DNA from: Adenophora triphylla var. japonica
Taxonomy: Eukaryota > Streptophyta > Magnoliopsida > Asterales > Campanulaceae
Direction: 5' to 3'
NCBI GenBank assembly: GCA_022495995.1
Contig: JAFEMH010002443.1
Location: forward strand, 248,001-312,000
Length of the DNA: 64,000 nt
Shown here in pieces: positions 1 to 64,000 of the stretch (positions are counted from its first letter, which is position 1; the number at the start of each line of letters is the position of its first letter). The position numbers and the translations under genes are program-made. The notes under the pieces were generated by a model. That model did no database searches. It had not been told where the DNA came from and saw nothing but the letters and a program-made list of their open reading frames with translations.

Positions 1-453
1 CTAAATCGAGGTTGAGGGAGACTATTTGAGGGCATTCTTGCTGGGGAAGATTAGAGCTTATGATGATTATCGGGGAAAAGGGTGACCGTGTTGGTCAAGC
101 GGATGGACCTATGGTAGGCTACCTACGTATCCCGAGTGGGAATCAAGCCTGGACGTAGTTCAAGATCGACTGGATAGTTAGGAACAGGTCTAAGATCCTG
201 GGTCTTTTGATAATTCGGAGGCTGTCACCTTAAGGAGCTAAAGCTTCCGTCGCTATTTGCGGAGATAGAGATAGATGAAGCTATGGGTAATCATGCAACA
301 TTTGTATGCATGTTTTTGAGATATGTTGAGGGACTAACGTACCTTTGCTGTGCTTACCTGCAGGAGAGCAAGTCGCGGGGGCTGTGTGGTAGTTGATAGT
401 GTTGAGAGTCTTGATGTATCTGATCGAGATGTTGAAACATTTAGGGGCGTGAG
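1..453 (-). other. 3'-end remnant of an outside Tat-like retrotransposon
   Basis: There is no credible ORF. On the minus strand, 122-162 reads as the motif CGTCCAGGCTTGATTCCC followed by GGGATACGTAGG. The same motif lies just left of pol-3'/LTR borders elsewhere in the window (2731-2774, 46733-46783, 46958-47008). I infer that this is the 3' untranslated part of a further Tat-type element into which element I, or its LTR, was inserted. The rest of the stretch is unassigned. Confidence 0.4.
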
Positions 454-966
454 TGAAATTACCCGATCTTTTTTCGCGCGCGGGGCGAGGGGGCACGGAA
501 AAGGCGGTTGTCTTTCGCGGGGGTTGGTGTCTGAGACCTCGCTTCATGGGAAGGAACAAAATGAGGAGTCGCCACGCGGTTTTTGTATTTTGAGCCCAAA
601 ACGTTGAGAAACGGCTATTTGTGAAAAGGTGTCGTTTTTATTGGTAGCAAAAACTTAGGAAAATGCTTTTGAAAAAGGGGATCATTTTTATTGGCAGCAA
701 AAACGAGTAAAAAGCTTTTAGTACCAGAGATTGTTAGGTTCGGAGGTCAGGTTACGTTTCGGGTAGAGTATTACGAGATCGCCCGAAACGCCTCGCATGA
801 CGAGTCTTTCTACCTTTCTCGAAATCGTGTGTGTGTGTGTGTGTGTGTGTGTTTTGAAATGGGGGCTTGAATGACAAGCTTAATCTTGGTTTGAATGACA
901 AACGTTGATTATGTGACTTTTGAAAAGACGAGCGTTTGAATGACAAACGTCGGTTTTGAGACAGAA

Positions 967-1155
967 ATGAGCGTTTGCGTGGCAAACGTCGACTTTGAGT
1001 TTGAAATGAGCGTTTGCGTGGCAAACGTCGACTTTGAGTTTGAAATGAGCGTTTGCGTGGCAAACGTCGATTTTGAGTTTGAAATGAGCGTTTGCGTGGC
1101 AAACGTCGACTTTGAGTTTGAAATGAGCGTTTGCGTGGCAAACGTCGATTTTGAG
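967..1155. repeat. 39-bp tandem repeat in family B LTR
   Basis: About five copies of a 39-bp unit contain GTTTGCGTGGCAAAC, itself an imperfect inverted repeat. Because 39 is divisible by three and the unit has no stop, the array gives a periodic reading frame that is not a gene. Copy number differs between LTRs: about five here, two at 28560-28632, three to four at 49960-50085, four to five at 59735-59930. Confidence 0.9.
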
Positions 1156-1498
1156 CCATACGAGTCATTGTTAACGATTTTTACGGGAAAAATGCGTATT
1201 AAATGATTTTAAGTGTCAAATGGCGGCTTTGAGTTTGAAGATGAGCATTCGGAGGCCGAACGTCATTTCGTGCGTTTTGAAAGAGAGTTCGACGGACGAA
1301 CTCCGGTTTTGAACCGGGCATTACATTGTTAACGATTTTTACGGGAAAAATACGTATTAAATGACATGCGATCAACGAATCGGGTTGCGACTCGGACTTT
1401 GAAAAGTAAATACTATCACAATCCAAACGGATCGGACTTGTAAATGACAGTATTTAAAGCGGTGTCAACGGAATCAAACGATCCGGATTCGTAAATGA

Positions 1499-1648
1499 CG
1501 ATCAACGAGGCCAAACGGCTCGGAATTGTAAAGGACGATCAACGAGGCCAAACGGCTCGGAATTGTAAATGACGATCAACGAGGCCAAACGGCTCGGAAT
1601 TGTAAATGACGATCAACGAGGCCAAACGGCTCGGAATTGTAAATGACA
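1499..1648. repeat. 37-bp tandem repeat in family B LTR
   Basis: Four copies of a 37-bp unit contain AACGAGGCCAAACGGCTCGG. Four copies are also present at 28976-29120, but only about two in the LTRs at 49463-51400 and 58263-60389. This supports pairing 454-2603 with 28107-29960. Confidence 0.9.
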
Positions 1649-2077
1649 TGAAAGTAAACGGAACGGGGTCGGAACGCCGTTTTAACCCGTGATTACTTCT
1701 CTTACGGAAAGAGAAGAGGATCGAGGGGCTAAAACGTATCGGACCCCGTTAGACGGAGGCGTCTACATTTTGATAACGACGTTCGAAACAGTTATAGCGA
1801 CTGGCGCGTAAACCGAGACGAAACGGAAGATTCAGAGAGAGGGAGTTATACCTATGGCTAGGGTCGACTCCTTTGGCTCGGGAGGTGTGTACGGGACACG
1901 GAAAGTGATTCGAAAGGTTGTTTCGAAGTTGTAGGGTGCGTATTTGATCGAAATACGAAGATTTCACGTGAATCGAGACAAAACGGGAGCTCGGGAGGGG
2001 TGAAAACCAGTTTGGACCGTGGGGGGTGGTGATTTTTGGTGTGAAAAATCCTTTTCTTGCCTTTTGACAAAGAACTT

Positions 2078-2206
2078 CTATTTATAGGGTGAAAATTGCA
2101 GTAGGAGTCCGACCGGACTTGGACTGAAGTTCAGGGGTTTTGGGGATTTTGGAAACTGGGACTTGCGGCAATTTCGGGAAAAGTGCACAGTGAGTCCGGC
2201 CGGACT
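2078..2206 (-). promoter_or_regulatory. LTR promoter of element I: TATA box and two palindromes
   Basis: On the minus strand CTATAAATAG lies at 2087-2078. Upstream of it are AGTCCGACCGGACT-type (2106-2119) and AGTCCGGCCGGACT (2193-2206) palindromes. The same arrangement is kept in the 5' LTR (TATA 29555-29564; palindromes 29582-29595 and 29673-29686), in LTR IV (50863-50872; 50891-50904, 50982-50995) and in the solo LTR (58794-58803; 58668-58681, 58762-58775). Confidence 0.75.
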
Positions 2207-2603
2207 TGGCTTGCAAACCAGGGGCATTTTGGTCTTTTTCCTTTGAAATTGATTGAAGGGTGACTAGAGGGAGGTGGCATGGCTGCCACGTGCCCTCTGA
2301 GTCACCAGCTGAGGTGGAAGATTGTTCCCCGGTCCCGGTTTTGTCCGTTTTTAAAATAACAAATCGGAAATGTCCGAAACGCCCGGAAAGTGCCGGAAAA
2401 TGCGTTTTTCAGGAAAGCCATACTTTTACGTGAGATGTCACGTGCTAAGTACGGTTCGACATCGGGATGCACGGGCGCCCCGGACGTCTCGTTGGCACAA
2501 AGAACGGGGAGTTTAACGAGTTCCGCTAACCCGGAGCGGGCCGCTTAACGGATTTTGATTAACTTTCTGACGGATTTGGACGATCCGGATTTGGGTACTT
2601 ACA

Positions 2604-2617
2604 GTTAGCCCCTCAGC
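2604..2617 (-). other. Polypurine tract of element I (probable)
   Basis: On the minus strand GCTGAGGGGCTAAC directly precedes the LTR start TGTAAGTACCC. Position and purine run fit the plus-strand primer of an LTR retrotransposon. Element II has the similar GAGGGGCTT before its 3' LTR. Confidence 0.5.
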
Positions 2618-2959
2618 GACGTCTCCTCCGAAGGAGGTGGGGTCGTTGAAAAAAGATAAGGATCCAAATCGGGATGCCTTACTTTGAAGGAGACCTGGGC
2701 GGTCAGCTGGCTGGACCCTTAGCAAAAAGGATTCCTACGTATCCCGAGCGGGAATCAAGCCGATCGTAGTTCGAAAAGGGGCAAGGGCCGCGCATGGGGA
2801 CCTTGACCTGAGCGAGACTGTTAGGAGGCGTCTAAACCTGGATGAGACCATTCGCGAGGTAGCTGTACCTGAATGGAGACTGTTGGGAGGCGTCTGAACC
2901 TGGGACTTCTGAAACCTTCGAGGGCGTGTGGCGCCTCAAACCGGAGTTGCGATGTTGAC
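2618..2959 (-). other. 3' untranslated region of element I with pol-3' motif
   Basis: There is no ORF. On the minus strand 2774-2731 reads CGAACTACG...TTGATTCCC...GGGATACGTAGG, the motif that also follows integrase in both elements. The remainder is unassigned GC-rich sequence. Confidence 0.5.
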
Positions 2960-3412
2960 GAGGGCTTTCGTGCCTTGGGTGCTGGGCTTATTGCTGTTGC
3001 CAGTTTTATCCTGCTGGGGATGAGCGTTCGGGCTTACCTGGATGGCCGAAGAGGGATTGTTGCAAGGCGTTCGTGCCTTGGGGTTCGGGCTTATTGCTGT
3101 TGCCGGAGATGACTATTTGCAAGGCATTCGTACCTTGGGGTTCGGGCTTATTGCTGTTGCCGGAGAGATGACTGTTTGCAAGGCGTTCGTACCTTGGGGT
3201 TCGGGCTTATTGCTGTTGCCGGAGAGATGACTGTTTGCAAGGCGTTCGTACCTTGGGGTTCGGGCTTATTGCTGTTGCCGGAGAGATGACTGTTTGCAAG
3301 GCGTTCGTACCTTGGGGTTCGGGCTTATTGCTGTTGCCGGAGGAGAATTGTTTGCAAGGCGTTCGTACCTTGGGGTTCGGGCTTATTGCTGTTGCCGGAG
3401 AGATGACTGCGA
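2960..3412. repeat. 59-bp tandem repeat, about 6-7 copies
   Basis: The unit contains GGGGTTCGGGCTTATTGCTG. The copies are spaced 57-59 bp apart between about 3100 and 3390, with weaker copies to the left. It lies between the antisense PMD promoter and the 3' LTR of element I. Frames through it are repeat artefacts. Confidence 0.9.
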
Positions 3413-3424
3413 AGGTCTTGATAA

Positions 3425-3535
3425 GAGGGTGGAGGTCGGACCGCGAAGGTCGGAATTGAATGTTTGAGATCGGACCGTGAAAGGTCGCGATTGAGGATTG
3501 AAATCGGACCGTGAAAGGTCGCGATTGAGAGTTTA
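3425..3535. repeat. Short tandem repeat, three copies
   Basis: Three imperfect copies of a roughly 40-bp unit contain ATCGGACCGTGAAAGGTCGC. They sit between two other arrays in the 3' region of element I. Confidence 0.7.
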
Positions 3536-3553
3536 ATGGTGAGGACCATTATT

Positions 3554-4055
3554 AAATTTTAACGTCGGGAGACGGACGTTAGTGAGGACTAACTGAGAAT
3601 TTAACGTCTGGAGACGAGCGTTAGTGAGAACTAACTGAGAATTTAACGTCTGGAGACGAGCGTTAGTGAGAACTAACTGAGAATTTAACGTCAGACGAAC
3701 GTTAGTGAGGACTAATCGAGAATTTAACGTCTGGAGACGAACGTTAGTGAGGACTAACTGAGAATTTAACGTCTGGAGACGAACGTTAGTGAGGACTAAC
3801 TGAGAATTTAACGTCTGGAGACGAACGTTAGTGAGGACTAACTGAGAATTTAACGTCTGGAGACGAGCGTTAGTGAGAACTAACTTAGAATTTAACGTCT
3901 GGAGACGAGCGTTAGTGAGAACTAACTGAGAATTTAACGTCTGGAGACGAACGTTAGTGAGGACTAACTGAGAATTTAACGTCTGGAGACGAACGTTAGT
4001 GAGAACTAACTGAGAATTTAACGTCTGGAGACGAACGTTAGTGAGAACTAACTTT
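3554..4055. repeat. 42-bp tandem repeat, 12 copies
   Basis: The unit contains AACGTCTGGAGACGAACGTT. Copies begin at about 3554, 3597, 3639, 3681 (short), 3720, 3762, 3804, 3846, 3888, 3930, 3972 and 4014. The array is very homogeneous, so it expanded recently or is being homogenised. It ends about 140 bp before the antisense PMD promoter. Confidence 0.95.
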
Positions 4056-4191
4056 GATTTATCCTCGGGGGATAGGGCGTTAGAAATGTCTAACTGGGGG
4101 AAATTTTACACTTTCGGGGGCCAAAAGTGGTAAAATTGGAATTGCCAAAAGCTGAGGGGCAAAAGGGGCAAAAATTATTCTCAGTGCGAAG

Positions 4192-4233
4192 AGTCCGGTC
4201 GGACTTTACCGATTTTCCAGAAACCTTTTAAAT
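4192..4233 (+). promoter_or_regulatory. Promoter of antisense PMD gene, element I
   Basis: AGTCCGGTCGGACT (4192-4205) is the LTR palindrome of this same element, followed 20 bp later by a TATA-like TTTTAAAT at 4226-4233. The first ATG of the PMD gene is about 120 bp further on. The element II PMD promoter has an equivalent layout with a different palindrome, and a matching AAATNCCGAGGCT stretch after the TATA-like box. Confidence 0.6.
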
Positions 4234-4354
4234 GCCGAGGCTGGGGAAGAAAATGGCCATTTTCTTCCATTATTGCCGGCGAGAGAGGAGAGAAAAGAGA
4301 GAGAAATCCAACCCAAATTGCAAGGTTTGCTCGAATTTGTGAGGGAAAATCGCT

Positions 4355-6967
4355 ATGGAGGGTGAAGGAGGACCAATGGCTCGTCACGGAAGGACCGACG
4401 ACGAAAGAACTCGATTGGTTCGGACCATTCGAACCACCACTCTTTCATTGAATCCGACGGAGTTTTATCCGGCGAAGGACCGCCACAACTCCAAGGGAGG
4501 GATCGGAAGACACGTAAGTTCCCTACAAATTCCATTAATTTCAAGAATGTGCATTCTTTAAATGTTAGAAATTTGTTAGGAATTTACTTAGGGATTTTGG
4601 TGCCCGATTTGGGGCTTTTGACTTTGATATGAATCGTTGTCGAAATTGACTAGGACGTAGTTCAATTGACATCATGGGTAGATGACATAAAAATTTTGGT
4701 TGCAAAATTCCATGTCTATATGCATTTTCCAAAATTAAAGTAGCTTTAATTCGGGACGGAGCGAAATTTTTCGAAAAAATTCGAAAGAATTTGAAAGTTC
4801 CGGATTCGACGGAGTTTTCGAAGGATTTTGAAAGTTCCGGATTCGACGGAGTTTAAGTTCCGGATTCGACGGAGTTTTCGAAAGATTTTGAAAGTTCCGG
4901 ATTCGACGGAGTTTTCGAAATGATTTGAAAGTTCCGGATTCGACGGAGTTTTCGAAAGATTTTGAATATACGTAGGAAATGAATGAGAACCGTATCTGCA
5001 TTGCATCCTTTTGACATGCGTTGTTGCATTTTGTTGACGTTGCTTCTGTCTTGTTTGTCTGCAGGGGACATGGACGGTTAATACTCATAACCAGAAGAGT
5101 CGGGGTGCCTTTGAGGCGGTGCAGGCATTGTGGGGCCTTATCCCGGACGTAGCTCGAGAGGGAGAGAGGAGTCCACGACACCGGTGATTGACTCGGGTTA
5201 GGCCGGGTTTATCAGTCACGGTAGCTGCGGCATGTACCTGATACGCCGAGAGGGCAGTCCATGTATGTCGCTTGTGGCCCAGCTTGCAGTGGATACGACC
5301 CACACTTTCCACTTCGATGGGGAGGCGACGGTGACTCCCACGGATTTTGCCGCTATCACCGGGTTGCCGACTTATGGCAACACGCCGGTGTGGGTTGATG
5401 GTTACACCCCGGAGCAGCTTGTCCGGCTGGCCGGGTTTTGATATTACCGATGCCGGGGCTTAGGCATTCGGTACGAGCCGATGGAGAATCATTTGAGGAA
5501 GGGGTCGCCGATTATCCGGGCCGGGTCCTTGAGGATGACCGCGGAGCGTCCGGCTCGAGGGTTCCTTTGGTTTGCGCTATCGCCGACTTTGTTCCCGACT
5601 TCCGACACGTCTTGTCACTTCCCTCTGCTCGGGTCGCCGGTAGACTTGGATGCCGTGAGGGGGTGTGCGTGGGGAGGCCGGATCGGCCGAGCTCTACCAC
5701 TCTTTGGACGAGTTCTCGCGGGGAGAGGAGCACTCATTTAGCCGCTTCACGCCCGTCTTGGATGTAAGTTTACGTGCTTTTCTCTTCCTTGCCTCTTTTA
5801 TGTACTCGTATGTATATGCTTTGTAGGCTGACATAACTTTCCATTCTCTTGCGGTGTCTGGTGCTACGAGGTATTCATCCCGCAGCTTGGGACATAAAGG
5901 AGCCGTACCGCCCCTCGTTCCCCGCCATGCCGGTTTATGGTGCGTAAGAAGGCGAAGAGGGCGGTCTCTTCGAGGGTTGGCACTCGAGTGTCGTACGAGG
6001 AGATATCTCCGTGCCGAACTTGGAGTTCTCCGAGAGGATCCAGTGACACAGTGGAGCGAGGTTTGATCATGTCGCGGTGCGGTGCCGCCGAGACTACACG
6101 GCGGCGGAAGCTCCCGGTGGGACTTCACCGTGACGCCATGTATTTTGGGAGGAGAGGGTGACTCGTCGAGATAGGCAGTGGGTCTCTTCCCTTGGTGCCG
6201 GTGGATCCTCCTTTGTACATGCAAGCATCCTCGAGAGATGCCGATTGATGAGCTGGAGGGGTACCTTCGGGGTGTGTACTTCACGAGTACATCATAGCGG
6301 GGCCGCCTATGATGTTTTCTTGAGGATGAGGCTAAGGAGCCCGCGGAGTGCGGCATAGAGAGGCGAGGTCCCCGGAGGTCCTCGACATTTTCTGTCCCGC
6401 GAGCTAGGCTAGCGTACGAGAGGCCGGACGGTTCGCGTAGGCGACTTGTGATCCCGCTCCCGGCGGAGCCGAGACCACGATACGGCGGACCCCAATGCTT
6501 CGGTGAGCACCTTTTTGATTTTACGCATTTGATAGTAGCATTACGCACATGATGCATACGTACTTTACATTCGCTTTCGAGGATTTTCCTGGTTCGCGGG
6601 TATCGGCCGTACGTACAATGAGGCCATGAGGCCGGTGTGGACGGGTGGTCCACCTATGCCCGGGAGGTTTGTGGAGTTCATGCGGTGCGGTTCCGGAGGA
6701 GCGTGGACGTCCGCGATCGGGGGCCGTCTAGGCCGAGGGGTTCGCCTGCTCCACTTGGTGGTGGGGAGGACTTCACACGGGGTTTGGCCGGTTCGCGGGC
6801 GGAACGGCTGGATTTGGAGCTCCTTCTTGCGCACTCGGGCGCGAGAGGGGAGTCCTCGAGTTCGCGTACTCAGGGAGGCCCTTTGCCTATTCCGTGGAGG
6901 AGTTCGGCGAGTTCTGTTTGCGACAGATCCGGCGGCGGCGGAGCGGTACGTCGAAGTGTACGGATGA
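4355..6967 (+). pseudogene. Plant mobile domain (PMD) gene carried antisense by element I
   Basis: Exon 1 opens with MEGEGGPMARHGRTDDERTR (4355-4515). Exon 2 carries the PMD hallmark around 5285-5365: DTTHTFHF, then EATVTPTDFAAITGLP. In PMD proteins this block is usually DTHTFHFPWGEMTVTLEDF. A further exon after about 5826 has a WCYEVF block, matched by WFYEVF in the element II copy. PMD domains occur in plant nuclear proteins of the MAIL/MAIN type and in many transposable elements; their molecular role is not settled. The gene runs opposite to pol, lies 3' of it, and has its own promoter and introns. Frameshifts and stops interrupt it repeatedly, so it is dead or badly sequenced. The true 3' end is uncertain; I use the last stop of the C-terminal reading. 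Confidence 0.7.
4516..5063 (+). other. First intron of the element I PMD gene, with internal repeat
   Basis: The donor is CAC|GTAAGTTCC at 4516 and the acceptor TTTGTCTGCAG|GGGACATGG ends at 5063. Joining the exons keeps the similarity to the element II copy on both sides. Inside, 4790-4965 holds about five copies of a 38-bp unit containing AGTTCCGGATTCGACGGAGT. A second likely donor is GAT|GTAAGTTTACG at about 5762 with an acceptor near 5826. Confidence 0.65.
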
Positions 6968-7403
6968 CGAGCGGGACTCGAGTAGTCCCCTTTTCTTGCT
7001 TTCTTTCTTTACTATTTTGTTTAGACAAAATGCATGTATTTAATCGAGAACAAATTTTTGATTTGAAATGTATTTGCAAAAAGGCGCCCGTGGGCGGGAA
7101 CACATTCGCATATTTATTACGTGATCACCTTACGTTATTTTCGGCAAATAAGCAAATAGGTTAATCAAAAATAAATAAAAAGAAGAAATGCATTAAAAAT
7201 TGAACGGGTCAAAAATTAAGCATGTATGCACTAATTTTTAATTATTTACTGCTTGTTGCACGAGCCGGGGCGGAAGGGATATTGTCATTGGTTGAATGAA
7301 ATCAGGGCGAGCACGCGAGATTTCATAAGAGTGAACAGGGCATGGTTTGGAAATGTTTCCATTTAAAGCGGTGCCTGCGAGTTGACCAAGTCAGCTGCGA
7401 GAG
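6968..7403 (+). other. Spacer between PMD and DUF7745-like genes
   Basis: AT-rich sequence with no recognisable domain or repeat. It probably holds the 3' end of the PMD transcript and upstream DNA of the next gene. Confidence 0.4.
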
Positions 7404-7443
7404 AATCCGGCCGGACTAGAATTGAATTTCAGTTCTTTAAATT
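7404..7443 (+). promoter_or_regulatory. Promoter of antisense DUF7745-like gene, element I
   Basis: AATCCGGCCGGACT (7404-7417) is the element I LTR palindrome with one change. It is followed 16 bp later by a TATA-like TCTTTAAATT (7434-7443). The start codon at 7542 lies about 100 bp downstream. Confidence 0.6.
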
Positions 7444-7541
7444 GCGGTTTTAGCTTTGCAATTTGTAAGAAGCTAACGCATTGCTTTTGCTCATTAAATT
7501 TGAGTTCTTTTCCGTTTCTTAAGGTTTTCTTCACCTTCGAC

Positions 7542-9032
7542 ATGGCTCCCTTTCCCAAGTTATCGTCTCGGATGCAAGAGCGATATTTGGACAACTTTCG
7601 ATCGTGGGTATGGAACCACACGAGGCGAGAACAAAAGGTTTTCGAAGGCATTACGGGATTAAATCTGTTTGGGCTTTGAAGGAGCTCATGCCGAGATTAA
7701 GGATCTTTTGAGAGCCGCGTCTCGGTTACAGGACGTAAGGAGGAATGTGTACGGCTTTTCGTACAACGAAGTCACTCCTACGTTTGAAGATTTCCGGGCC
7801 ATTGCAGGAGGACTGAGGCGGAACGGCTAGTTCTTCCGTATCTTTGGTGGCATGGCCACCGATTGAGAAGCTAGTGTCCTTGTTGGGTATCTCATTTGGA
7901 GAAGCATACGGGATCTTTGTCTGAGGATACCGATTACGTTGACATTTCGGAATTGCCCGAAAGATTTGCCGGAGGCGAGGAGCGTCTTTGCGTGGGGCGC
8001 GTTTGCTCTGTGCGTGATTGCTACTACTGTTCACATTCACGTCTGCAGGTGTGTGCCATCACGGTGTCTTGGACTGGTGAGCGATGCGGAGTGGAGAGAC
8101 ATCGTGCCATTGGTCTTGGGCGAGACGTTCTGGGCATAGGCCGGATGGCGGCCGTGGCCGATACATGTGGGGAGGAGTCCCGCTATGCTTGACCATGTGG
8201 TTGAGGAGAGGCTGCGAGATGATACGAGGTGCGATGTCTTGTGACGCTTGGTCTTTCTCGCGGCGTCCTCTGGTGATAGGGGGTAATCGAGTGGTGGAGC
8301 TCTGGATGGCCGGACTTTGCACGCATCACTTGCGATGGTGGGTTCCCCATTGGAAGATTCTGAGACTTGTAGGACCGCTCGGGAGGGTGCATTGATCGTC
8401 GAGTGCGGGGCATCTCGGGCGTCTTTCTATATTCCATCATTGGTTACTGCGGCGGTATGAAATTTGGGCAGTGCCATGGCCCGATACGAGTTATCTTGCT
8501 ACCTTTGAGGTGGGATCTCTGCGGATGGAGGATCCTTCGACGCTATTGCTTTGGTCACCGGTGGTGGCAATACACGTCCTTTCTGCCGGGGTTCTCTTTC
8601 ACCGGAGAGAGGGCAGCATTGCGTCGGCAACGATATACGGGCAGTACGAAGAGTGTATAGGGAGACACAGAGATGGCTATCTTGTGGAGACGGAGTGAGA
8701 GTTTGTTGGAGTGCTTGATCACACAGACGGCTCGACATTGAGGAGGACGAAGCGAGGCTAACCACAGGAATCGTGCGGCGATGCCATGGCGATTATGTGG
8801 TAAGTGCGATCGGGAGGCCAATCAAAGCCTTTGCGATGATGGCTCGAAGCGAGGCGGCTTGAGACGAGCTAGAGAAAGGAGGCTGTATTGGCGGCCACGG
8901 GATTGACGGAGCGTCGGGAAGAGTCCACAGAGCCGGGTAGAAGGCCTACGGAATATTTCTGCGAAGGTGAAGAACACTCGTCGGGGAAAAGGAAAGGGGA
9001 AGAAGGATGAAGGACCTAGTACGGGAAACTAG
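7542..9032 (+). pseudogene. DUF7745-like gene carried antisense by element I
   Basis: The start is ATG at 7542 (MAPFPKLSSRMQERYLDNF...), and the end is the stop at 9030-9032 after KKDEGPSTGN. This is about 1.49 kb, nearly the same as the element II copy. Recognisable blocks in different frames are KELMPRLR, NEVTPTFEDFRAI and, at about 7990-8140, VFAWGAFALCVIATTV...VPLVLGETFWA. From memory the last block resembles the plant family DUF7745 (hydrophobic segment, then a P-x-LAETF-type segment). The function of that family is unknown, and it is often transposon-associated. The C-terminal third is charged and may form a coiled coil. The frame is broken several times. Assignment to DUF7745 is from recall and could be wrong; the kinship of the two copies in this window is much surer. 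Confidence 0.55.
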
Positions 9033-9565
9033 GTTGACCTTCTTTGTCCAGTATCCATCCATTGTCATTGCGGACACATTAATTGATTAATGTTTTATTG
9101 TAGTTTTGCTAGCGTGTAGCGAGTCGAGAGTTGACCGTGCTTGAACTCATCGAAAGAATGTTTTAACCGTTATGAATTTGTAGGTTAAATGAAAAGAGTT
9201 TTTCGAAACACGAAGCAATTGATGCTTATTGTATTTTTTTGTTTTTAGACCGAACCAAAGATGGCTGCCTACGTTCCCCTTTTACAATTGGACTAAGGGC
9301 TCGAGTCACCGTAGTTCGACACTTTAGGTGAATTTGAGAAAAACAAAGACAAAAGAAGTGCGACCACTGTTTTTACTGGATCATTAGCGGGAATGTATCC
9401 GGTTGGGTATTACTCTTTTAGCACTTTAATGTACTTGAGGGGGACGGTGTATGGGGAAGGTGAGTTGACTCGTGCTCTTCCTCAAAGCGAAGTATCTGCG
9501 GAGCTTGCTTAGTTCACGGGGTTAACGAAAGGGTTTCCGTCCGAGTCTGCTAGCTTCATGGCTCC
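9033..9565. other. Spacer between convergent DUF7745-like gene and integrase
   Basis: It holds the convergent 3' ends of pol (minus) and the DUF7745-like gene (plus). On the minus strand, 9322-9270 reads CGAACTACG... followed by GGGGAACGTAGGCAGCC, the pol-3' motif matched at 38918-38962 in element II. Nothing else is recognised. Confidence 0.5.
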
Positions 9566-10653
9566 TCAGGAGAAGATTCTTTGTACCACGAACGGTCCTA
9601 TCCGGGTAGGCTCCCACTTTCCAGGGGATTGGTGCGTAGGAGGCTTTTCCTTTAGCACCAAGTCACCTTCTACGATGTCTCGGATCTTGACTTTCTTGTC
9701 GAATGCTCGTGCCATTACGCTCTGGTAGGCTCGAGTGTGTTCCATGGCTTTCAATCTGCGCTCGTCGAGTAGAGCAAGTTCGTCGTGACGGCTCTGTAGC
9801 CATTCGACTTCATTGATCCCGTTTTCCAAGAGGACTCGGAGGGATGGAATTTCTAATTCCACGGGTAACATTGCTTCCATTCCGTAGGTAAGTGCGAACG
9901 GAGTCTCCCCTGTGGCGGTTCGGCGATGTTCGGTATCCCCGAGAGAGCTAGATGTAGCTTTTCGGGCCGATCCAGGCCTGCGAGTGGTCATCTTTACGAT
10001 TATCATGGCGAGAGTCTTGTTGGCTGCCTCTCTTGCACCATTGGTTTGTGAGTACGTAAGGAGAAGACTGTGACGTGTGACTACGAATTCGATCAGTAGT
10101 TGGTCACAATCTCCTTCGAAGTGAGTCCCATTGTCGGAGATGATCTCGTTGGGCACTCCATATCGGCACATGATGTTCTCTCGGATGAACTCGGCCACCT
10201 TCTTAGAATTCAGTACTTTGTACGATCGGCTTCTACCCATTTGGTGAAGTAGTCGGCTGCGACTAAAATGAACTCGTGACCATTGCTCCCTGGAGGAGTG
10301 ATCTTGCCGATGACGTCGATTCCCCATGTGGCGAAAGGCCGTGGCGTAGTCATGCGGTAGAGTTCGTGAGGAGGGATGTGATTGAGGTTGGAAAACCGTT
10401 GACATTTGTCGCGGCTTCGGACGAGCTGGATGCGATGCTGTTTCCATTGATATCAATAGTATCCCATACGGAGAATGATGCGTGTCAATGCTCGGGCGTT
10501 CATGTGCGGACCGCGAGTTCCGTTGTGAACTTCGTTCATTAGCTCGGCGCTTTTTCTTTGTTTACACAGAAGGAGTGGCCCTTGGTGGCGCTTCTTGTAC
10601 AACATACCCCCGAGAATGACGAAATGGGATGCCGGGCGTTTTAATGCCATCAT
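9566..10653 (-). pseudogene. Integrase of element I (Tat-type)
   Basis: The minus-strand reading from about 10653 gives an N-terminal part with HNGTRGPHMNARA and MGYY (HHCC zinc-finger region, damaged). The catalytic core includes VPNEIISDNGTHFEGD (second catalytic Asp; DNG codons at 10127-10135) and TNGAREAANKTL (catalytic Glu). The C-terminal part has VEGDLVLKEKPP and GKWEPTRIGPFVV, the GPY/F-type module. It ends at 9566 with VVQRIFS. The longest open stretch is 296 residues (9566-10456), the best preserved pol piece of this element. Frames differ from those of the RNase H to its right. The first catalytic Asp falls in a shifted stretch near 10310. Confidence 0.85.
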
Positions 10654-10782
10654 GTTTTTGGCTTTGATCCCTTCTTTGTATTTTCCATCTTCATTTGTGA
10701 AGGAAGCTTCTCACGCTTTGGAAGTGCTTGGTAAATTTGATTGTACCGGGGTTCGTCGATCGTTTCTTTTTCTTTTTCGATC

Positions 10783-11330
10783 TCACGGCAATAGGCGGGT
10801 GTTTCCCGTCTTGCCTATTACGAGGGTTTCTTGCTTTCCCATCGGGAATTTCGACAAGAGAGGCGAGGTTGCCGGGCGTCTGCGGCGGTTTCTGTCTCTT
10901 GGCAAATAGTGAAAAGAGATGTCCTTGAGCGAAGCAATGAGCTCCTCCATGTACGCGTGGTACTTACGAAGGCGAGAATCTACCGTCTTCCATTTGTTGG
11001 ATACTTGATTGATGATCAATCTTTGAGTCTCCATATACATCCGGCTCTAGATGTTGCGCTCGAGGGCGGCTTCCAAACTTGCTTTGCACGAGCTTCGTAT
11101 TCTGTTGCATTGTTGGTTGCTTCAAAATTCGACTTGATGGCTATGGGAGTATGCTCGTCCTTGGGATCGACAAGGAGCATTCCAATGCCATTCCCCTTCT
11201 TGTTGGCTGCCCCATCGAAGAAGAGTTGCCGGCGGTTTGCGTTGTCAAGTGAAAAGATTCCGTCGTCAGGAAATTGCGGATCGGGACCCTTAGGTTCCTT
11301 TGCTCGGGAAGTCGGCAAGTTGATGCGCCA
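10783..11330 (-). pseudogene. Second (archaeal-type) RNase H of element I
   Basis: The minus-strand frames contain FFDGAANKKGNGIGMLLVD (first catalytic Asp), NNATEYEARA (Glu) and, after a frameshift, ETQRLIINQVSNKWKTVD in place of the usual GDS-LIINQ. It lies between the RT-linked RNase H and integrase. A second RNase H at this place is the known mark of the Tat clade. It is broken by at least one frameshift near 11040. Elements I and II are close here. Confidence 0.8.
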
Positions 11331-12650
11331 TTACTCACGCCCTTTGTCGATTTTCGACCATGTACTTGATGTCGAACTCGGCCCGGGAAGAATGACCACT
11401 TGGCTAGCCGCATTGAGGATGGCTTGTCGAGATATCGGACGGGGTCCACTTTGGAGACCGGGAGCAGATGCGGCGCATGTAGTGTTTCGGTTTCCCGACT
11501 ACCCATACAGGCGGTACGGGTTTTCTACGATCTTTGAGTAGGCTGAGTTCACTTCCTTGAAGCTTTCGGCTACGAAGTAGATTGCATGCTCAACCTTGGA
11601 ATCTTTACGTTTCTTGTGCCGACATTGCTCAGATAGACGTGTACATTCTTGCATCGGATACGGGAGTAGCGGCTTGTCTTCATGTGGCGGAGCACGGGGT
11701 GGGGGATTAACCAAGTAGGTCTTGATCTTCTCGAAAGGTTTGGCACTCGGAGTCCCATTTGATGTCGGCATTCTTTTTCATCGGTTTGAACATGGGCTCG
11801 CGAGAGAGATGTCAAGCGGTTGATGAAGCGGCTGATGTGCTTGAAGTCTTCCCATGAAGCTCTTCACTTGTCGGGGTTTGAGGCGGCTTCATGTCGATGA
11901 TGGCCTTGATTTTCTGGGATCGGCTTCGATACCTCTTTACGTAACCATGTACCCCGGTACCTTGCCGCGCTTGGCCGAAGGTGCACTTTGCCGGAGTTGA
12001 CCTCATGGAGTGTTTTACAGTACGGTGAAGAACTTCCTCGGATCTGTCATGTCTTTGCATGTCGATCCCTTGGAGTGGATGATCATGTCGTCGACATATA
12101 CTTCGATTTCTTTGTGAATCATGTCATGGAAGAGAGTACATTGCGGCCCATTTAAAGTAAGCCCCAGCGTTCTTTAGACCAGAATGGCATGGCCAGGTGT
12201 AACGATATGTCCCCGTGGAGTGGTGAAGGCGATCTTGGCACGATCCTCCTCGGACATCTTGATACGGTTGTATCCGGCAAACCCGTCCACGAAGGACTTT
12301 ACTTGAAATTTGCCGTGGTGTCGACCGGCATGTCGATGTTAGGCGGTGGGAAATCATCCTTAGAAATTTGGCCTTGTTGAGATCCCGGAAATCCACGCGA
12401 CATCGACCTTTCCGTTGGCCTTGGTGACCGTCACGATGTTGGAGAGCCAAGTCGGGTACTCAATCACTACTGATGAAACCAACTCGGAGCATTTTCTCAA
12501 TTTCTTCTTTAACTTGCAAGGACCACTCTGGCTTGATCTTGCGCGGCTTACATTTGACAGGCTTGGATTCGGGATCCGGGGAATTACGTGCTCCACGATT
12601 GAGGATCGAGTCTGGCATGTCTGATATGACCGAGGCGAACACGTCAACAT
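11331..12650 (-). pseudogene. Reverse transcriptase and RNase H of element I
   Basis: The RT starts near 12650 with FASVISDMPDSI...KPVKCKPRKIKPEW, then VKEEIEKMLRVGF, EYPTWLSNIVTVTKANGK and a damaged DFRDLNKA block. The catalytic YVDD is intact at 12087-12098 (minus), followed by MIIHS. Downstream are remnants of the connection and RNase H, ending in SMRLAKWSFF near 11400. The sequence switches frame at least five times, so no functional polyprotein is encoded as read. It is closely related to the plus-strand copy at 35601-37040. Confidence 0.85.
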
Positions 12651-14299
12651 ACTCCGGAGGAGGCTTATCGGGGCTTCCTTTTACGCATCGGCGAAGAAGC
12701 TGCCCTTGTGTCTCTTTAGGCTCTTGCGGCGGACCCCGGGTTCGCTTTGGTCATAACCTCTTGGCGGCTTGGGCCCGGTTGTCCCTCTTGGTCAACTACA
12801 CGCTCGAGAACTTCTCTAATGTATTGTTCGTTTAATGTGTACGCTTCTTTATCAATTGAATTATTAACGTCTTTTAAGTTGTTTGTTAACTTATCGGTTG
12901 TTAAAGTGGCAATGAGAGGATACTCAGAAAGGTCGAGACTTTTCATTACACAAGAACGGGAATACATGATTGGCTACAACATTATAGTCCTCCGTAAGGC
13001 CGTTGGATGACTCGGAAGGGCTGGACTCGACAGGAGGCGGCTCGAGAGGGTTTGAGACCGGGTTTAGGGAGATGTGGGTGCGGGCCCGGCTTGTCTTCCA
13101 GTGCACTGGCTTGCCCTTGGTCGGTGAAAGTTACCCAATTCTTCGGTGGCATTCTTTGGATGCTTGAGGAGGGTGCGGGGATCGAGAGGCTTGGCTCCTG
13201 CTGTCCCTATCATGGCGATCATGCTTTGTTGTCGGAGCCCGGTCGATCAAGTTGGGCAACTCCATGACTTCTTCAAACGGACTACGTAGAGCTGGTCAGC
13301 GAGAGCGTTTTCTATGAATTACGGTTCCTTACGCTTTGGATTCTTGTCTCGAATGTGGCCTCGGCGGCTGATCCGAACAACTTGTTTCCCATGGAAGTAC
13401 CTTGAGTTGCTCCTCCAAGTGCAGGATTCCCTTGAATGTGTACTCATCTTTGGACCGTGGTGGCGGTTGGTCCGAGTAGAGGCTGTGATGTCGAGGAACG
13501 CTCCCCTTATCGGATTAGCTTTGAGTCCTACGAAACGCTTGAGGTCCGTGCTAGGTTTGTTCCATTCTTTACGTAGTCTTGGTGTTGACTATTCCTGCTT
13601 CTTTCTCATCTTCATCGGTTCCACGTCGGTCCCATCGGTTCTGGCTGTCGGTTCGGCTGTCGGTCCCCTCGGTTACTGTCGGTTCCCTTGTCGGTCCCCT
13701 CGGTTACAGCTGTCGGTTCCACTTGGTGAAGTAATGAGCGAGGTCGAAAGGCTGTAAGGTCGGAGATTGGGTGTGCCGTCGGAGGTTCCCCTTTTGCGGG
13801 CTGCTTTGCCTTGGTGCGGGCGAGCCCTTTGTCTTCCTTGATGTCGGCGGTGTTGGCACGTAGCGAAGCCCACGGACCGTGGTGTGGTCCTTGACTTCAA
13901 TAACTTGGTGCTTGGCCTTGCGGCCTTTTGCGAGCCCAGTCACGGGATGAAGTTCATGAGTTTCATCATCCTCATGGCGGGAGGAATCGATCGTGAGGCA
14001 GTGGAAGGTCCACGTTGCATATTTGGATCTTGGAGGTCTCAGTGAATCCGAGTTAATGGCATGTCATCATTATGCTTGATTTCCAACTTGGAATGTCGTT
14101 GGTCTTTGGTCCCCTCGGTGGTGACAATTTGTCGCCGTAGGCTGTGGTTAGCTCGTTGCCTTGCATGAACTTGAGGCCTTTGGTGAAGGGTGGATGCCAC
14201 GCCATTGATTTGATGCGGCCGGGGACGCCCCGGGATGGGCTGTGAAAGTGATTGGAATGTCTGACACTTGGAATTCGGTGGGGATCACCCGCTTGCCGA
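12651..14299 (-). pseudogene. Protease-RT linker of element I
   Basis: The minus-strand reading 12967-12716 gives SLDLSEYPLIATLTTDKL followed by NNSIDKEAYTLNEQYIREVL. The element II counterpart at 35430-35560 begins CFDLSEYPLIA. This linker is AT-rich and has no catalytic motif. 13610-13730 holds degenerate short repeats containing TGTCGGTCCCCTCGG. Charged reading frames at 13673-13943 have no recognised domain. Confidence 0.5.
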
Positions 14300-14600
14300 A
14301 CCGGATGTTAAGAGTAGCAACCAGAAGCGTACGGGAAGTAGAGTCATAGGCCTTGACAGTGTGGGTGAAGGCTTAAGATGCGTGGGCTTGATGTCAAGCG
14401 GAGTCCATCATCTTGGCGGGCAAGACATTCATTCGGAACCTCCGTCTACCGACACGCGGGGAAGGCGACGCTCGTCCAGTGGCTGTGATGTAGAGCGGCT
14501 CATTGTGATCGGCCCCAAATTTTGGAAGGTCCCAAATACGTGAAGGTGATAATGTTGCCATAGTGGATGTTACCAATCATACGAATGACTTCATGCGGGG
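14300..14600 (-). pseudogene. Aspartic protease remnant of element I
   Basis: On the minus strand, DERRLPRVSVDGGS is followed by MNVLPAK and a damaged LGI segment. The element II copy reads DERRLPRVLVDGGSSMNVLP. D-G-G-S stands where classical retroviral proteases have D-S/T-G. A few residues are missing around the active site in this copy. Confidence 0.65.
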
Positions 14601-16836
14601 TTGCGTCCACGGGGACCATGGTACGGGCCAGGCTTTCCTCTAGCTTGAGCTTGTGAGGATAAGAGGAGGTGAGCGAGACGAGGAAATGTTTGCACAGTGC
14701 GCTTGGTGAGTGAGGATCGGGTCCTCTTTCAAGGAACTTGTGTCTTGAGTTTGGCCGGGACTGCAGTTACGCTCCGTCGGCTTTTTGGTGGCCTTAGGTG
14801 GTAATGCATGGATTTGACCGATCGGGTTAGAACGGCGACATCGGGTTTGGTCCCTTACGAGCAGTGCTCGAGTTGAGCCATAGTTAGAGGAGGATTCCTC
14901 GTAGCATAGGGCCGTATGTCTTCCTCAACTCATTGATTGTGGATGAATTCAGGGAGCTTCGGCGGCTTGCCAGCGGATTACTGTCCCCGGGATGCGGCTT
15001 AGGTGCCTCTGCGGGGAGGTAGCCTACGGTTTGACGTAGGCTGTTCGAATGTCGGTGCACAACGGTGATTGCACTGGCTGAAGCTGTGCGTTCGCGACCC
15101 TCAGGGGAGGTTGGAGAGTTCTCGGCTCAAGCGAACGGTCTCCTTGATCTCTTCACGGTATATCGCGTTCCTTTCCTTCTTGCTTGAGCATACTCGGGCG
15201 ATGCAGGTTGGGTGCAGCGATACTCATGGTTGGCTAGTTTTCCTCCACTCTGGGCCCCGAGATCAACCTTCTTGCGGCGGAACTGCGTCGAGATTAATGC
15301 TGCGTTTCTTCCCATGTGAGAATAGCCGGTGCTTCTTTGAGCTGCGTGCGGCGGTCCTAGAGTAAACCTCCGTCGGGGAGAGTTTTCTTCTACACTTTAT
15401 ACGAGTGGCGGGTATGTCGGAAGGTGAGTACACGGCTTCCCGAACATCTGCCCGTGTATTTGGTTCTTTGTCCCGATTGATCGTTTACGTAAATGAAGGC
15501 TGTAGGCATGGAATTTCCACTGAGTAGTTGCTCGAGGCAATTTCCATCCTCCTCCTGTTTTTAAATAGACCTTCCTCCACTGAGTTGGCCTTTCAATTTG
15601 AGTGCGGTAATAATCCGTTCCCATCCTCCCAGGACCCTTGGGAGTCCCAGGTTTTGTTGACTTCATGCCGGCTTGGAAGAGAATGGTTTCATCGTCTTCA
15701 TTGTCGCTTTCACAGAGAACTTGCTTTCCTCGGGAAGGTAAGCGGCGGGATTCGTTACTGCTGTGTCGTTCCATCTCCTAGAGTCATCGGGACCGTTGAC
15801 CACCCTTGCACAGCGAGAGGGGTTGGATGAGAACAGACGGTAGTCAGGAAGTTGCCATGGGCAAAACTCACTGAGGTCGAGCGAGTCTAGAGTGGCCTCT
15901 AGCTTTGCATGCGAAGCTGCTGTGACACTTTAAGGGCTTGGTCCCTGTAGGTCTTTCGAGCTTGGTCTTCGTCCCAAAGACGACTTTCTTGAGCGGCTAG
16001 TTCCATGAGAGCTTTCCTTGCGAGACCTAAGGCGGTCTCCGTAGGTGCGCATCGTCGGCTAGTGTCGAAGCCGTGATTACATTCAAATCGCCGAATGGCG
16101 GAACACTTGGATTACATTGACGAAGGAAGTCGGGTAGGACATTCCATGCGTCCTTCCTTAATCTCGATCACCAAGAAGTTTGCCCATATACGCTTGATTG
16201 ACCCCACGGGGGTATTGAATTGCAATGTTGACGGTCTCGTGATCTCGCTCGATCGCCAAGTCTATCAAAGCTAGCGATCGATTGGCGGGATGTCTGAGAT
16301 CCGGGGCCGTGACGGCGGGAGTAGAATCGGCTGAAGCATGTTGATCTTTGAGGTGGTCATTTCTGTGTCGGAAGGCGGCTACGCCTTGCGGGAAGACTTT
16401 CACAGATGTTTCGGGGTGGCTGTTGGAAGCGTTCCCGAGGTTGATCGACTTGTAGCGGGGTGAGGAGCTTGGTCTCCTTTCTTTGTTGCCCTTGGCCTTG
16501 GCGGCGCTTGAGGGTATAAGCTTGAGGCTGACGGCACGGGCCGGTTGCCGGAGTGCAGTACTCGGAAGTAGTGATGAGCTACGAGCTCGCTTGGCCGGGG
16601 CCTCGTTTACCGTGAGCGGCGATCATCGAGGGTGACCTTGGTGTTGCGAGAATCGATAACAAGGACGGGATCCTTGGCTTCATCGGGGATACTGGAATAG
16701 ATGATATTGACGAAGTCGTCGTCATTCAGCTTGATCGAGAGGATTCCTCGTTGCGTGAATCACGTGCTTCCCAATTATCGGATAGTTTGCATGCACTTTG
16801 TGCTTGGACGTTGAGCTTGACAATTTCCATGGTATT
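14601..16836 (-). other. Unresolved internal region of element I
   Basis: Weak minus-strand frames include ESDNEDDETILFQAG and PKGPGRMGTDYYRTQIE (15397-15774), ERDHETVNIAIQYPRGVNQA (16158-16403) and IPDEAKDPVLVIDSRNTKV (about 16640-16700). I recognise no domain. Position upstream of the protease suggests gag-derived or leader sequence, but the canonical gag core of this clade is not visible here. Confidence 0.3.
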
Positions 16837-17073
16837 GGAACCTTGGTCGTAGGTGACACGATCGGAAGGAGTTCGAGTCCTCAAAGCTGAGCATGTGAAT
16901 GCGAGAGGTACTGGCTTGCGGGTGCTGCCGCATCTTCGACTCCGGGAGAGTCGAGGATTCATTGTCATCGATGTTCGCTCCGAATCCGAGGTGTAGGGAC
17001 GTATTGCGTCCCAGTTGCGATTCTTTGGAGCGGCTAGGAAAACATCATGCTCTTCGTTGGAGAAGAGGGGTGC
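16837..17073. repeat. Long direct repeat, left copy, flanking the nested element
   Basis: It begins GGAACCTTGGTCGTAGGTGA and ends TTGGAGAAGAGGGGTGC exactly at the LTR border. The right copy is 25671-25890. The copies are roughly 85-90 percent alike by eye, with several short indels. Confidence 0.85.
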
Positions 17074-19726
17074 TGTGAGGACCCCAACCCGGGACCTACA
17101 CGTGTCCCAAGCTGGAGCGTCCTCGAACTTACCCAAATATCAAAAACTTTTAAAAATCTTTATTTAAACTTCCAAAATAAATATAAGTATTATAACCATT
17201 TTCAAAATAAGTCTACACCTTTTCACAACGGGGAAATAATTGACTAACTTAGAAAGTAAGGAACGGTTTTAATTACAAAAGGGCCTCGGTTATAACATAA
17301 AGTAAAGATTTATAAATACAATTCCACAAATGAATTATACCAACGTACACTTTCTATACCAACCTATACATAACCCGACAATTCCCAAAATACCACTTCT
17401 AAACTCCTTTCCGCCCTTACTTGGTCGGTCCACCTGTCTCGGAATCTAAAACAGTAAAGGGAGAGGGGTGAGAATAAATCTCAATGAGCTATTATGAATG
17501 CAGCAAGATGCCAAACAAGATGCAACACATAGCATGGTAGCACATAACACATTATGAAAGCGGTAAACACATTACGTTACCTCAGTTTACCTTTTCCCGT
17601 CTGAACAATAAGTCGTACAACGTGGGAGTAAAACTCCACTCTTTGGTGAATTGCCTCCAGCACATTCACCTCTTATAGGACTCATACCCCAGAGATCCAT
17701 ATAAGAAAAGATACCTATAATAGAGTATCCAATAATAATATCGTCCCTCCGTACAACAATCGCAACAGGTCTGTAAAGGCTTCTTCATGCTCAATACAGT
17801 CGTTAGCACAGCCCCACTCCGTGGCCACAGAGGGGGAAGGGTCACCGGTATGATGTACCTTCAATCACTTATAGAACAAATCCATAATTGATTGAATTCC
17901 ATCATACCCACCCGAACATAAACACGTTCAAGCACATAATAGATACTTGAAATAAATCCACAAAACGGGATAATAATATAACAACATGGTAATGTATACT
18001 CATGCCAATCAATACCATAGTGCAACAACCATTTAATACACTATGCATAGTATCATCAATAAATATGAATGATAACAAATAAATCCACAATTGGGATAAC
18101 CATACAACCACATAGTAAACATATCCATACTTGGAATAACAATGCAATAACTTGCCAAATAATCCACACCGATACCATAAAATCAACATGCCATATAATC
18201 CACCATTGGAATATAACACCACTATATAACACATAATCCACACTTTGGGATGCCACATAACACTTGCCAATTAGTCCATACTTAGGATATTAAGGTACCC
18301 ATATAATCAATAATTCCACAACTTGGAACTAATGCCACAAGGTGATACATACCCATTACCAATTAGCTCAATAGTGAAACCTATAGCTTCTACTCTATTG
18401 CAAACTACTCACCAAAGATATGGAGTAAGTAAGGCCACTATGTATCGTAAACCATTCCTACATTTTCATTATACAATAATACAAGGCCTCTATGAAGGTT
18501 CAAGCTCAATTTACTAAAGGGAGTCACAATCTATAAGGGACCAAACAAGGTTACTACACAAATTCTGGTTCGATTTGAATTCAAGTTTCGGGGTCTTGGG
18601 CGACCGCCCAAACCTCTTGGGCGACCGCCCAAGAGGGTTTTCAAGCAAATGGTGAGTTCGGTGTGATGGGCGGCCGCCCAAGCCCCCCATGGGCGACCGC
18701 CCAAGGCGATTTCCACTCAAATTAATTTCTAACTCTTTCTTCTTAACTTCAATTCCTTTTCTTTTCATCCACCCTAATCTTAAGAACACCAAGGAGGATT
18801 CTAACCTTACATAACTCATCTTAAATCATCTAAACCCAAGATCATGTAGATCTAGATTATTTATCACCAAGTCTTCCACCCATTTCACTACTTCATTCAA
18901 GTTTATCCCATTAATCTATCTCCATCCATTTCTTACATCCTAGATCATCTTCCAAGAACATTAACCTCTTTCCATTTCATTAACCAAGCACTCAACTCTT
19001 ATAAAGTTCCCAACCATTTCATTATTTCATTTCAAGTTAAATCTCCTAATTTAACTCCACCCATTTCATAAATCAATTCTTCCACTTCCAAGAAGGTTTC
19101 TAAAGCCTTAACAATCATCATAATAACAATAACAACATCCATAGATCATGAACATTCAAAGAAAGGAAGGGTCATAATAACTCACCTAGCAATTATGAAG
19201 TGGATCAAAGATCTTCTTAGCTCAATGTGTTCCTCTCGACTCCACGAGCCCAAAAGTACACCCGGATCGTCGATTGGAGAAGAATTGCATTAACTACCAT
19301 TTTTGGAAGGAGAGAATTGAAGATGGAGCTTCCATGGAAAAATGGAAGAAGGAAGAATGAAGAAGATGAAGAAGGAGGGAGGAGTATAAATGGTCAAGAG
19401 AGAGGGGGGGGGGGCGGTCACAAGAGGGATTTGGGGAGGGTTTTAGGGAAGTTGTCCCCTACTCCAAATTCCCTACCAAAATTCTTTCATTATTGTAAAT
19501 TAATTCCCCAACCCATAACATTTTATTTGTCCAATTTATTACCACTTCATTCTATTACTTTATTTATTTCCAATTATTATTTTTCCTTTAGAACACTATT
19601 TATTTTCTTATCATTTTATCCTAATATAAGAAATTTAAAGATATAAAATAATCACATAAGGTTGATATTAATATTAAAAGTATATAATGTTATACTAAAA
19701 TTGTGCCTAGGGTTAGGGTCGTTACA
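17074..19726 (-). mobile_element. 3' LTR of the nested element
   Basis: On the minus strand it starts TGTAACGACCCTAACCCTAGG at 19726 and ends GGTTGGGGTCCTCACA at 17074. It is 2653 bp. It aligns with 23025-25670 almost throughout, except for the outermost 110 bp (about 19610-19726), where similarity drops sharply. The solo LTR 52491-55698 starts TGTCACGACCC and ends GTCCTCACA, so it belongs to the same wider family. Confidence 0.9.
18596..18703. promoter_or_regulatory. Palindrome array in the nested element's LTR
   Basis: TTGGGCGACCGCCCAA occurs at 18596-18611 and 18617-18632, TGGGCGGCCGCCCA at 18667-18680, and TGGGCGACCGCCCA at 18690-18703. These are two close pairs with 21- and 23-bp spacing. 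The other LTR repeats this at 24544, 24565, 24613 and 24635. A regulatory role is inferred. Confidence 0.5.
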
Positions 19727-19743
19727 CTCACTCCCCCTTAAAG
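19727..19743 (-). other. Polypurine tract of the nested element
   Basis: On the minus strand CTTTAAGGGGGAGTGAG abuts the LTR start TGTAACGACCC. This is the usual Del/Tekay arrangement after the last codons of pol. Confidence 0.8.
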
Positions 19744-22700
19744 AAAATTCGTCCCGAATTTTAAAAAGACTTACCTAAATGTTCAATCCGCCTCGGTTAC
19801 TCATGCATACCTCAGACTCCAATTCCCATATAGTCTCTTCAATTTGTGATTCTTTCCCCAAAATTTTCTAATTCCCTTAATAATACGATATTACCACTTA
19901 ATGATCCAAGCATACTATACAAATATCACTATCACGAATTTTCACGATCTCAATGAAAATATAATTAAATAAAAGTATTACAACTTATGTCACCAAATAC
20001 ACGTCATTATCTCATTAAAACTTCAATTACTCTATAAGCTTCTCCAAGCCCGCCTATAAATCAAATCACCAACCCTTTCTAAAGCTTCAAATGGTTAACG
20101 AACTTTGGCGCCAATTTACCTTAGGCCTTGCCTCTCCAAACTCACCCCAACAAATTAGAGATCGATATTTTCTTCCCAAACTATGCCTCATACGGTTTTA
20201 TTTCAATGCTAGAATGATAACTACTATTATAGGCACTCAACCACTGGTAACCATACGTACTAATGACTACTAACATCCATTGTTCATGCCCGTAGCATAT
20301 CATCAACAACAAGTAATGATTCCTCAACTTTTTACAAGGTTAAACTTAATAGCATTCCTACCTTCCCAAAAGGACCTTCCCGAACGATGTCTATCCAATC
20401 TATTTAATACTATGGTGTTTATACAACTAAACGATTCCCCTAACATATATGAGAACTTCATCAATAAACCTCTCATCAGGCTATATATATAACGAGGAGA
20501 AAATACAATTCAACTTTCTATTATCACCATTCAATATTACAATTATGTTCATGCCTAGTGACAAATCAATATTCAAATTGAAGGGTTGGCCGCCCACAAC
20601 GGAGCCGATCCAACTCCAAAACAAAACCGAGTCTATTGTGACCGACACAATAATAACCCCACATTTATCAAATCATTTCTCGATCACAAACTTTAATATA
20701 CTTAATCATATAGGAAACTAAGGTTGCCTTTTAACTTGCTTTTGTACGAACTATACCTTTAAAATAACATGTCTTTCTAAATTTACAACATCTTTCAAAA
20801 TTCCAAAGGATAGATAAAATAAGATCAATTGAGGCTCGAATGGTTTATTTATTTAAAACCTGTCCCATACCAGCTTTAATTAACTAAACCACTCACACTT
20901 TTAAGAAATTTTCAAAAGATTGATAAGCTAACAAAATAACTCGAGTGATCTAATTATCTACAACCGTCCCATACCAGTGTAGATAATTAAATTACTCACG
21001 CATTTTAATGTACACAAAAACGGTTCACTAACCTTATTAAATCATACTATCCCCGAAGGGTACAAATGCTCACACCGAAGTTCAACACACACTTTCAATT
21101 GTTAAAACACATTTAAAACAATTTTTAACATGATATTCTTGTTTGACCTCTATTTATAGTATAGCCACCACTCATAATATTTATACTTAGTTAAATTCTT
21201 TATAAGAAAACAAAATCTTGCAATACTAATACTATCCCGATAAATAACACTAAAACAATCATTAAGATTATAAACTAGGTAAATCATCCTCAATTCAATA
21301 ATTCCTCAAGTTGTATATTCAACACTTTTACTTAATTTGAGTCATCTATTCCCTACCTTTAATATTGGTATTGTACTTAGTAACAACGTATTGCAACATC
21401 TAGTTCCCAATTAAATACCAAAATTTCTAAATAAGAAAATATAATTGGAACTCTCATAGATCAATCATTCCCAAATTTCAATTAAACATTACGGTAAAAT
21501 CTAACTTAACTCTCAATAACCATCAACAACTCAAAATCCGTATAACGTCAATATCTTTCAAGCATCACACTAATCCCTCATATGATTCACGTAACTAAGT
21601 CGACTTATAGTATATAATCATCCTAAAGTATCCTGTCTTCCAAGAAGATTCATCCTCATTTTCTCAACTAATGATAATCAATTCTCAAAACAACCATATA
21701 CATATATTACCAATTTCGAAGTTGATCCTTTAAATCACCAATAACGTATCTATTATACTTCTTCGTATTTACCCTATTCACCTCTCCATAACTAATACAC
21801 AATCCACAATTCAAAATGGTCATACTATATATAAATGTTGTCTTAAGTATATCCTTAAAGCAATTTTTCACTGAAATTGTAACACTCCGAAAATTCAACT
21901 AATAACCATTGAGTATCCTACTAGTTTCTAAAATCATTCATACAAATCGTCAACAAGTGCTAACGAATACTTATTCTTCACAGTTACCTATTTAAGATCT
22001 CTATAACCTTATAAATAACCACCAAGTATCATCTTTTCTAATTATAGTAACAATTTACCCTTATGGAGATTCACTAAGCTCATTATCTTCTTTATCAAAT
22101 ACTTTCCCAAGATGAATCATCAAGTCCATCATCCCAATTAGTGTCCTCTATCTAGGAATCCGAATGCCAAAATAATACCTTATAGCAATTCCAAATCTCA
22201 ATATCCTGGTATGATACCTGATGAAAACCCATTTTGAAACTCATAGAAAACACCACTTAATCAACTAATAACACATAAGGCAAAGATATATTGGTTCTAT
22301 CAGGTCTCGTACTCGCGATATTTTATAACCCATATAATCCCACTTAGACTATCACTTTCAATACTAGTCCCATATATCTAGTCTCCCCACGAGACACCAA
22401 TGCATAATTACTTACACAAGTACACAACCATAAATCTCTCTTAATTAGGCCATACTTTAGACAATTACGCGTATGTGACATAATATCAATTAATAATTTA
22501 CCCGACTCAATTACACACAGAGGTAAATCAAACGTAGATAAGGAGACTCGCTTCTTGCGACAGTCCTCCTCAAACACAACAACTACTCAATTAATTCAGG
22601 TTAACATAACGATGATTCACGGATAGGTAACTCGACCAAATCCACCGGCAATACATGCCCACTTAATCACAATTACCAAGATAATTAAGGATGATTCGAG

Positions 22701-23009
22701 GTACGACCCCATCGGAGTAGAACCTCCAACACATAAGGCAACTCTTAGGCCAATTATGCAAATAAAAGATGAAATGTAATGCCACGTGAGAACGAATGAA
22801 CAGGGATTTATAAAAGTATGAACCCTAACTCCCGAGACAGTAAAATACCTCAAATGATGGTGGAGGAATCTATCTTTCCTTAACTCACCTTTCCTTGATT
22901 TCTTGGATGGTCAATATCATTTCTGTCTTTGATCAAATTCCGCATTAAACTCTCGACGTAAGTTATCGCACACTCTCACTCGCCTAGACTCTACCCGAGA
23001 ACTCTAACC
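19744..23009 (-). pseudogene. Eroded gag-pol interior of the nested element
   Basis: Minus-strand traces remain near the 3' end. EETIWELESEV at 19840-19808 resembles the chromodomain end EATWE. GKLAPKFV at 20119-20096 corresponds to GKLAPRF in the integrase tail. Just upstream, about 20197-20142, a YEA*FGKK stretch matches the YEALYGRK region. RT, protease and gag are not recognisable between 20.2 and 23.0 kb. Two imperfect copies of a roughly 110-bp block around CCCATACCAG lie at 20830-21000. No ORF exceeds 100 codons. I infer old decay plus internal deletion. Confidence 0.6.
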
Positions 23010-23024
23010 GAGCTCGATATTAAC
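23010..23024 (-). other. Degraded primer-binding site of the nested element
   Basis: On the minus strand GTTAATATCGAGCTC follows the 5' LTR. It resembles TGGTATCAGAGCTC, the initiator-Met tRNA site used by Del/Tekay elements, with several changes. Confidence 0.45.
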
Positions 23025-25670
23025 CGTGAGGACCCCAACCCGGGATCTACACGTGTCCCAAGCTGGAGCGTCCTCGAACTTACCCAAATATCAAAAACTT
23101 TTAAAAATCTTTATTTAAACTTCCAAAATAAATATAAGTATTATAACCATTTTCAAAATAAGTCTACACCTTTTCACAACGGGAAATAATTGACTAACTT
23201 AGAAAGTAAGGAACGGTTTTAATTACAAACGGGCCTCGGTTATAACATAAAGTAAAGATTTATAAATACAATTCCACAAATGAATTATACCAACGTACAC
23301 TTTCTATACCAACCTATACATAACCCGACAATTCCCAAAATACCACTTCTAAACTCCTTTCCGCCCTTACTTGGTCGGTCCACCCGTTCTCGGAATCTAA
23401 AACAAGTAAAGGGAGAGGGGTGAGAATAAATCTCAATGAGCTATTATGAATGCAAAGAAGATGCCAAACAAGATGCAACACATAGCATGGTAGCACATAA
23501 CACATTATGAAAGCGGTAAACACATTACGTTACCTCGCCTTACCTTTTCCCGTCCGAACAATAAGTCGTACAACGTGGGAGTAAAACTCCACTCTTTGGT
23601 GAATTGCCTCCAAGACATTCACCTCTTATAGGACTCATACCCCGAGATCCATATAAGAAAAGATACCTATAATAGAGTATCCAATAATAATATCGTCCCT
23701 CCGTACAACAATCGCAACAGTCCGTAAAGGCTTCTTCATGCTCAATACGGTCGTTAGCACACCACTCCGTGGCCACGGAGGGGAGGGTCACCGGTATGAT
23801 GTACCTTCAATCACTTATTAGAACAAATCCATAATTGATTGAATTCCATCATACCCACCCGAACATAAACACGTTCAAGCACATAATAGATACTTGAAAT
23901 AAATCCACAAAACGGGATAATAATATAACAACATGGTAATGTATACTCATGCCAATCAATACCATAGTGCAATAATCATTTAATACACTATGCATAGTAT
24001 CATCAATAAATATGAATGATAACAAATAAATCCACAATTGGGATAACCATACAACCACATAGTAAACATATCCATACTTGGAATAACAATGCAATAACTT
24101 GCCAAATAATCCACACCGATACCATAAAATCAACATGCCATATAATCCACCATTGGAATATAACACCACTATATAACACATAATCCACACTTTGGGATGC
24201 CACATAACACTTGCCAATTAGTCCATACTTAGGATATTAAGGTACCCATATAATCAATAATTCCACAACTTGGAACTAATGCCACAAGGTGATACATACC
24301 CATTACCAATTAGCTCAATAGTAAACCTATAGCTTCTACTCTATTGCAAACTACTCACCAAAGATATGGAGTAAGTAAGGCCACTATGTATCGTAAACCA
24401 TTCCTACATTTTCATTATACAATAAACAAGGCCTCTATGAAGGTTCAAGCTCAATTTACTAAGTGGGAGTCACAATCTATAAGGGACCAAACAAGGTTAC
24501 TACACAAATTCTCGGTTCGATTTGAATTCAAGTTTTCGGGGTCTTGGGCGACCGCCCAAACCTCTGGGCGACCGCCCAAGAGGGTTTTCAAGCAAATGGT
24601 GAGTTCGTGTGATGGGCGGCCGCCCAAGCCCCCATGGGCGACCGCCCAAGGCGATTTCCACTCAAATTAATTTCTAACTCTTTCTTCTTAACTTCAATTC
24701 CTTTTCTTTTCATCCACCCTAATCTTAAGAACACCAAGGAGGATTCTAACCTTACATAACTCATCTTAAATCATCTAAACCCAAGATCATGTAGATCTAG
24801 ATTATTTATCACCAAGTCTTCCACCCATTTCACTACTTCATTCAAGTTTATCCCATTAATCTATCTCCATCCATTTCTTACATCCTAGATCATCTTCCAA
24901 GAACATTAACCTCTTTCCATTTCATTAACCAAGCACTCAACTCTTATAAAGTTCCCAACCATTTCATTATTTCATTTCAAGTTAAATCTCCTAATTTAAC
25001 TCCACCCATTTCATAAATCAATTCTTCCACTTCCAAGAAGGTTTCTAAAGCCTTAACAATCATCATAATAACAATAACAACATCCATAGATCATGAACAT
25101 TCAAAGAAAGGAAGGGTCATAATAACTCACCTAGCAATTATGAAGTGGATCAAAGATCTTCTTAGCTCAATGTGTTCCTCTCGACTCCACGAACCCAAAA
25201 GTACACCCGGATCGTCGATTGGAGAAGAATTGCATTAACTACCATTTTTGGAAGGAGAGAATTGAAGATGGAGCTTCCATGGAAAAATGGAAGAAGGAAG
25301 AATGAAGAAGATGAAGAAGGAGGGAGGAGTATAAATGGTCAAGAGAGAGGGGGGGGGCCGGTCACAAGGGGGATTTGGGGAGGGTTTTAGGGAAGTTGTC
25401 CCCTACTCCAAATTCCCTACCAAAATTCTTTCATTATTGTAAATTAATTCCCCAACCCATAACATTTTATTTGTCCAATTTATTACCACTTCATTCTATT
25501 ACTTTATTTATTTCCAATTATTATTTTTCCCTAGAACATTATTTTATTTCCTTATCATTTTATCCTAATATAAGAAATCAAGTATATAAAAATGAACACA
25601 TACTATTAACAATAATATCAAAAGCACACAATATGATGCTAAATTAGTGCCTAGGTTTAGGGTCGTTACA
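23025..25670 (-). mobile_element. 5' LTR of the nested element
   Basis: It is 2646 bp. Its inner end reads CG instead of TG on the plus strand (23025-23026). It carries the palindromes at 24544-24559, 24565-24578, 24613-24626 and 24635-24648. Differences from 17074-19726 are mostly 1-2 nt indels, plus the divergent last 110 bp (about 25560-25670). Confidence 0.9.
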
Positions 25671-25890
25671 GGAACCTTGGTCGTAGGTGACCTGATCGGA
25701 AGGAGTTCGTCCTCAAAACTGAGCATGTGAATGCGGAGGTCTGCTTGCGGGTGCCGCGTCCTCGACTCCGGAGAGTCCCAGATTCATCGTCATCGATCGC
25801 TCGATCCGGGTGTAGGGACGTATTGCGTCCGATTGCGTTGCTTTGGAGCGGCTAGGAAAACATCATGCTCTTCGTTGGAGAAGAGGGTGC
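25671..25890. repeat. Long direct repeat, right copy
   Basis: It begins GGAACCTTGGTCGTAGGTGA right after the LTR and ends GGAGAAGAGGGTGC. It then continues into host-element sequence (GGCGGAGTAG...). It is the partner of 16837-17073. Confidence 0.85.
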
Positions 25891-26740
25891 GGCGGAGTAG
25901 TTCCTCGTGGAGGACGTCCCATACAACTTCCATGCATTCATCCCGAGAATGACGGTGCTTGTTGACCTTGATCACAAAAACCTCTTCACTGGCGGGGCCG
26001 AGAGAGTTTGTTTGGAGAATCTTGACGAATCTCCGATTGGAGGCGGGGGTTTATGTGCCCGTATCATGGCGATATTTAGCGTTTCCTTCCAATCTGCCTC
26101 CAAGTGTTGGAAACGACGGTTGAACTTGATGTATCGGATCGCTTGAGTCACCTTCAGCTCGAGTACGTTTACATAGTTAGCATCTCACAGGACTACGAGG
26201 ATTCGATGAGATTTGCCCCGATAGTCCCTTGGTTGATTCGAAGGAGAGTAACCCCGGTGCACGAGTGCGGACACGTTTGGCTCGTCTCGGCCGTTTCCTA
26301 TGAGGAAGCTGTCCCCTCGGATGACTCTCGAGATCTCCCTGTCGGTTGATGAACTTGACACATTGATGGAGAGTGGAAGCTATGGCACTTCATGTGGTGT
26401 AGCCAAGGGCGTCCCAAAAGAGCTGTGAACTCGGATGGAATGTCCATCACGTGGAATTTTGGCTGGCACCATTTGGGGTTTCGAACCAGAGTTCCGTAGT
26501 CACCGTCCCCAGGATGGGACGAGACGAGTTGTCGTAGGCCTTGATAGTCCGAGTGAAGACGGTATCAAATGGCTTTCATGGATGCGGAGAGCTCGCATCA
26601 TGCCGAGAGGGAGGACATTAACGGCTGACCCGTTATCTACCAATACTCCAGGAGTGATATGGTGTTGAGTTTGAGAGTGATGTACGAGCTTCATTGTTCC
26701 CCGAGGCGTCTCTCGGTAAGTCTTCATCACGAATCGTGAT
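25891..26740 (-). pseudogene. Protease and following region of a Tat-type element
   Basis: On the minus strand at about 26650-26608 there is VLVDNGSAVNVLPL followed by MMRALRI, a Tat-type protease active-site block. Further along near 26430, a shifted frame reads VMDIPSEF...GRPWLHH, as in the element II protease (VIDIPITF...GRPWLH). This is a second protease in the minus-strand unit, the other being at 14.4 kb, and its active site (DNGS) is of a different subtype. So 25.7-28.1 kb may come from a different element than the pol at 9.6-14.6 kb. Confidence 0.6.
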
Positions 26741-28106
26741 CATGCTTGCCATACAAAGCGGGAGTCGTAGATCTCGTCTCTATCCGTAGAAGGAGAGTCA
26801 TCCCGGCCATCCATTTCTGTCTTCCTCTTGCGAGGTAAAGCCTTTGCTTTGGAACCTCGGGAGTATGTTGAAATTTTGCTGTGGTGGTTGCCGCCCTTGG
26901 TTAGCACATTGATCGAGTGCGATTGCTGCCGACCTTGATCTTCCTTTACCGGTCCGGGCTCGGAAGCTGGACAAGTTGGAATCTTGGCTGATCCGCGGAG
27001 GGTTAGGCTGTGGCGCAAGACTATCAAGATCTCGAGGTATTCCGGTGTTCCAGTGGTCTGAATTCCGGTTTCACTGGCTTTCGGCTTTCCCACTTCCCCG
27101 TCTGCTCTAGCCGCATGGCCTCGGAGGCAAAGAGGGTGGCTGGAGTACGGATGCGTAGTAGTCGAACCTCCCGGAGGTTCTCCAAGTGTACCTACCTTTG
27201 GTATCTCCGGCTTCGTATCTTTCTCTCGATTGCTTGTTGAGAGGATTTCTTCTTGTTTCCTCGGAGGATTGCTCCAGGACAGGTTTCTCGAGACTCGTAC
27301 TCCCGGGCGGGCGGAGCGATCCACAAACATCGTAGCCTGATGTGAACATTAGAGGAGGATCCAGTGAAAGAGGCGGAGAAACCGGTTACGTAGCACACTT
27401 CTTGGGCACCCACTCAATGGAGTTCACGCCTGTTATTATTTGGAAAGGATTCCCGGCGTATTGGGCCCACGGGCGCTCCTAACTTGCCTTCTTCTATCAA
27501 GTTACGGATTTCGTATCGTAACCCCAAACAAAGTTGTCAAGTGGTATGGGCATGATGCGATGGAAGGCGCGGTATTTGCTCTTGTCCCTAGTATTGGCTA
27601 CGGGAACTTTGGGTTTGTAATTGGCCACGGGCTTAAGGAGACCCTCCTTGATTAGCCCTTCCAACATCTTGCTCAATGGCATGTCCAACTTGTCGAAGTG
27701 TACGGCAGCCGCTTCGAGTAGAAGCTGTTGCTTTGCGGGACTGGGTTTACATTACCCGACCGTTGTCCCCGATGGACGTAGTTGACGTACGATATCTTTC
27801 CCTTTGCCGGGGGCCAGTGTGGGGATTGAATGCAGTGTTGAGCGGTATACATGCGGGTGTGCGGTAGCCAACTTTTCCTTGAGATCCTTCTCGAGCGTGA
27901 GCCTAAGCATTGACCATGAGCCCGGAGATGCAGGAAGAAATTGTGGCTGATGAGAGTTCCGATGGACGGTCTCAAGCAAGACTTGAAGATCCGCATCTGT
28001 TCGTCTTTGGAGAGTGGCTCCATGATTTCGGAGAGTTTCCAGCTCCATCTCTTGTAGAATTCCCCAACACTTTCATCTGCTTTCTGCTCAGTGGTGATTA
28101 AGTCCT
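26741..28106 (-). pseudogene. Gag of a Tat-type element
   Basis: The minus-strand reading from 28106 gives LITTEQKADESVGEFYKRW followed by KLSEIMEPLSKDEQMRIFKS, the C-terminal end of the retrotransposon gag core (element V: ENIGDFYKRW). Then come MPLSKMLEGLIKEGLLKPV (27688-27497), NLIEEGKLGAPVGP and, near 27190-27110, a VGTLGEPPG/FDYY segment also found in element II (TVGTLGEPSGKFDYY). The N-terminal gag and the whole leader are missing, because the frame runs straight into truncated LTR sequence at 28106/28107. Several frameshifts. Confidence 0.65.
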
Positions 28107-29960
28107 CGCGGGGGGTTGGTGTCTGAGACCTCGCTTCACGGGAAGGAGCAGAATGAGGAGTCGCCACGCGGTTTTGTATTTTGAGCCCAAACGTTGAGAA
28201 ACGGCTATTGCGAAAATGGTGTCATTTTTATTGGTAGCAAAAACTTAGGAAAAGGCTTTGAAAACGGGGATCATTTTTATTGGCAGCAAAAACGAGTAAA
28301 AAGCTTTTTTGTACCAGAGTTTGTTAGGTTCGGAGGTCAGGTTACGTTTCGGGTAGAGTATTACGAGATCGCCCGAAACGCCTCGCATGACGAGTCTTTC
28401 TACCTTTCTCGAAATCGTGTGTGTGTGTGTGTGTGTGTGTCTTTTGAAATGGGGGCTTGAATGACAAGCTTTAATCTTGGTTTGAGTGACAAACGTTGAT
28501 TAGGTGACTTTGTTTGAAAAGATGAGCGTTTGAATGACAAACGTCGGTTTGAGTTGAAATGAGCGTTTGCGTGGCAAACGTCGACTTTGAGTTGAAATGA
28601 GCGTTTGCGTGGCAAACGTCGACTTTGAGTTGAAACAAGTCATTGTTAACGATTTTTACGAGAAAAATGCGTATTAAATGATTTTAAGTGTCAAATGGCG
28701 GCTTTGAGTTTGAAGATGAGCATTCGGAGGCCGAACGTCATGTCGCGCGTTTTTGAAAGAGAGTTCGACGGACGAACTCCGGTTTTGAACCGGGCATTAC
28801 ATTGTTAACGATTTTTACGGGAAAAATGCGTATTAAATGATATGCGATCAACGAATCGGGTTGCGACTCGGACTTTTGAAAAGTAAATACTATCACAATC
28901 CAAACGGATCGGACTTGTAAATGACAGTATTTAAAGCAGTGTCAACGGAATCAAACGATCCGGAATTGTAAATGACGATCAACGAGGCCAAACGGCTCGG
29001 AAGTGTAAATGACGATCAACGAGGCCAAACGGCTCGGAATTGTAAATGACGATCAACGAGACCAAACGGCTCGGAATTGTAAATGACGATCAACGAGGCC
29101 AAACGGCTCGGAATTGTAAATAACGTGAAAGTAAACGGAACGGGGTCGGAACGCCGTTTTAACCCGTGATTACTTCTCTTACGGAAAGAGAAGAGGATCG
29201 AGGGGCTAAAACGTATCGGACCCCGTTAGACGGAGGCTTCTACATTTTTGACAATGACGTTCGAAACAGTTATAGCGACTGGCGCGTAAACCGAGACGGA
29301 ACGGAAGATTCAGAGAGAGGGAGTTATACCTATGGCTAGGGTCGACTCCTTTGGCTCGGGAGGTGTGCACGGGACACGGAAAGTTATTCGAAAGGTTGTT
29401 TCGAAGTTGTAGGGTGCGTATTTGATCGAAATACGAAGGTTTCACGCGAATCGAGACAAAACGGGAGCTCGGGAGGGGTGGAAACCAGTTTGGACCGTGG
29501 GGTATGTGATTTTTTGGTGTTAAAATCCTCTCCTTTGCCTTTGACAGCAACTTCTATTTATAGGGTGAAAATTGCAGTAGGAGTCCGGCCGGACTTGGAC
29601 TGAATTTCAGGGGTTTTGGGAATTTTGGAAATCTGGAGGACTTGTTGGCAATTTCAGGAAAATTGCACAGTGAGTCCGGCCGGACTTGGCTTGCAAACCA
29701 GGGGTATTTTGGTCTTTTGGCCTTGATTTGTGATTGACGAGTGACTAGAGGGAGGTGGCATGCAGGACACGTGTCCTGTGACTCACCAGAAGTGTGGGAG
29801 TTCGTTCCCCGGTCCCGGTTTTGTCCGTTTTTTAAAATAACAGTCCGGGAAATGTCCGAAACGCCCCCGGAAAGTGCCGGAAAATGCGTTTTTCAGGGAA
29901 AGCCATACTTTTACGTGAGATGTCACGTGATAAGTACGGTTTGACGTCGGGATGCACGGG
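28107..29960 (-). mobile_element. Truncated 5' LTR of element I
   Basis: It is near-identical to 454-2603 where they overlap. It lacks about 128 bp at its outer (5') end, where element II begins at 29961, and the innermost tens of bases plus PBS and leader at 28106/28107, where it is joined directly to gag. It contains the TATA box at 29555-29564, palindromes at 29582-29595 and 29673-29686, hairpins at 28382-28394 and 28346-28379, and a PBS-like GGAGTCGCCA at 28157-28166. Confidence 0.85.
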
Positions 29961-31395
29961 TGTAAGTACCCCAATCTGGATCACCCCCTTTCAAACACAC
30001 GGGAAACACCGCAGACTCATCAACGCAGTCTCGGAGACCTCTAGCACTCAAAACCCTCTCAAAACCCTCTCAAACCCCCAACCAAACCAAGGGAGGAGCC
30101 TCCCTGGGATAAAAAGGGACAAAAGGACCTTTCGGGAATTTTCAGGAAATTGGGAAAGCAATATTGGTCCGTACGGACCTCTTTGTTGTCATAATTACTG
30201 AATCTCCTTAAAGTCCACAATATTCCCTCAAATCCCGGGGAAAATGATTACTCCCCTGCAGAGTTGGTCCGTACGGACCTCTTTGCATGCAAGATGGTCA
30301 CGTGCGGACCTTATTGCTTTCGAGGGGACACCATCATTCAGAATATTCACCATCATTGCAGATTCCCTCAAATCGAGGAAATCCAAAATTCTGGATAACC
30401 AAGGAGGTCCGTACGGACCTCTTTGCTCCGAAATTTTTACTATAAATAGAGGGCTCCCCCTCCCTCATTTCACACACCTCCCTCTTCTCTCTTCCTCCCT
30501 TAGCCTTCTGGCTCCCCTCTAAGTCCTCTCGAGGCACTCCCGGCCCCTTTCGGATCCTTCCGAGCTCCCTTGCGGTGCTCTGAAGCCTCCCCGAGCGCTC
30601 CTGCGACGCTCCCATGCTGCCCCGAGGCACTCTCGAGGTACTCTGAGGCCTCTCGTGGTACTCCGAGGCCTTGCACAGTCTTTCCACGGTGTCCCGGCTC
30701 TTTCCCGAGTCAAACCGAGCGATCCCAAACCACGCCGAAACTACGCCCGAGTGACTCCCGCCACCACAACGCACGCCGAACCTCTCGCCCGAGTGATCCC
30801 GACGATCCCCACGCACGCCCAGAACCTGCACGCCCGAACGCGGCCTACAACCTCAACTCACGCCGAAACTCGTCCGCGGACAACCGGCATCTCCCGAAAG
30901 CAATCCCGATCCGTACCGGAACGCTACTCCGACCTCAAACACCATTCCCCAGCGGAAGACAGACACGAATCAACATTGGTAAGGCTTCCTTCCTATACTA
31001 TTTCAATACATTTCCATACATAGCATACAATGTAGACATTCGATACAGCATGCATTTTTAAAAAGCACACACACACACACACACAACATTTAAAGGATAT
31101 TAGGGGTATCCGAAAGACTCGTTTACGAGGCTACTCGGGTGAGCTCTAATATTCTAATATTCTCTTCCGGGGAGTCATCTAACCTCCGAACTCAAAATCT
31201 CATCACACAAAAAACTTTTAAAATTATCTTTAAGCGATGCCCTTTTTCAATGTTTTGGGCTTAATAAAAACGGCGTGGCGACTCTACAAATGCGAAAACA
31301 AACGGCGAGACACCTCCAACTCCGAAACAGCCTGCAAAGCGGGAAATGCCGGGATGCCGGGGCTGCGAAGCCTACTCGAATCCTGGGTAATTTCG
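29961..31395 (+). mobile_element. 5' LTR of element II
   Basis: It starts TGTAAGTACCCCAATC and ends near GGGTAATTTCGA before the PBS. It pairs with 47175-48583. The TATA box TATAAATA is at 30441-30448, a (CA)n tract at about 31067-31084, hairpins at 31118-31129 and 31133-31175, and a PBS-like TGGCGACTCT at 31276-31285. The stretch after the TATA box is pyrimidine-rich, then has many short CTCGAGG/CTCCGAGG-like repeats. Frames there are not genes. Confidence 0.9.
30166..30448 (+). promoter_or_regulatory. Element II LTR promoter with four palindromes
   Basis: GGTCCGTACGGACC is perfect at 30166-30179, 30266-30279 and 30406-30419, and degenerate at 30296-30310. The last copy ends 21 bp before TATAAATA. 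The 3' LTR has four perfect copies (47374, 47471, 47501, 47610) with TATAAATA at 47645-47652. Most copies are followed by TCTTTG. Confidence 0.75.
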
Positions 31396-31397
31396 AT

Positions 31398-31414
31398 TGG
31401 CGACTCCACAGGGA
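31398..31414 (+). other. Primer-binding site of element II
   Basis: TGGCGACTCCACAGGGA directly follows the LTR. Elements IV and V have TGGCGACTCCGCTGGG at the same place. Tat/Ogre elements are generally described as primed by an Arg tRNA; I have not matched this to a tRNA. Confidence 0.75.
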
Positions 31415-32744
31415 CATTTTGTTTTAAAAAACTTTTAAACAAAACAAAAGATTTTTAAAACGATGATGAGGGTCAAACTTTCATTTTCCCCTTCCTTTAA
31501 GCTGTTGTGTGTGTGTGCACGTGCTTCGTTTTTATTTTACAAAAAAAAATAAAAATACAAAAAAAATGCATCAATATACATTCGCATACATTTAAAATTC
31601 TTCAAAAACTTCTATTTTACTCGGAAAAAGAATTTTAGAGACCGCACACTACTCGCACCTTTGCCTCGGTTACACCGCACACTACTCACACCGTGCCTCG
31701 GTTACACCGCACACTACGCGCACTTCGGCCCTCGGATACACCGCACACTACAACCCTCGGCCGGAGTGGTCTCGGTTGCGGTCCGTTAGGTCTTCCTAGG
31801 CCTCTCTTGGGCGCACGCGGGATCATTCCAAACATCCCATCCTAGCCAAGCGTCAACCACCGCACGTTTGAGTTTTGAGTCACACTCTGCCCGACTCGGT
31901 TGGTTTTTACCCGATCCGTGTCATACGGCCTGGATACATATACCATGCCGGCCATTTTACGAGTCAAGGCTCGAACTCAAGATCCCTTGCGCAAAGCGAA
32001 AGCGATGAAAGGTCATGCTAAAATCTTGACCACGATCTTGATTTCGAAGCTACACCCAGACGATGTTCCGTCCCGGATATACATCCATTGCTCGCATGAC
32101 ACCATGTCATCACGCCTTTGATACGTCGGCCATGACGATATGACCCGGCCAACGCCTAACGTCACGGATCCCTTGCGCAAGCAAGGTAAGAGAAGGTCAT
32201 GCCAAACTCTTCGACTCCGATCTTGACTCAGTGGCCGGCTCGGTTCACTATTCACATGGCTAACGCATGGGCCAAAACGAACATGACGAGGCTCGGTCCT
32301 TAGGTTCGATTTTTCTTTTAGGCCGGTGGAAACCGCTTGCACTATAGGACCCTCGCCTGGGCCGCCCACCTGGGATGTCGAAATACGGGTGCAAAACGAG
32401 GGGCTTATAGCCGCACAGATGGTCTCCAGCTGACCCGGGATCTAGCATAGTTGCGAAAACAAAGCAAGAGCAATCTTTTCCAACCTACCTAGGATTCTCG
32501 AGAAAACATGTTTTAAGTAAATTAAAACAACAAAAAAAAAAATCAAAACTAAAAGAAACGGAAACCGCATGCCACGTGAGCTTTCCCCCTTTTATCCCGT
32601 TAGGCCATTCCCGTGTCTAAACTCTTGCCCATCGCCCCCTCCGGCTAACAGAGAGTGGTCGAGAGTACCCGGGAACCCGTCTCCCGGTGTCAAAACAGCG
32701 AGGTCCTACCCACCTCTGTCACCGGGGCGGTCCGTCAATTCCCC
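31415..32744 (+). other. 5' leader of element II
   Basis: No ORF is supported. 31640-31760 has short repeats around ACCGCACACTAC. 32452-32520 contains AGAGCAATCTTTTCCAACC, also found in the element V leader (about 61080-61098). The leader shares a wider block with the leaders of IV and V, including CGGTTGGTTTTT. Confidence 0.6.
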
Positions 32745-33800
32745 ATGGCCAAGTCGGTGGATAACAAGGATGAGAACGGCACCTTACCCCCAAGAAATTT
32801 CCCAACATTGGAAGAAGTTTGGCGAGAGTCCTCATGGCTATTGAGAAACGTCAAGGTGAGCAACAAGCCTGGATCGAAGGTGCCATGCACCACTTCGGAA
32901 CCTTAGCCACCCAACTACCCGGGCTTCCAAGCCATGGCTGCTCCCTACGGCCTCTAACATCTCTCATTGTCTCCCGAGAAGTCAACACTGTTACTCCTCG
33001 TACGAGCCATGCGGTTATGACGTAAGACCACAAGACCTTCAGAGGAAAGCTCGCCCATCCAGCCTCCTGAGGTCCCGGTACCACCGCCGAACAACGAATA
33101 CATCTCACTGGTGGGACGTGCGCGATTGCGGTGCTTGTGCGGAAATGGAATTCCCGGGATGCAATGAACGAGGGCCATCCTCGACGAAAGCAAGAAGCTA
33201 TCTTCTCAACAAAAAGCTGAAAAAGACGTACGAATCCGGTGATCCCACAGTCGGAACCCTTGGAGAACCCTCGGGAAAGTTTGACTACTATGTCATCTAC
33301 TCCGGCCAAGCCTAGCTGCACAAGGCCATGGCAATATCTGCTCCATGATCAGTAGGACGAGCTTCGCACCGCCACCGAAGGCCCGAAGGTCCGGATAATC
33401 CAACCCTGTCTTGGGAAGATCTCAAAGCCACTATTGATGCTTCGGTAAAAGGCTATGACGGTGAGCGAATTGAAATGCGCGGTGCTGGCACTTACGCTAA
33501 TCGAGGCTCCTCCCACTACGTAAACGGGAGAGACAAGCAAAACCATAAGTCCAGAGGTGAATGTTCGACACGTTCAGGTCAAATCCCGGTGAATCCTCCA
33601 CTTTATTGCGGACAAAAGAGCCAGCCATACCTGAGCCACGAATTGAAAAGGGCCCTACGCCAAAGAAAGCTGAAACCTTGGACCCAAAGGTTGAAGATCC
33701 TGCCTTGACACGACTCAAGCGCACTCGAGCTAACATCTCACTCTGGTCCTTACTCACTTCATCTTACCCGCACAAGATTAAGTTGGAAGAAAGCTGGCCA
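32745..33800 (+). pseudogene. Degraded gag region of element II
   Basis: The first plausible start is ATG at 32745: MAKSVDNKDENGTLPPRNFP, followed by TLEEVWRESS. Later frames give ATQLPG and, at 33180-33300, TVGTLGEPSGKFDYYV, also seen in the minus-strand gag. The capsid core found in element V (FYKRW and the W-x-x-I region) is not visible. The region is only about 1 kb and broken many times, so this element probably lacks a working gag. Confidence 0.5.
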
Positions 33801-34360
33801 GATGCATGGTTCCCATCACAAGGACACCCGATGAAGCGCTTCGTATGATTGGCAACGTCAATGCAAAGAATATCATCACCTTCACATGCAGCTCGACCTT
33901 CAAAAATTTGGGGCCGACTCATAACGAGGCCTCTCTACATACAGTTCAACGGGACGAGCGCCGTCTCCCTCGGGTGTTGGTAGATGGGGGATCATCCATG
34001 AACGTCCTTCCCGGCCAAAATGATGGATTTGCTAGGGATCAAAGCGATCTAAAACCCTCGACTCGAGGCAATCAAGGCATACGACTCAACATCCCGCCCG
34101 AGTCTTGGGAATAGCCACCTTGAACTTGTGGTTCGGAAAACAAATGGTCCCAACAGATTTCCAAGTCATCGACATCCCGATCACCTTCACTGCCATTTTG
34201 GGACGCCCGTGGCTACATCAGATCAATGGGGTGGCATCTACTCTCCATCAATGCGTAAAGTTCATCCAAGGAACGAGATCCGACCATCATCTACGGCGAC
34301 GGCATAGTCAACGAAAGGACCAGACACCAACGGCGTCCCGGTTTTAGAGATCGAAACACG
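33801..34360 (+). pseudogene. Aspartic protease of element II
   Basis: In order: NVNAKNIITFTCSSTF, then DERRLPRVLVDGGSSMNVLP with the active-site Asp codon at 33983-33985, then FQVIDIPITFTAILGRPWLH near 34160-34220. A frameshift separates 33806-34114 from 34105-34347. DGGS replaces the classical DTG, as in other Tat proteases. It ends in a KFIQG stretch, then GC-rich linker. Confidence 0.8.
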
Positions 34361-35600
34361 ATGATGACGGCATGATGCTCACGGGGTTCACCATCGAGCC
34401 CAAAGGCCCAGGTGTGCCACATAGATTTGCCTTTGATTTGGGACAAGATTCCTCCCGATGAAAATGATGAAGCACACTGAACTACATCCGGGGCTCGATT
34501 TGGGAAAACGCCATCGGGGCACTCAACGGATCATCAATATCAAAGAACGAGAATACCTTGCATGGCACGGGATACTCTCCTACTCCCGAACACATTGCGG
34601 AGGACAAGCGAGCTGCACGAAAACGCTCCACGAGATAACAAAAAGAGGCTTGCACGCAATCTCCGATCTTCGTCCTTACGGCTTCGACATGACTCAAGTA
34701 CTTCACAAGGAAGGCCGGCAACTTGGAAGGAGATCCGAGAAAAGGAACAGAGGCGATCGGCGCCAAACAAAGGCGGCCGACAACCATGGACAAGCTCCGG
34801 CGAGAACTGGCAAGATTCGTAGGCCTCAAGCCAAATCCTGTCCGAAGAGCATTCCTCGACACACCGCCCCTGCCGGGATCCACAACCACCACTATTCACA
34901 AAGCAAATTTTGGTTCGGAAAACCCCCTCTTTGGCGGAAGAATTCGAAAAACTCTCTGTCAACACGCCTGCCTTCAACAAGCGGGACGAGTCTGCATTCG
35001 AGCTAGTAATGCCCAAGACCCGAGCAAGAGACTCCGCGAGACGATGCTTGGGACGAACCCACCGCTACACACTGCTTCTTCAAAGAAGAAATCGAGATGC
35101 CGGATCTAATCGATTTTGTTTCGATAACTCTGTGATAGCAATGATCGGGAACGGTGACATAGAGCCTTTCAAGCCCCATCTCCTATCAAGCTCATTGCCA
35201 CTCAATAAGCTGGGCCACCTTCTCCGACCTACGCCCGGCCAAAAAAAGGACATGATCGAACAACTTGGTCGACCCCTCGAGTCCTAGAGTCTAGTGTCAA
35301 AACTCATCCACGAGTCCATTAGCTTTGAATTTGAGTCTCTCGAGTCATCTCGATGGCCTCACGCCGGAAGATTACGAACTCATTGCCAATAATGTATTCC
35401 CGTATGCTGCTTAATGAATGCTTCGATCTTTCCGAGTATCCTCTCATTGCATCTTTAACAAGCGATAAATTAACTAACACACAAACTTGATTAATAACGA
35501 TTCACTTGATAAAGAAGCGGACACATTAAATGAACAAATACATTAAGCACATCTTTAAGCATGTTGTCAAACGAGAGAAAACCGGGCCCAAGCCGCCGAG
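34361..35600 (+). pseudogene. Protease-RT linker of element II
   Basis: Broken frames without a recognised domain. 35430-35560 gives CFDLSEYPLIA, matching the element I linker, followed by an AT-rich tract. 34450-35290 carries several overlapping shadow frames on both strands. Confidence 0.45.
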
Positions 35601-37040
35601 GAGGTTTTAACCAAAGTGAATTTGGGAAGCTATTTGAAGAGCCAAAAGAGACGCAAATCGGAAGTTTCTTCATCGGCACAGAGCAAGACGCATTGGCCGC
35701 ACTTCGCTTTCAAAGAGTTCGTGGATGTGTTCGCTTGGTCTTACCGAGACATGCCCGGATTAGATCCTAACATTGTAGAGCACCGGATCCCCTTGAATCC
35801 CGAGGCTAAGCCCGTCAAGCAAAAGCTACGCCGAATCAAGCCGAATGGTCTTTACAAGTCAAAGAGGAGATCGAAAAAATGCTCCGCGTCGGCTTCATCG
35901 GGGTGATCGAGTACCCCACATGGCTCTCAATATCGTCACGGTCACCAAGGCCAATGGAAAAGTACTGCTGCGTGGACTTTCGAGATCTCAACAAAGCAAG
36001 TCCCAAGGACGATTTTCCACTACCCAACATCGACATGTTGGTAGACACTACTGACCAATTTCAGAAGTCAAGTCCTTCGTGGACGGTTTTGAGCTACAAT
36101 CGAGATCAAGATGGCCGAAGAAGACCAAGAAAGAGCAGCTTTCACAACCCCCCGGGGAACCTGCGCTACACAATAATGTCGTTCGGACTAAAGAACGCTG
36201 GGGCTACCTACCAACGGGCAGCAACTGCCCTCTTCCACGATATGACCCACAAAGAGATCTACGTCGATGACATGATCGTTCACTCAAAGGGATCGGACGG
36301 ACAACACCTCACGAGACTGAAAATTCTTCAATCGCTCCGAAAACACTCAATGAGGCTTAACACTCAAATGCACATTTGGGGTTAGCGAGGCAAGGTTTTG
36401 GGATACATGGTCACCGAGAGAGGCATCGAGGTGGATCCTCAAAAGATCAAAGCTATCATCGAAATGAGACCACCGCAAACCCGGACGGAGGTGAAAAGCT
36501 TCATGGGCCGCTGCAATATATCAGCCGCTTCGTCAACCAATTGACCTCTATATGCGAGCCAATCTTCAAGCGATGAAGAAGAACGCCGACATCGAATGGA
36601 ACTCAGAATGCCAAGATGCCTTTGAAAAAAATAAAGCATACCTTGTGAGTCCTCCGATTCTACTCGTCCTCCCTACGAGGAAAAGCCACTGCTGCTATAC
36701 CTAATCGTGACCGACACCGCAGCTTGGAGCCATGCTCGTCAAGAAAAGAAGGAGTCACGGGTCGAAACGCCATCTACTTCGTCGGGCCGAAAGTTTCAAG
36801 GCAAGCGAACTCAATTACTCACCCTCGAGAAAACTCGCGCTAGCCTCGGTATGGGTTGTCGGGAAACTACGGCACTACATGCAAGCCGCACACGCACACT
36901 TGGTTTCCAAAATGGACCTACCAAGTACCTCTTCGACAAACCATCTCTCGTCAATGAGGCTCGCCAAATGGTCTTTCTTCCTAGCGGAATTTGACATCAA
37001 GTACGTAAACCAAAAGTCAATCAAGGGACGGGCCATGGCC
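35601..37040 (+). pseudogene. Reverse transcriptase and RNase H of element II
   Basis: RT blocks in order: FAWSYRDMPGLDPNIVEHRI, PVKQKLRRIKP, GVIEYPTWLS, CVDFRDLNKASPKDDFPLPN, GNLRYTIMSFGLKNAGATYQ, and the catalytic YVDDMIVHSK (YVDD codons 36260-36271). The RT-linked RNase H follows at about 36650-37030, with YLIVTDTAAWS, WVVGKLRHYMQAAHAH and RLAKWSFFLAEFDIKYVNQK. At least six frameshifts break it, one within the PKDDFPLPN to DGF stretch near 36060-36110. It is close kin of the minus-strand copy at 11331-12650. Confidence 0.9.
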
Positions 37041-37059
37041 GAACAACCGCCGATTTCCC

Positions 37060-37500
37060 AACCGACGAGGCTCGAGGCCCCGAACCACAATTTCCAGACG
37101 AGGGAATCTTCGCAATCGAAGGCGAAAATCGATGGCAACTGTTCTTCGACGGAGCGGCCAACAAAAGTGAAACGGCATCGGTATGCTCTTGGTGGATCCC
37201 AAGGACGAGCACACCCCAATTGCTATAAAGCTCAATTTCGAGGTAACCAACAATGCCGCCGAATATGAAGCTCGCGCCGCCGGACTACAAGCCGCACTCG
37301 AGAGGAATGTCCAAACTCGAAGTTTATGGGGACTCACCCTTGATCATCAACCAAGTCTCCAACAAGTGGAAAACCATAGACCCGGCTTGCAAAAATACCA
37401 TGCCCGCATGGAGGACCTCATCACACAATTCGAAGAGGTCACCTTCCATTACTTGCCAAGAGACCGAAACAGTTTGCGCATGCCTTAGCCACCTTGGCTT
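37060..37500 (+). pseudogene. Second (archaeal-type) RNase H of element II
   Basis: WQLFFDGAANKS (Asp near 37148), IAIKLNFEVTNNAAEYEARA (Glu near 37263) and, in another frame, LEVYGDSPLIINQVSNKWKT (Asp near 37328) give the D-E-D set. Its place between the first RNase H and INT is the Tat signature. Two frameshifts split it. Confidence 0.85.
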
Positions 37501-37739
37501 CCCTCAGGAAATCCCCGAAGGAAAAGCAATCAAACCCTTCAAAGCTCGGACGAAAGGAAATTCCCGCTCACTGCTGTGAGATCGAACTGTAACCTAAGCC
37601 CGTCAATGAGCCATGGTATAACCGCATTTTCCAATACCTCAAGAACGGGAAACCACCTTCATGAACAAGGAAGACCCACACACGTAGGGGTCAAAACCAA
37701 GAGCATCATGGCCCTAAAACGCCTTAGCCTCTCACTTCG

Positions 37740-38794
37740 TCATCCTCGGGGACATGTTATACAAGAAACGCTACCACGGGCCACTCCTACGCCGCGTCGC
37801 CCAAGAAGAAGCAAGCAAGTTCATGAACGAAGTCCACAATGGGGCTTGCGGTCCCCACATGAACGCCAGAGCCCCGATGCAAATCATTCTCGTGATGGGC
37901 TACTACCGGATTCCATGGAGGCGCATTGCATCCACTTTGTCCGAAGCCGCGACAAGTGCCAACGGTTCTCCAACCTCAATCATCTACCACCCCACGATCT
38001 CTACCGCATGACTACACCTCGCCCTTTGCCACTTTGGGGAATTGACGTCATCGGGAAAATCGCTCCGCCAGCAAAGAATCTGGTCACGAGTTCATCTTAG
38101 TAGCCATCGACTACTTCACCAAATGGGTCGAAGCCAAGTCCTACAAGGTACTTCACCTCCAAGAAGGTCGCGCATTTCCTCAAGGAAAACATCATCTCGC
38201 CGATACGCATCCCAAATGAGGTCATATCGACAACGGCTCACACTTCGAAGGGGAATTCGACTGCATCGCCGGCTGAATTCAAGATCACACGCCACAAATC
38301 TTCTCCCTACCGGCCACAAACAAACGGCGCCGTGGAAGCAAAGAAACAAAACCTCGAACGGATCATCCGAAAAATGACCACCCGAGGACGAGATTGGCCC
38401 GAGAAGCCGCACCTTGCACTTTGGGGCTACCGCACATCGCCGAATGCCCACGGGAGAAACCCCATTTGCCCCGACCTACGGGATGGAAGCAGCCCTTCCC
38501 ATCGAGCCGAAATTCCCTCACTCCGAGTGCCGCTGAAAATGACATCAACGAAGTCGAATGGCTCCGGCCGACATGACGAATTGGCTCGCTAGACGAGCGA
38601 CGACTAAAGGCCATGGAACACGTCCGAGCCTATCAAAGCAGATGGCTAGAGCTTTCGACAAGAAAGTCAAATCCCGAGACATCGTGGAAGGTGACCTTGT
38701 ACTCAAAGAAAAGCCTCCCACTCGAACCAACCCACTGGGAAAATGGGAACCCACATGGATCGGCCCTTTCGTGGTTCAAAAGATCTTCTCCTGA
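37740..38794 (+). pseudogene. Integrase of element II
   Basis: The zinc-finger histidines lie in EVHNGACGPHMNARA (about 37825-37870), with MGYYR after them, and cysteines in HCIHFVRSRDKCQRFSN. The core begins with PLWGIDVIGKI (first Asp, near 38045), then IDYFTKWVEAKSYKV, DNGSHFEG (second Asp, near 38230) and TNGAVEAKKQNLERI (Glu, near 38330). The tail is RAFDKKVKSRDIVEGDLVLK and GKWEPTWIGPFVV, a GPY/F-type module. It ends at 38794. Frames change several times. The Glu block reads AKKQNL where AANKNI is usual. Confidence 0.9.
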
Positions 38795-39704
38795 GGCGCC
38801 ATGAAGCCGACGTACCTAGACGGCAATCCCTTCATGAATCCAAATAACGGAAGCAAACTTCGCAGATACTTCGCCCGAAGAAGAACAATGCATCTCTTGG
38901 CACTCCATGTAGTGTCGAACTACGTGCACTCCGAGCCCTCTAGTCCTGGGAACGTAGGCAACCTTAATTGGTCCGGTCTAAAAATATACAAAAAGTCAAA
39001 AGTTTGAATGTCAATCAAGACCTCCATCAAGCTCCGCACTTTTCAAGAACACGCCCCAAAGCCATCACCTTGACCAAGTCAAACGACGGCGGCAACATCA
39101 AAGGACATCCGAGGGTCACTCAAAGATCAAACGACCGACTCATGTCCGCTTCCAAGCCAGGGCTTGTCTTCGCCCTCACGCGCTTCAAAAAAAAAAAAAA
39201 AAAAGAGCTCGAGCAAGGGCTCACAAAAAAAAAAAAAAGAGAGCTCGAGCAAGGGCTCACAAAAAAAAAACAACAACAATAAATAAAAGAAGCTCAAGCA
39301 GAAGCTGCAAAAAGAGGTCAAGAGCCCGACGCCAACAAGAGGCAAGGAATCTACGAAAAAGACCGTCAAAACGGCTTGTCAGGGGAGCATTCAACCTCTC
39401 AGCCAAGCACAAAGCCTCAAAGAAAGTGGATTGCCGTCGTGGCCTGCATCGCTTCAAGTCCGCAAATGCAATGTAAAAGTCCAAAGATGGACGCCGACAA
39501 AGTGCACAAATGTAAGCAAAGGCAAACAAGAGATCTTGCGTCTCGACAAAGCTTTAAAAGTAAATCACAAATCACTAACGGTTACAACATTTCTTGATGA
39601 GTTCAAGCACGGTCTACTCTCAAGTTCACAACATGCTAAAAGACAAATTTTAATACATTTAACTAATAATGTGTTTGCAATGCAATGAATGGATACCTAG
39701 GAGG
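38795..39704. other. Convergent spacer after element II pol
   Basis: 38918-38962 holds the pol-3' motif CGAACTACG...GGGAACGTAGGCAACC. 39188-39262 has A-tracts alternating with two copies of GAGCTCGAGCAAGGGCTCAC. The stretch to 39704 is unassigned and probably includes the 3' ends of pol and of the DUF7745-like transcript. Confidence 0.5.
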
Positions 39705-41217
39705 TCATTCCGCGCCATCTCGCGCTTGTCCCTCGCCATTCTTTCCTTTCTTCCTCGTCCCCGGCGAGTCTTCTTTCGCTTCACGTGAACCAACTCGCGT
39801 CTCTCGCCCGAGATCCGGGGTCCTCCCCGTAGAGTCAAACAATCCAAGAGCTCTCGTGGCTTCATTCGCCCGTGCTTCGGCTCGGATCTCCTCCCCGCGA
39901 GTCCCGTAAAAGAGGACCTCTCCCCGTCGCCGGTCAACTCTAGTCTCGTAGTCAAACAAAGTGTCTCCCGTCACATCCAAAGGGTCGCACTGTGCTTCGG
40001 AACTCCTAAGGCAATAGCTACTACGGCAACCGGGTCCTGCATCGCTACACGCCTCGCTTCTCCAAGACCACTTGGGACCGCCCAACACGCCGCTCATACC
40101 AAAGCCGTATACCGAGTCGTCAATACAACGCTCCCCGACGCCTAAGGAGTACCACAGAGGGAAAGCGGAATACTTCCATACCTCGTAAAATACAAGAAGG
40201 CACCCGAAGCCGCCATACAAAGAGGAACTACCTCCGCAGTAGCAAGGTCATCCTGCCCCAACAAAGGCTCCCGCTTCATCCCAAACCGCCGGAAACAAGC
40301 GACGGAATATGAAGGAGGACCAAGACAAACCTCGAACTCGACAACGTAGGACCCTTCCCCGCAAGATCCTCCCGGTCTCAATCCTCCAAGCCGCGGAACC
40401 CACCGCCGGATCTCGATGCGTACCAAGCCGTGCCATCCATCTCTCCCAGCGATCGATCCATATCCAACACAAGAGGTCGCCGAGCAAATGACCACGGGCT
40501 AAACGACGCCTGAGCCTCTGGCATGGCCTCGAAGTCTCTCTCGCAGCCCACAAGGTGAGCAAAGCGGGGCTTCCCCTCTCATAAAACGATCCCTGCCGCA
40601 CGGTCGATACCATGAAGAGTCTCCCCAAAGACCAACGGACAATATCCTCTCCACTCTGCAGCGTCTCCTACCACATCTAGCAAAGCGCCATCACAAATGC
40701 CAAGGGAACCGACTGTAAAAGCTGCCGCCATCACGCACAAGGCAAATACATCCCAAGAGACGTCACTCTTCATCATCAACCATGAACCGCTCCGCAGCCT
40801 CGTAAATGTCGATATGACCCGAATCAAGGATCATGCCCCGCACTTCTTCCAACGAAGTACGAAGAAAGTCTCGCAAGCTTCACGCTCACCGCAGACCACC
40901 AATCAAAGGAAGCGAGATGGCCTCCACCTCCGGTCCTCCAATCAAAGCCCGAAAATCCTCAAAAGTGGGCACCATTTCATTGTAGGAGAAACAAGACACG
41001 TGCCTCCTAACATCCTGCAACTTCGCGGCAGCCCGCAACAAATCCCAATCAGAACCAACTCCTTAAAAGACCAAACCGAGCAAAGACGAAACCTTACCTC
41101 GAAAGCCCGTCTCGATGCCTCATACGGCGCCGCATCCACGTTTTCAACCGCCAAGGAAGTGTGCTTGCCTCTCCGCGAAAGCCTCGGCAAAATTCTAGGG
41201 ACGTACGAAGAATCCAT
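39705..41217 (-). pseudogene. DUF7745-like gene carried antisense by element II
   Basis: The start is ATG at 41217 (MDSSYVPRILPRLSRRGKHT), and the end is the stop at 39705 after RKKGKNGEGQARDGAE. Length is about 1.51 kb, against 1.49 kb in element I. Early blocks are RRAFEVRF and SFKEL. The most telling block, at 40827-40579, reads DVFALCVMAAAFTVGSLGI, then LVFGETLHGIDRAAGIVL, matching FAWGAFALCVIATTV and LVLGETFWA in element I. The C-terminal part is charged (DYETRVDRRRGEVLFYGTRG, EARANEATRALG). Resemblance to DUF7745 is from memory. No function is known. The frame is broken in several places, so it is scored as a pseudogene, although consensus error may contribute. Confidence 0.55.
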
Positions 41218-41307
41218 GGCAAAAATGGAGGTTCCTAGAGAAAATGGGGAAGAAAGCTCGAAAATGGCCGCAAATGGGGAAATGAGGAAGAACCGTACAC
41301 CGGAAAG

Positions 41308-41381
41308 CATTTATGTCCTTCCCAAAAGCAAGGTTGGTCCGTACGGACCTCTTTTGCATGCTAAGTATGTCCGTACGGACC
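41308..41381 (-). promoter_or_regulatory. Promoter of antisense DUF7745-like gene, element II
   Basis: GGTCCGTACGGACC (41336-41349) and TGTCCGTACGGACC (41368-41381) are spaced 32 bp, like the LTR pair spaced 30 bp. On the minus strand a TATA-like ACATAAATGC follows at 41317-41308, about 90 bp before the start codon at 41217. Confidence 0.65.
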
Positions 41382-41666
41382 TCCTTGCAAACGTAACCCA
41401 TTTCCCCAAAGAACAAGACAAAAGCCACCGTCCTCAAAGAAACCTTGCTCCAAACCGCCCAAACACCGGCCAAAGCCATTCCCGCAAACATACACTACCC
41501 ACAAATGCACTCTCACCACGTGGCATGCACAAAATAAAAATAATAATAGCAACAATTTCTAGGACAAATCCCGGAATCACAAAAATTGACATTACATCTT
41601 AAAATAAAATGCCGTTTGCCATGCAAATACATGTGTTTTATTACAGTACCCATAAATGTCTCGTTG

Positions 41667-44600
41667 CTAAACAAAAAAAAAAAAAAAAAAAGAGGGATAT
41701 GAAAAGAGGGAAAGCAAATGAATACTAATCGACTCCTCAAGATCATCATCCTCGCCGAGGTCCTCCAAAGAAAAGTCGGGCATCCTGGCCGAACTCGCCG
41801 CCTGGCCACATCCTCGTCGCCGAAATACCGAGCACCCGCCGGAGGCTCCCACGAAAAGTACTCGAAGGATCAAATCCGGCGAAAGGATCAAAGAAAGAAG
41901 GCTCGAGGAACCCTCACCCCGTGCGCCATGCGGAGGCATGAACCGATAAAAGGGCCGCTCCCTCGAAGGCCCCGCAGCCTCCCGAAGATGTCCCGCATCC
42001 ATGCTATGCCGCCCTCAAAGGTCCCTCCCCGCCGCGGCTCCGCTCGGCTCTAGGCGGAGGAACGTCCACAGTGCCTCGAAGGCATAGGCTCGTACGCCGG
42101 CACGCGTCGCGAAGACCGGCAAGATATCTTCGACGCCATCTTCTTCGCAAACGACCTCATCGCCACGTAACGGCGAGTCAGCATATCGTAGGCTCTCCCC
42201 GGGACCTGCACCAACAAGAAGCCAAGGAAACGCTCATCAAATACAAGCTTATACTCAACAACAAAAAGAGAAAAATACGTAAAAGATGCCAAGATGGAAA
42301 AGAGTCAAGCACACTCACCGATCTATCGGGGTCCACTCAGTATGCAAGCAGAGCTCAAGCCCGAACGGGCATGCATACCCTCCTCTCGATCCGTCCCCGC
42401 GGACGTACGTGAAATCCGGTCCCGGCATCGGAACCTCTGGGAGCTCGCGGCCAGCCTTCTCTCCCGCGCGCACTGCGGCGTCCCGCCTTCCTCCTCACGA
42501 AGGCCCCGTACTCCTCTCCATACAAATGAACTCCTCGGCACCGACACCGCCAAGGTACCTCTCGAAATCGAGCACGTCCATGTCCCGGAATCAAGCATCC
42601 CAAAGGGAGGGTCCCTCAGCCACGGGAAGCACACCGGCCATGCCGCGTAAGACCCGCTCCCCGTGTACATGACATCACAAGTCAAGCCCCGCAAAGATCT
42701 TCCGCCGCGCCGTCACCTCGGGAGCCCTCAAACTCATCCCTCATACCGAGCCCACGGGAACAAGACGAACCCTCCGGCTATCCCTCTCCGTGACGCTCCC
42801 GCACATCCCCGTAGGCGATGGTGAGCTTCCCCCGCCGGTCCTCCTCTTCCTCGCCGTACGAGCCCAAATTTCAAAGATAGCAGGTACGCAAAGAATGTAC
42901 CCCCAGATCTCTATCCCACGGGAAGCACTGAAAACCTCATAAAACCACACCTCGTGACAAAAACAGAGAAGGCTCAAGGCAAAAGACAATGGAGAAAAGA
43001 CAAGTTGCTAAATCAAAAACAAAGAATAAACTCATACCTCCAAAGCAAAGTCAAACAGCCAACGAATCCGCCACACCCGCTAAACCGGTCCAAGGAGAAG
43101 TAGAGCTCGCCCAAGCTCGCTCGCCCCAAGCAATGTCGCACCCTATCCAGTCAATCAAGCTCTCCAACAGAGCAAAGGGAGCCGCGGTCGCGTGGTTCGA
43201 GAACAAAGTCTCTGACAAAGGCATACCACAAAAAGGAGCGCGCCAATCGCTCCGTCGTCACCCGGCCGGTACCCTGGATGTAGGCCCCAATACCGGCCGT
43301 GATCTTCATCTCCACGTCACTATACAACATGCCTGTGCCCTCGCGAGGACGAGGCTCAAAGCCCAACAGCCTCGGTCAACACCACATCGAGATCATATCC
43401 CTCCACCGCACCGGCCCTCCTTCAAGGAAAGCCCTGATCGCAAAGAAAGTCGGTAGCGTCACCGTCACCTCTCCCTGCCAGATGGAAGGTGTGGGTGGTA
43501 TCCCACCGCATACTCGATAAAGGCCAAGGAAGACGCTCTTGTTCTTCCTCGTGTCGACACTCCGGGTTCTCAACGAACACACCTAGTGCCGAAGCATAAA
43601 CCACCTCCGGACTCGCCTACTACCGTCCACGGAAATATCGTGCATCCGCCGCCATAGCTCCACAATGCCTCGAGCGATCCCCGAGTCTTCATCCTCTTGG
43701 CCTTCCCGCCATAAGCCCCGCATCCCGCAGCAGTAAACACAGCAAAGGTACGTCAATCACAAGATTTAATATAAAGGCACATATAACCCGTCACAAAACA
43801 CGACACATATTGCACATAATTTTCACATACATTATACATATAATTTTTCCATGTAACCCGTCACAAAACACGGCACACAATCCACATATAATGCACATAA
43901 TTTTCACATATATCATGCATATAATTTTTTCCCATGCAAACCGTCACAAAAACACGGCACACACACTGTACATACATTTTCTCAAAAGAAAAAAAGGGGG
44001 GATTAAACCCTACACGACACATTTTCAAAAAAGATCCGTCCCAACACGGCAAAGGCACATATAACCCGTCACAAAAACATGGCACATATTGCACATATTT
44101 TCCCCACAAAGTCCGTCACCCAAAAACATGGCACACGGCACGACACATATGCATAACACATTTTTCAAAAAAAAAAAAATCCGTCCCTACACTGCACACA
44201 CTTTCACATATAACCCGTCACAAAACACGGCACATGTCACATTTTTTCACAAAAATTATCACTACACGATAATTTTTCTCACAATGTACATACATAAATA
44301 GCATTAGGTACAAAACACCAAAGCATGCATTTCATTAGAGAAGCACTTGATTTTCACAAATAAAAGCTAATCAACACATTTCTGCACAAAATACACATAC
44401 CCACAATTTTTACATGTCCATTTTCAACAATTCATCAAGAATTTCACAAAAAGGCATAAAACAATAACAAAAATTCAAAAAATGCGAAAACTAAAAACCT
44501 AGTTCTAGCATTCAAAAATTCGAAACGCAGGGAATCAAAACGGAATGCATTTCTTACCTCCCCGACGTTCATGGAGCGACGATTGTGCACCTCCGGATTC

Positions 44601-44723
44601 GGATACAAGACATCCGGTTCTTCGAAGATGGAACGAACGAAATCCAATTCCTTTGAAGCTCCATCCGTTGCTCGACCACCTCGATCAAGGCTGACGACGA
44701 CTCCTTCGAGATCCTTCCGCCAT
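41667..44723 (-). pseudogene. Plant mobile domain (PMD) gene carried antisense by element II
   Basis: The ATG is at 44723. Exon 1 (44723-44558) in its best frame reads RGGRATDGASKELDFVRSIF then EEPDVLYPNPEVHNRRSMN, aligning with RTDDERTRLVRTI...NPTEFYPAKDRHN in element I. Exon 2 starts near 43741 and contains TRGSLEALW and RWDTTHTFHLAG followed by DATDF, the PMD hallmark (43500-43430). VWFYEVF follows at about 42950. The C-terminal end is acidic (FSLEDLGEDDDLEESISIH, near 41720-41770). PMD proteins are nuclear in plants; their role in transposons is unknown. It is interrupted by many small indels. The 3' end is approximate. Confidence 0.7.
43742..44557 (-). other. First intron of the element II PMD gene, with repeats
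   Basis: The donor on the minus strand is GGGGAG|GTAAGAAATG at 44557. The acceptor region near 43742 reads TTTACTGCTGCGGGATG, where element I has TTTGTCTGCAGGGGACATGG, so the AG appears to be lost by a small deletion or a consensus error. The intron is AT-rich and holds about eight imperfect copies of a unit around ACCCGTCACAAAACACGGCA (43786-44235). Confidence 0.55.
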
Positions 44724-44830
44724 GGCAAGCAATTCAAGCTAAGAAAATGGAAGATTTTGGACAAAAATGGAGGTTTTCTCTTTCTCTCTCTCGGTTCACG
44801 CACTCGGAAATGGGAAATGAAGAGGGAGCC

Positions 44831-44927
44831 TCGGAATTTAAAGCCCGGTAGCCAAAGTCTCGAAATCGTAAAAAACCAAGGTGGTCCGTACGGACCTCTT
44901 TGCAACCAAAGTTGGTCCGTACGGACC
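44831..44927 (-). promoter_or_regulatory. Promoter of antisense PMD gene, element II
   Basis: GGTCCGTACGGACC is perfect at 44883-44896 and 44914-44927, 31 bp apart. On the minus strand CTTTAAATTCCGAGGCT follows near 44841-44825, like TTTTAAATGCCGAGGCT in element I. The start codon is about 110 bp further. Confidence 0.65.
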
Positions 44928-45029
44928 TCTTTGCAAGGGGTGGCCAAATTACTTTCCCCGCCCTTATAATCTTTGCCCCCGGCCGTCCTAAGGCCATTTC
45001 CAAAGAAATCCAAGTGCGTAATGGTCCCT

Positions 45030-45570
45030 AACCCTTCACTCAACCACCGGCCGTCGCCGTAAGACCTGGCCCCTCGCCCACTTCAACGGCAATTCAACCA
45101 CCGGCCGTCAACGTAAGACCGGTCCTCGCCCACTTCAACGGTAATTCAACCACAGCCGCTGCGCCGTAAGACCGGTCTCGCCCACCTAACGGCAATCTAC
45201 CCACCGCCGGCCAACGTAAGACCGGCCCCCGCCACTTCAACGGCACTTCACCCATCACCGCCATCAACGTAGACCGGCCTCGCCCACTTCAACGGCACTC
45301 CAACCACCTCGGCATCAACGTAAGACCGGTCTCGCCCACTTCAACTGGCAATTCAAACCACCGCCATCAACGTAAGCACCGGTCCTGCCACTCAACGGCA
45401 ATTCAACCACCGGCCACATCGTAAGACCGGTCCTCTCGCCCACTTCAACGGCAATTAACCAACCACCTGGGCCATCGACTCCTCGCCTACTCCAACGGCA
45501 ATTCAACCACGCCAACGTAAGACCGGTCCTCGCCCACTCCAACGGCAATCCAACCACCGCCCGCTCAACG
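45030..45570. repeat. 52-bp tandem repeat block 1 of element II
   Basis: About ten imperfect copies of a unit contain ACGTAAGACCGGTCCTCGCC and ACTTCAACGGCAATT. Decayed relatives continue to about 46100, mixed with CCAACACCTCC-containing copies. This lies between the PMD promoter and the 3' LTR, where element I has unrelated arrays. Confidence 0.85.
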
Positions 45571-46159
45571 CAATTCGAAGGAGCCAACACCTCCCAAGAC
45601 GAATCCCAAGGCACACGCTCCACGACGGTTAGCCAACACCTCCCAAGACGAATATCAAGGCACAAGACGCTCCAAACGCTCAACGACAACTCAACCACCG
45701 GAGGTCCGAAGTCATCTTCCCAATGTAAAAGGGCCCCTACAAGGTCACGCATCCCCAAAGCAATTCAAGCACCGGTTAGCCGACGTAAGCCCGAACTTCG
45801 CCCCACTTCAACGGCAGTCAAGCAAGCACCGGCCATCAAAGTAAGCCCGAGCTCCTCCCCCAACAAGTCGAAAGGGAAGTCATACAAGACCGCATATCCT
45901 CAAAGACCGCCATCATCCTTGCCCACTCAACGGCAAAACAAGCACAAGAAGGAGCCAACACCTCCGAGTACAAGTCCCAAGGCACGAAGCACCTCCAAAA
46001 TGCCAAATGATGAAGCAATCACCGACCGTCATCCTCGCCCACTTCAACGGCAACTCAAGCACCGGCAAGCCATCGTAAGTCCAACCTTCTACTCAACATG
46101 CAAAAACACAAAGGCATCTACGCCTCGAAGCACAAGGCAGCCGTGCCTCCACAATCGCG

Positions 46160-46530
46160 GCTAGAAGACGATTCAAAGTCCTCGCGCATCACATCAACCG
46201 CCGCTAGAAGACGATTCAAAGTCCTCCCGTAGCACCAACCGCCGCCGATGACGATTCAAAGTCCTCCGGCGTGGCACCAACCGCCGCCTTGACAAGACGA
46301 TTCAAAGTCCTCCCGTGGCACCAATCCGGCGGCTAGAAGACGATTCAAAGTCCTCGCGCATTACGTCCACCGCCGCGGATGACGATTCAAAGTCCTCCGG
46401 GGCCGTGGCACCAACCGCCGCCGTAAGACGATTCAAAGTCCTCCGCCGTGGCACCAACCGCCGCCGAAGACGATTCAAAGTCCTCCCAAACGTGGCACCA
46501 ACCGCAATCCGAAGACGATTCAAGTCCTCA
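46160..46530. repeat. About 40-bp tandem repeat block 2 of element II
   Basis: Around nine copies of a unit contain GACGATTCAAAGTCCTCC and GGCACCAACCGCCGCC. Reading frames across it are periodic artefacts. Confidence 0.9.
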
Positions 46531-46589
46531 CTCTATCTCCGGCCCTAAGGCCTTAAACCACCCGATTAGGAAAATCATAAAATTTCCAT

Positions 46590-47100
46590 CCCGTGACACC
46601 ACCACGCCCTTCACACCGACCTCGAAGGGCTACCACATCTTAGGGACACCACCACGTCCTCACAATTGACCTCGGCGGTCACACAACACTTCAGTGGCAC
46701 CACCACGCCCACACTCACAAATTCACGACCTCCGAACTACGACTGTGCTTGATTCCCGCCTGTGGATACGTAGGAATCCTATCACAGTGGTCCAGCCATC
46801 GACCTATGCGGTCACCTGCAGACACCACCACGTCCTCACAATTGACCTCGGCGGTCACCACATCCCAGACACCACCACGTCTTACCACCGACCTCGGCGG
46901 TCACACAACACTTCGTGGCACCACCACGCCCGCATGCACAAAACACTCACCCCACACCCGAACTACGACCTGTGCTTGATTCCCGCCGGGGATACGTAGG
47001 AATCCTATCACGTGGTCCAGCCTATTGACCTAAACGGTCACACAAAAGGACACCACCACGTCCTCACATTGACCCTCACGGTCACTTCCTCTCCCAAAGA
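46590..47100. repeat. Tandem repeat block 3 with pol-3' motif copies
   Basis: Six or more copies of a unit contain ACACCACCACGTCCTCACA and GACCTCGGCGGTCAC. They are interleaved with two copies of the pol-3' motif GAACTACG...GCTTGATTCCCGCC...GGATACGTAGGAATCC (46733-46783 and 46958-47008). Confidence 0.85.
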
Positions 47101-47165
47101 CGCGATCCGTATTAGGACCACTTATCTTATCGGTGACCCCACTTCTTTCATAAGTGACGTCTGTC

Positions 47166-47174
47166 GAGGGGCTT
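47166..47174 (+). other. Polypurine tract of element II (probable)
   Basis: GAGGGGCTT lies directly before the 3' LTR. It is similar to GAGGGGCTAAC in element I. Confidence 0.55.
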
Positions 47175-48583
47175 CGTAAGTACCCCAATCCGGATCACCC
47201 CTTTCAAACACACGGAAACACCGCAGACTCATCCACGCAAATCTCGTAGACCTCTCTCACTCAAAACCCTCTCAAAACCCTCTCAAACCCCCAACCAAAC
47301 CAAGGGAGGAGCCTTTCTGGGATAAAAGGGACAAAGGACCTTTGGGAATTTTCAGAAATCGAAAAGCAATTAAGGTCCGTACGGACCTCTTTGTTTCAAT
47401 GATTACCGAATCCCCTTAAAGTCCACAATATTCCCTCAAATCCCGGAGAAATGATTAATTCCTGCGAGTTGGTCCGTACGGACCTCTTTGCATGCAAGAT
47501 GGTCCGTACGGACCTTATTGCTCAGTGGGAACACCATCATTCCGGAATATTCTCCATCATTGCGCATTCCCTCAAATCGAGGAAATCCAAAATTACGGAT
47601 AACCAAGAAGGTCCGTACGGACCTCTTTGCTCCGAAATTTTTACTATAAATAGAGGGCTTCCCCTCCTCATTTTCACACACCTCCCTCTTCTCTCTTCCT
47701 CCCTTAGCCTTCTCGGCTCCTCTAAGTCCTCTCGAGGCACTCCCGCCCCTTTCGGATCCTTCCGAGGCCTTCCGAGCTCCTCGTGGTGCTCCGAAGCCTC
47801 CCCGAGCGCTCCCGAGACGCTCCCGCGCCGCCCGAGGCACTCTCGAGGTACTCGAGGCCCCTCGTGGTACTCCGAGGCCTTGCTCGGGTCTTTCCACGCG
47901 TGTCCCGCTCTTTCCGAGTCAAACCGACGATCCCAAACCACGCCGAACCTCGCCCGAGTGACTCCGCCACCACAACGCACGCCGAACCTCTCGCCCGAGT
48001 GATCCCGACGATCCCCACGCACGCCGAACCTCTCGCCCGAACGCAGCCTTACAACCTCAACTCACGCCGAAACTGCGTCCGCAGACAACCGGTCCCTCTC
48101 CCGAAGCAATCCCGATCCGTACCGAACGCTACTCCGACCTCAAACACTATTCCCAAGCGGAAGATGTGTATTACGAACCAACATTGGTAAGGCTTCCTTC
48201 CTATACTATTTCAATACATTTCCATACATAGCATACAATGTAGACATCCGATACAGCATGCATTTTTAAAAGCACACACACACACACACAACATTTAAAG
48301 GATATTAGGGGTATCCGAAAGACTCGTTTTACGAGGCTACTCGGGTGAGCTCTAATATTCTAATATTCTCTTCCCGGGGAGTCATCTGACCTCCGAACTC
48401 AAAATCTCATCACACAAAAACAGTTTAAAATTATCTTTAAACTGATGCCCTTTTTCAATGTTTTGGGCTTAATAAAAACGGCGTGGCGACTCTACAAATG
48501 CGAAAACAAACGGCGAGACACCTCCAACGCGAAAGACGCCAGATGCCGGGGCCGCGAGGCCTGCTCGGATCCGGGTAATTTCA
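47175..48583 (+). mobile_element. 3' LTR of element II
   Basis: It begins CGTAAGTACCCCAATC, with the terminal T changed to C, and ends GGGTAATTTCA at 48583. It has four perfect palindromes (47374-47387, 47471-47484, 47501-47514, 47610-47623), TATAAATA at 47645-47652, and a PBS-like TGGCGACTCT at 48484-48493. It differs from the 5' LTR mostly by short indels. Confidence 0.9.
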
Positions 48584-49443
48584 GTGTGTGACGTACGGGC
48601 CACAGCCGAAGTCAACGTCCTTAAGTTAAGGCGGGGATCGTGCCAAAATTTGGGCATGACCTCTCCTGACTCGCTTGTGCGAGAGACCTTAGCTTTTTAG
48701 CGTTGGCCAAGTTGTGGCTGGTACGATACATACGGCGCGGTTTGGTGACACGGCGTCACATTGAACCTTCGGGTATATTTTTCGGCAGAGCTCCGCGTCA
48801 AAGTCAAGGCTGAAAAGCTCAAGACTTCGGGTCGGGAACGACCTTTGGTCTCAAACTCTCGAGCTTGACTCGGAGCGGGGCCCGGCGTTAAAAACATAAA
48901 CTTAGGCTTTATGACACGAGCTAAGCCAAAAACCAACCGGGGTCTTGGACAAAGTGTGACACAAAGAGTGCATGGCTTACACGGGCTAGGATGGGATGTT
49001 TGGGACGACCCCGTGCGCCCCCGAAAGGCATCTGGCAGGCCAATCGGAGTGCAACTGATAAGGCCATCCCGGGTTAGGGGTTGTAGTGTGCAGTGTACCG
49101 AGGCAGCAAGTGCACGTGAAGTGCGCTGTTCCGAGGCAGCAAGTGCGCGTAGTGTGCAGTCACTAAAATTCCTTTTCTGAGTAAAACAGAGATTTTTTCA
49201 GAATGTGTCTTAAAGAGTTTATGATGCGCAGTTCAAAAGACAGCAATGAAAATCAAGCATGAATGGGGATGCACAAACATGGTAAGATTTTGAAAAGTTG
49301 ACAATGTAATGCCTTTGAAAAAAAAACAAACCGTTCGAGGTTTAAAGTAATACACGCACACGAAAACGAGGAAGGGTAAACGAAAGTTTGACCCATGGTA
49401 GGCTTTTTAGAAAACAACGGTAGTTTTTAAAAAAGTATCTTTT
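48584..49443 (-). other. 5' leader of element IV
   Basis: On the minus strand it matches the element V leader (for example CGGTTGGTTTTTGGCTTAGC beside CGGTTGGTTTTTAGTTTGG). It stops at the element II LTR. No gag follows on this side, so element IV is truncated or continues elsewhere. Confidence 0.55.
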
Positions 49444-49460
49444 CCCCAGCGGAGTCGCCA
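49444..49460 (-). other. Primer-binding site of element IV
   Basis: On the minus strand TGGCGACTCCGCTGGGG stands two bases after the LTR end AATTTCA. It is the cleanest PBS in the window. Confidence 0.8.
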
Positions 49461-49462
49461 AC

Positions 49463-51400
49463 TGAAATTACCCGGGATTTCGCGCGGAGCGAAACGCGGT
49501 TGTCTTTCGCGGAGGGGTTGGTGTCTGAGACCTCGCTTCATGGGAAAGAAAAATGAGGAGTCGACACGCGGTTTTTGTATTTTGAGCCCAAACGTTGAGA
49601 AACGGCTATTGTGAAAAGGTGTCGTTTTTATTGGTAGCAAAAACTTAGGAAAAGGCTTTGAAAACGGGGATCATTTTTATTGGCAGCAAAAACGAGTAAA
49701 AAGCTTTTTGTACCAGAGATTGTTAGGTTCGGAGGTCAAGTTACGTTTCGGGTAGAGTATTACGAGATCGCCCGAAACGCCTCGCATGACGAGTCTTTCT
49801 ACCTTTCTCGAAATCGTGTGTGTGTGGGTGTGTGTGTGTGTCTTTTGAAATGGGGGCTTGAATGACAAGCTTAATCTTGGTTTGAATGACAAACGTTGAT
49901 TAGGTGAATTTGTTTGAAAAGCATTTGAGCGTTTGAATGACAAACGTCGGTTTTGAGTTTGAAATGAGCGTTTGCGTGGCAAACTTCGATTTTGAGTTTG
50001 AAATGAGCGTTTGCGTGGCAAACGTCGATTTTGAGTTTGAAATGAGCGTTTGCATGGCAAACGTCGATTTTGAGTTGAAAAGGAGTTCAAAGGTCGAACT
50101 CCGGTTTTTTTTTTTTAACCGGGCGTGTCATTGTTAACGATTTTTACGGGAAAATGCATTTTAAATGATATGCGATCAACGAATCGGGTTGCGACTCGGA
50201 CTTTGAAAAGTAAATACTATCACGATCCAAACGGGTCGGACTTTGTAAATGACAGTATTTAAAGTGCGGTATCAACGGAATCAAACGATCCGGATTCGTA
50301 AATGACGATCAACGAGGCCAAACGGCTTGGATTTGTAAATGACGATCAACGAGGCCAAACGGCTCGGATTTGTAAATGACAGAAATTAAAATGACGATCG
50401 ACGGATCGATCGATCCGAAATTGGTAAATGACAATAAAAGTAAACGGAACGGGGTCGGAACGCCGTTTTAACCCGTGATTACTTCTCTTACGGAAAGAGA
50501 AGAGGATCGAGGGGCTAAAACGTATCGGACCCCGTTAGATGGAGGCGTCTACATTTCGATTACGACGTTTGAAACGGTTGTAGCGACTGACGCGTAAACC
50601 GAGACGGAAGGAGAGATTTAGAGAGAGGGAGTTATACCTATGGCTAGGGTTGACTCCTTTGGCTCGGGAGGTGTGTACGGGACACGGAAAGTGATTCGAA
50701 AGGTTGTTTCGAAGTAGTAAGGTGCGTATTTGATCGAAATACGAAGGTTTCACGCGAATCGAGACAGAACGGAGGCTCGGAAGGGGTGAAATCAGTTTGG
50801 GCCGAGGGGGTGGTGAATTTTTGGTGTTAAAAATTCCTCTTTCTTGCCTTTGACAGCAACTTCTATTTATAGGGTGAAAATTGCAGTAGGAGTCCGGACG
50901 GACTTGGACTGAATCCAGGGGTTTTTGGGTATTTTGGAAATCTGGGGGACTTGCTGGCAATTTCAGGAAAAGTGCACAGGGAGTCCGGCCGGACTTTGAC
51001 TGTATACCAGGGGTATTTTAGTCTTTTCCCTTTGAATTTGATTGAAGGGTGACTAGAGGGAGGTGGCATGCGTGCCAAGTGTCCCTCTGAGTCACCAGCC
51101 ATGTGGGATTTTGTCCCCCGGTCCCGGTTTTGTCCGTTTTTTAAAATAACAGTCCGGAAAATGTCCGAAATGCCCCCGGAAAGTGCCGGAAAATGCGTTT
51201 TTCAGGGAAAGCCATACTTTTACGTGAGATGACACGTGTTAAGTACGGTTCGACGTCGGGATGCACGGGGCAGTCCCGGGACGTCTCGTTGGCACAGCAA
51301 CGGGGAGTTTAACGAGTTCCGGTTAACCTGGAGCGGGCCAGTTAACGAATTTCGGTTAACTTTCTGACGGATTCGGACGATCCGAATTTGGGTACTTACA
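49463..51400 (-). mobile_element. 5' LTR of element IV (family B)
   Basis: It is 1938 bp, starting TGTAAGTACC at 51400 on the minus strand. TATA is at 50863-50872, palindromes at 50891-50904 and 50982-50995, and hairpins at 49781-49793 and 49745-49778. It abuts the transposon ORF at 51401. The internal PBS-like site is mutated here (GTCGACA instead of GTCGCCA). Confidence 0.9.
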
Positions 51401-52490
51401 CAAAGTAGAGAAGGAACCTTAAGAGGATAGCCTTGAAAAATGGCTTGAAGATAAAGGTGAAACCCTAGCTGCTGCCCGTGTGAAGCTCTTAAGGAAAAAA
51501 GGAAAACAGGGTGCTGGTGAAAGTGTTACCCAACCACAGGTAACACCTATGGTAACACCTACCCTTGCTCAGGTCAATATTCCATCTCATGAGGTACCTA
51601 CTCATTCCCCTCTATATTCTAATTCTCCTAGTGATGAGTTTATTGTGAATACTGATAATGACAATGATGAAGCATTTCTAAAGCCTCATTTGACCCTAGA
51701 ATTTCATAGGGAAGAAAATATGGCATATTGGTTAACTCACAATAAAAATCCTCTGTTGGTAGAAAAGAACATAGATGTTGAGGATTTGAAGTTGAATGGT
51801 GTTTATGAGTTCCTCGCTGATAGGAAGTTTTTGGTCTCCAATACCCATGCTTGTCAGTTTGTTGAAAGTGTTGTTAGAAACTTCTATGCCAACCTTAATC
51901 CCAATCTTGAGAATGAGGCTCTCCTTATTTTGGAAAAGTACATGTTTGTTAGGGGCAGAGTTTACGTGTTCACTCCTGCCATGATCAACAAAGCCCTAGA
52001 TTTGCCAAATTTGGATGACGAAAGTTTGTGTGCCAATAGGGATGTGATGGATAAGTTTCTGACAAACAACAAAGTTAGCAAGTGGCCAGTTGACCCCAAA
52101 ATAAAGTTTCCTGCCTCTAGACTTACCTCTCACTATTCCGTGTTGCACAAGTTATATATATTTAATTGGCTCCCTACCAAGAACGAGCAATATCTTACCA
52201 TGGAACAAGCAAGAGTGTTATACAAGCTAGGGAAAAGGCAACGAATTAATTTTGGGAGATTAGTTTTCAAACATTTTGCTTCACGGCCAAAGAAAAAGGA
52301 CCCTTCCTACTTCCCGTATCCTTTCCTCATTTTTAATGTCCTCAAATACCAATCCCTACCTGTCGAGGCCTCGGATGTTTTCACCTTTGGGCCAGAATTC
52401 TATACTATCGACTATCAACTGAAAAAGGGAAATAGGTATTGTGATCTGCCTTGGGTACAAACTCAAATAGCTAGTAGATTAGGTTCTACT
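51401..52490 (+). pseudogene. Plant transposon-protein ORF, 5' part
   Basis: Open from about 51422 to the solo LTR. There is no ATG, and GTG at 51480 is only an in-frame codon, so the 5' end was removed by LTR IV. The reading includes FVESVVRNFYANLNPN, KYMFVRGRVYVFTPAMINKA and LDLPNLDD, typical of the plant family annotated as putative plant transposon protein (from memory, PF20167). That domain is found in Athila- and Tat-like elements and related repeats; its function is unknown. The first third is low-complexity, Thr/Pro-rich. Codon structure is far better kept than in elements I and II. It continues at 55704. Confidence 0.7.
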
Positions 52491-55400
52491 TGTCACGACC
52501 CGAAACCTAGGCACCATTTTATTCACGTGTTGGGCACGTGGAGCGGGGGCGTAGCATTTTATTCTATGCATTTCATAATAATTGTGGTTTTTATGTGGTA
52601 GTTTTAACATTTTAATAATTTAATTGCCATTTTAGTAATGTTAATAAATTAATTTTAATTATTTAATGTCTAAATTGAATAAATAATAAATTTGTAGTTG
52701 ATACTTTAGTTGGTGAAATTTAAATAAAAAGCTTTATAAATGATGAAGGCCCTATGTGAAAATAGTAGAACCTAAGGGATTTATGGTAGTAACTAAATTC
52801 TTGGGGGCTTAAATGAAAATTCCTTTTTTATAAATATCCCACTCCTTTTATCCTTCTCCATTCTTCTTTCACCTAGGCAGAGAGAGAGAGAGGGAGTACG
52901 AGAGATGGTGAGGAAGAGAGAAAGAGAAATACTTCCTCCGTCCCCAAAATATTTTCCAAAAATTTCTAAAAATCAACCGTTGTTCCGATTGACGATCCGA
53001 CTGCGGCGGAGCGATCAAGAAGGCGAGGAGAACGTTTAGAGCCGATCAGATTCTATTTTTATTCCGGCACATTTTTGAGTAAGTTATTATGATTTCTTTC
53101 GAATAATTGTACATACTACGAGAAATGATGATATTACGTGTTTTAAATAATATTTGATATTCTGGGATCAATATATGTTTGGCTTTTGATAAATTTCGGA
53201 AATTATTTGGATTGTAGGAATAAAATAAAAGAAGATGGATTATTGAATGGGTTTTGAAGGAGTATAGATTGTATTATTGTTAAGGTGAACAATAGGAGTA
53301 AATTGAGGTTAAAATGATATGACTTCTAATCAGTAAATACATTGTTTATATAAATGTTTTGTGAATTAGGTGTTTGTCTCTGGGCTTTATGAATAATTAT
53401 GGGTGACATTACGTTGGTGGAAATTGTTTACTTTAATTGGGCACAACGCTGGGATGAGTAAAATGAAGTATGTGTTATTGTTTGGGGTTTAATATATGAT
53501 GTCATGTTATTACCCTAGAAATGATTATTGATGAAATTGATAAATTGATTGGCTTTTTGAGATAGGAATTGAAAGTAAGTAGAAAAAAAAAAGGTATAAA
53601 ATGGCTATATGGCATGAAGGAAAAATTTGGGGTATTGAATTGGAAACTTATAATAAAGTGGATTAAGGTTGTAGGGTTAGTGTGGTGATAATTGGGACGA
53701 GAATGATATGGTTGTTAAAATGTAAAAATGTTACATGGCGTAGGGAGTATAATTATAGTCTAAATATATATATCTAGTAAACCGGTTTGGTTGAAATGGA
53801 AAGATAAGCAAGTTATTATGGATTTCCTTTCGATGTTGAGCATATGCTTTGATTTATGTTTTAAAGATGTCAAAAGTTTGTTAAACTTGGTTGATTATGT
53901 GTTTGGTTGAGAAAAATGGTAGAAAGCTTGGGGTTGATGAATATGGAAAATCAATGAAATAGTTCATCACCTTTGGGATTTGTGGAGTATAAATGTTATA
54001 AGTCATGGATGGAGTGTTGTTATGAGTTAAAAATGGGGTATAAACTACTTTTGGTAGGTTGGGAATTGGTCTTGGCCTTGGGAAGAAACAGGGGAATGGA
54101 TGGAATGGTTTTGTGTAACCTTGCCGTGTCTCGCAATCTGATGTCTGATTTTGGTCGTGGCACGAGTCGTGCCAAGAAGCACGAGTCGTGCCCTTGTGCC
54201 ACTCGTGAACACGAGTCGTGAAGAATAGCCAAGTCGTTCTGGGGAGTTTGTGGGAAAAAGGCACGAGTCGTGCCAAGGGGCACGAGTCGTGCCCTGCATC
54301 AGAATTTATGAATTCACTTTTAAAGCTTGAGAACCAATTTAACTTAGAATGAGATGGAACCCTCTTCAACATAGGAGGAATTAGAACACTTGAGCTTCAT
54401 AATGATGTCTCTCGTAGTTAAAATGAAATTGGGGAAGTAGACTAAATATTGCTTGGAAAAAGGGTGGGAAGCCATTGTGGATTAATAACCAAAGTTATAG
54501 AAACTTGGTATTATGATTATGGAAATTGAACGAAAGTTGTATAATATTATATTATGAACGCGTAGGGCTATTTATATGTGATTGTATCCCTACGGGGTTA
54601 CCTATGGATGGTTATATGTTAATATGATGCGTGAAATACTTGTTGCACGACATCATTGGATTGATCATGAGCATACATTCCATATGTGAATTCTTATTAC
54701 TCATTAGTGTTTATATATATGTTACACTAATTGAGATGTTCAACATGAGTAATTGTACCATGTTTTATACTGTTCAACATGAGTAATTGTACCATGTTTT
54801 ATACTGTTCAACATGAGTAATTGTACCATGTTTTATACTGTTCAACATGAGTAAGTGTACCATGTTATATATATTGATATCCTATTGGGTGGATCTGACT
54901 TCAAGTAACTGTTATGTGCTTGAATGTGATTATGATTATGTTTAATATCAGCTGATATTTCGGGGGTATAATGGAATGCGACCACTTATGAGATGTTGTA
55001 ACATAAGGTGCTCGGATTTCATTATACTCGCGTCCGTTTCCACCCCACTGCCACGCTGGGGGCTCGCCACTAGCGAATATGCCTGCCAGCTCATAGATAC
55101 CGATACCTTACATGGTTCCTCGAAAATGGGTCTTGTAAGGCGTGAATAGGCCTAAGCCGTTCACACATATAGAGGATGGGTCTCCCATGAGGATGTAAGC
55201 CCATACCCACGTATTACGACTTATTGTTCGACGGGAAAAGGTAAGATCGTAATGTACTCGTGTTTACGTATTCCAAATATGATGTTGAACAACTTGTTTA
55301 CGTGTCGCATCTTATTTGGCATCTTGGCCATGCATAATAGCTATCGAGATTCTTTCTCACCCCCGTCTCCCTTTAATTTTTTAGATTCACCTGAGACAGT

Positions 55401-55698
55401 AGACCGATCTGGCGAGGCCGAAAGGAGTTTGGACCGTCTTTGGGTTGACCGGGTATGGTTAGTGTTGGGAGTTGGGAATAAGGTGTGATTGTTATTATTT
55501 TGAGGAAAAGTTATGTATAGCGGTTTATAAATATTTTCAGTTGTATTGTTGTAAATTAAAACAGGTTATAGTTTGGTTTCAAAAGTTTATTCAATTTTTC
55601 AATTATTTAAACAAAAAGTTTTAAAATTTTTAGAAGTTGGTTTGGGGACCCTCCAGCTGGGGCACGATTTTATAGGTCCCGGGGTGGGAGTCCTCACA
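52491..55698 (+). mobile_element. Solo LTR, TGTCACGACCC family, with 5-bp target duplication
   Basis: It starts TGTCACGACCCGAAACCTAG and ends GGGTGGGAGTCCTCACA, 3208 bp, with no gag-pol inside. It is flanked by CTACT at 52486-52490 and 55699-55703. Palindromes GGCACGAGTCGTGCC are at 54159-54173, 54260-54274 and 54279-54293, with a GCACGAGTCGTGCC copy at 54179-54192. 54738-54872 has four 34-bp tandem copies containing TTCAACATGAGTAATTGTAC. It is related to the nested element's LTRs. Confidence 0.9.
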
Positions 55699-55703
55699 CT
55701 ACT

Positions 55704-55954
55704 CCTATTAGATCTGCACCTATTCCAGCAGCTGAAAGTGTGCCTGAAAGTGTTATCAACACTTCTGACAGCACTTCCACCATGGTTAGAAAAACTATGG
55801 TACTCTAGTTTCTTCACAAGCTTATGCCTATTGTTGAAAGCAATATTAATGGCTGGCTTCAGGTTCAAACAGATATACTGGAGTTCATTTCTCAGCTTTT
55901 TTCACAAACAGGGGGAGCAAGTGTTGAAGGTGCTGCTGCAGGTGCTGGGGCTGG
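55704..55954 (+). pseudogene. Plant transposon-protein ORF, 3' part
   Basis: It resumes in the same frame as 52490 once the LTR and one CTACT are set aside: PIRSAPIPAAESVPESVINT, then a single in-frame TAG at about 55806, then HKLMPIVESNINGWLQVQ and a Gly/Ala-rich tail. It is cut off at 55955 by the LTR of element V. Confidence 0.7.
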
Positions 55955-57724
55955 TGTAAGTGTCCCAATCTGAGCCGCCAATGTTCCTTCAGCCCAATTT
56001 AACGACTTCCACGTCAAATAAACATTTAAGGGCATTTTGGTCATTTTCTAAGGAAATTTAAACAAGAAAGGACCATAAAGGAATAACAAAAATAGGTCAA
56101 AAATCGGTTGGGAAGAGTCATTTCCAAGAAATTGACAAACTTTTCATTAAATGCAAGCAGCCAAAACTGCTTTCTGCAAAGTCAGGCACACCAACATCCC
56201 CATCCGCGCGGACAGGAATGAGACTCAGTCTCGTCCGCGCGGATACCTTTGAAACCTAAAATCAGCCTATAAATTAAATCATTCTCTCTCAGTTTAAAGG
56301 ATCCCACCATTCGAACCCTATTGTTATATTCACGAAAATCCCAGAAAACAGCCTAACACTCACCCAAAAACACTCATCTAAACACAAAATCCAAACACAA
56401 ATCTTGATCATATTCAAGCCCCAAACACAAATCCAAGGAAGATAGGGTACAACCATTGGTAAACCCTCCTTCTCCTTACCTTAATCTCCCTCATCCATGC
56501 ATACATCTCACATTTTAAAGATGTAACTTGTTCATTTGCTTGTTGTTCATCTCTTGTCCTAGATCCAAGAGGATCTCCATGGAGTTCATCTCCATGGATG
56601 ATTCTCTACAAGGATCTACATTTTTTTAGCTTGTTGTTCTTCCTCTTTACATTAACTAGTTGCTACTTGATCTCTTGGCCCAAAGTGTGGTCACCTTGGA
56701 GTTCATCTCCATGGATGATCACACTAAATGGTCCATATTCTCATTTTCATCTTCTTTTATGTTAATTAGTTCTTACTTGACCTAAAATGTGGCCATCTTG
56801 GAATAAATTTCCATGGATGACCATTTTAAATGGTCTAAATTGCTTTTATTTCCTTGTAAATGTGTTCCCTAGCCTAAGGTCTTCACCTTGGAACAATTTT
56901 CATGGATGAAGATCATTGAGGTTCATAGGTTACAAAAAGGGTGAAGTTGATACATTGAGTTCAAAGATCTCAAGGATGGTCATCTTAATGACCACCTTAG
57001 AAATCCACTCTAAGGTTGATACACCCTTAACCTAAATTCAATTTCATACATTAATCTTTGTTTTATGTTAAATCCCCCCATCCTAAGCAAATGAAGTGCT
57101 TCCAAGTCCTAATGTACCCTAAGGATGGCTTGATATAGTAGATCACCACTAATCATGTTTAGTGATCACTAATCAAAGCCTAAGGAAAGTGGGGACAAGC
57201 ATGGATGCAAATTTCAAAAATATTTTTTACTTATCATTTTCTGTTGCAAACTTTAGTTCTGATTCTGTAACTCCAGTTGACATTCTGAAATTTACAGAAT
57301 CAGACTGGAAAGCTGCAAAAAAGAATATTTACTGTCCCATCCGCGCGGACAGAATTGACTCTCGCTCTGGTCCGCGCGGACAAGAACGCAATGGACAGAC
57401 ATTTTGTTTTTCAGTCATTTTTCACTCACAGAAGCATACTGTTTTGATAAATTTCAGTCCAGTCCAGTCAAAACTCTTATTTTCAGAAAATTCCTTTTGC
57501 AAAACACACACACACACACATACACATAAATGGTTTCAAGTTAGGAAGACTCATTTTACGAGGCATTCCGGGTGAACACTAACGTTCTTCCCGGAATGTA
57601 ACGTGACCTCCGAACCCACTTCTCTCATTTTGGGCATTTTTCAAAGTTTTGGCCCTTAAACTAAAAACGGCGTGGCGACTCCGTTTGATTTTTCAAAAAG
57701 AAAGAAAAATCGGTCATCATCACA
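55955..57724 (+). mobile_element. 5' LTR of element V
   Basis: It starts TGTAAGTGTCCCAATC and ends ATCATCACA, 1770 bp. TATAAATT is at 56268-56275. U5 has a (CA)n tract (57503-57520), hairpins at 57550-57562 and 57565-57597, and a PBS-like TGGCGACTCC at 57673-57682. 56520-56960 holds diverged repeats around TGGAGTTCATCTCCATGGAT. The partner LTR lies beyond the window. Confidence 0.85.
56203..56275 (+). promoter_or_regulatory. Element V LTR promoter with palindrome pair
   Basis: TCCGCGCGGA at 56203-56212 and 56234-56243 (31-bp spacing), then TATAAATT 24 bp later. A second pair with the same 31-bp spacing is at 57340-57349 and 57371-57380, downstream of the presumed transcription start. Between the first pair lies GAGACTCAGTCTC. 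Confidence 0.65.
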
Positions 57725-57725
57725 G

Positions 57726-57743
57726 TGGCGACTCCGCTGGGCA
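57726..57743 (+). other. Primer-binding site of element V
   Basis: TGGCGACTCCGCTGGGCA stands one base after the LTR end CACA. It matches the element IV site over its first 16 bases. Confidence 0.8.
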
Positions 57744-60700
57744 CGATTTAGAAATAAGCTTTATCTTTTTTTAAAAAAAAAATAAAAAAAATGATATTTG
57801 GTATATAGGTGGAAATCATTAAGCTTCCTGTACCGCTTCCTAACCCGGGGCTTGGGATAAATTATGGTCTAACAAAGCCACATACCGGTATCATTTAAAA
57901 AAAAAAAAAAAGCTTTTGTGGGTCAAACTTCCGTCCCAGCACTTGAAACCATTTATGTGCGTGTGTATTTTTCCATTTCGTGTTGTTTTGACTGTCCCGG
58001 AAAAATCAATATTTTGACTGTCGGACCCGTTTCCTTGACTGTTAAATTTTATGTGCTTATGTGTTTATTTGCTTTCAAAAAAAAAATTTCGAAAATATTT
58101 TCAAAAAAAAAATGCAAAAAAAAATCAATCAAAAAAAAAAATCATTTTCAAAATTTTTTGCATGCATCATGCTTTTAAAACACATGTGAAAAATTTTGTT
58201 TTACTCAGAAAAAGAAGATAGACTGCCGCACACTACGCGCACTTGGCCTTACACTGCACACTTGTAAGTACCCAAATTCGGATCGTCCAAATCCGTCAGA
58301 AAGTTAACCGAAATCCGTTAACTGGCCCGCTCCAGGTTAACCGGAACTCGTTAAACTCCCCGTTGTTGTGCCAACGAGACGTCCCGGGACTGCCCCGTGC
58401 ATCCCGACGTCGAACCGTACTTAACACGTGTCATCTCACGTAAAAGTATGGCTTTCCCTGAAAAACGCATTTTTCGGCACTTTCCGGGGGCATTTCGAAC
58501 ATTTTCCGGACTGTTATTTTAAAAAACGGACAAAACCGGAACCGGGAACAAACTTCCACCTCAGCTGGTGACTCAGAGGGCACGTGGCAGCCATGCCACC
58601 TCCCTCTAGTCACCCTTCAATCACAAATCAAGGCTAAAAGACCAAAATACCCCTGATTTGCAAGCCTAGTCCGGCCGGACTCCCTGTGCACTTTTCACCC
58701 GAAATTGCCAAAGAAGTCCCCAGATTTCCAAAATACCTAAAAACCCCCTGGATTCAGTCCAAGTCCGTCCGGACTCCTACTGCAATTTTCACCCTATAAA
58801 TAGAAGTTGCTGTCAAAGTCAAAAGAGAACAATTTTCACTCCCAAAATTCACTACCCCACGGCACAAGCCAGTTTTCACCCCTTCCGAGCTCCCGTTTCG
58901 TCTCGATTCGCGTGAAACCTTCGTATTTCGATCAAATACGCACCTTACTACTTCGAAACAACCTTTTGAATCACTTTTTGTGTCCCGTACACACCTCCCG
59001 AGCCAAAGGAGTCAACCCTAGCCATAGGTATAACTCCCTCTCTCTAAATCTCTCATTCCGTCTCGGTTTACGCGCCAGTCGCTACAACCGTTTCGAACGT
59101 CGTTATCGAAATGTAGACGCCTCCGTCTAACGGGGTCCGATACGTTTTAGCCCCTCGATCCTCTTCTCTTTCCGTAAGAGAAGTAATCACGGGTTAAAAC
59201 GGCGTTCCGATCCCGTTCCGTTTACTTTTATTGTCATTTACCAATTCCGGATCGATCGATCCGTCGATCGTCATTTTAATTTCTGTCATTTACAAATCCG
59301 AGCCGTTTGGCCTCGTTGACTGTCATTTACAAATCCGAGCCGTTTGGCCTCGTTGATCGTCATTTACGAATCCGGATCGTTTGATTCAGTTGATACCGCA
59401 CTTTAAATACTGTCATTTACAAAGTCCGACCCATTTGGATCGTGATAGTATTTACTTTTCAAAGTCCGAGTCGCAACCCGATTCGTTGATCGCATATCAT
59501 TTAATACGCATTTTTCCCGTAAAAATCGTTAACAATGTAATGCCCGGTTCAAAAACGGAGTTCGTCCTTCGAACTCTCTTTCAAAACGCGCGAAATGACG
59601 TTTGGCCTCCGAATGCTCATCTTTAAACTAAAAGCCGCCATTTGACACTTAAAATCATTTAAAACACATTTTTCCCGTAAAAATCGTTAAGAATGTAACG
59701 CCCGGTTCAAAAAACCGGAGTTCGACCTTCGAACTCCTTTTCAAACTCAAAATCGACGTTTGCCACGCAAATGCTCATTTCAAACTCAAAATCGACGTTT
59801 GCCACGCAAACGCTCATTTCAAACTCAAAATCGACGTTTGCCATGCAAACGCTCATTTCAAACTCAAAATCGACGTTTGCCACGCAAACGCTCATTTCAA
59901 ACTCAAAACCGACGTTTGTCATTCAAACGCTCGTCTTTTCAAACAAAGTCACCTAATCAACGTTTGTCATTCAAACCAAGATTAAGCTTGTCATTCAAGC
60001 CCCCATTTCAAAAGACACACACACACACACACACGATTTCGAGAAAGGTAGAAAGACTCGTCATGCGAGGCGTTTCGGGCGATCTCGTAATACTCTACCC
60101 GAAACGTAACTTGACCTCCGAACCTAACAATCTCTGGTACAAAAAGCTTTTTACTCATTTTTGCTGCCAATAAAAATGATCCCCGTTTTCAAAGCCTTTT
60201 CCTAAGTTTTTGCTACCAATAAAAACGACACCTTTTCACAATAGCCGTTTCTCAACGTTTGGGCTCAAAATACAAAAACCGCGTGGCGACTCCTCATTTT
60301 TCCTTCCCATGAAGCGAGGTCTCAGACACCAACCCCTCCGCGAAAGACAACCGCGCTTTCGCGTCCGCGCGAAATCCCGGGTAATTTCAACACTACGTCC
60401 TTAACCCGGGGAAATCCCAGTAGTAGCCCGTTGGCCTTATTACGCCTCTCGGTGCGAGCACGGGACTACCCAAACATCCCTTGGAGCCTCGTGTCGACCA
60501 TGCACTTGTCCGTGACACACTTTGTCCGAGACCCGGTTGGTTTTTAGTTTGGTCCGTGTCATGCCCTGTCTGTGTATACACCGTGCCAGTCAAACCTTAG
60601 TCGGCACGCCAAGTCAAAAAATTTCGGAGACCCTAATCAGTCGGAGTCATGCCGGTTTTCCGTCATGGACTTTGACCGAATCTTGACTGGCTCTTTGACT

Positions 60701-61330
60701 TCAACTTTGATTTGCACAACTTATGCACCGACTCCCGACATGACACTGAGTCATCAAGGATTAACGATTATGCCATGTCTAATTACGGCCTATCTGACGA
60801 CGGGTCAAGATCAATTATGGACAGTTATCAGTCAAATCCATGCCGACTTTCGTCGAGCTCTCGGACATGATCTTGACCTTTGACGTCAGCTTTGCCCGTA
60901 ATTTACATCGAATACGCGTTAAGACTCGATTACCCGCCAGACTTTAGGATCGTTTTTCTTTTCAGTCGGTGGGACCTGCTTGCCCTACAGAACCCTTGTT
61001 TGAGGTTACAGGTTGAGGGTCTGTAGCGTAGTGATGGGACCCACTGATCCAGGACTTAGAATAGTTTGCAAAAAAACAAGAGCAATCTTTTCCAACCGCT
61101 TAGGTTTTAATAAAATACGTTTTAAGTAAACGAGAACAAATAACTGCATGTTGCATGAGCCCTAAGCCCAAACACCTACCCGCCTTCATTCCCAAATATC
61201 TGAACCCTCGTGTCTTTCCCCCACAGCTCCTCACAAAGCTTGGTTTCGGGCACCGGGTCACCGTCTGATCAGTTGGGAAGAGTCAAGCGCATCATCAGCT
61301 TCACCCTTTGTTTCGACTCCGAGTTTCAGA
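57744..61330 (+). other. 5' leader of element V, interrupted by a solo LTR
   Basis: The leader is 57744-58262 plus 60390-61330. No ORF is supported. It has A-rich stretches at 57770-57800 and 58080-58140. AGAGCAATCTTTTCCAACC lies at about 61080-61098, as in element II. Removing the solo LTR restores ...GCACACTACGTCC.... Confidence 0.7.
58263..60389 (+). mobile_element. Solo LTR, family B, with 5-bp target duplication
   Basis: It starts TGTAAGTACCCAAATTCGG and ends GGGTAATTTCA, 2127 bp, flanked by ACACT (58258-58262 and 60390-60394). It has TATA at 58794-58803, palindromes at 58668-58681 and 58762-58775, hairpins at 60057-60069 and 60072-60105, and a PBS-like TGGCGACTCC at 60284-60293. It is the plus-strand counterpart of LTR IV. 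Confidence 0.95.
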
Positions 61331-63879
61331 ATGTCTGCATCAGCTGGTAACGATGGGGACAACATCACTCCGCCTCCCGGGACTCACCAAACAGAACAGC
61401 AATGGAATCAGTTAGCCGAACAGATGAGATTGCGACAGGAAGCACAGATGAATAGCCTTATGGAAGCTATTAAGAGCCATGGTTTGGCCGCCAGTCTCAA
61501 TCCCAATGGCACCTTCACCGTGGAAGAAGAGGAGGACCCCAACCCCACTCTTGGTCGCCCTGACTACTCCAGAATGCCACCACCAACCTCCTATGGTACT
61601 ACTACCAGAGCCCATGCTTCTCGATCTTTGGGTCAGCCAGCTCCCCAACTACAGACTACCGGATCCATGCAGCCTGACGGGACAAGCCAGTTCCCAGTTC
61701 CTCAGTGGGGACAAAATCAGTAAGGAATGTCTTCTCATGGTTGGGGGTACCTTGGAATGCCACAACAAATTGGGATCCCGCCTCAGTTTGGAATCGATCA
61801 ATCCGGACCTTCACAACAGCTAGCTCGTAGTGCCACAAAGAATATTTGGGATGCCACCACAGTTTGGTTCGGGACAACAGTCAGGAGCCCCTCCTCAGAA
61901 TGATGCTAGTTCAGCTGCTCCTAACACAGCTTCCACGAACCCATTTCTCACTCAAGGTCCAATGGGCCAGCAAGCCCCCGCCCGAATCTCATCAGAATCA
62001 CCAGGACCGCAGTATCCTCCTGGTCATACACCTTCGCCACAGCCTGGCATGCAGTTCAATAACCAGGGACAACGGCCTGCATTTAAGCCTACTTATGAGT
62101 CTCACCCCGGAAACCCAAGCTACCCAGCTACATCAGGCCTACCTCCACCCTCTTTGCCGATTGGAAATCAATAGCAAGCTGCGGGATTCTATCCCTTTGC
62201 CCAGTTTCCTACTCACACTCCCTAGGGTAATTCGGGCCAAGGGCAGGTTTTTACCTACGTCCCCGGACTGGCCATTCCATCCACCAGTCTGCCGCCACTG
62301 GTAACTCCCCTCTCCAGTTCAGTCACTGGCTTGAACGCCACGGCTCCACCACAGGACCCTCACCTGGCCTAGTTCATGGAACAACATAAGGAAATGAAAG
62401 CACAGATTGTCGAATTAACTGCTAAGAAATCTGCCTTCCGACCTACGAACCCGGACTCCATTGTTCCCCTGCCTCACAAGTTTGTAATGCCCAATCTAGA
62501 CCTGTTTGATGGGACTGCATGCCCGAAAACTCATCTGGATACATACACCTTGGCAATGAAAGCTAAGGGGTGTACGAATCAGCAGCTGGCTGACTATTTC
62601 AGCCTCTCTTTGAAATCCAGTGCTTTGAAATGGTTCTTTCGCTTAAAGCCCGAGGCCAGGGCCACGTGGGACCAGATCAGCAGTGCTTTCACCGAGAAAT
62701 ACAAAGCTAACCTGGAATGGGAAACAAACAGAGTGGACCTGCAGACAACAGTGCAGCGTCCCGATGAGAACATCGGAGATTTTTACAAGCGGTGGAATTT
62801 GAAACTTAGTGAGATGATCATTTCCCCTTCTGAGGAGGAACAGTTGGACATCTTCCAGTCATGCCTAAAACCGCATTTGAGAACTTCCCTCAGCCACTTC
62901 CCCTACGCGGACTTACGCGCAATGGTTAATTCCGGGGCTAAATTTGAAAAGGCTTACAATCAATGGCCGCTGCACCCGCCTACGTATACATGTGGCTCCT
63001 TCCTCCAACACTGCTCCTGCTCCTGCTAAGGGTAAAGAAGTGATCAATTACATAGAACAAGAATGTAATAATGCAACCTCTTTTGCTCCCAAGAAACCAG
63101 CTGAGCCCAAACCTCGGTTCATAAACCTCGAAAGCTTCGAAATGCCTCTGAATGACATCTTTAGAGGATTGGTGAAAGAAGGTTTACTGCGGCCTTTGGA
63201 GAACTTCCAACCCAGGAATCCGAATGTTCCCATGGATACTCTAAAAAAGGCAATCCAAGGTTTGATAGAGCAAGGAAAGTTGGAAGGTCCTGAGGGGCCT
63301 AACACAGTCAAAAATCCTTTTCCAAGGAACCATAACCAAGTAAACATGATCGAAGTCAGAGAACCTTCGTATGCCCAGGAAGACGTGGAAACCGATGAAG
63401 ATCTACAAATACCCACGACCAACCTTGTCGAGGATCCTGAATTCGGATTCCCTCTCAGCTTTGAGGATGATGAACAAACCAACCCTCCTTGGTCCCATGT
63501 TAGAAATTTCTTGCAAGAATATGAGGCTCGCTATTTCTCGGAGGAAGGGAAAGCTGACACCGGAGAACTGGGGCTGTTCAGATCAAATCACGAGAAGATC
63601 ATTTACACGAGGTGGCTAGATCATTCAAGAAAGATTGAACAAGAAAGCTTCAGGCGGGCGCCTGTGTTGAGGCTTATCAACAAAGAAGCCGAAGAGCACC
63701 TGGAGTTAATACACTTCTTCAAGTTGGTTCTGGGAGAAGCCGAATACGATTCCAAAGAGGAGGATTGCTTCCATATCCTACCAGGAGTCAAATACGTGCC
63801 ACCCCCTCTCACTCTTCCCCCACAGTTGCTGGGAGGAAAATCGAGTCCACTGCCGCTTCCAAAGATTGGGAGCCTATGA
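61331..63879 (+). pseudogene. Gag of element V (continues towards the window edge)
   Basis: ATG at 61331 (MSASAGNDGDNITPPPGT) is followed by a Pro/Gln-rich N-terminal third. The gag core at 62440-62960 has MPNLDLFDGTACPKTHLDTY, FSLSLKSSALKWFFRLKPEA, and ENIGDFYKRWNLKLSEMI. The C-terminal part includes MPLNDIFRGLVKEGLLRPLE and MDTLKKAIQGLIEQGKLE. The short Cys/His block usual between these two segments (K-Y-C-x-x-H type) is absent. 63400-63879 has an acidic stretch and then HLELIHFFKLVLGEAEYDSK, which I do not recognise. Breaks: TAA at 61721, a frameshift before 61830, TAG codons at about 62172, 62223 and 62370, and a frameshift near 63000. It is the best preserved gag in the window. Confidence 0.85.
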
Positions 63880-64000
63880 CAACTTCTGCGGTTGCACGCA
63901 CCCATCCTCACCTAATAGATTTGATCGGCGTTCTCTCCTGGCCGAAGTTCAAATGGTATAGGAGGATGATTCCGATGACAGTGATGACGATGATAACGAC
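63880..64000 (+). other. Element V downstream of the last gag stop
   Basis: Too short to assign. It ends in an Asp-rich reading of GATGATGACGATGATAACGAC type at the window edge, so gag-pol probably continues after another frameshift. Confidence 0.4.

Follow-up and report, generated by a model that had tools for sequence, protein, structure and literature searches.

Palindromes at the predicted LTR and antisense promoters of two retrotransposon families in Adenophora triphylla, each family with its own variant

In a 64-kb stretch of the genome of Adenophora triphylla var. japonica (GCA_022495995.1, contig JAFEMH010002443.1, positions 248,001-312,000 of the forward strand; hereafter the window), the 14-letter palindrome GGTCCGTACGGACC is found just upstream of all three predicted promoters of element II, those of the LTR, of gene A and of gene B. 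Element II is a giant plant LTR retrotransposon (29961..48583 of the window) in which genes A and B are antisense. The new observation here is that a second family, element I, repeats this design at its own three predicted promoters with its own variant of the palindrome. I regard it as a nearly even call that the shared site is the operator of a dimeric, element-encoded factor, which would co-regulate all three promoters.

Results

Allowing up to two mismatches, the 64-kb window has 11 copies of GGTCCGTACGGACC, where 100 shuffles give 0.11 on average and 1 at most, and none of the 11 lies outside the element II LTRs and the two antisense promoters (Table 1). A sequence-only reading of this DNA had placed four copies in each LTR, one of them degenerate in the 5' LTR, and a pair before each of a DUF7745-like gene (gene B) and a PMD gene (gene A), always upstream of a TATA-like box, and had noticed no copy outside these promoters. 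All of its positions are correct, the distance to the box is 34 bp for either LTR and for gene B and 53 bp for gene A, and the absence of other copies holds at the above stringency. The motif GTCCGNNCGGAC is present 21 times in the window, while 200 shuffles gave a mean of 0.075 and a maximum of 1. These shuffle counts, together with the variant count for element I given below, reject a chance origin, and 47,555 genome-wide copies of GGTCCGTACGGACC, versus 0 of the reversed control, reject a peculiarity of the window copy alone. In a census of perfect palindromes of at least 12 bp with more than two letter types, only GGTCCGTACGGACC and AGTCCGGCCGGACT recur beyond the LTR duplication.

Table 1. 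Location of LTRs, palindromic sites, TATA-like boxes and antisense genes in the window
Feature	Position	Strand	Remarks
5' LTR, element II	29961..31395	+	start TGTAAGTACC; end from PBS-like TGGCGACTCC at 31398; ends approximate
LTR site 1, GGTCCGTACGGACC	30166..30179	.	exact
LTR site 2	30266..30279	.	exact
LTR site 3	30296..30310	.	degenerate in 5' LTR (GGTCACGTGCGGACC), intact in 3' LTR
LTR site 4, TATA-proximal	30406..30419	.	exact
TATAAAT box, LTR promoter	30441..30447	+	34 bp from start of 12-bp core
Gene B 5' part, element II, DUF7745-like	40615..41217	-	start codon candidate near 41217; frame broken
TATA-like ATAAAT, gene B promoter	41309..41314	-	picked by eye
Gene B promoter site 1	41336..41349	.	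exact
Gene B promoter site 2	41368..41381	.	TGTCCGTACGGACC, one outer mismatch
Gene A conserved PMD-like part, element II	43130..43480	-	frame broken
TATA-like TTTAAAT, gene A promoter	44836..44842	-	53 bp from nearer palindrome; picked by eye
Gene A promoter site 1	44883..44896	.	exact
Gene A promoter site 2	44914..44927	.	exact
3' LTR, element II	47175..48583	+	end approximate
3' LTR site 1	47374..47387	.	exact
3' LTR site 2	47471..47484	.	exact
3' LTR site 3	47501..47514	.	exact
3' LTR site 4	47610..47623	.	exact; TATAAAT at 47645
Element I 3' LTR, two AGTCCGnnCGGACT palindromes (2106, 2193)	2106..2206	-	nearer one 32 bp from TATAAAT
Element I gene A promoter site AGTCCGGTCGGACT	4192..4205	.	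34 bp from TTTAAAT, + (antisense) strand; ATG candidate 4355
Element I antisense gene A, PMD match	5223..5675	+	E 2.3e-5, below cut-off
Element I gene B promoter site AATCCGGCCGGACT	7404..7417	.	31 bp from TTTAAAT; ATG candidate 7542
Element I antisense gene B, conserved part	7603..8130	+	by homology to II; no Pfam match itself
Second element I LTR copy, sites 29582 and 29673	29582..29686	-	
Third element I LTR copy, sites 50891 and 50982	50891..50995	-	
Fourth element I LTR copy, sites 58668 and 58762	58668..58775	+	
Family III LTR promoter, ATCCGCGCGGAC and GTCCGCGCGGAT 31 bp apart	56202..56274	+	TATAAAT 35 bp from start of second
Second TCCGCGCGGA pair, inside family III LTR	57339..57381	.	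nearest TATA-like word 77 bp on

The LTRs of element II are 91.5% identical (29962-31327 versus 47176-48534, self-BLAST). A Pfam-type domain scan found RT_RNaseH and, downstream of it, an RVT_3 match, which I read as the second RNase H (aRH) that marks the Tat lineage (OTA, Ty3/gypsy); no integrase domain reached E 0.01 in element II. The gag-pol frames of element I gave no domain match at 0.01, and its gag-pol DNA is 72.6% identical to that of element II. A further Tat-lineage feature, extra antisense open reading frames between pol and the 3' LTR, has left homologous traces in both elements. No PF04195 (TRP28) match was found in the antisense frames of element I (2400-9600) or of element II (38900-45100), or in frames of other copies, and the frames are broken; for want of this antisense match I do not assign the elements to the Retand clade. 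The Ogre clade is marked by a tRNA-Arg primer binding site and an intron in gag-pol; in the window, PBS-like TGGCGACTC words are found at 31398, at 57726 and, on the minus strand, at 49452.

The palindrome of element I, AGTCCG-nn-CGGACT, occurs twice per LTR and once before each antisense gene; AGTCCGnnCGGACT with at most one mismatch is found at 10 places, of which 8 are in four LTR copies and one belongs to each antisense gene. A third family carries TCCGCGCGGA pairs before its LTR TATA box. The half-sites are thus GGTCCG in II, AGTCCG in I and [AG]TCCG in III, with TCCG common to all, and the centre is TA in II and variable in I. Across the four element I LTR copies the half-sites are invariant while the central 2 bp vary, which suggests binding by a dimer, although 73 of the 424 positions of the LTR alignment pass the same invariance test, so that it is weak alone. 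Family I has A and family II has G as the outermost half-site base, in LTR and antisense promoters alike except for single mutated sites, and this agreement within families and difference between them points to a binder made by the element itself.

It is quite possible, if short of an even chance, that a dimeric host transcription factor binds these sites, that the elements exploit it for transcription, and that the family differences are tolerated variants; SBP/SPL, LBD and other dimeric factors are examples of such host binders. The TCCGnnCGGA frame is common to families I, II and III, and the site adjoins a TATA-like box, as with a usual activator. The single-base difference between the half-sites of I and II makes the host factor a serious rival and, with a centre that is not constant within family I, favours it more and an element-encoded operator or regulon less. 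In the two families with all three promoters, the half-sites are one base and the centre apart, and the antisense proteins are 33-45% identical. Against a host factor stand the family-wise agreement of the outermost base at LTR and antisense promoters and the nested element at 17-26 kb, in which no TCCGnnCGGA was found. GTAC, the core of SPL sites, is present in family II but not in I or III, so SPL alone cannot explain all families, and an SPL-type site was rejected as the common explanation.

The conserved unit, at about 30 bp, is longer than the palindrome, which is flanked by a strong TTTGCA-like sequence at one end and by a weaker, GCAA-like one at the other. Two such units that abut account for the pair spacing of 30-32 bp; this spacing had been given correctly, but its explanation by three helical turns is superfluous, and I reject helical phasing as its cause. 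Of the rest of that proposal, a shared site tied to the three promoters is supported, by the other genomic copies and by the element I variant at the same places, while its family-specific binder is a prediction. In six of seven promoter types from the three families the palindrome starts 31-35 bp before the TATA-like box (34, 32, 35, 34, 31, 34 and 53 bp, the antisense boxes having been picked by eye). The exception, the gene A promoter of element II at 53 bp, counts against an element-encoded operator, and so does the TTTGCA flank, whose direction, read on the sense strand, is the same whether the promoter is sense or antisense.

That TATA-like boxes on both strands lie at a nearly constant distance points to DNA as the level of action, as does the presence of four copies ahead of the TATA box in the LTR. 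It is therefore very improbable that the palindromes act in RNA, by dimerisation or packaging of genomic RNA, or only through antisense RNA and dsRNA silencing, although the sense RNA has self-complementary 14-mers at gene B, gene A and the 3' U3, and regulation by antisense RNA has been raised for other elements (PMC7264820). The U3 of the 5' LTR, lying upstream of the transcription start, would moreover escape transcription.

Twelve stretches from elsewhere in the genome (118,812 bases) were chosen through exact copies of the palindrome, which biases their conservation upward. All 58 family II core sites in them belong to promoters, either in the LTR U3 or before gene A or gene B, three of these, in L067, being assigned because they directly precede the LTR body, and none lies at another internal position in the stretches read. 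Stretches L074 and L124-L125 do not reach the wanted promoters. In 12 U3 sequences (window identity down to 69%; the partial L067 and L073, which is not an LTR, left out), mean pairwise identity is 0.982 inside the palindromes and 0.787 outside, a value reached by 0 of 20,000 random block sets, and CpG retention is 0.990 versus 0.734. The five gene A promoters show 0.936 inside versus 0.689 outside (346 of 20,000 block sets). For gene B of family II the block test was not significant, neither in the palindrome-chosen copies (0.821 versus 0.806; 8,391 of 20,000) nor in copies chosen by coding sequence (0.950 versus 0.911; 5,799 of 20,000).

When copies were selected by the gene B coding sequence only, keeping the best-scoring 20 of 39 non-window matches in each family, at least one intact core was found at gene B in 18 of the 20 family II copies, and CpG retention in these promoters was 0.976 versus 0.715. 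Gene B site 1 is damaged by small indels in 9 of these 20 copies, eight of the nine cases being one identical deletion, and site 2 in 2 of the 20. Among the best-scoring 20 family I copies, the gene B site is kept within one mismatch in 11 and damaged by small indels in 9; where the gene B-chosen copies cover other family I sites, the gene A site is exact in 2 of 4 and has one mismatch in the other 2, and 5 of 6 LTR sites are exact. Presence at LTR and antisense promoters of other copies, the check that the sequence-only reading proposed, is seen both in the 58 core sites and in copies chosen by coding sequence; the sites are not generally lost from the antisense promoters, though small indels damage many copies.

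Recombination or template switching could also have copied LTR promoter DNA to the interior, the internal sites then being mere copies with no shared regulation. In element II the stretch common to LTR and interior reaches 26 bp in the same orientation, which favours copying, but around the sites no other 13-bp match links the LTR with the interior, and in element I the shared stretch is just 14 bp with different flanks. As the sites also persist while the flanks in U3 and gene A promoters diverge, and occupy homologous places in both families, I consider copying improbable.

Elements I and II have homologous antisense genes, identical in order (gene B, 45% identity, E 1.9e-13; gene A, 33%, E 4.7e-6), which speaks for an element-encoded operator. 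That the opposite-strand frames of gene B DNA match as well, more weakly (2.3e-6), counts against it. The gene names given earlier find support in other copies: the window's own element II frames (38900-45100) have no Pfam match at E 0.1, whereas, all below cut-off, gene A matches PMD in L066 (1.4e-6 and 7.2e-6) and L062 (0.003 and 0.25), and open gene B frames match DUF7745 in L063 (5e-4), L066 (7e-4) and L065 (2e-3). The gene B piece of L062 has no DUF7745 match. It also tells against an element-encoded operator that neither antisense protein yielded a DNA-binding domain. Of the five complete 3' halves examined, all contain gene B but three lack gene A. The U3 pairs of L063-L065, which are without gene A, differ by 1.3-3.3% outside the sites; such copies moved fairly recently, which likewise counts against this operator.

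Other candidates were set aside. In another PMD-bearing family (L046-L061), many copies have GCGATCGC clusters at both ends of a unit of about 3.7 kb; these may be transposase sites, and the family was not counted as a further case. The CGAGCTCG palindromes of L037 and L041 were rejected as a promoter feature, the stretch being missing from L040 and L042. A scan of viral contigs for the site gave 27 stretches, with flanks unlike those of the plant sites, and a further viral contig scan gave no relative.

Discussion

The function of Tat-lineage antisense genes is called unknown in PMC7264820 and PMC11963269; a site common to LTR and antisense promoters gives the testable idea that they regulate the element itself. 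In the operator reading, a dimeric protein, the predicted product of the element's own antisense genes, would bind the palindrome and switch the sense genome and both antisense genes together. As gene A is missing from some complete 3' halves, the gene B product would be the first choice as binder, by itself or together with the PMD-like one. The effect may be activation or protection from silencing, since the sites lie upstream of the TATA-like box and not over it, and keep their CpGs while neighbours decay. If this is true, the site, present in tens of thousands of copies in a single genome, would make up an extensive cis-regulatory network private to these elements, and a biochemical role would be found for DUF7745 and PMD.

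More tentatively, and with rather more doubt than belief, I suggest that these Tat-lineage elements carry a self-encoded regulon, in which an antisense DUF7745/PMD protein would read a private palindromic code before every promoter of its own element and so raise its own expression and that of genomic RNA, each family founding a new code, as with VANC and Tas. Foamy-virus Tas (Bel1) acts on the LTR and on an internal promoter. The likeness lies in one self-encoded regulator with sites both in the LTR and in the internal promoter that drives the regulator's own gene, the regulator being predicted here; foamy virus is an animal retrovirus with accessory genes on the sense strand, and no homology is claimed. 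VANDALs, the carriers of VANC, are DNA transposons of MULE type, unlike the LTR retrotransposons studied here; a VANC-type system also entails that copies bearing the motif lose DNA methylation.

According to PMC5735166, VANC of Arabidopsis VANDAL is an element-encoded anti-silencing protein that binds a short motif repeated in its own non-coding DNA, and VANC proteins and motifs diverged together. Here too a motif is repeated in the non-coding DNA of its own element, with the element-encoded binder a prediction from sequence. The VANC21 motif YAGTATTAY has one orientation and is often tandemly repeated in introns and upstream regions (PMC5735166), and the term 'palindrom' does not occur in the main text of that paper.

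Retand elements carry antisense TRP28 reading frames (PF04195) in 97% of clusters (PMC11963269), and Grande gene23 has its own promoter (PMC7264820). Tat-lineage antisense frames described there encode TRP28 or an unknown protein, whereas those found here are PMD-like and DUF7745-like; 'palindrom' and 'promoter' are confined to the reference list of PMC11963269, and the word 'motif' does not occur in the text of PMC7264820. PMD genes are described in plant Gypsy elements (PMC6317226 and PMC9289625), and the PMD regulators MAIN/MAIL1 are linked to the DOWN promoter motif (PMC7156037 and PMC9899485), the contact of their complex with chromatin being stated as unknown in PMC9899485. The DOWN example CATGCAGTTT differs from the palindrome reported here, but in both cases PMD proteins are tied, here by prediction, to a promoter motif and to the control of transposable elements.

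Results

The palindrome GGTCCGTACGGACC occurs 11 times in the window at up to two mismatches, against 0.11 times in shuffled sequences. A mismatch search of the whole window confirms the coordinates of the sequence-only reading and also its claim of confinement: at this threshold every site lies inside element II, the plus-strand Tat-lineage retrotransposon, either in the LTRs, which have four palindrome positions each, or in the promoters of the antisense PMD-like gene (gene A) and the antisense DUF7745-like gene (gene B). A further degenerate copy lies at 30296. The sites themselves excepted, no 13-mer is common to the element II LTR and the interior near the sites. The LTRs are 91.5% identical in the part aligned by BLAST, and the copy is therefore not young; its reading frames are broken. 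Element II is inserted within an LTR of the related element I, with the left junction at window 29960, and since no BLAST match to the remainder of the interrupted LTR is found beyond its right end (about 48584), that side looks rearranged.

Positions of the elements and of the paired element II promoter sites in the window
Feature	Position	Strand	Remark
Element II LTRs	about 29961-31395 and 47175-48583	plus	
Gene B promoter pair, element II	41336, 41368		upstream of antisense gene B
Gene A promoter pair, element II	44883, 44914		upstream of antisense gene A
Element I, 3' LTR	500-2603	minus	three further LTR copies in window

Element I has a palindrome of its own, which emerged at 4192 from a search for words common to its LTR and interior. 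At up to one mismatch AGTCCGnnCGGACT is found 10 times in the window (0.09 expected), twice in each of the four LTR copies, once upstream of gene A (4192) and once upstream of gene B (7404). Across the four LTR copies the half-sites AGTCCG and CGGACT are constant, and variation is seen at the two central bases of the proximal site (GT, GC, TC, TC). This would be expected if both half-sites are contacted and the centre is free, but 73 of the 424 positions of this alignment are equally invariant. Two other palindromes were seen in element I: a perfect one of 24 bp, GGAAGAAAATGGCCATTTTCTTCC, directly downstream of the gene A TATA-like box (4245-4268), and one of 16 bp, CGGATCGATCGATCCG, away from the promoter in two LTR copies (50402-50417 and 59248-59263).

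The LTR of a third family, from 55955, carries pairs of TCCGCGCGGA 31 bp apart, the first directly before TATAAAT, the second further into the LTR, where the nearest TATA-like word is more than 70 bp away. A diverged second copy (L071) has, by eye, a single site of this kind ahead of a TATA-like word. Half-sites are GGTCCG in family II, AGTCCG in family I and [AG]TCCG in family III, and the centre is TA, variable and CG, respectively. Around a shared TCCG, then, the families diverge in the outermost base and in the centre. The smallness of this difference is the main weakness of a putative private reader for each family. Elsewhere in the window, direct repeats of about 2.65 kb (17075-19726 and 23026-25670, 97.4% identical, 3.3 kb between them) form a nested, perhaps non-autonomous LTR element, which is without the palindrome.

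Measured from the start of the 12-bp core, the distance to the TATA-like box in the LTR is 34 bp in family II, 32 in I and 35 in III; for the antisense genes, where the box was picked by eye, it is 34 bp for gene A and 31 bp for gene B in element I, and 53 and 34 bp, respectively, in element II. The full family II site is about 30 bp long, GCAA-like on the left and TTTGCA-like on the right, and the paired sites are, judged by this layout, two abutting units.

In the 2.48-Gb genome GGTCCGTACGGACC is present 47,555 times and its reversed control never. A set of twelve 9.9-kb stretches, all on a single contig and picked through exact palindromes, holds 58 sites of family II type with the core TCCGnnCGGA, all 58 at the LTR U3 (upstream of the transcription start), the gene A promoter or the gene B promoter, including three in L067 placed by position directly upstream of the LTR body. 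Two more core matches are of a different kind, one unrelated (L070), the other in the apparent family III LTR of L071. The sequence-only reading proposed a test of conservation in genomic copies. Conservation is seen in the positions at all three promoters and in sequence identity in U3 and at gene A: 98.2% within palindromes versus 78.7% elsewhere between the 12 U3 sequences (matched by 0 of 20,000 random block sets), and 93.6% versus 68.9% in five gene A promoters (346 of 20,000 as good). Six gene B promoters show no identity excess (82.1% versus 80.6%; 8,391 of 20,000 as good), because L066 lacks the second site. CpG retention in U3 is 99.0% within palindromes and 73.4% outside, and five 5'/3' LTR pairs differ at 2 of 280 columns within palindromes and at 96 of 2,667 columns elsewhere (Fisher p 0.007). 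All these values are biased upward, since the copies were ascertained through exact sites.

Copies were also chosen by the family II gene B coding sequence with the promoter left out, which gave 40 scored matches, the window included, from 3,597 first-look candidates; the promoter was inspected in the best 20 of the 39 others. Every one of these best 20 has both gene B sites, intact or damaged, where they are expected. Nine carry an exact site 1; in two it has a single mismatch, in eight one base is deleted and in one a base is inserted. Site 2 reads as the canonical TGTCCGTACGGACC in 17 copies, and at least one intact 12-bp core is kept in 18. The deletion, CGTACGGACC to CGTACGACC, is identical in its 8 copies (within L079-L098) and may be due to a subfamily change or to a systematic error in the assembly. 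Within this sample the palindromes are 95.0% identical versus 91.1% outside, which random blocks often match (5,799 of 20,000), and CpGs are retained at 97.6% in sites versus 71.5% outside. The sole such copy with its gene A promoter covered (L123) has both sites exact there. Among the 20 best of 39 other family I copies, likewise chosen by gene B coding sequence, the gene B site shows no more than a single mismatch in 11, whereas 9 have a small indel in it; the gene A site, covered in four, reads AGTCCGGTCGGACT in two and AGTCAGGTCGGACT in two. Covered family I LTR sites are exact in 5 of 6, and one copy (L099 with L122) has exact half-sites at every covered site.

Discussion

In both families the comparison places a site at each of the three predicted promoters, with a nearly constant spacing to the TATA-like box that follows. 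This would be explained most simply by a single dimeric regulator of the three promoters, and because the outer base is family-specific, this regulator would travel with the element. The main rival, a host factor that binds the sites, is a serious possibility, if a somewhat less probable one. For the element-borne regulator the gene B product is the leading candidate, since gene B is kept in all five complete 3' halves. Gene A, together with its promoter, is absent from three of these (L063, L064, L065), with apparently different break points, and is kept in L062 and L066. Outside the sites, the U3 pairs of L063, L064 and L065 are 2.0, 1.3 and 3.3% divergent, so the transposition of these copies was fairly recent and took place with no gene A in cis. 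As the sites lie upstream of the TATA-like box and retain their CpGs, activation or anti-silencing seems preferable to repression.

Both antisense genes are homologous between elements I and II (gene A 33%, 4.7e-6; gene B 45%, 1.9e-13) and stand in identical order; the opposite strand of gene B also matches, more weakly (2.3e-6). PMD matches gene A of element I (2.3e-5) and of family II (1.4e-6 and 7.2e-6 in L066, 0.003 in L062), and DUF7745 matches open family II gene B frames (5e-4 in L063, 7e-4 in L066, 2e-3 in L065), all below Pfam cut-offs. No Pfam match was found for gene B of element I or the window's own element II antisense frames, and no DUF7745 match for the gene B piece of L062, so the naming is limited to PMD-like and DUF7745-like. 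Neither the gene A nor the gene B protein has a recognised DNA-binding domain.

Palindromes also accompany other DNA. The PF10536 hits L046-L061 contain a unit of about 3.7 kb that encodes PMD, with stops in frame that are perhaps introns, and with GCGATCGC palindromes, in some copies also ATTCCGGAAT repeats, at the end upstream of the gene and, in many cases, at the opposite end; L046 and L048 are without such clusters. The unit may be a DNA transposon that encodes PMD and carries binding sites of its own. GGTCCGTACGGACC is further present five times in the viral contig IMGVR_UViG_3300032782_000007 (L013, L014, L027) and twice in IMGVR_UViG_3300032782_000017 (L017, L026), from one metagenome, in flanks unlike those of the plant sites.

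In titles and abstract openings of the matches listed from the non-subscription literature I found no report of a palindrome common to LTR and antisense promoters, and no retrotransposon title among the matches listed for the motif strings. Tat elements are known to carry antisense genes, Grande gene23 is known to have a promoter, and a part in regulation has been proposed (PMC11963269, PMC7264820); PMD in Gypsy elements is known as well (PMC6317226, PMC9289625). An element-encoded reader of a motif is described in VANC of the VANDAL transposons (PMC5735166).
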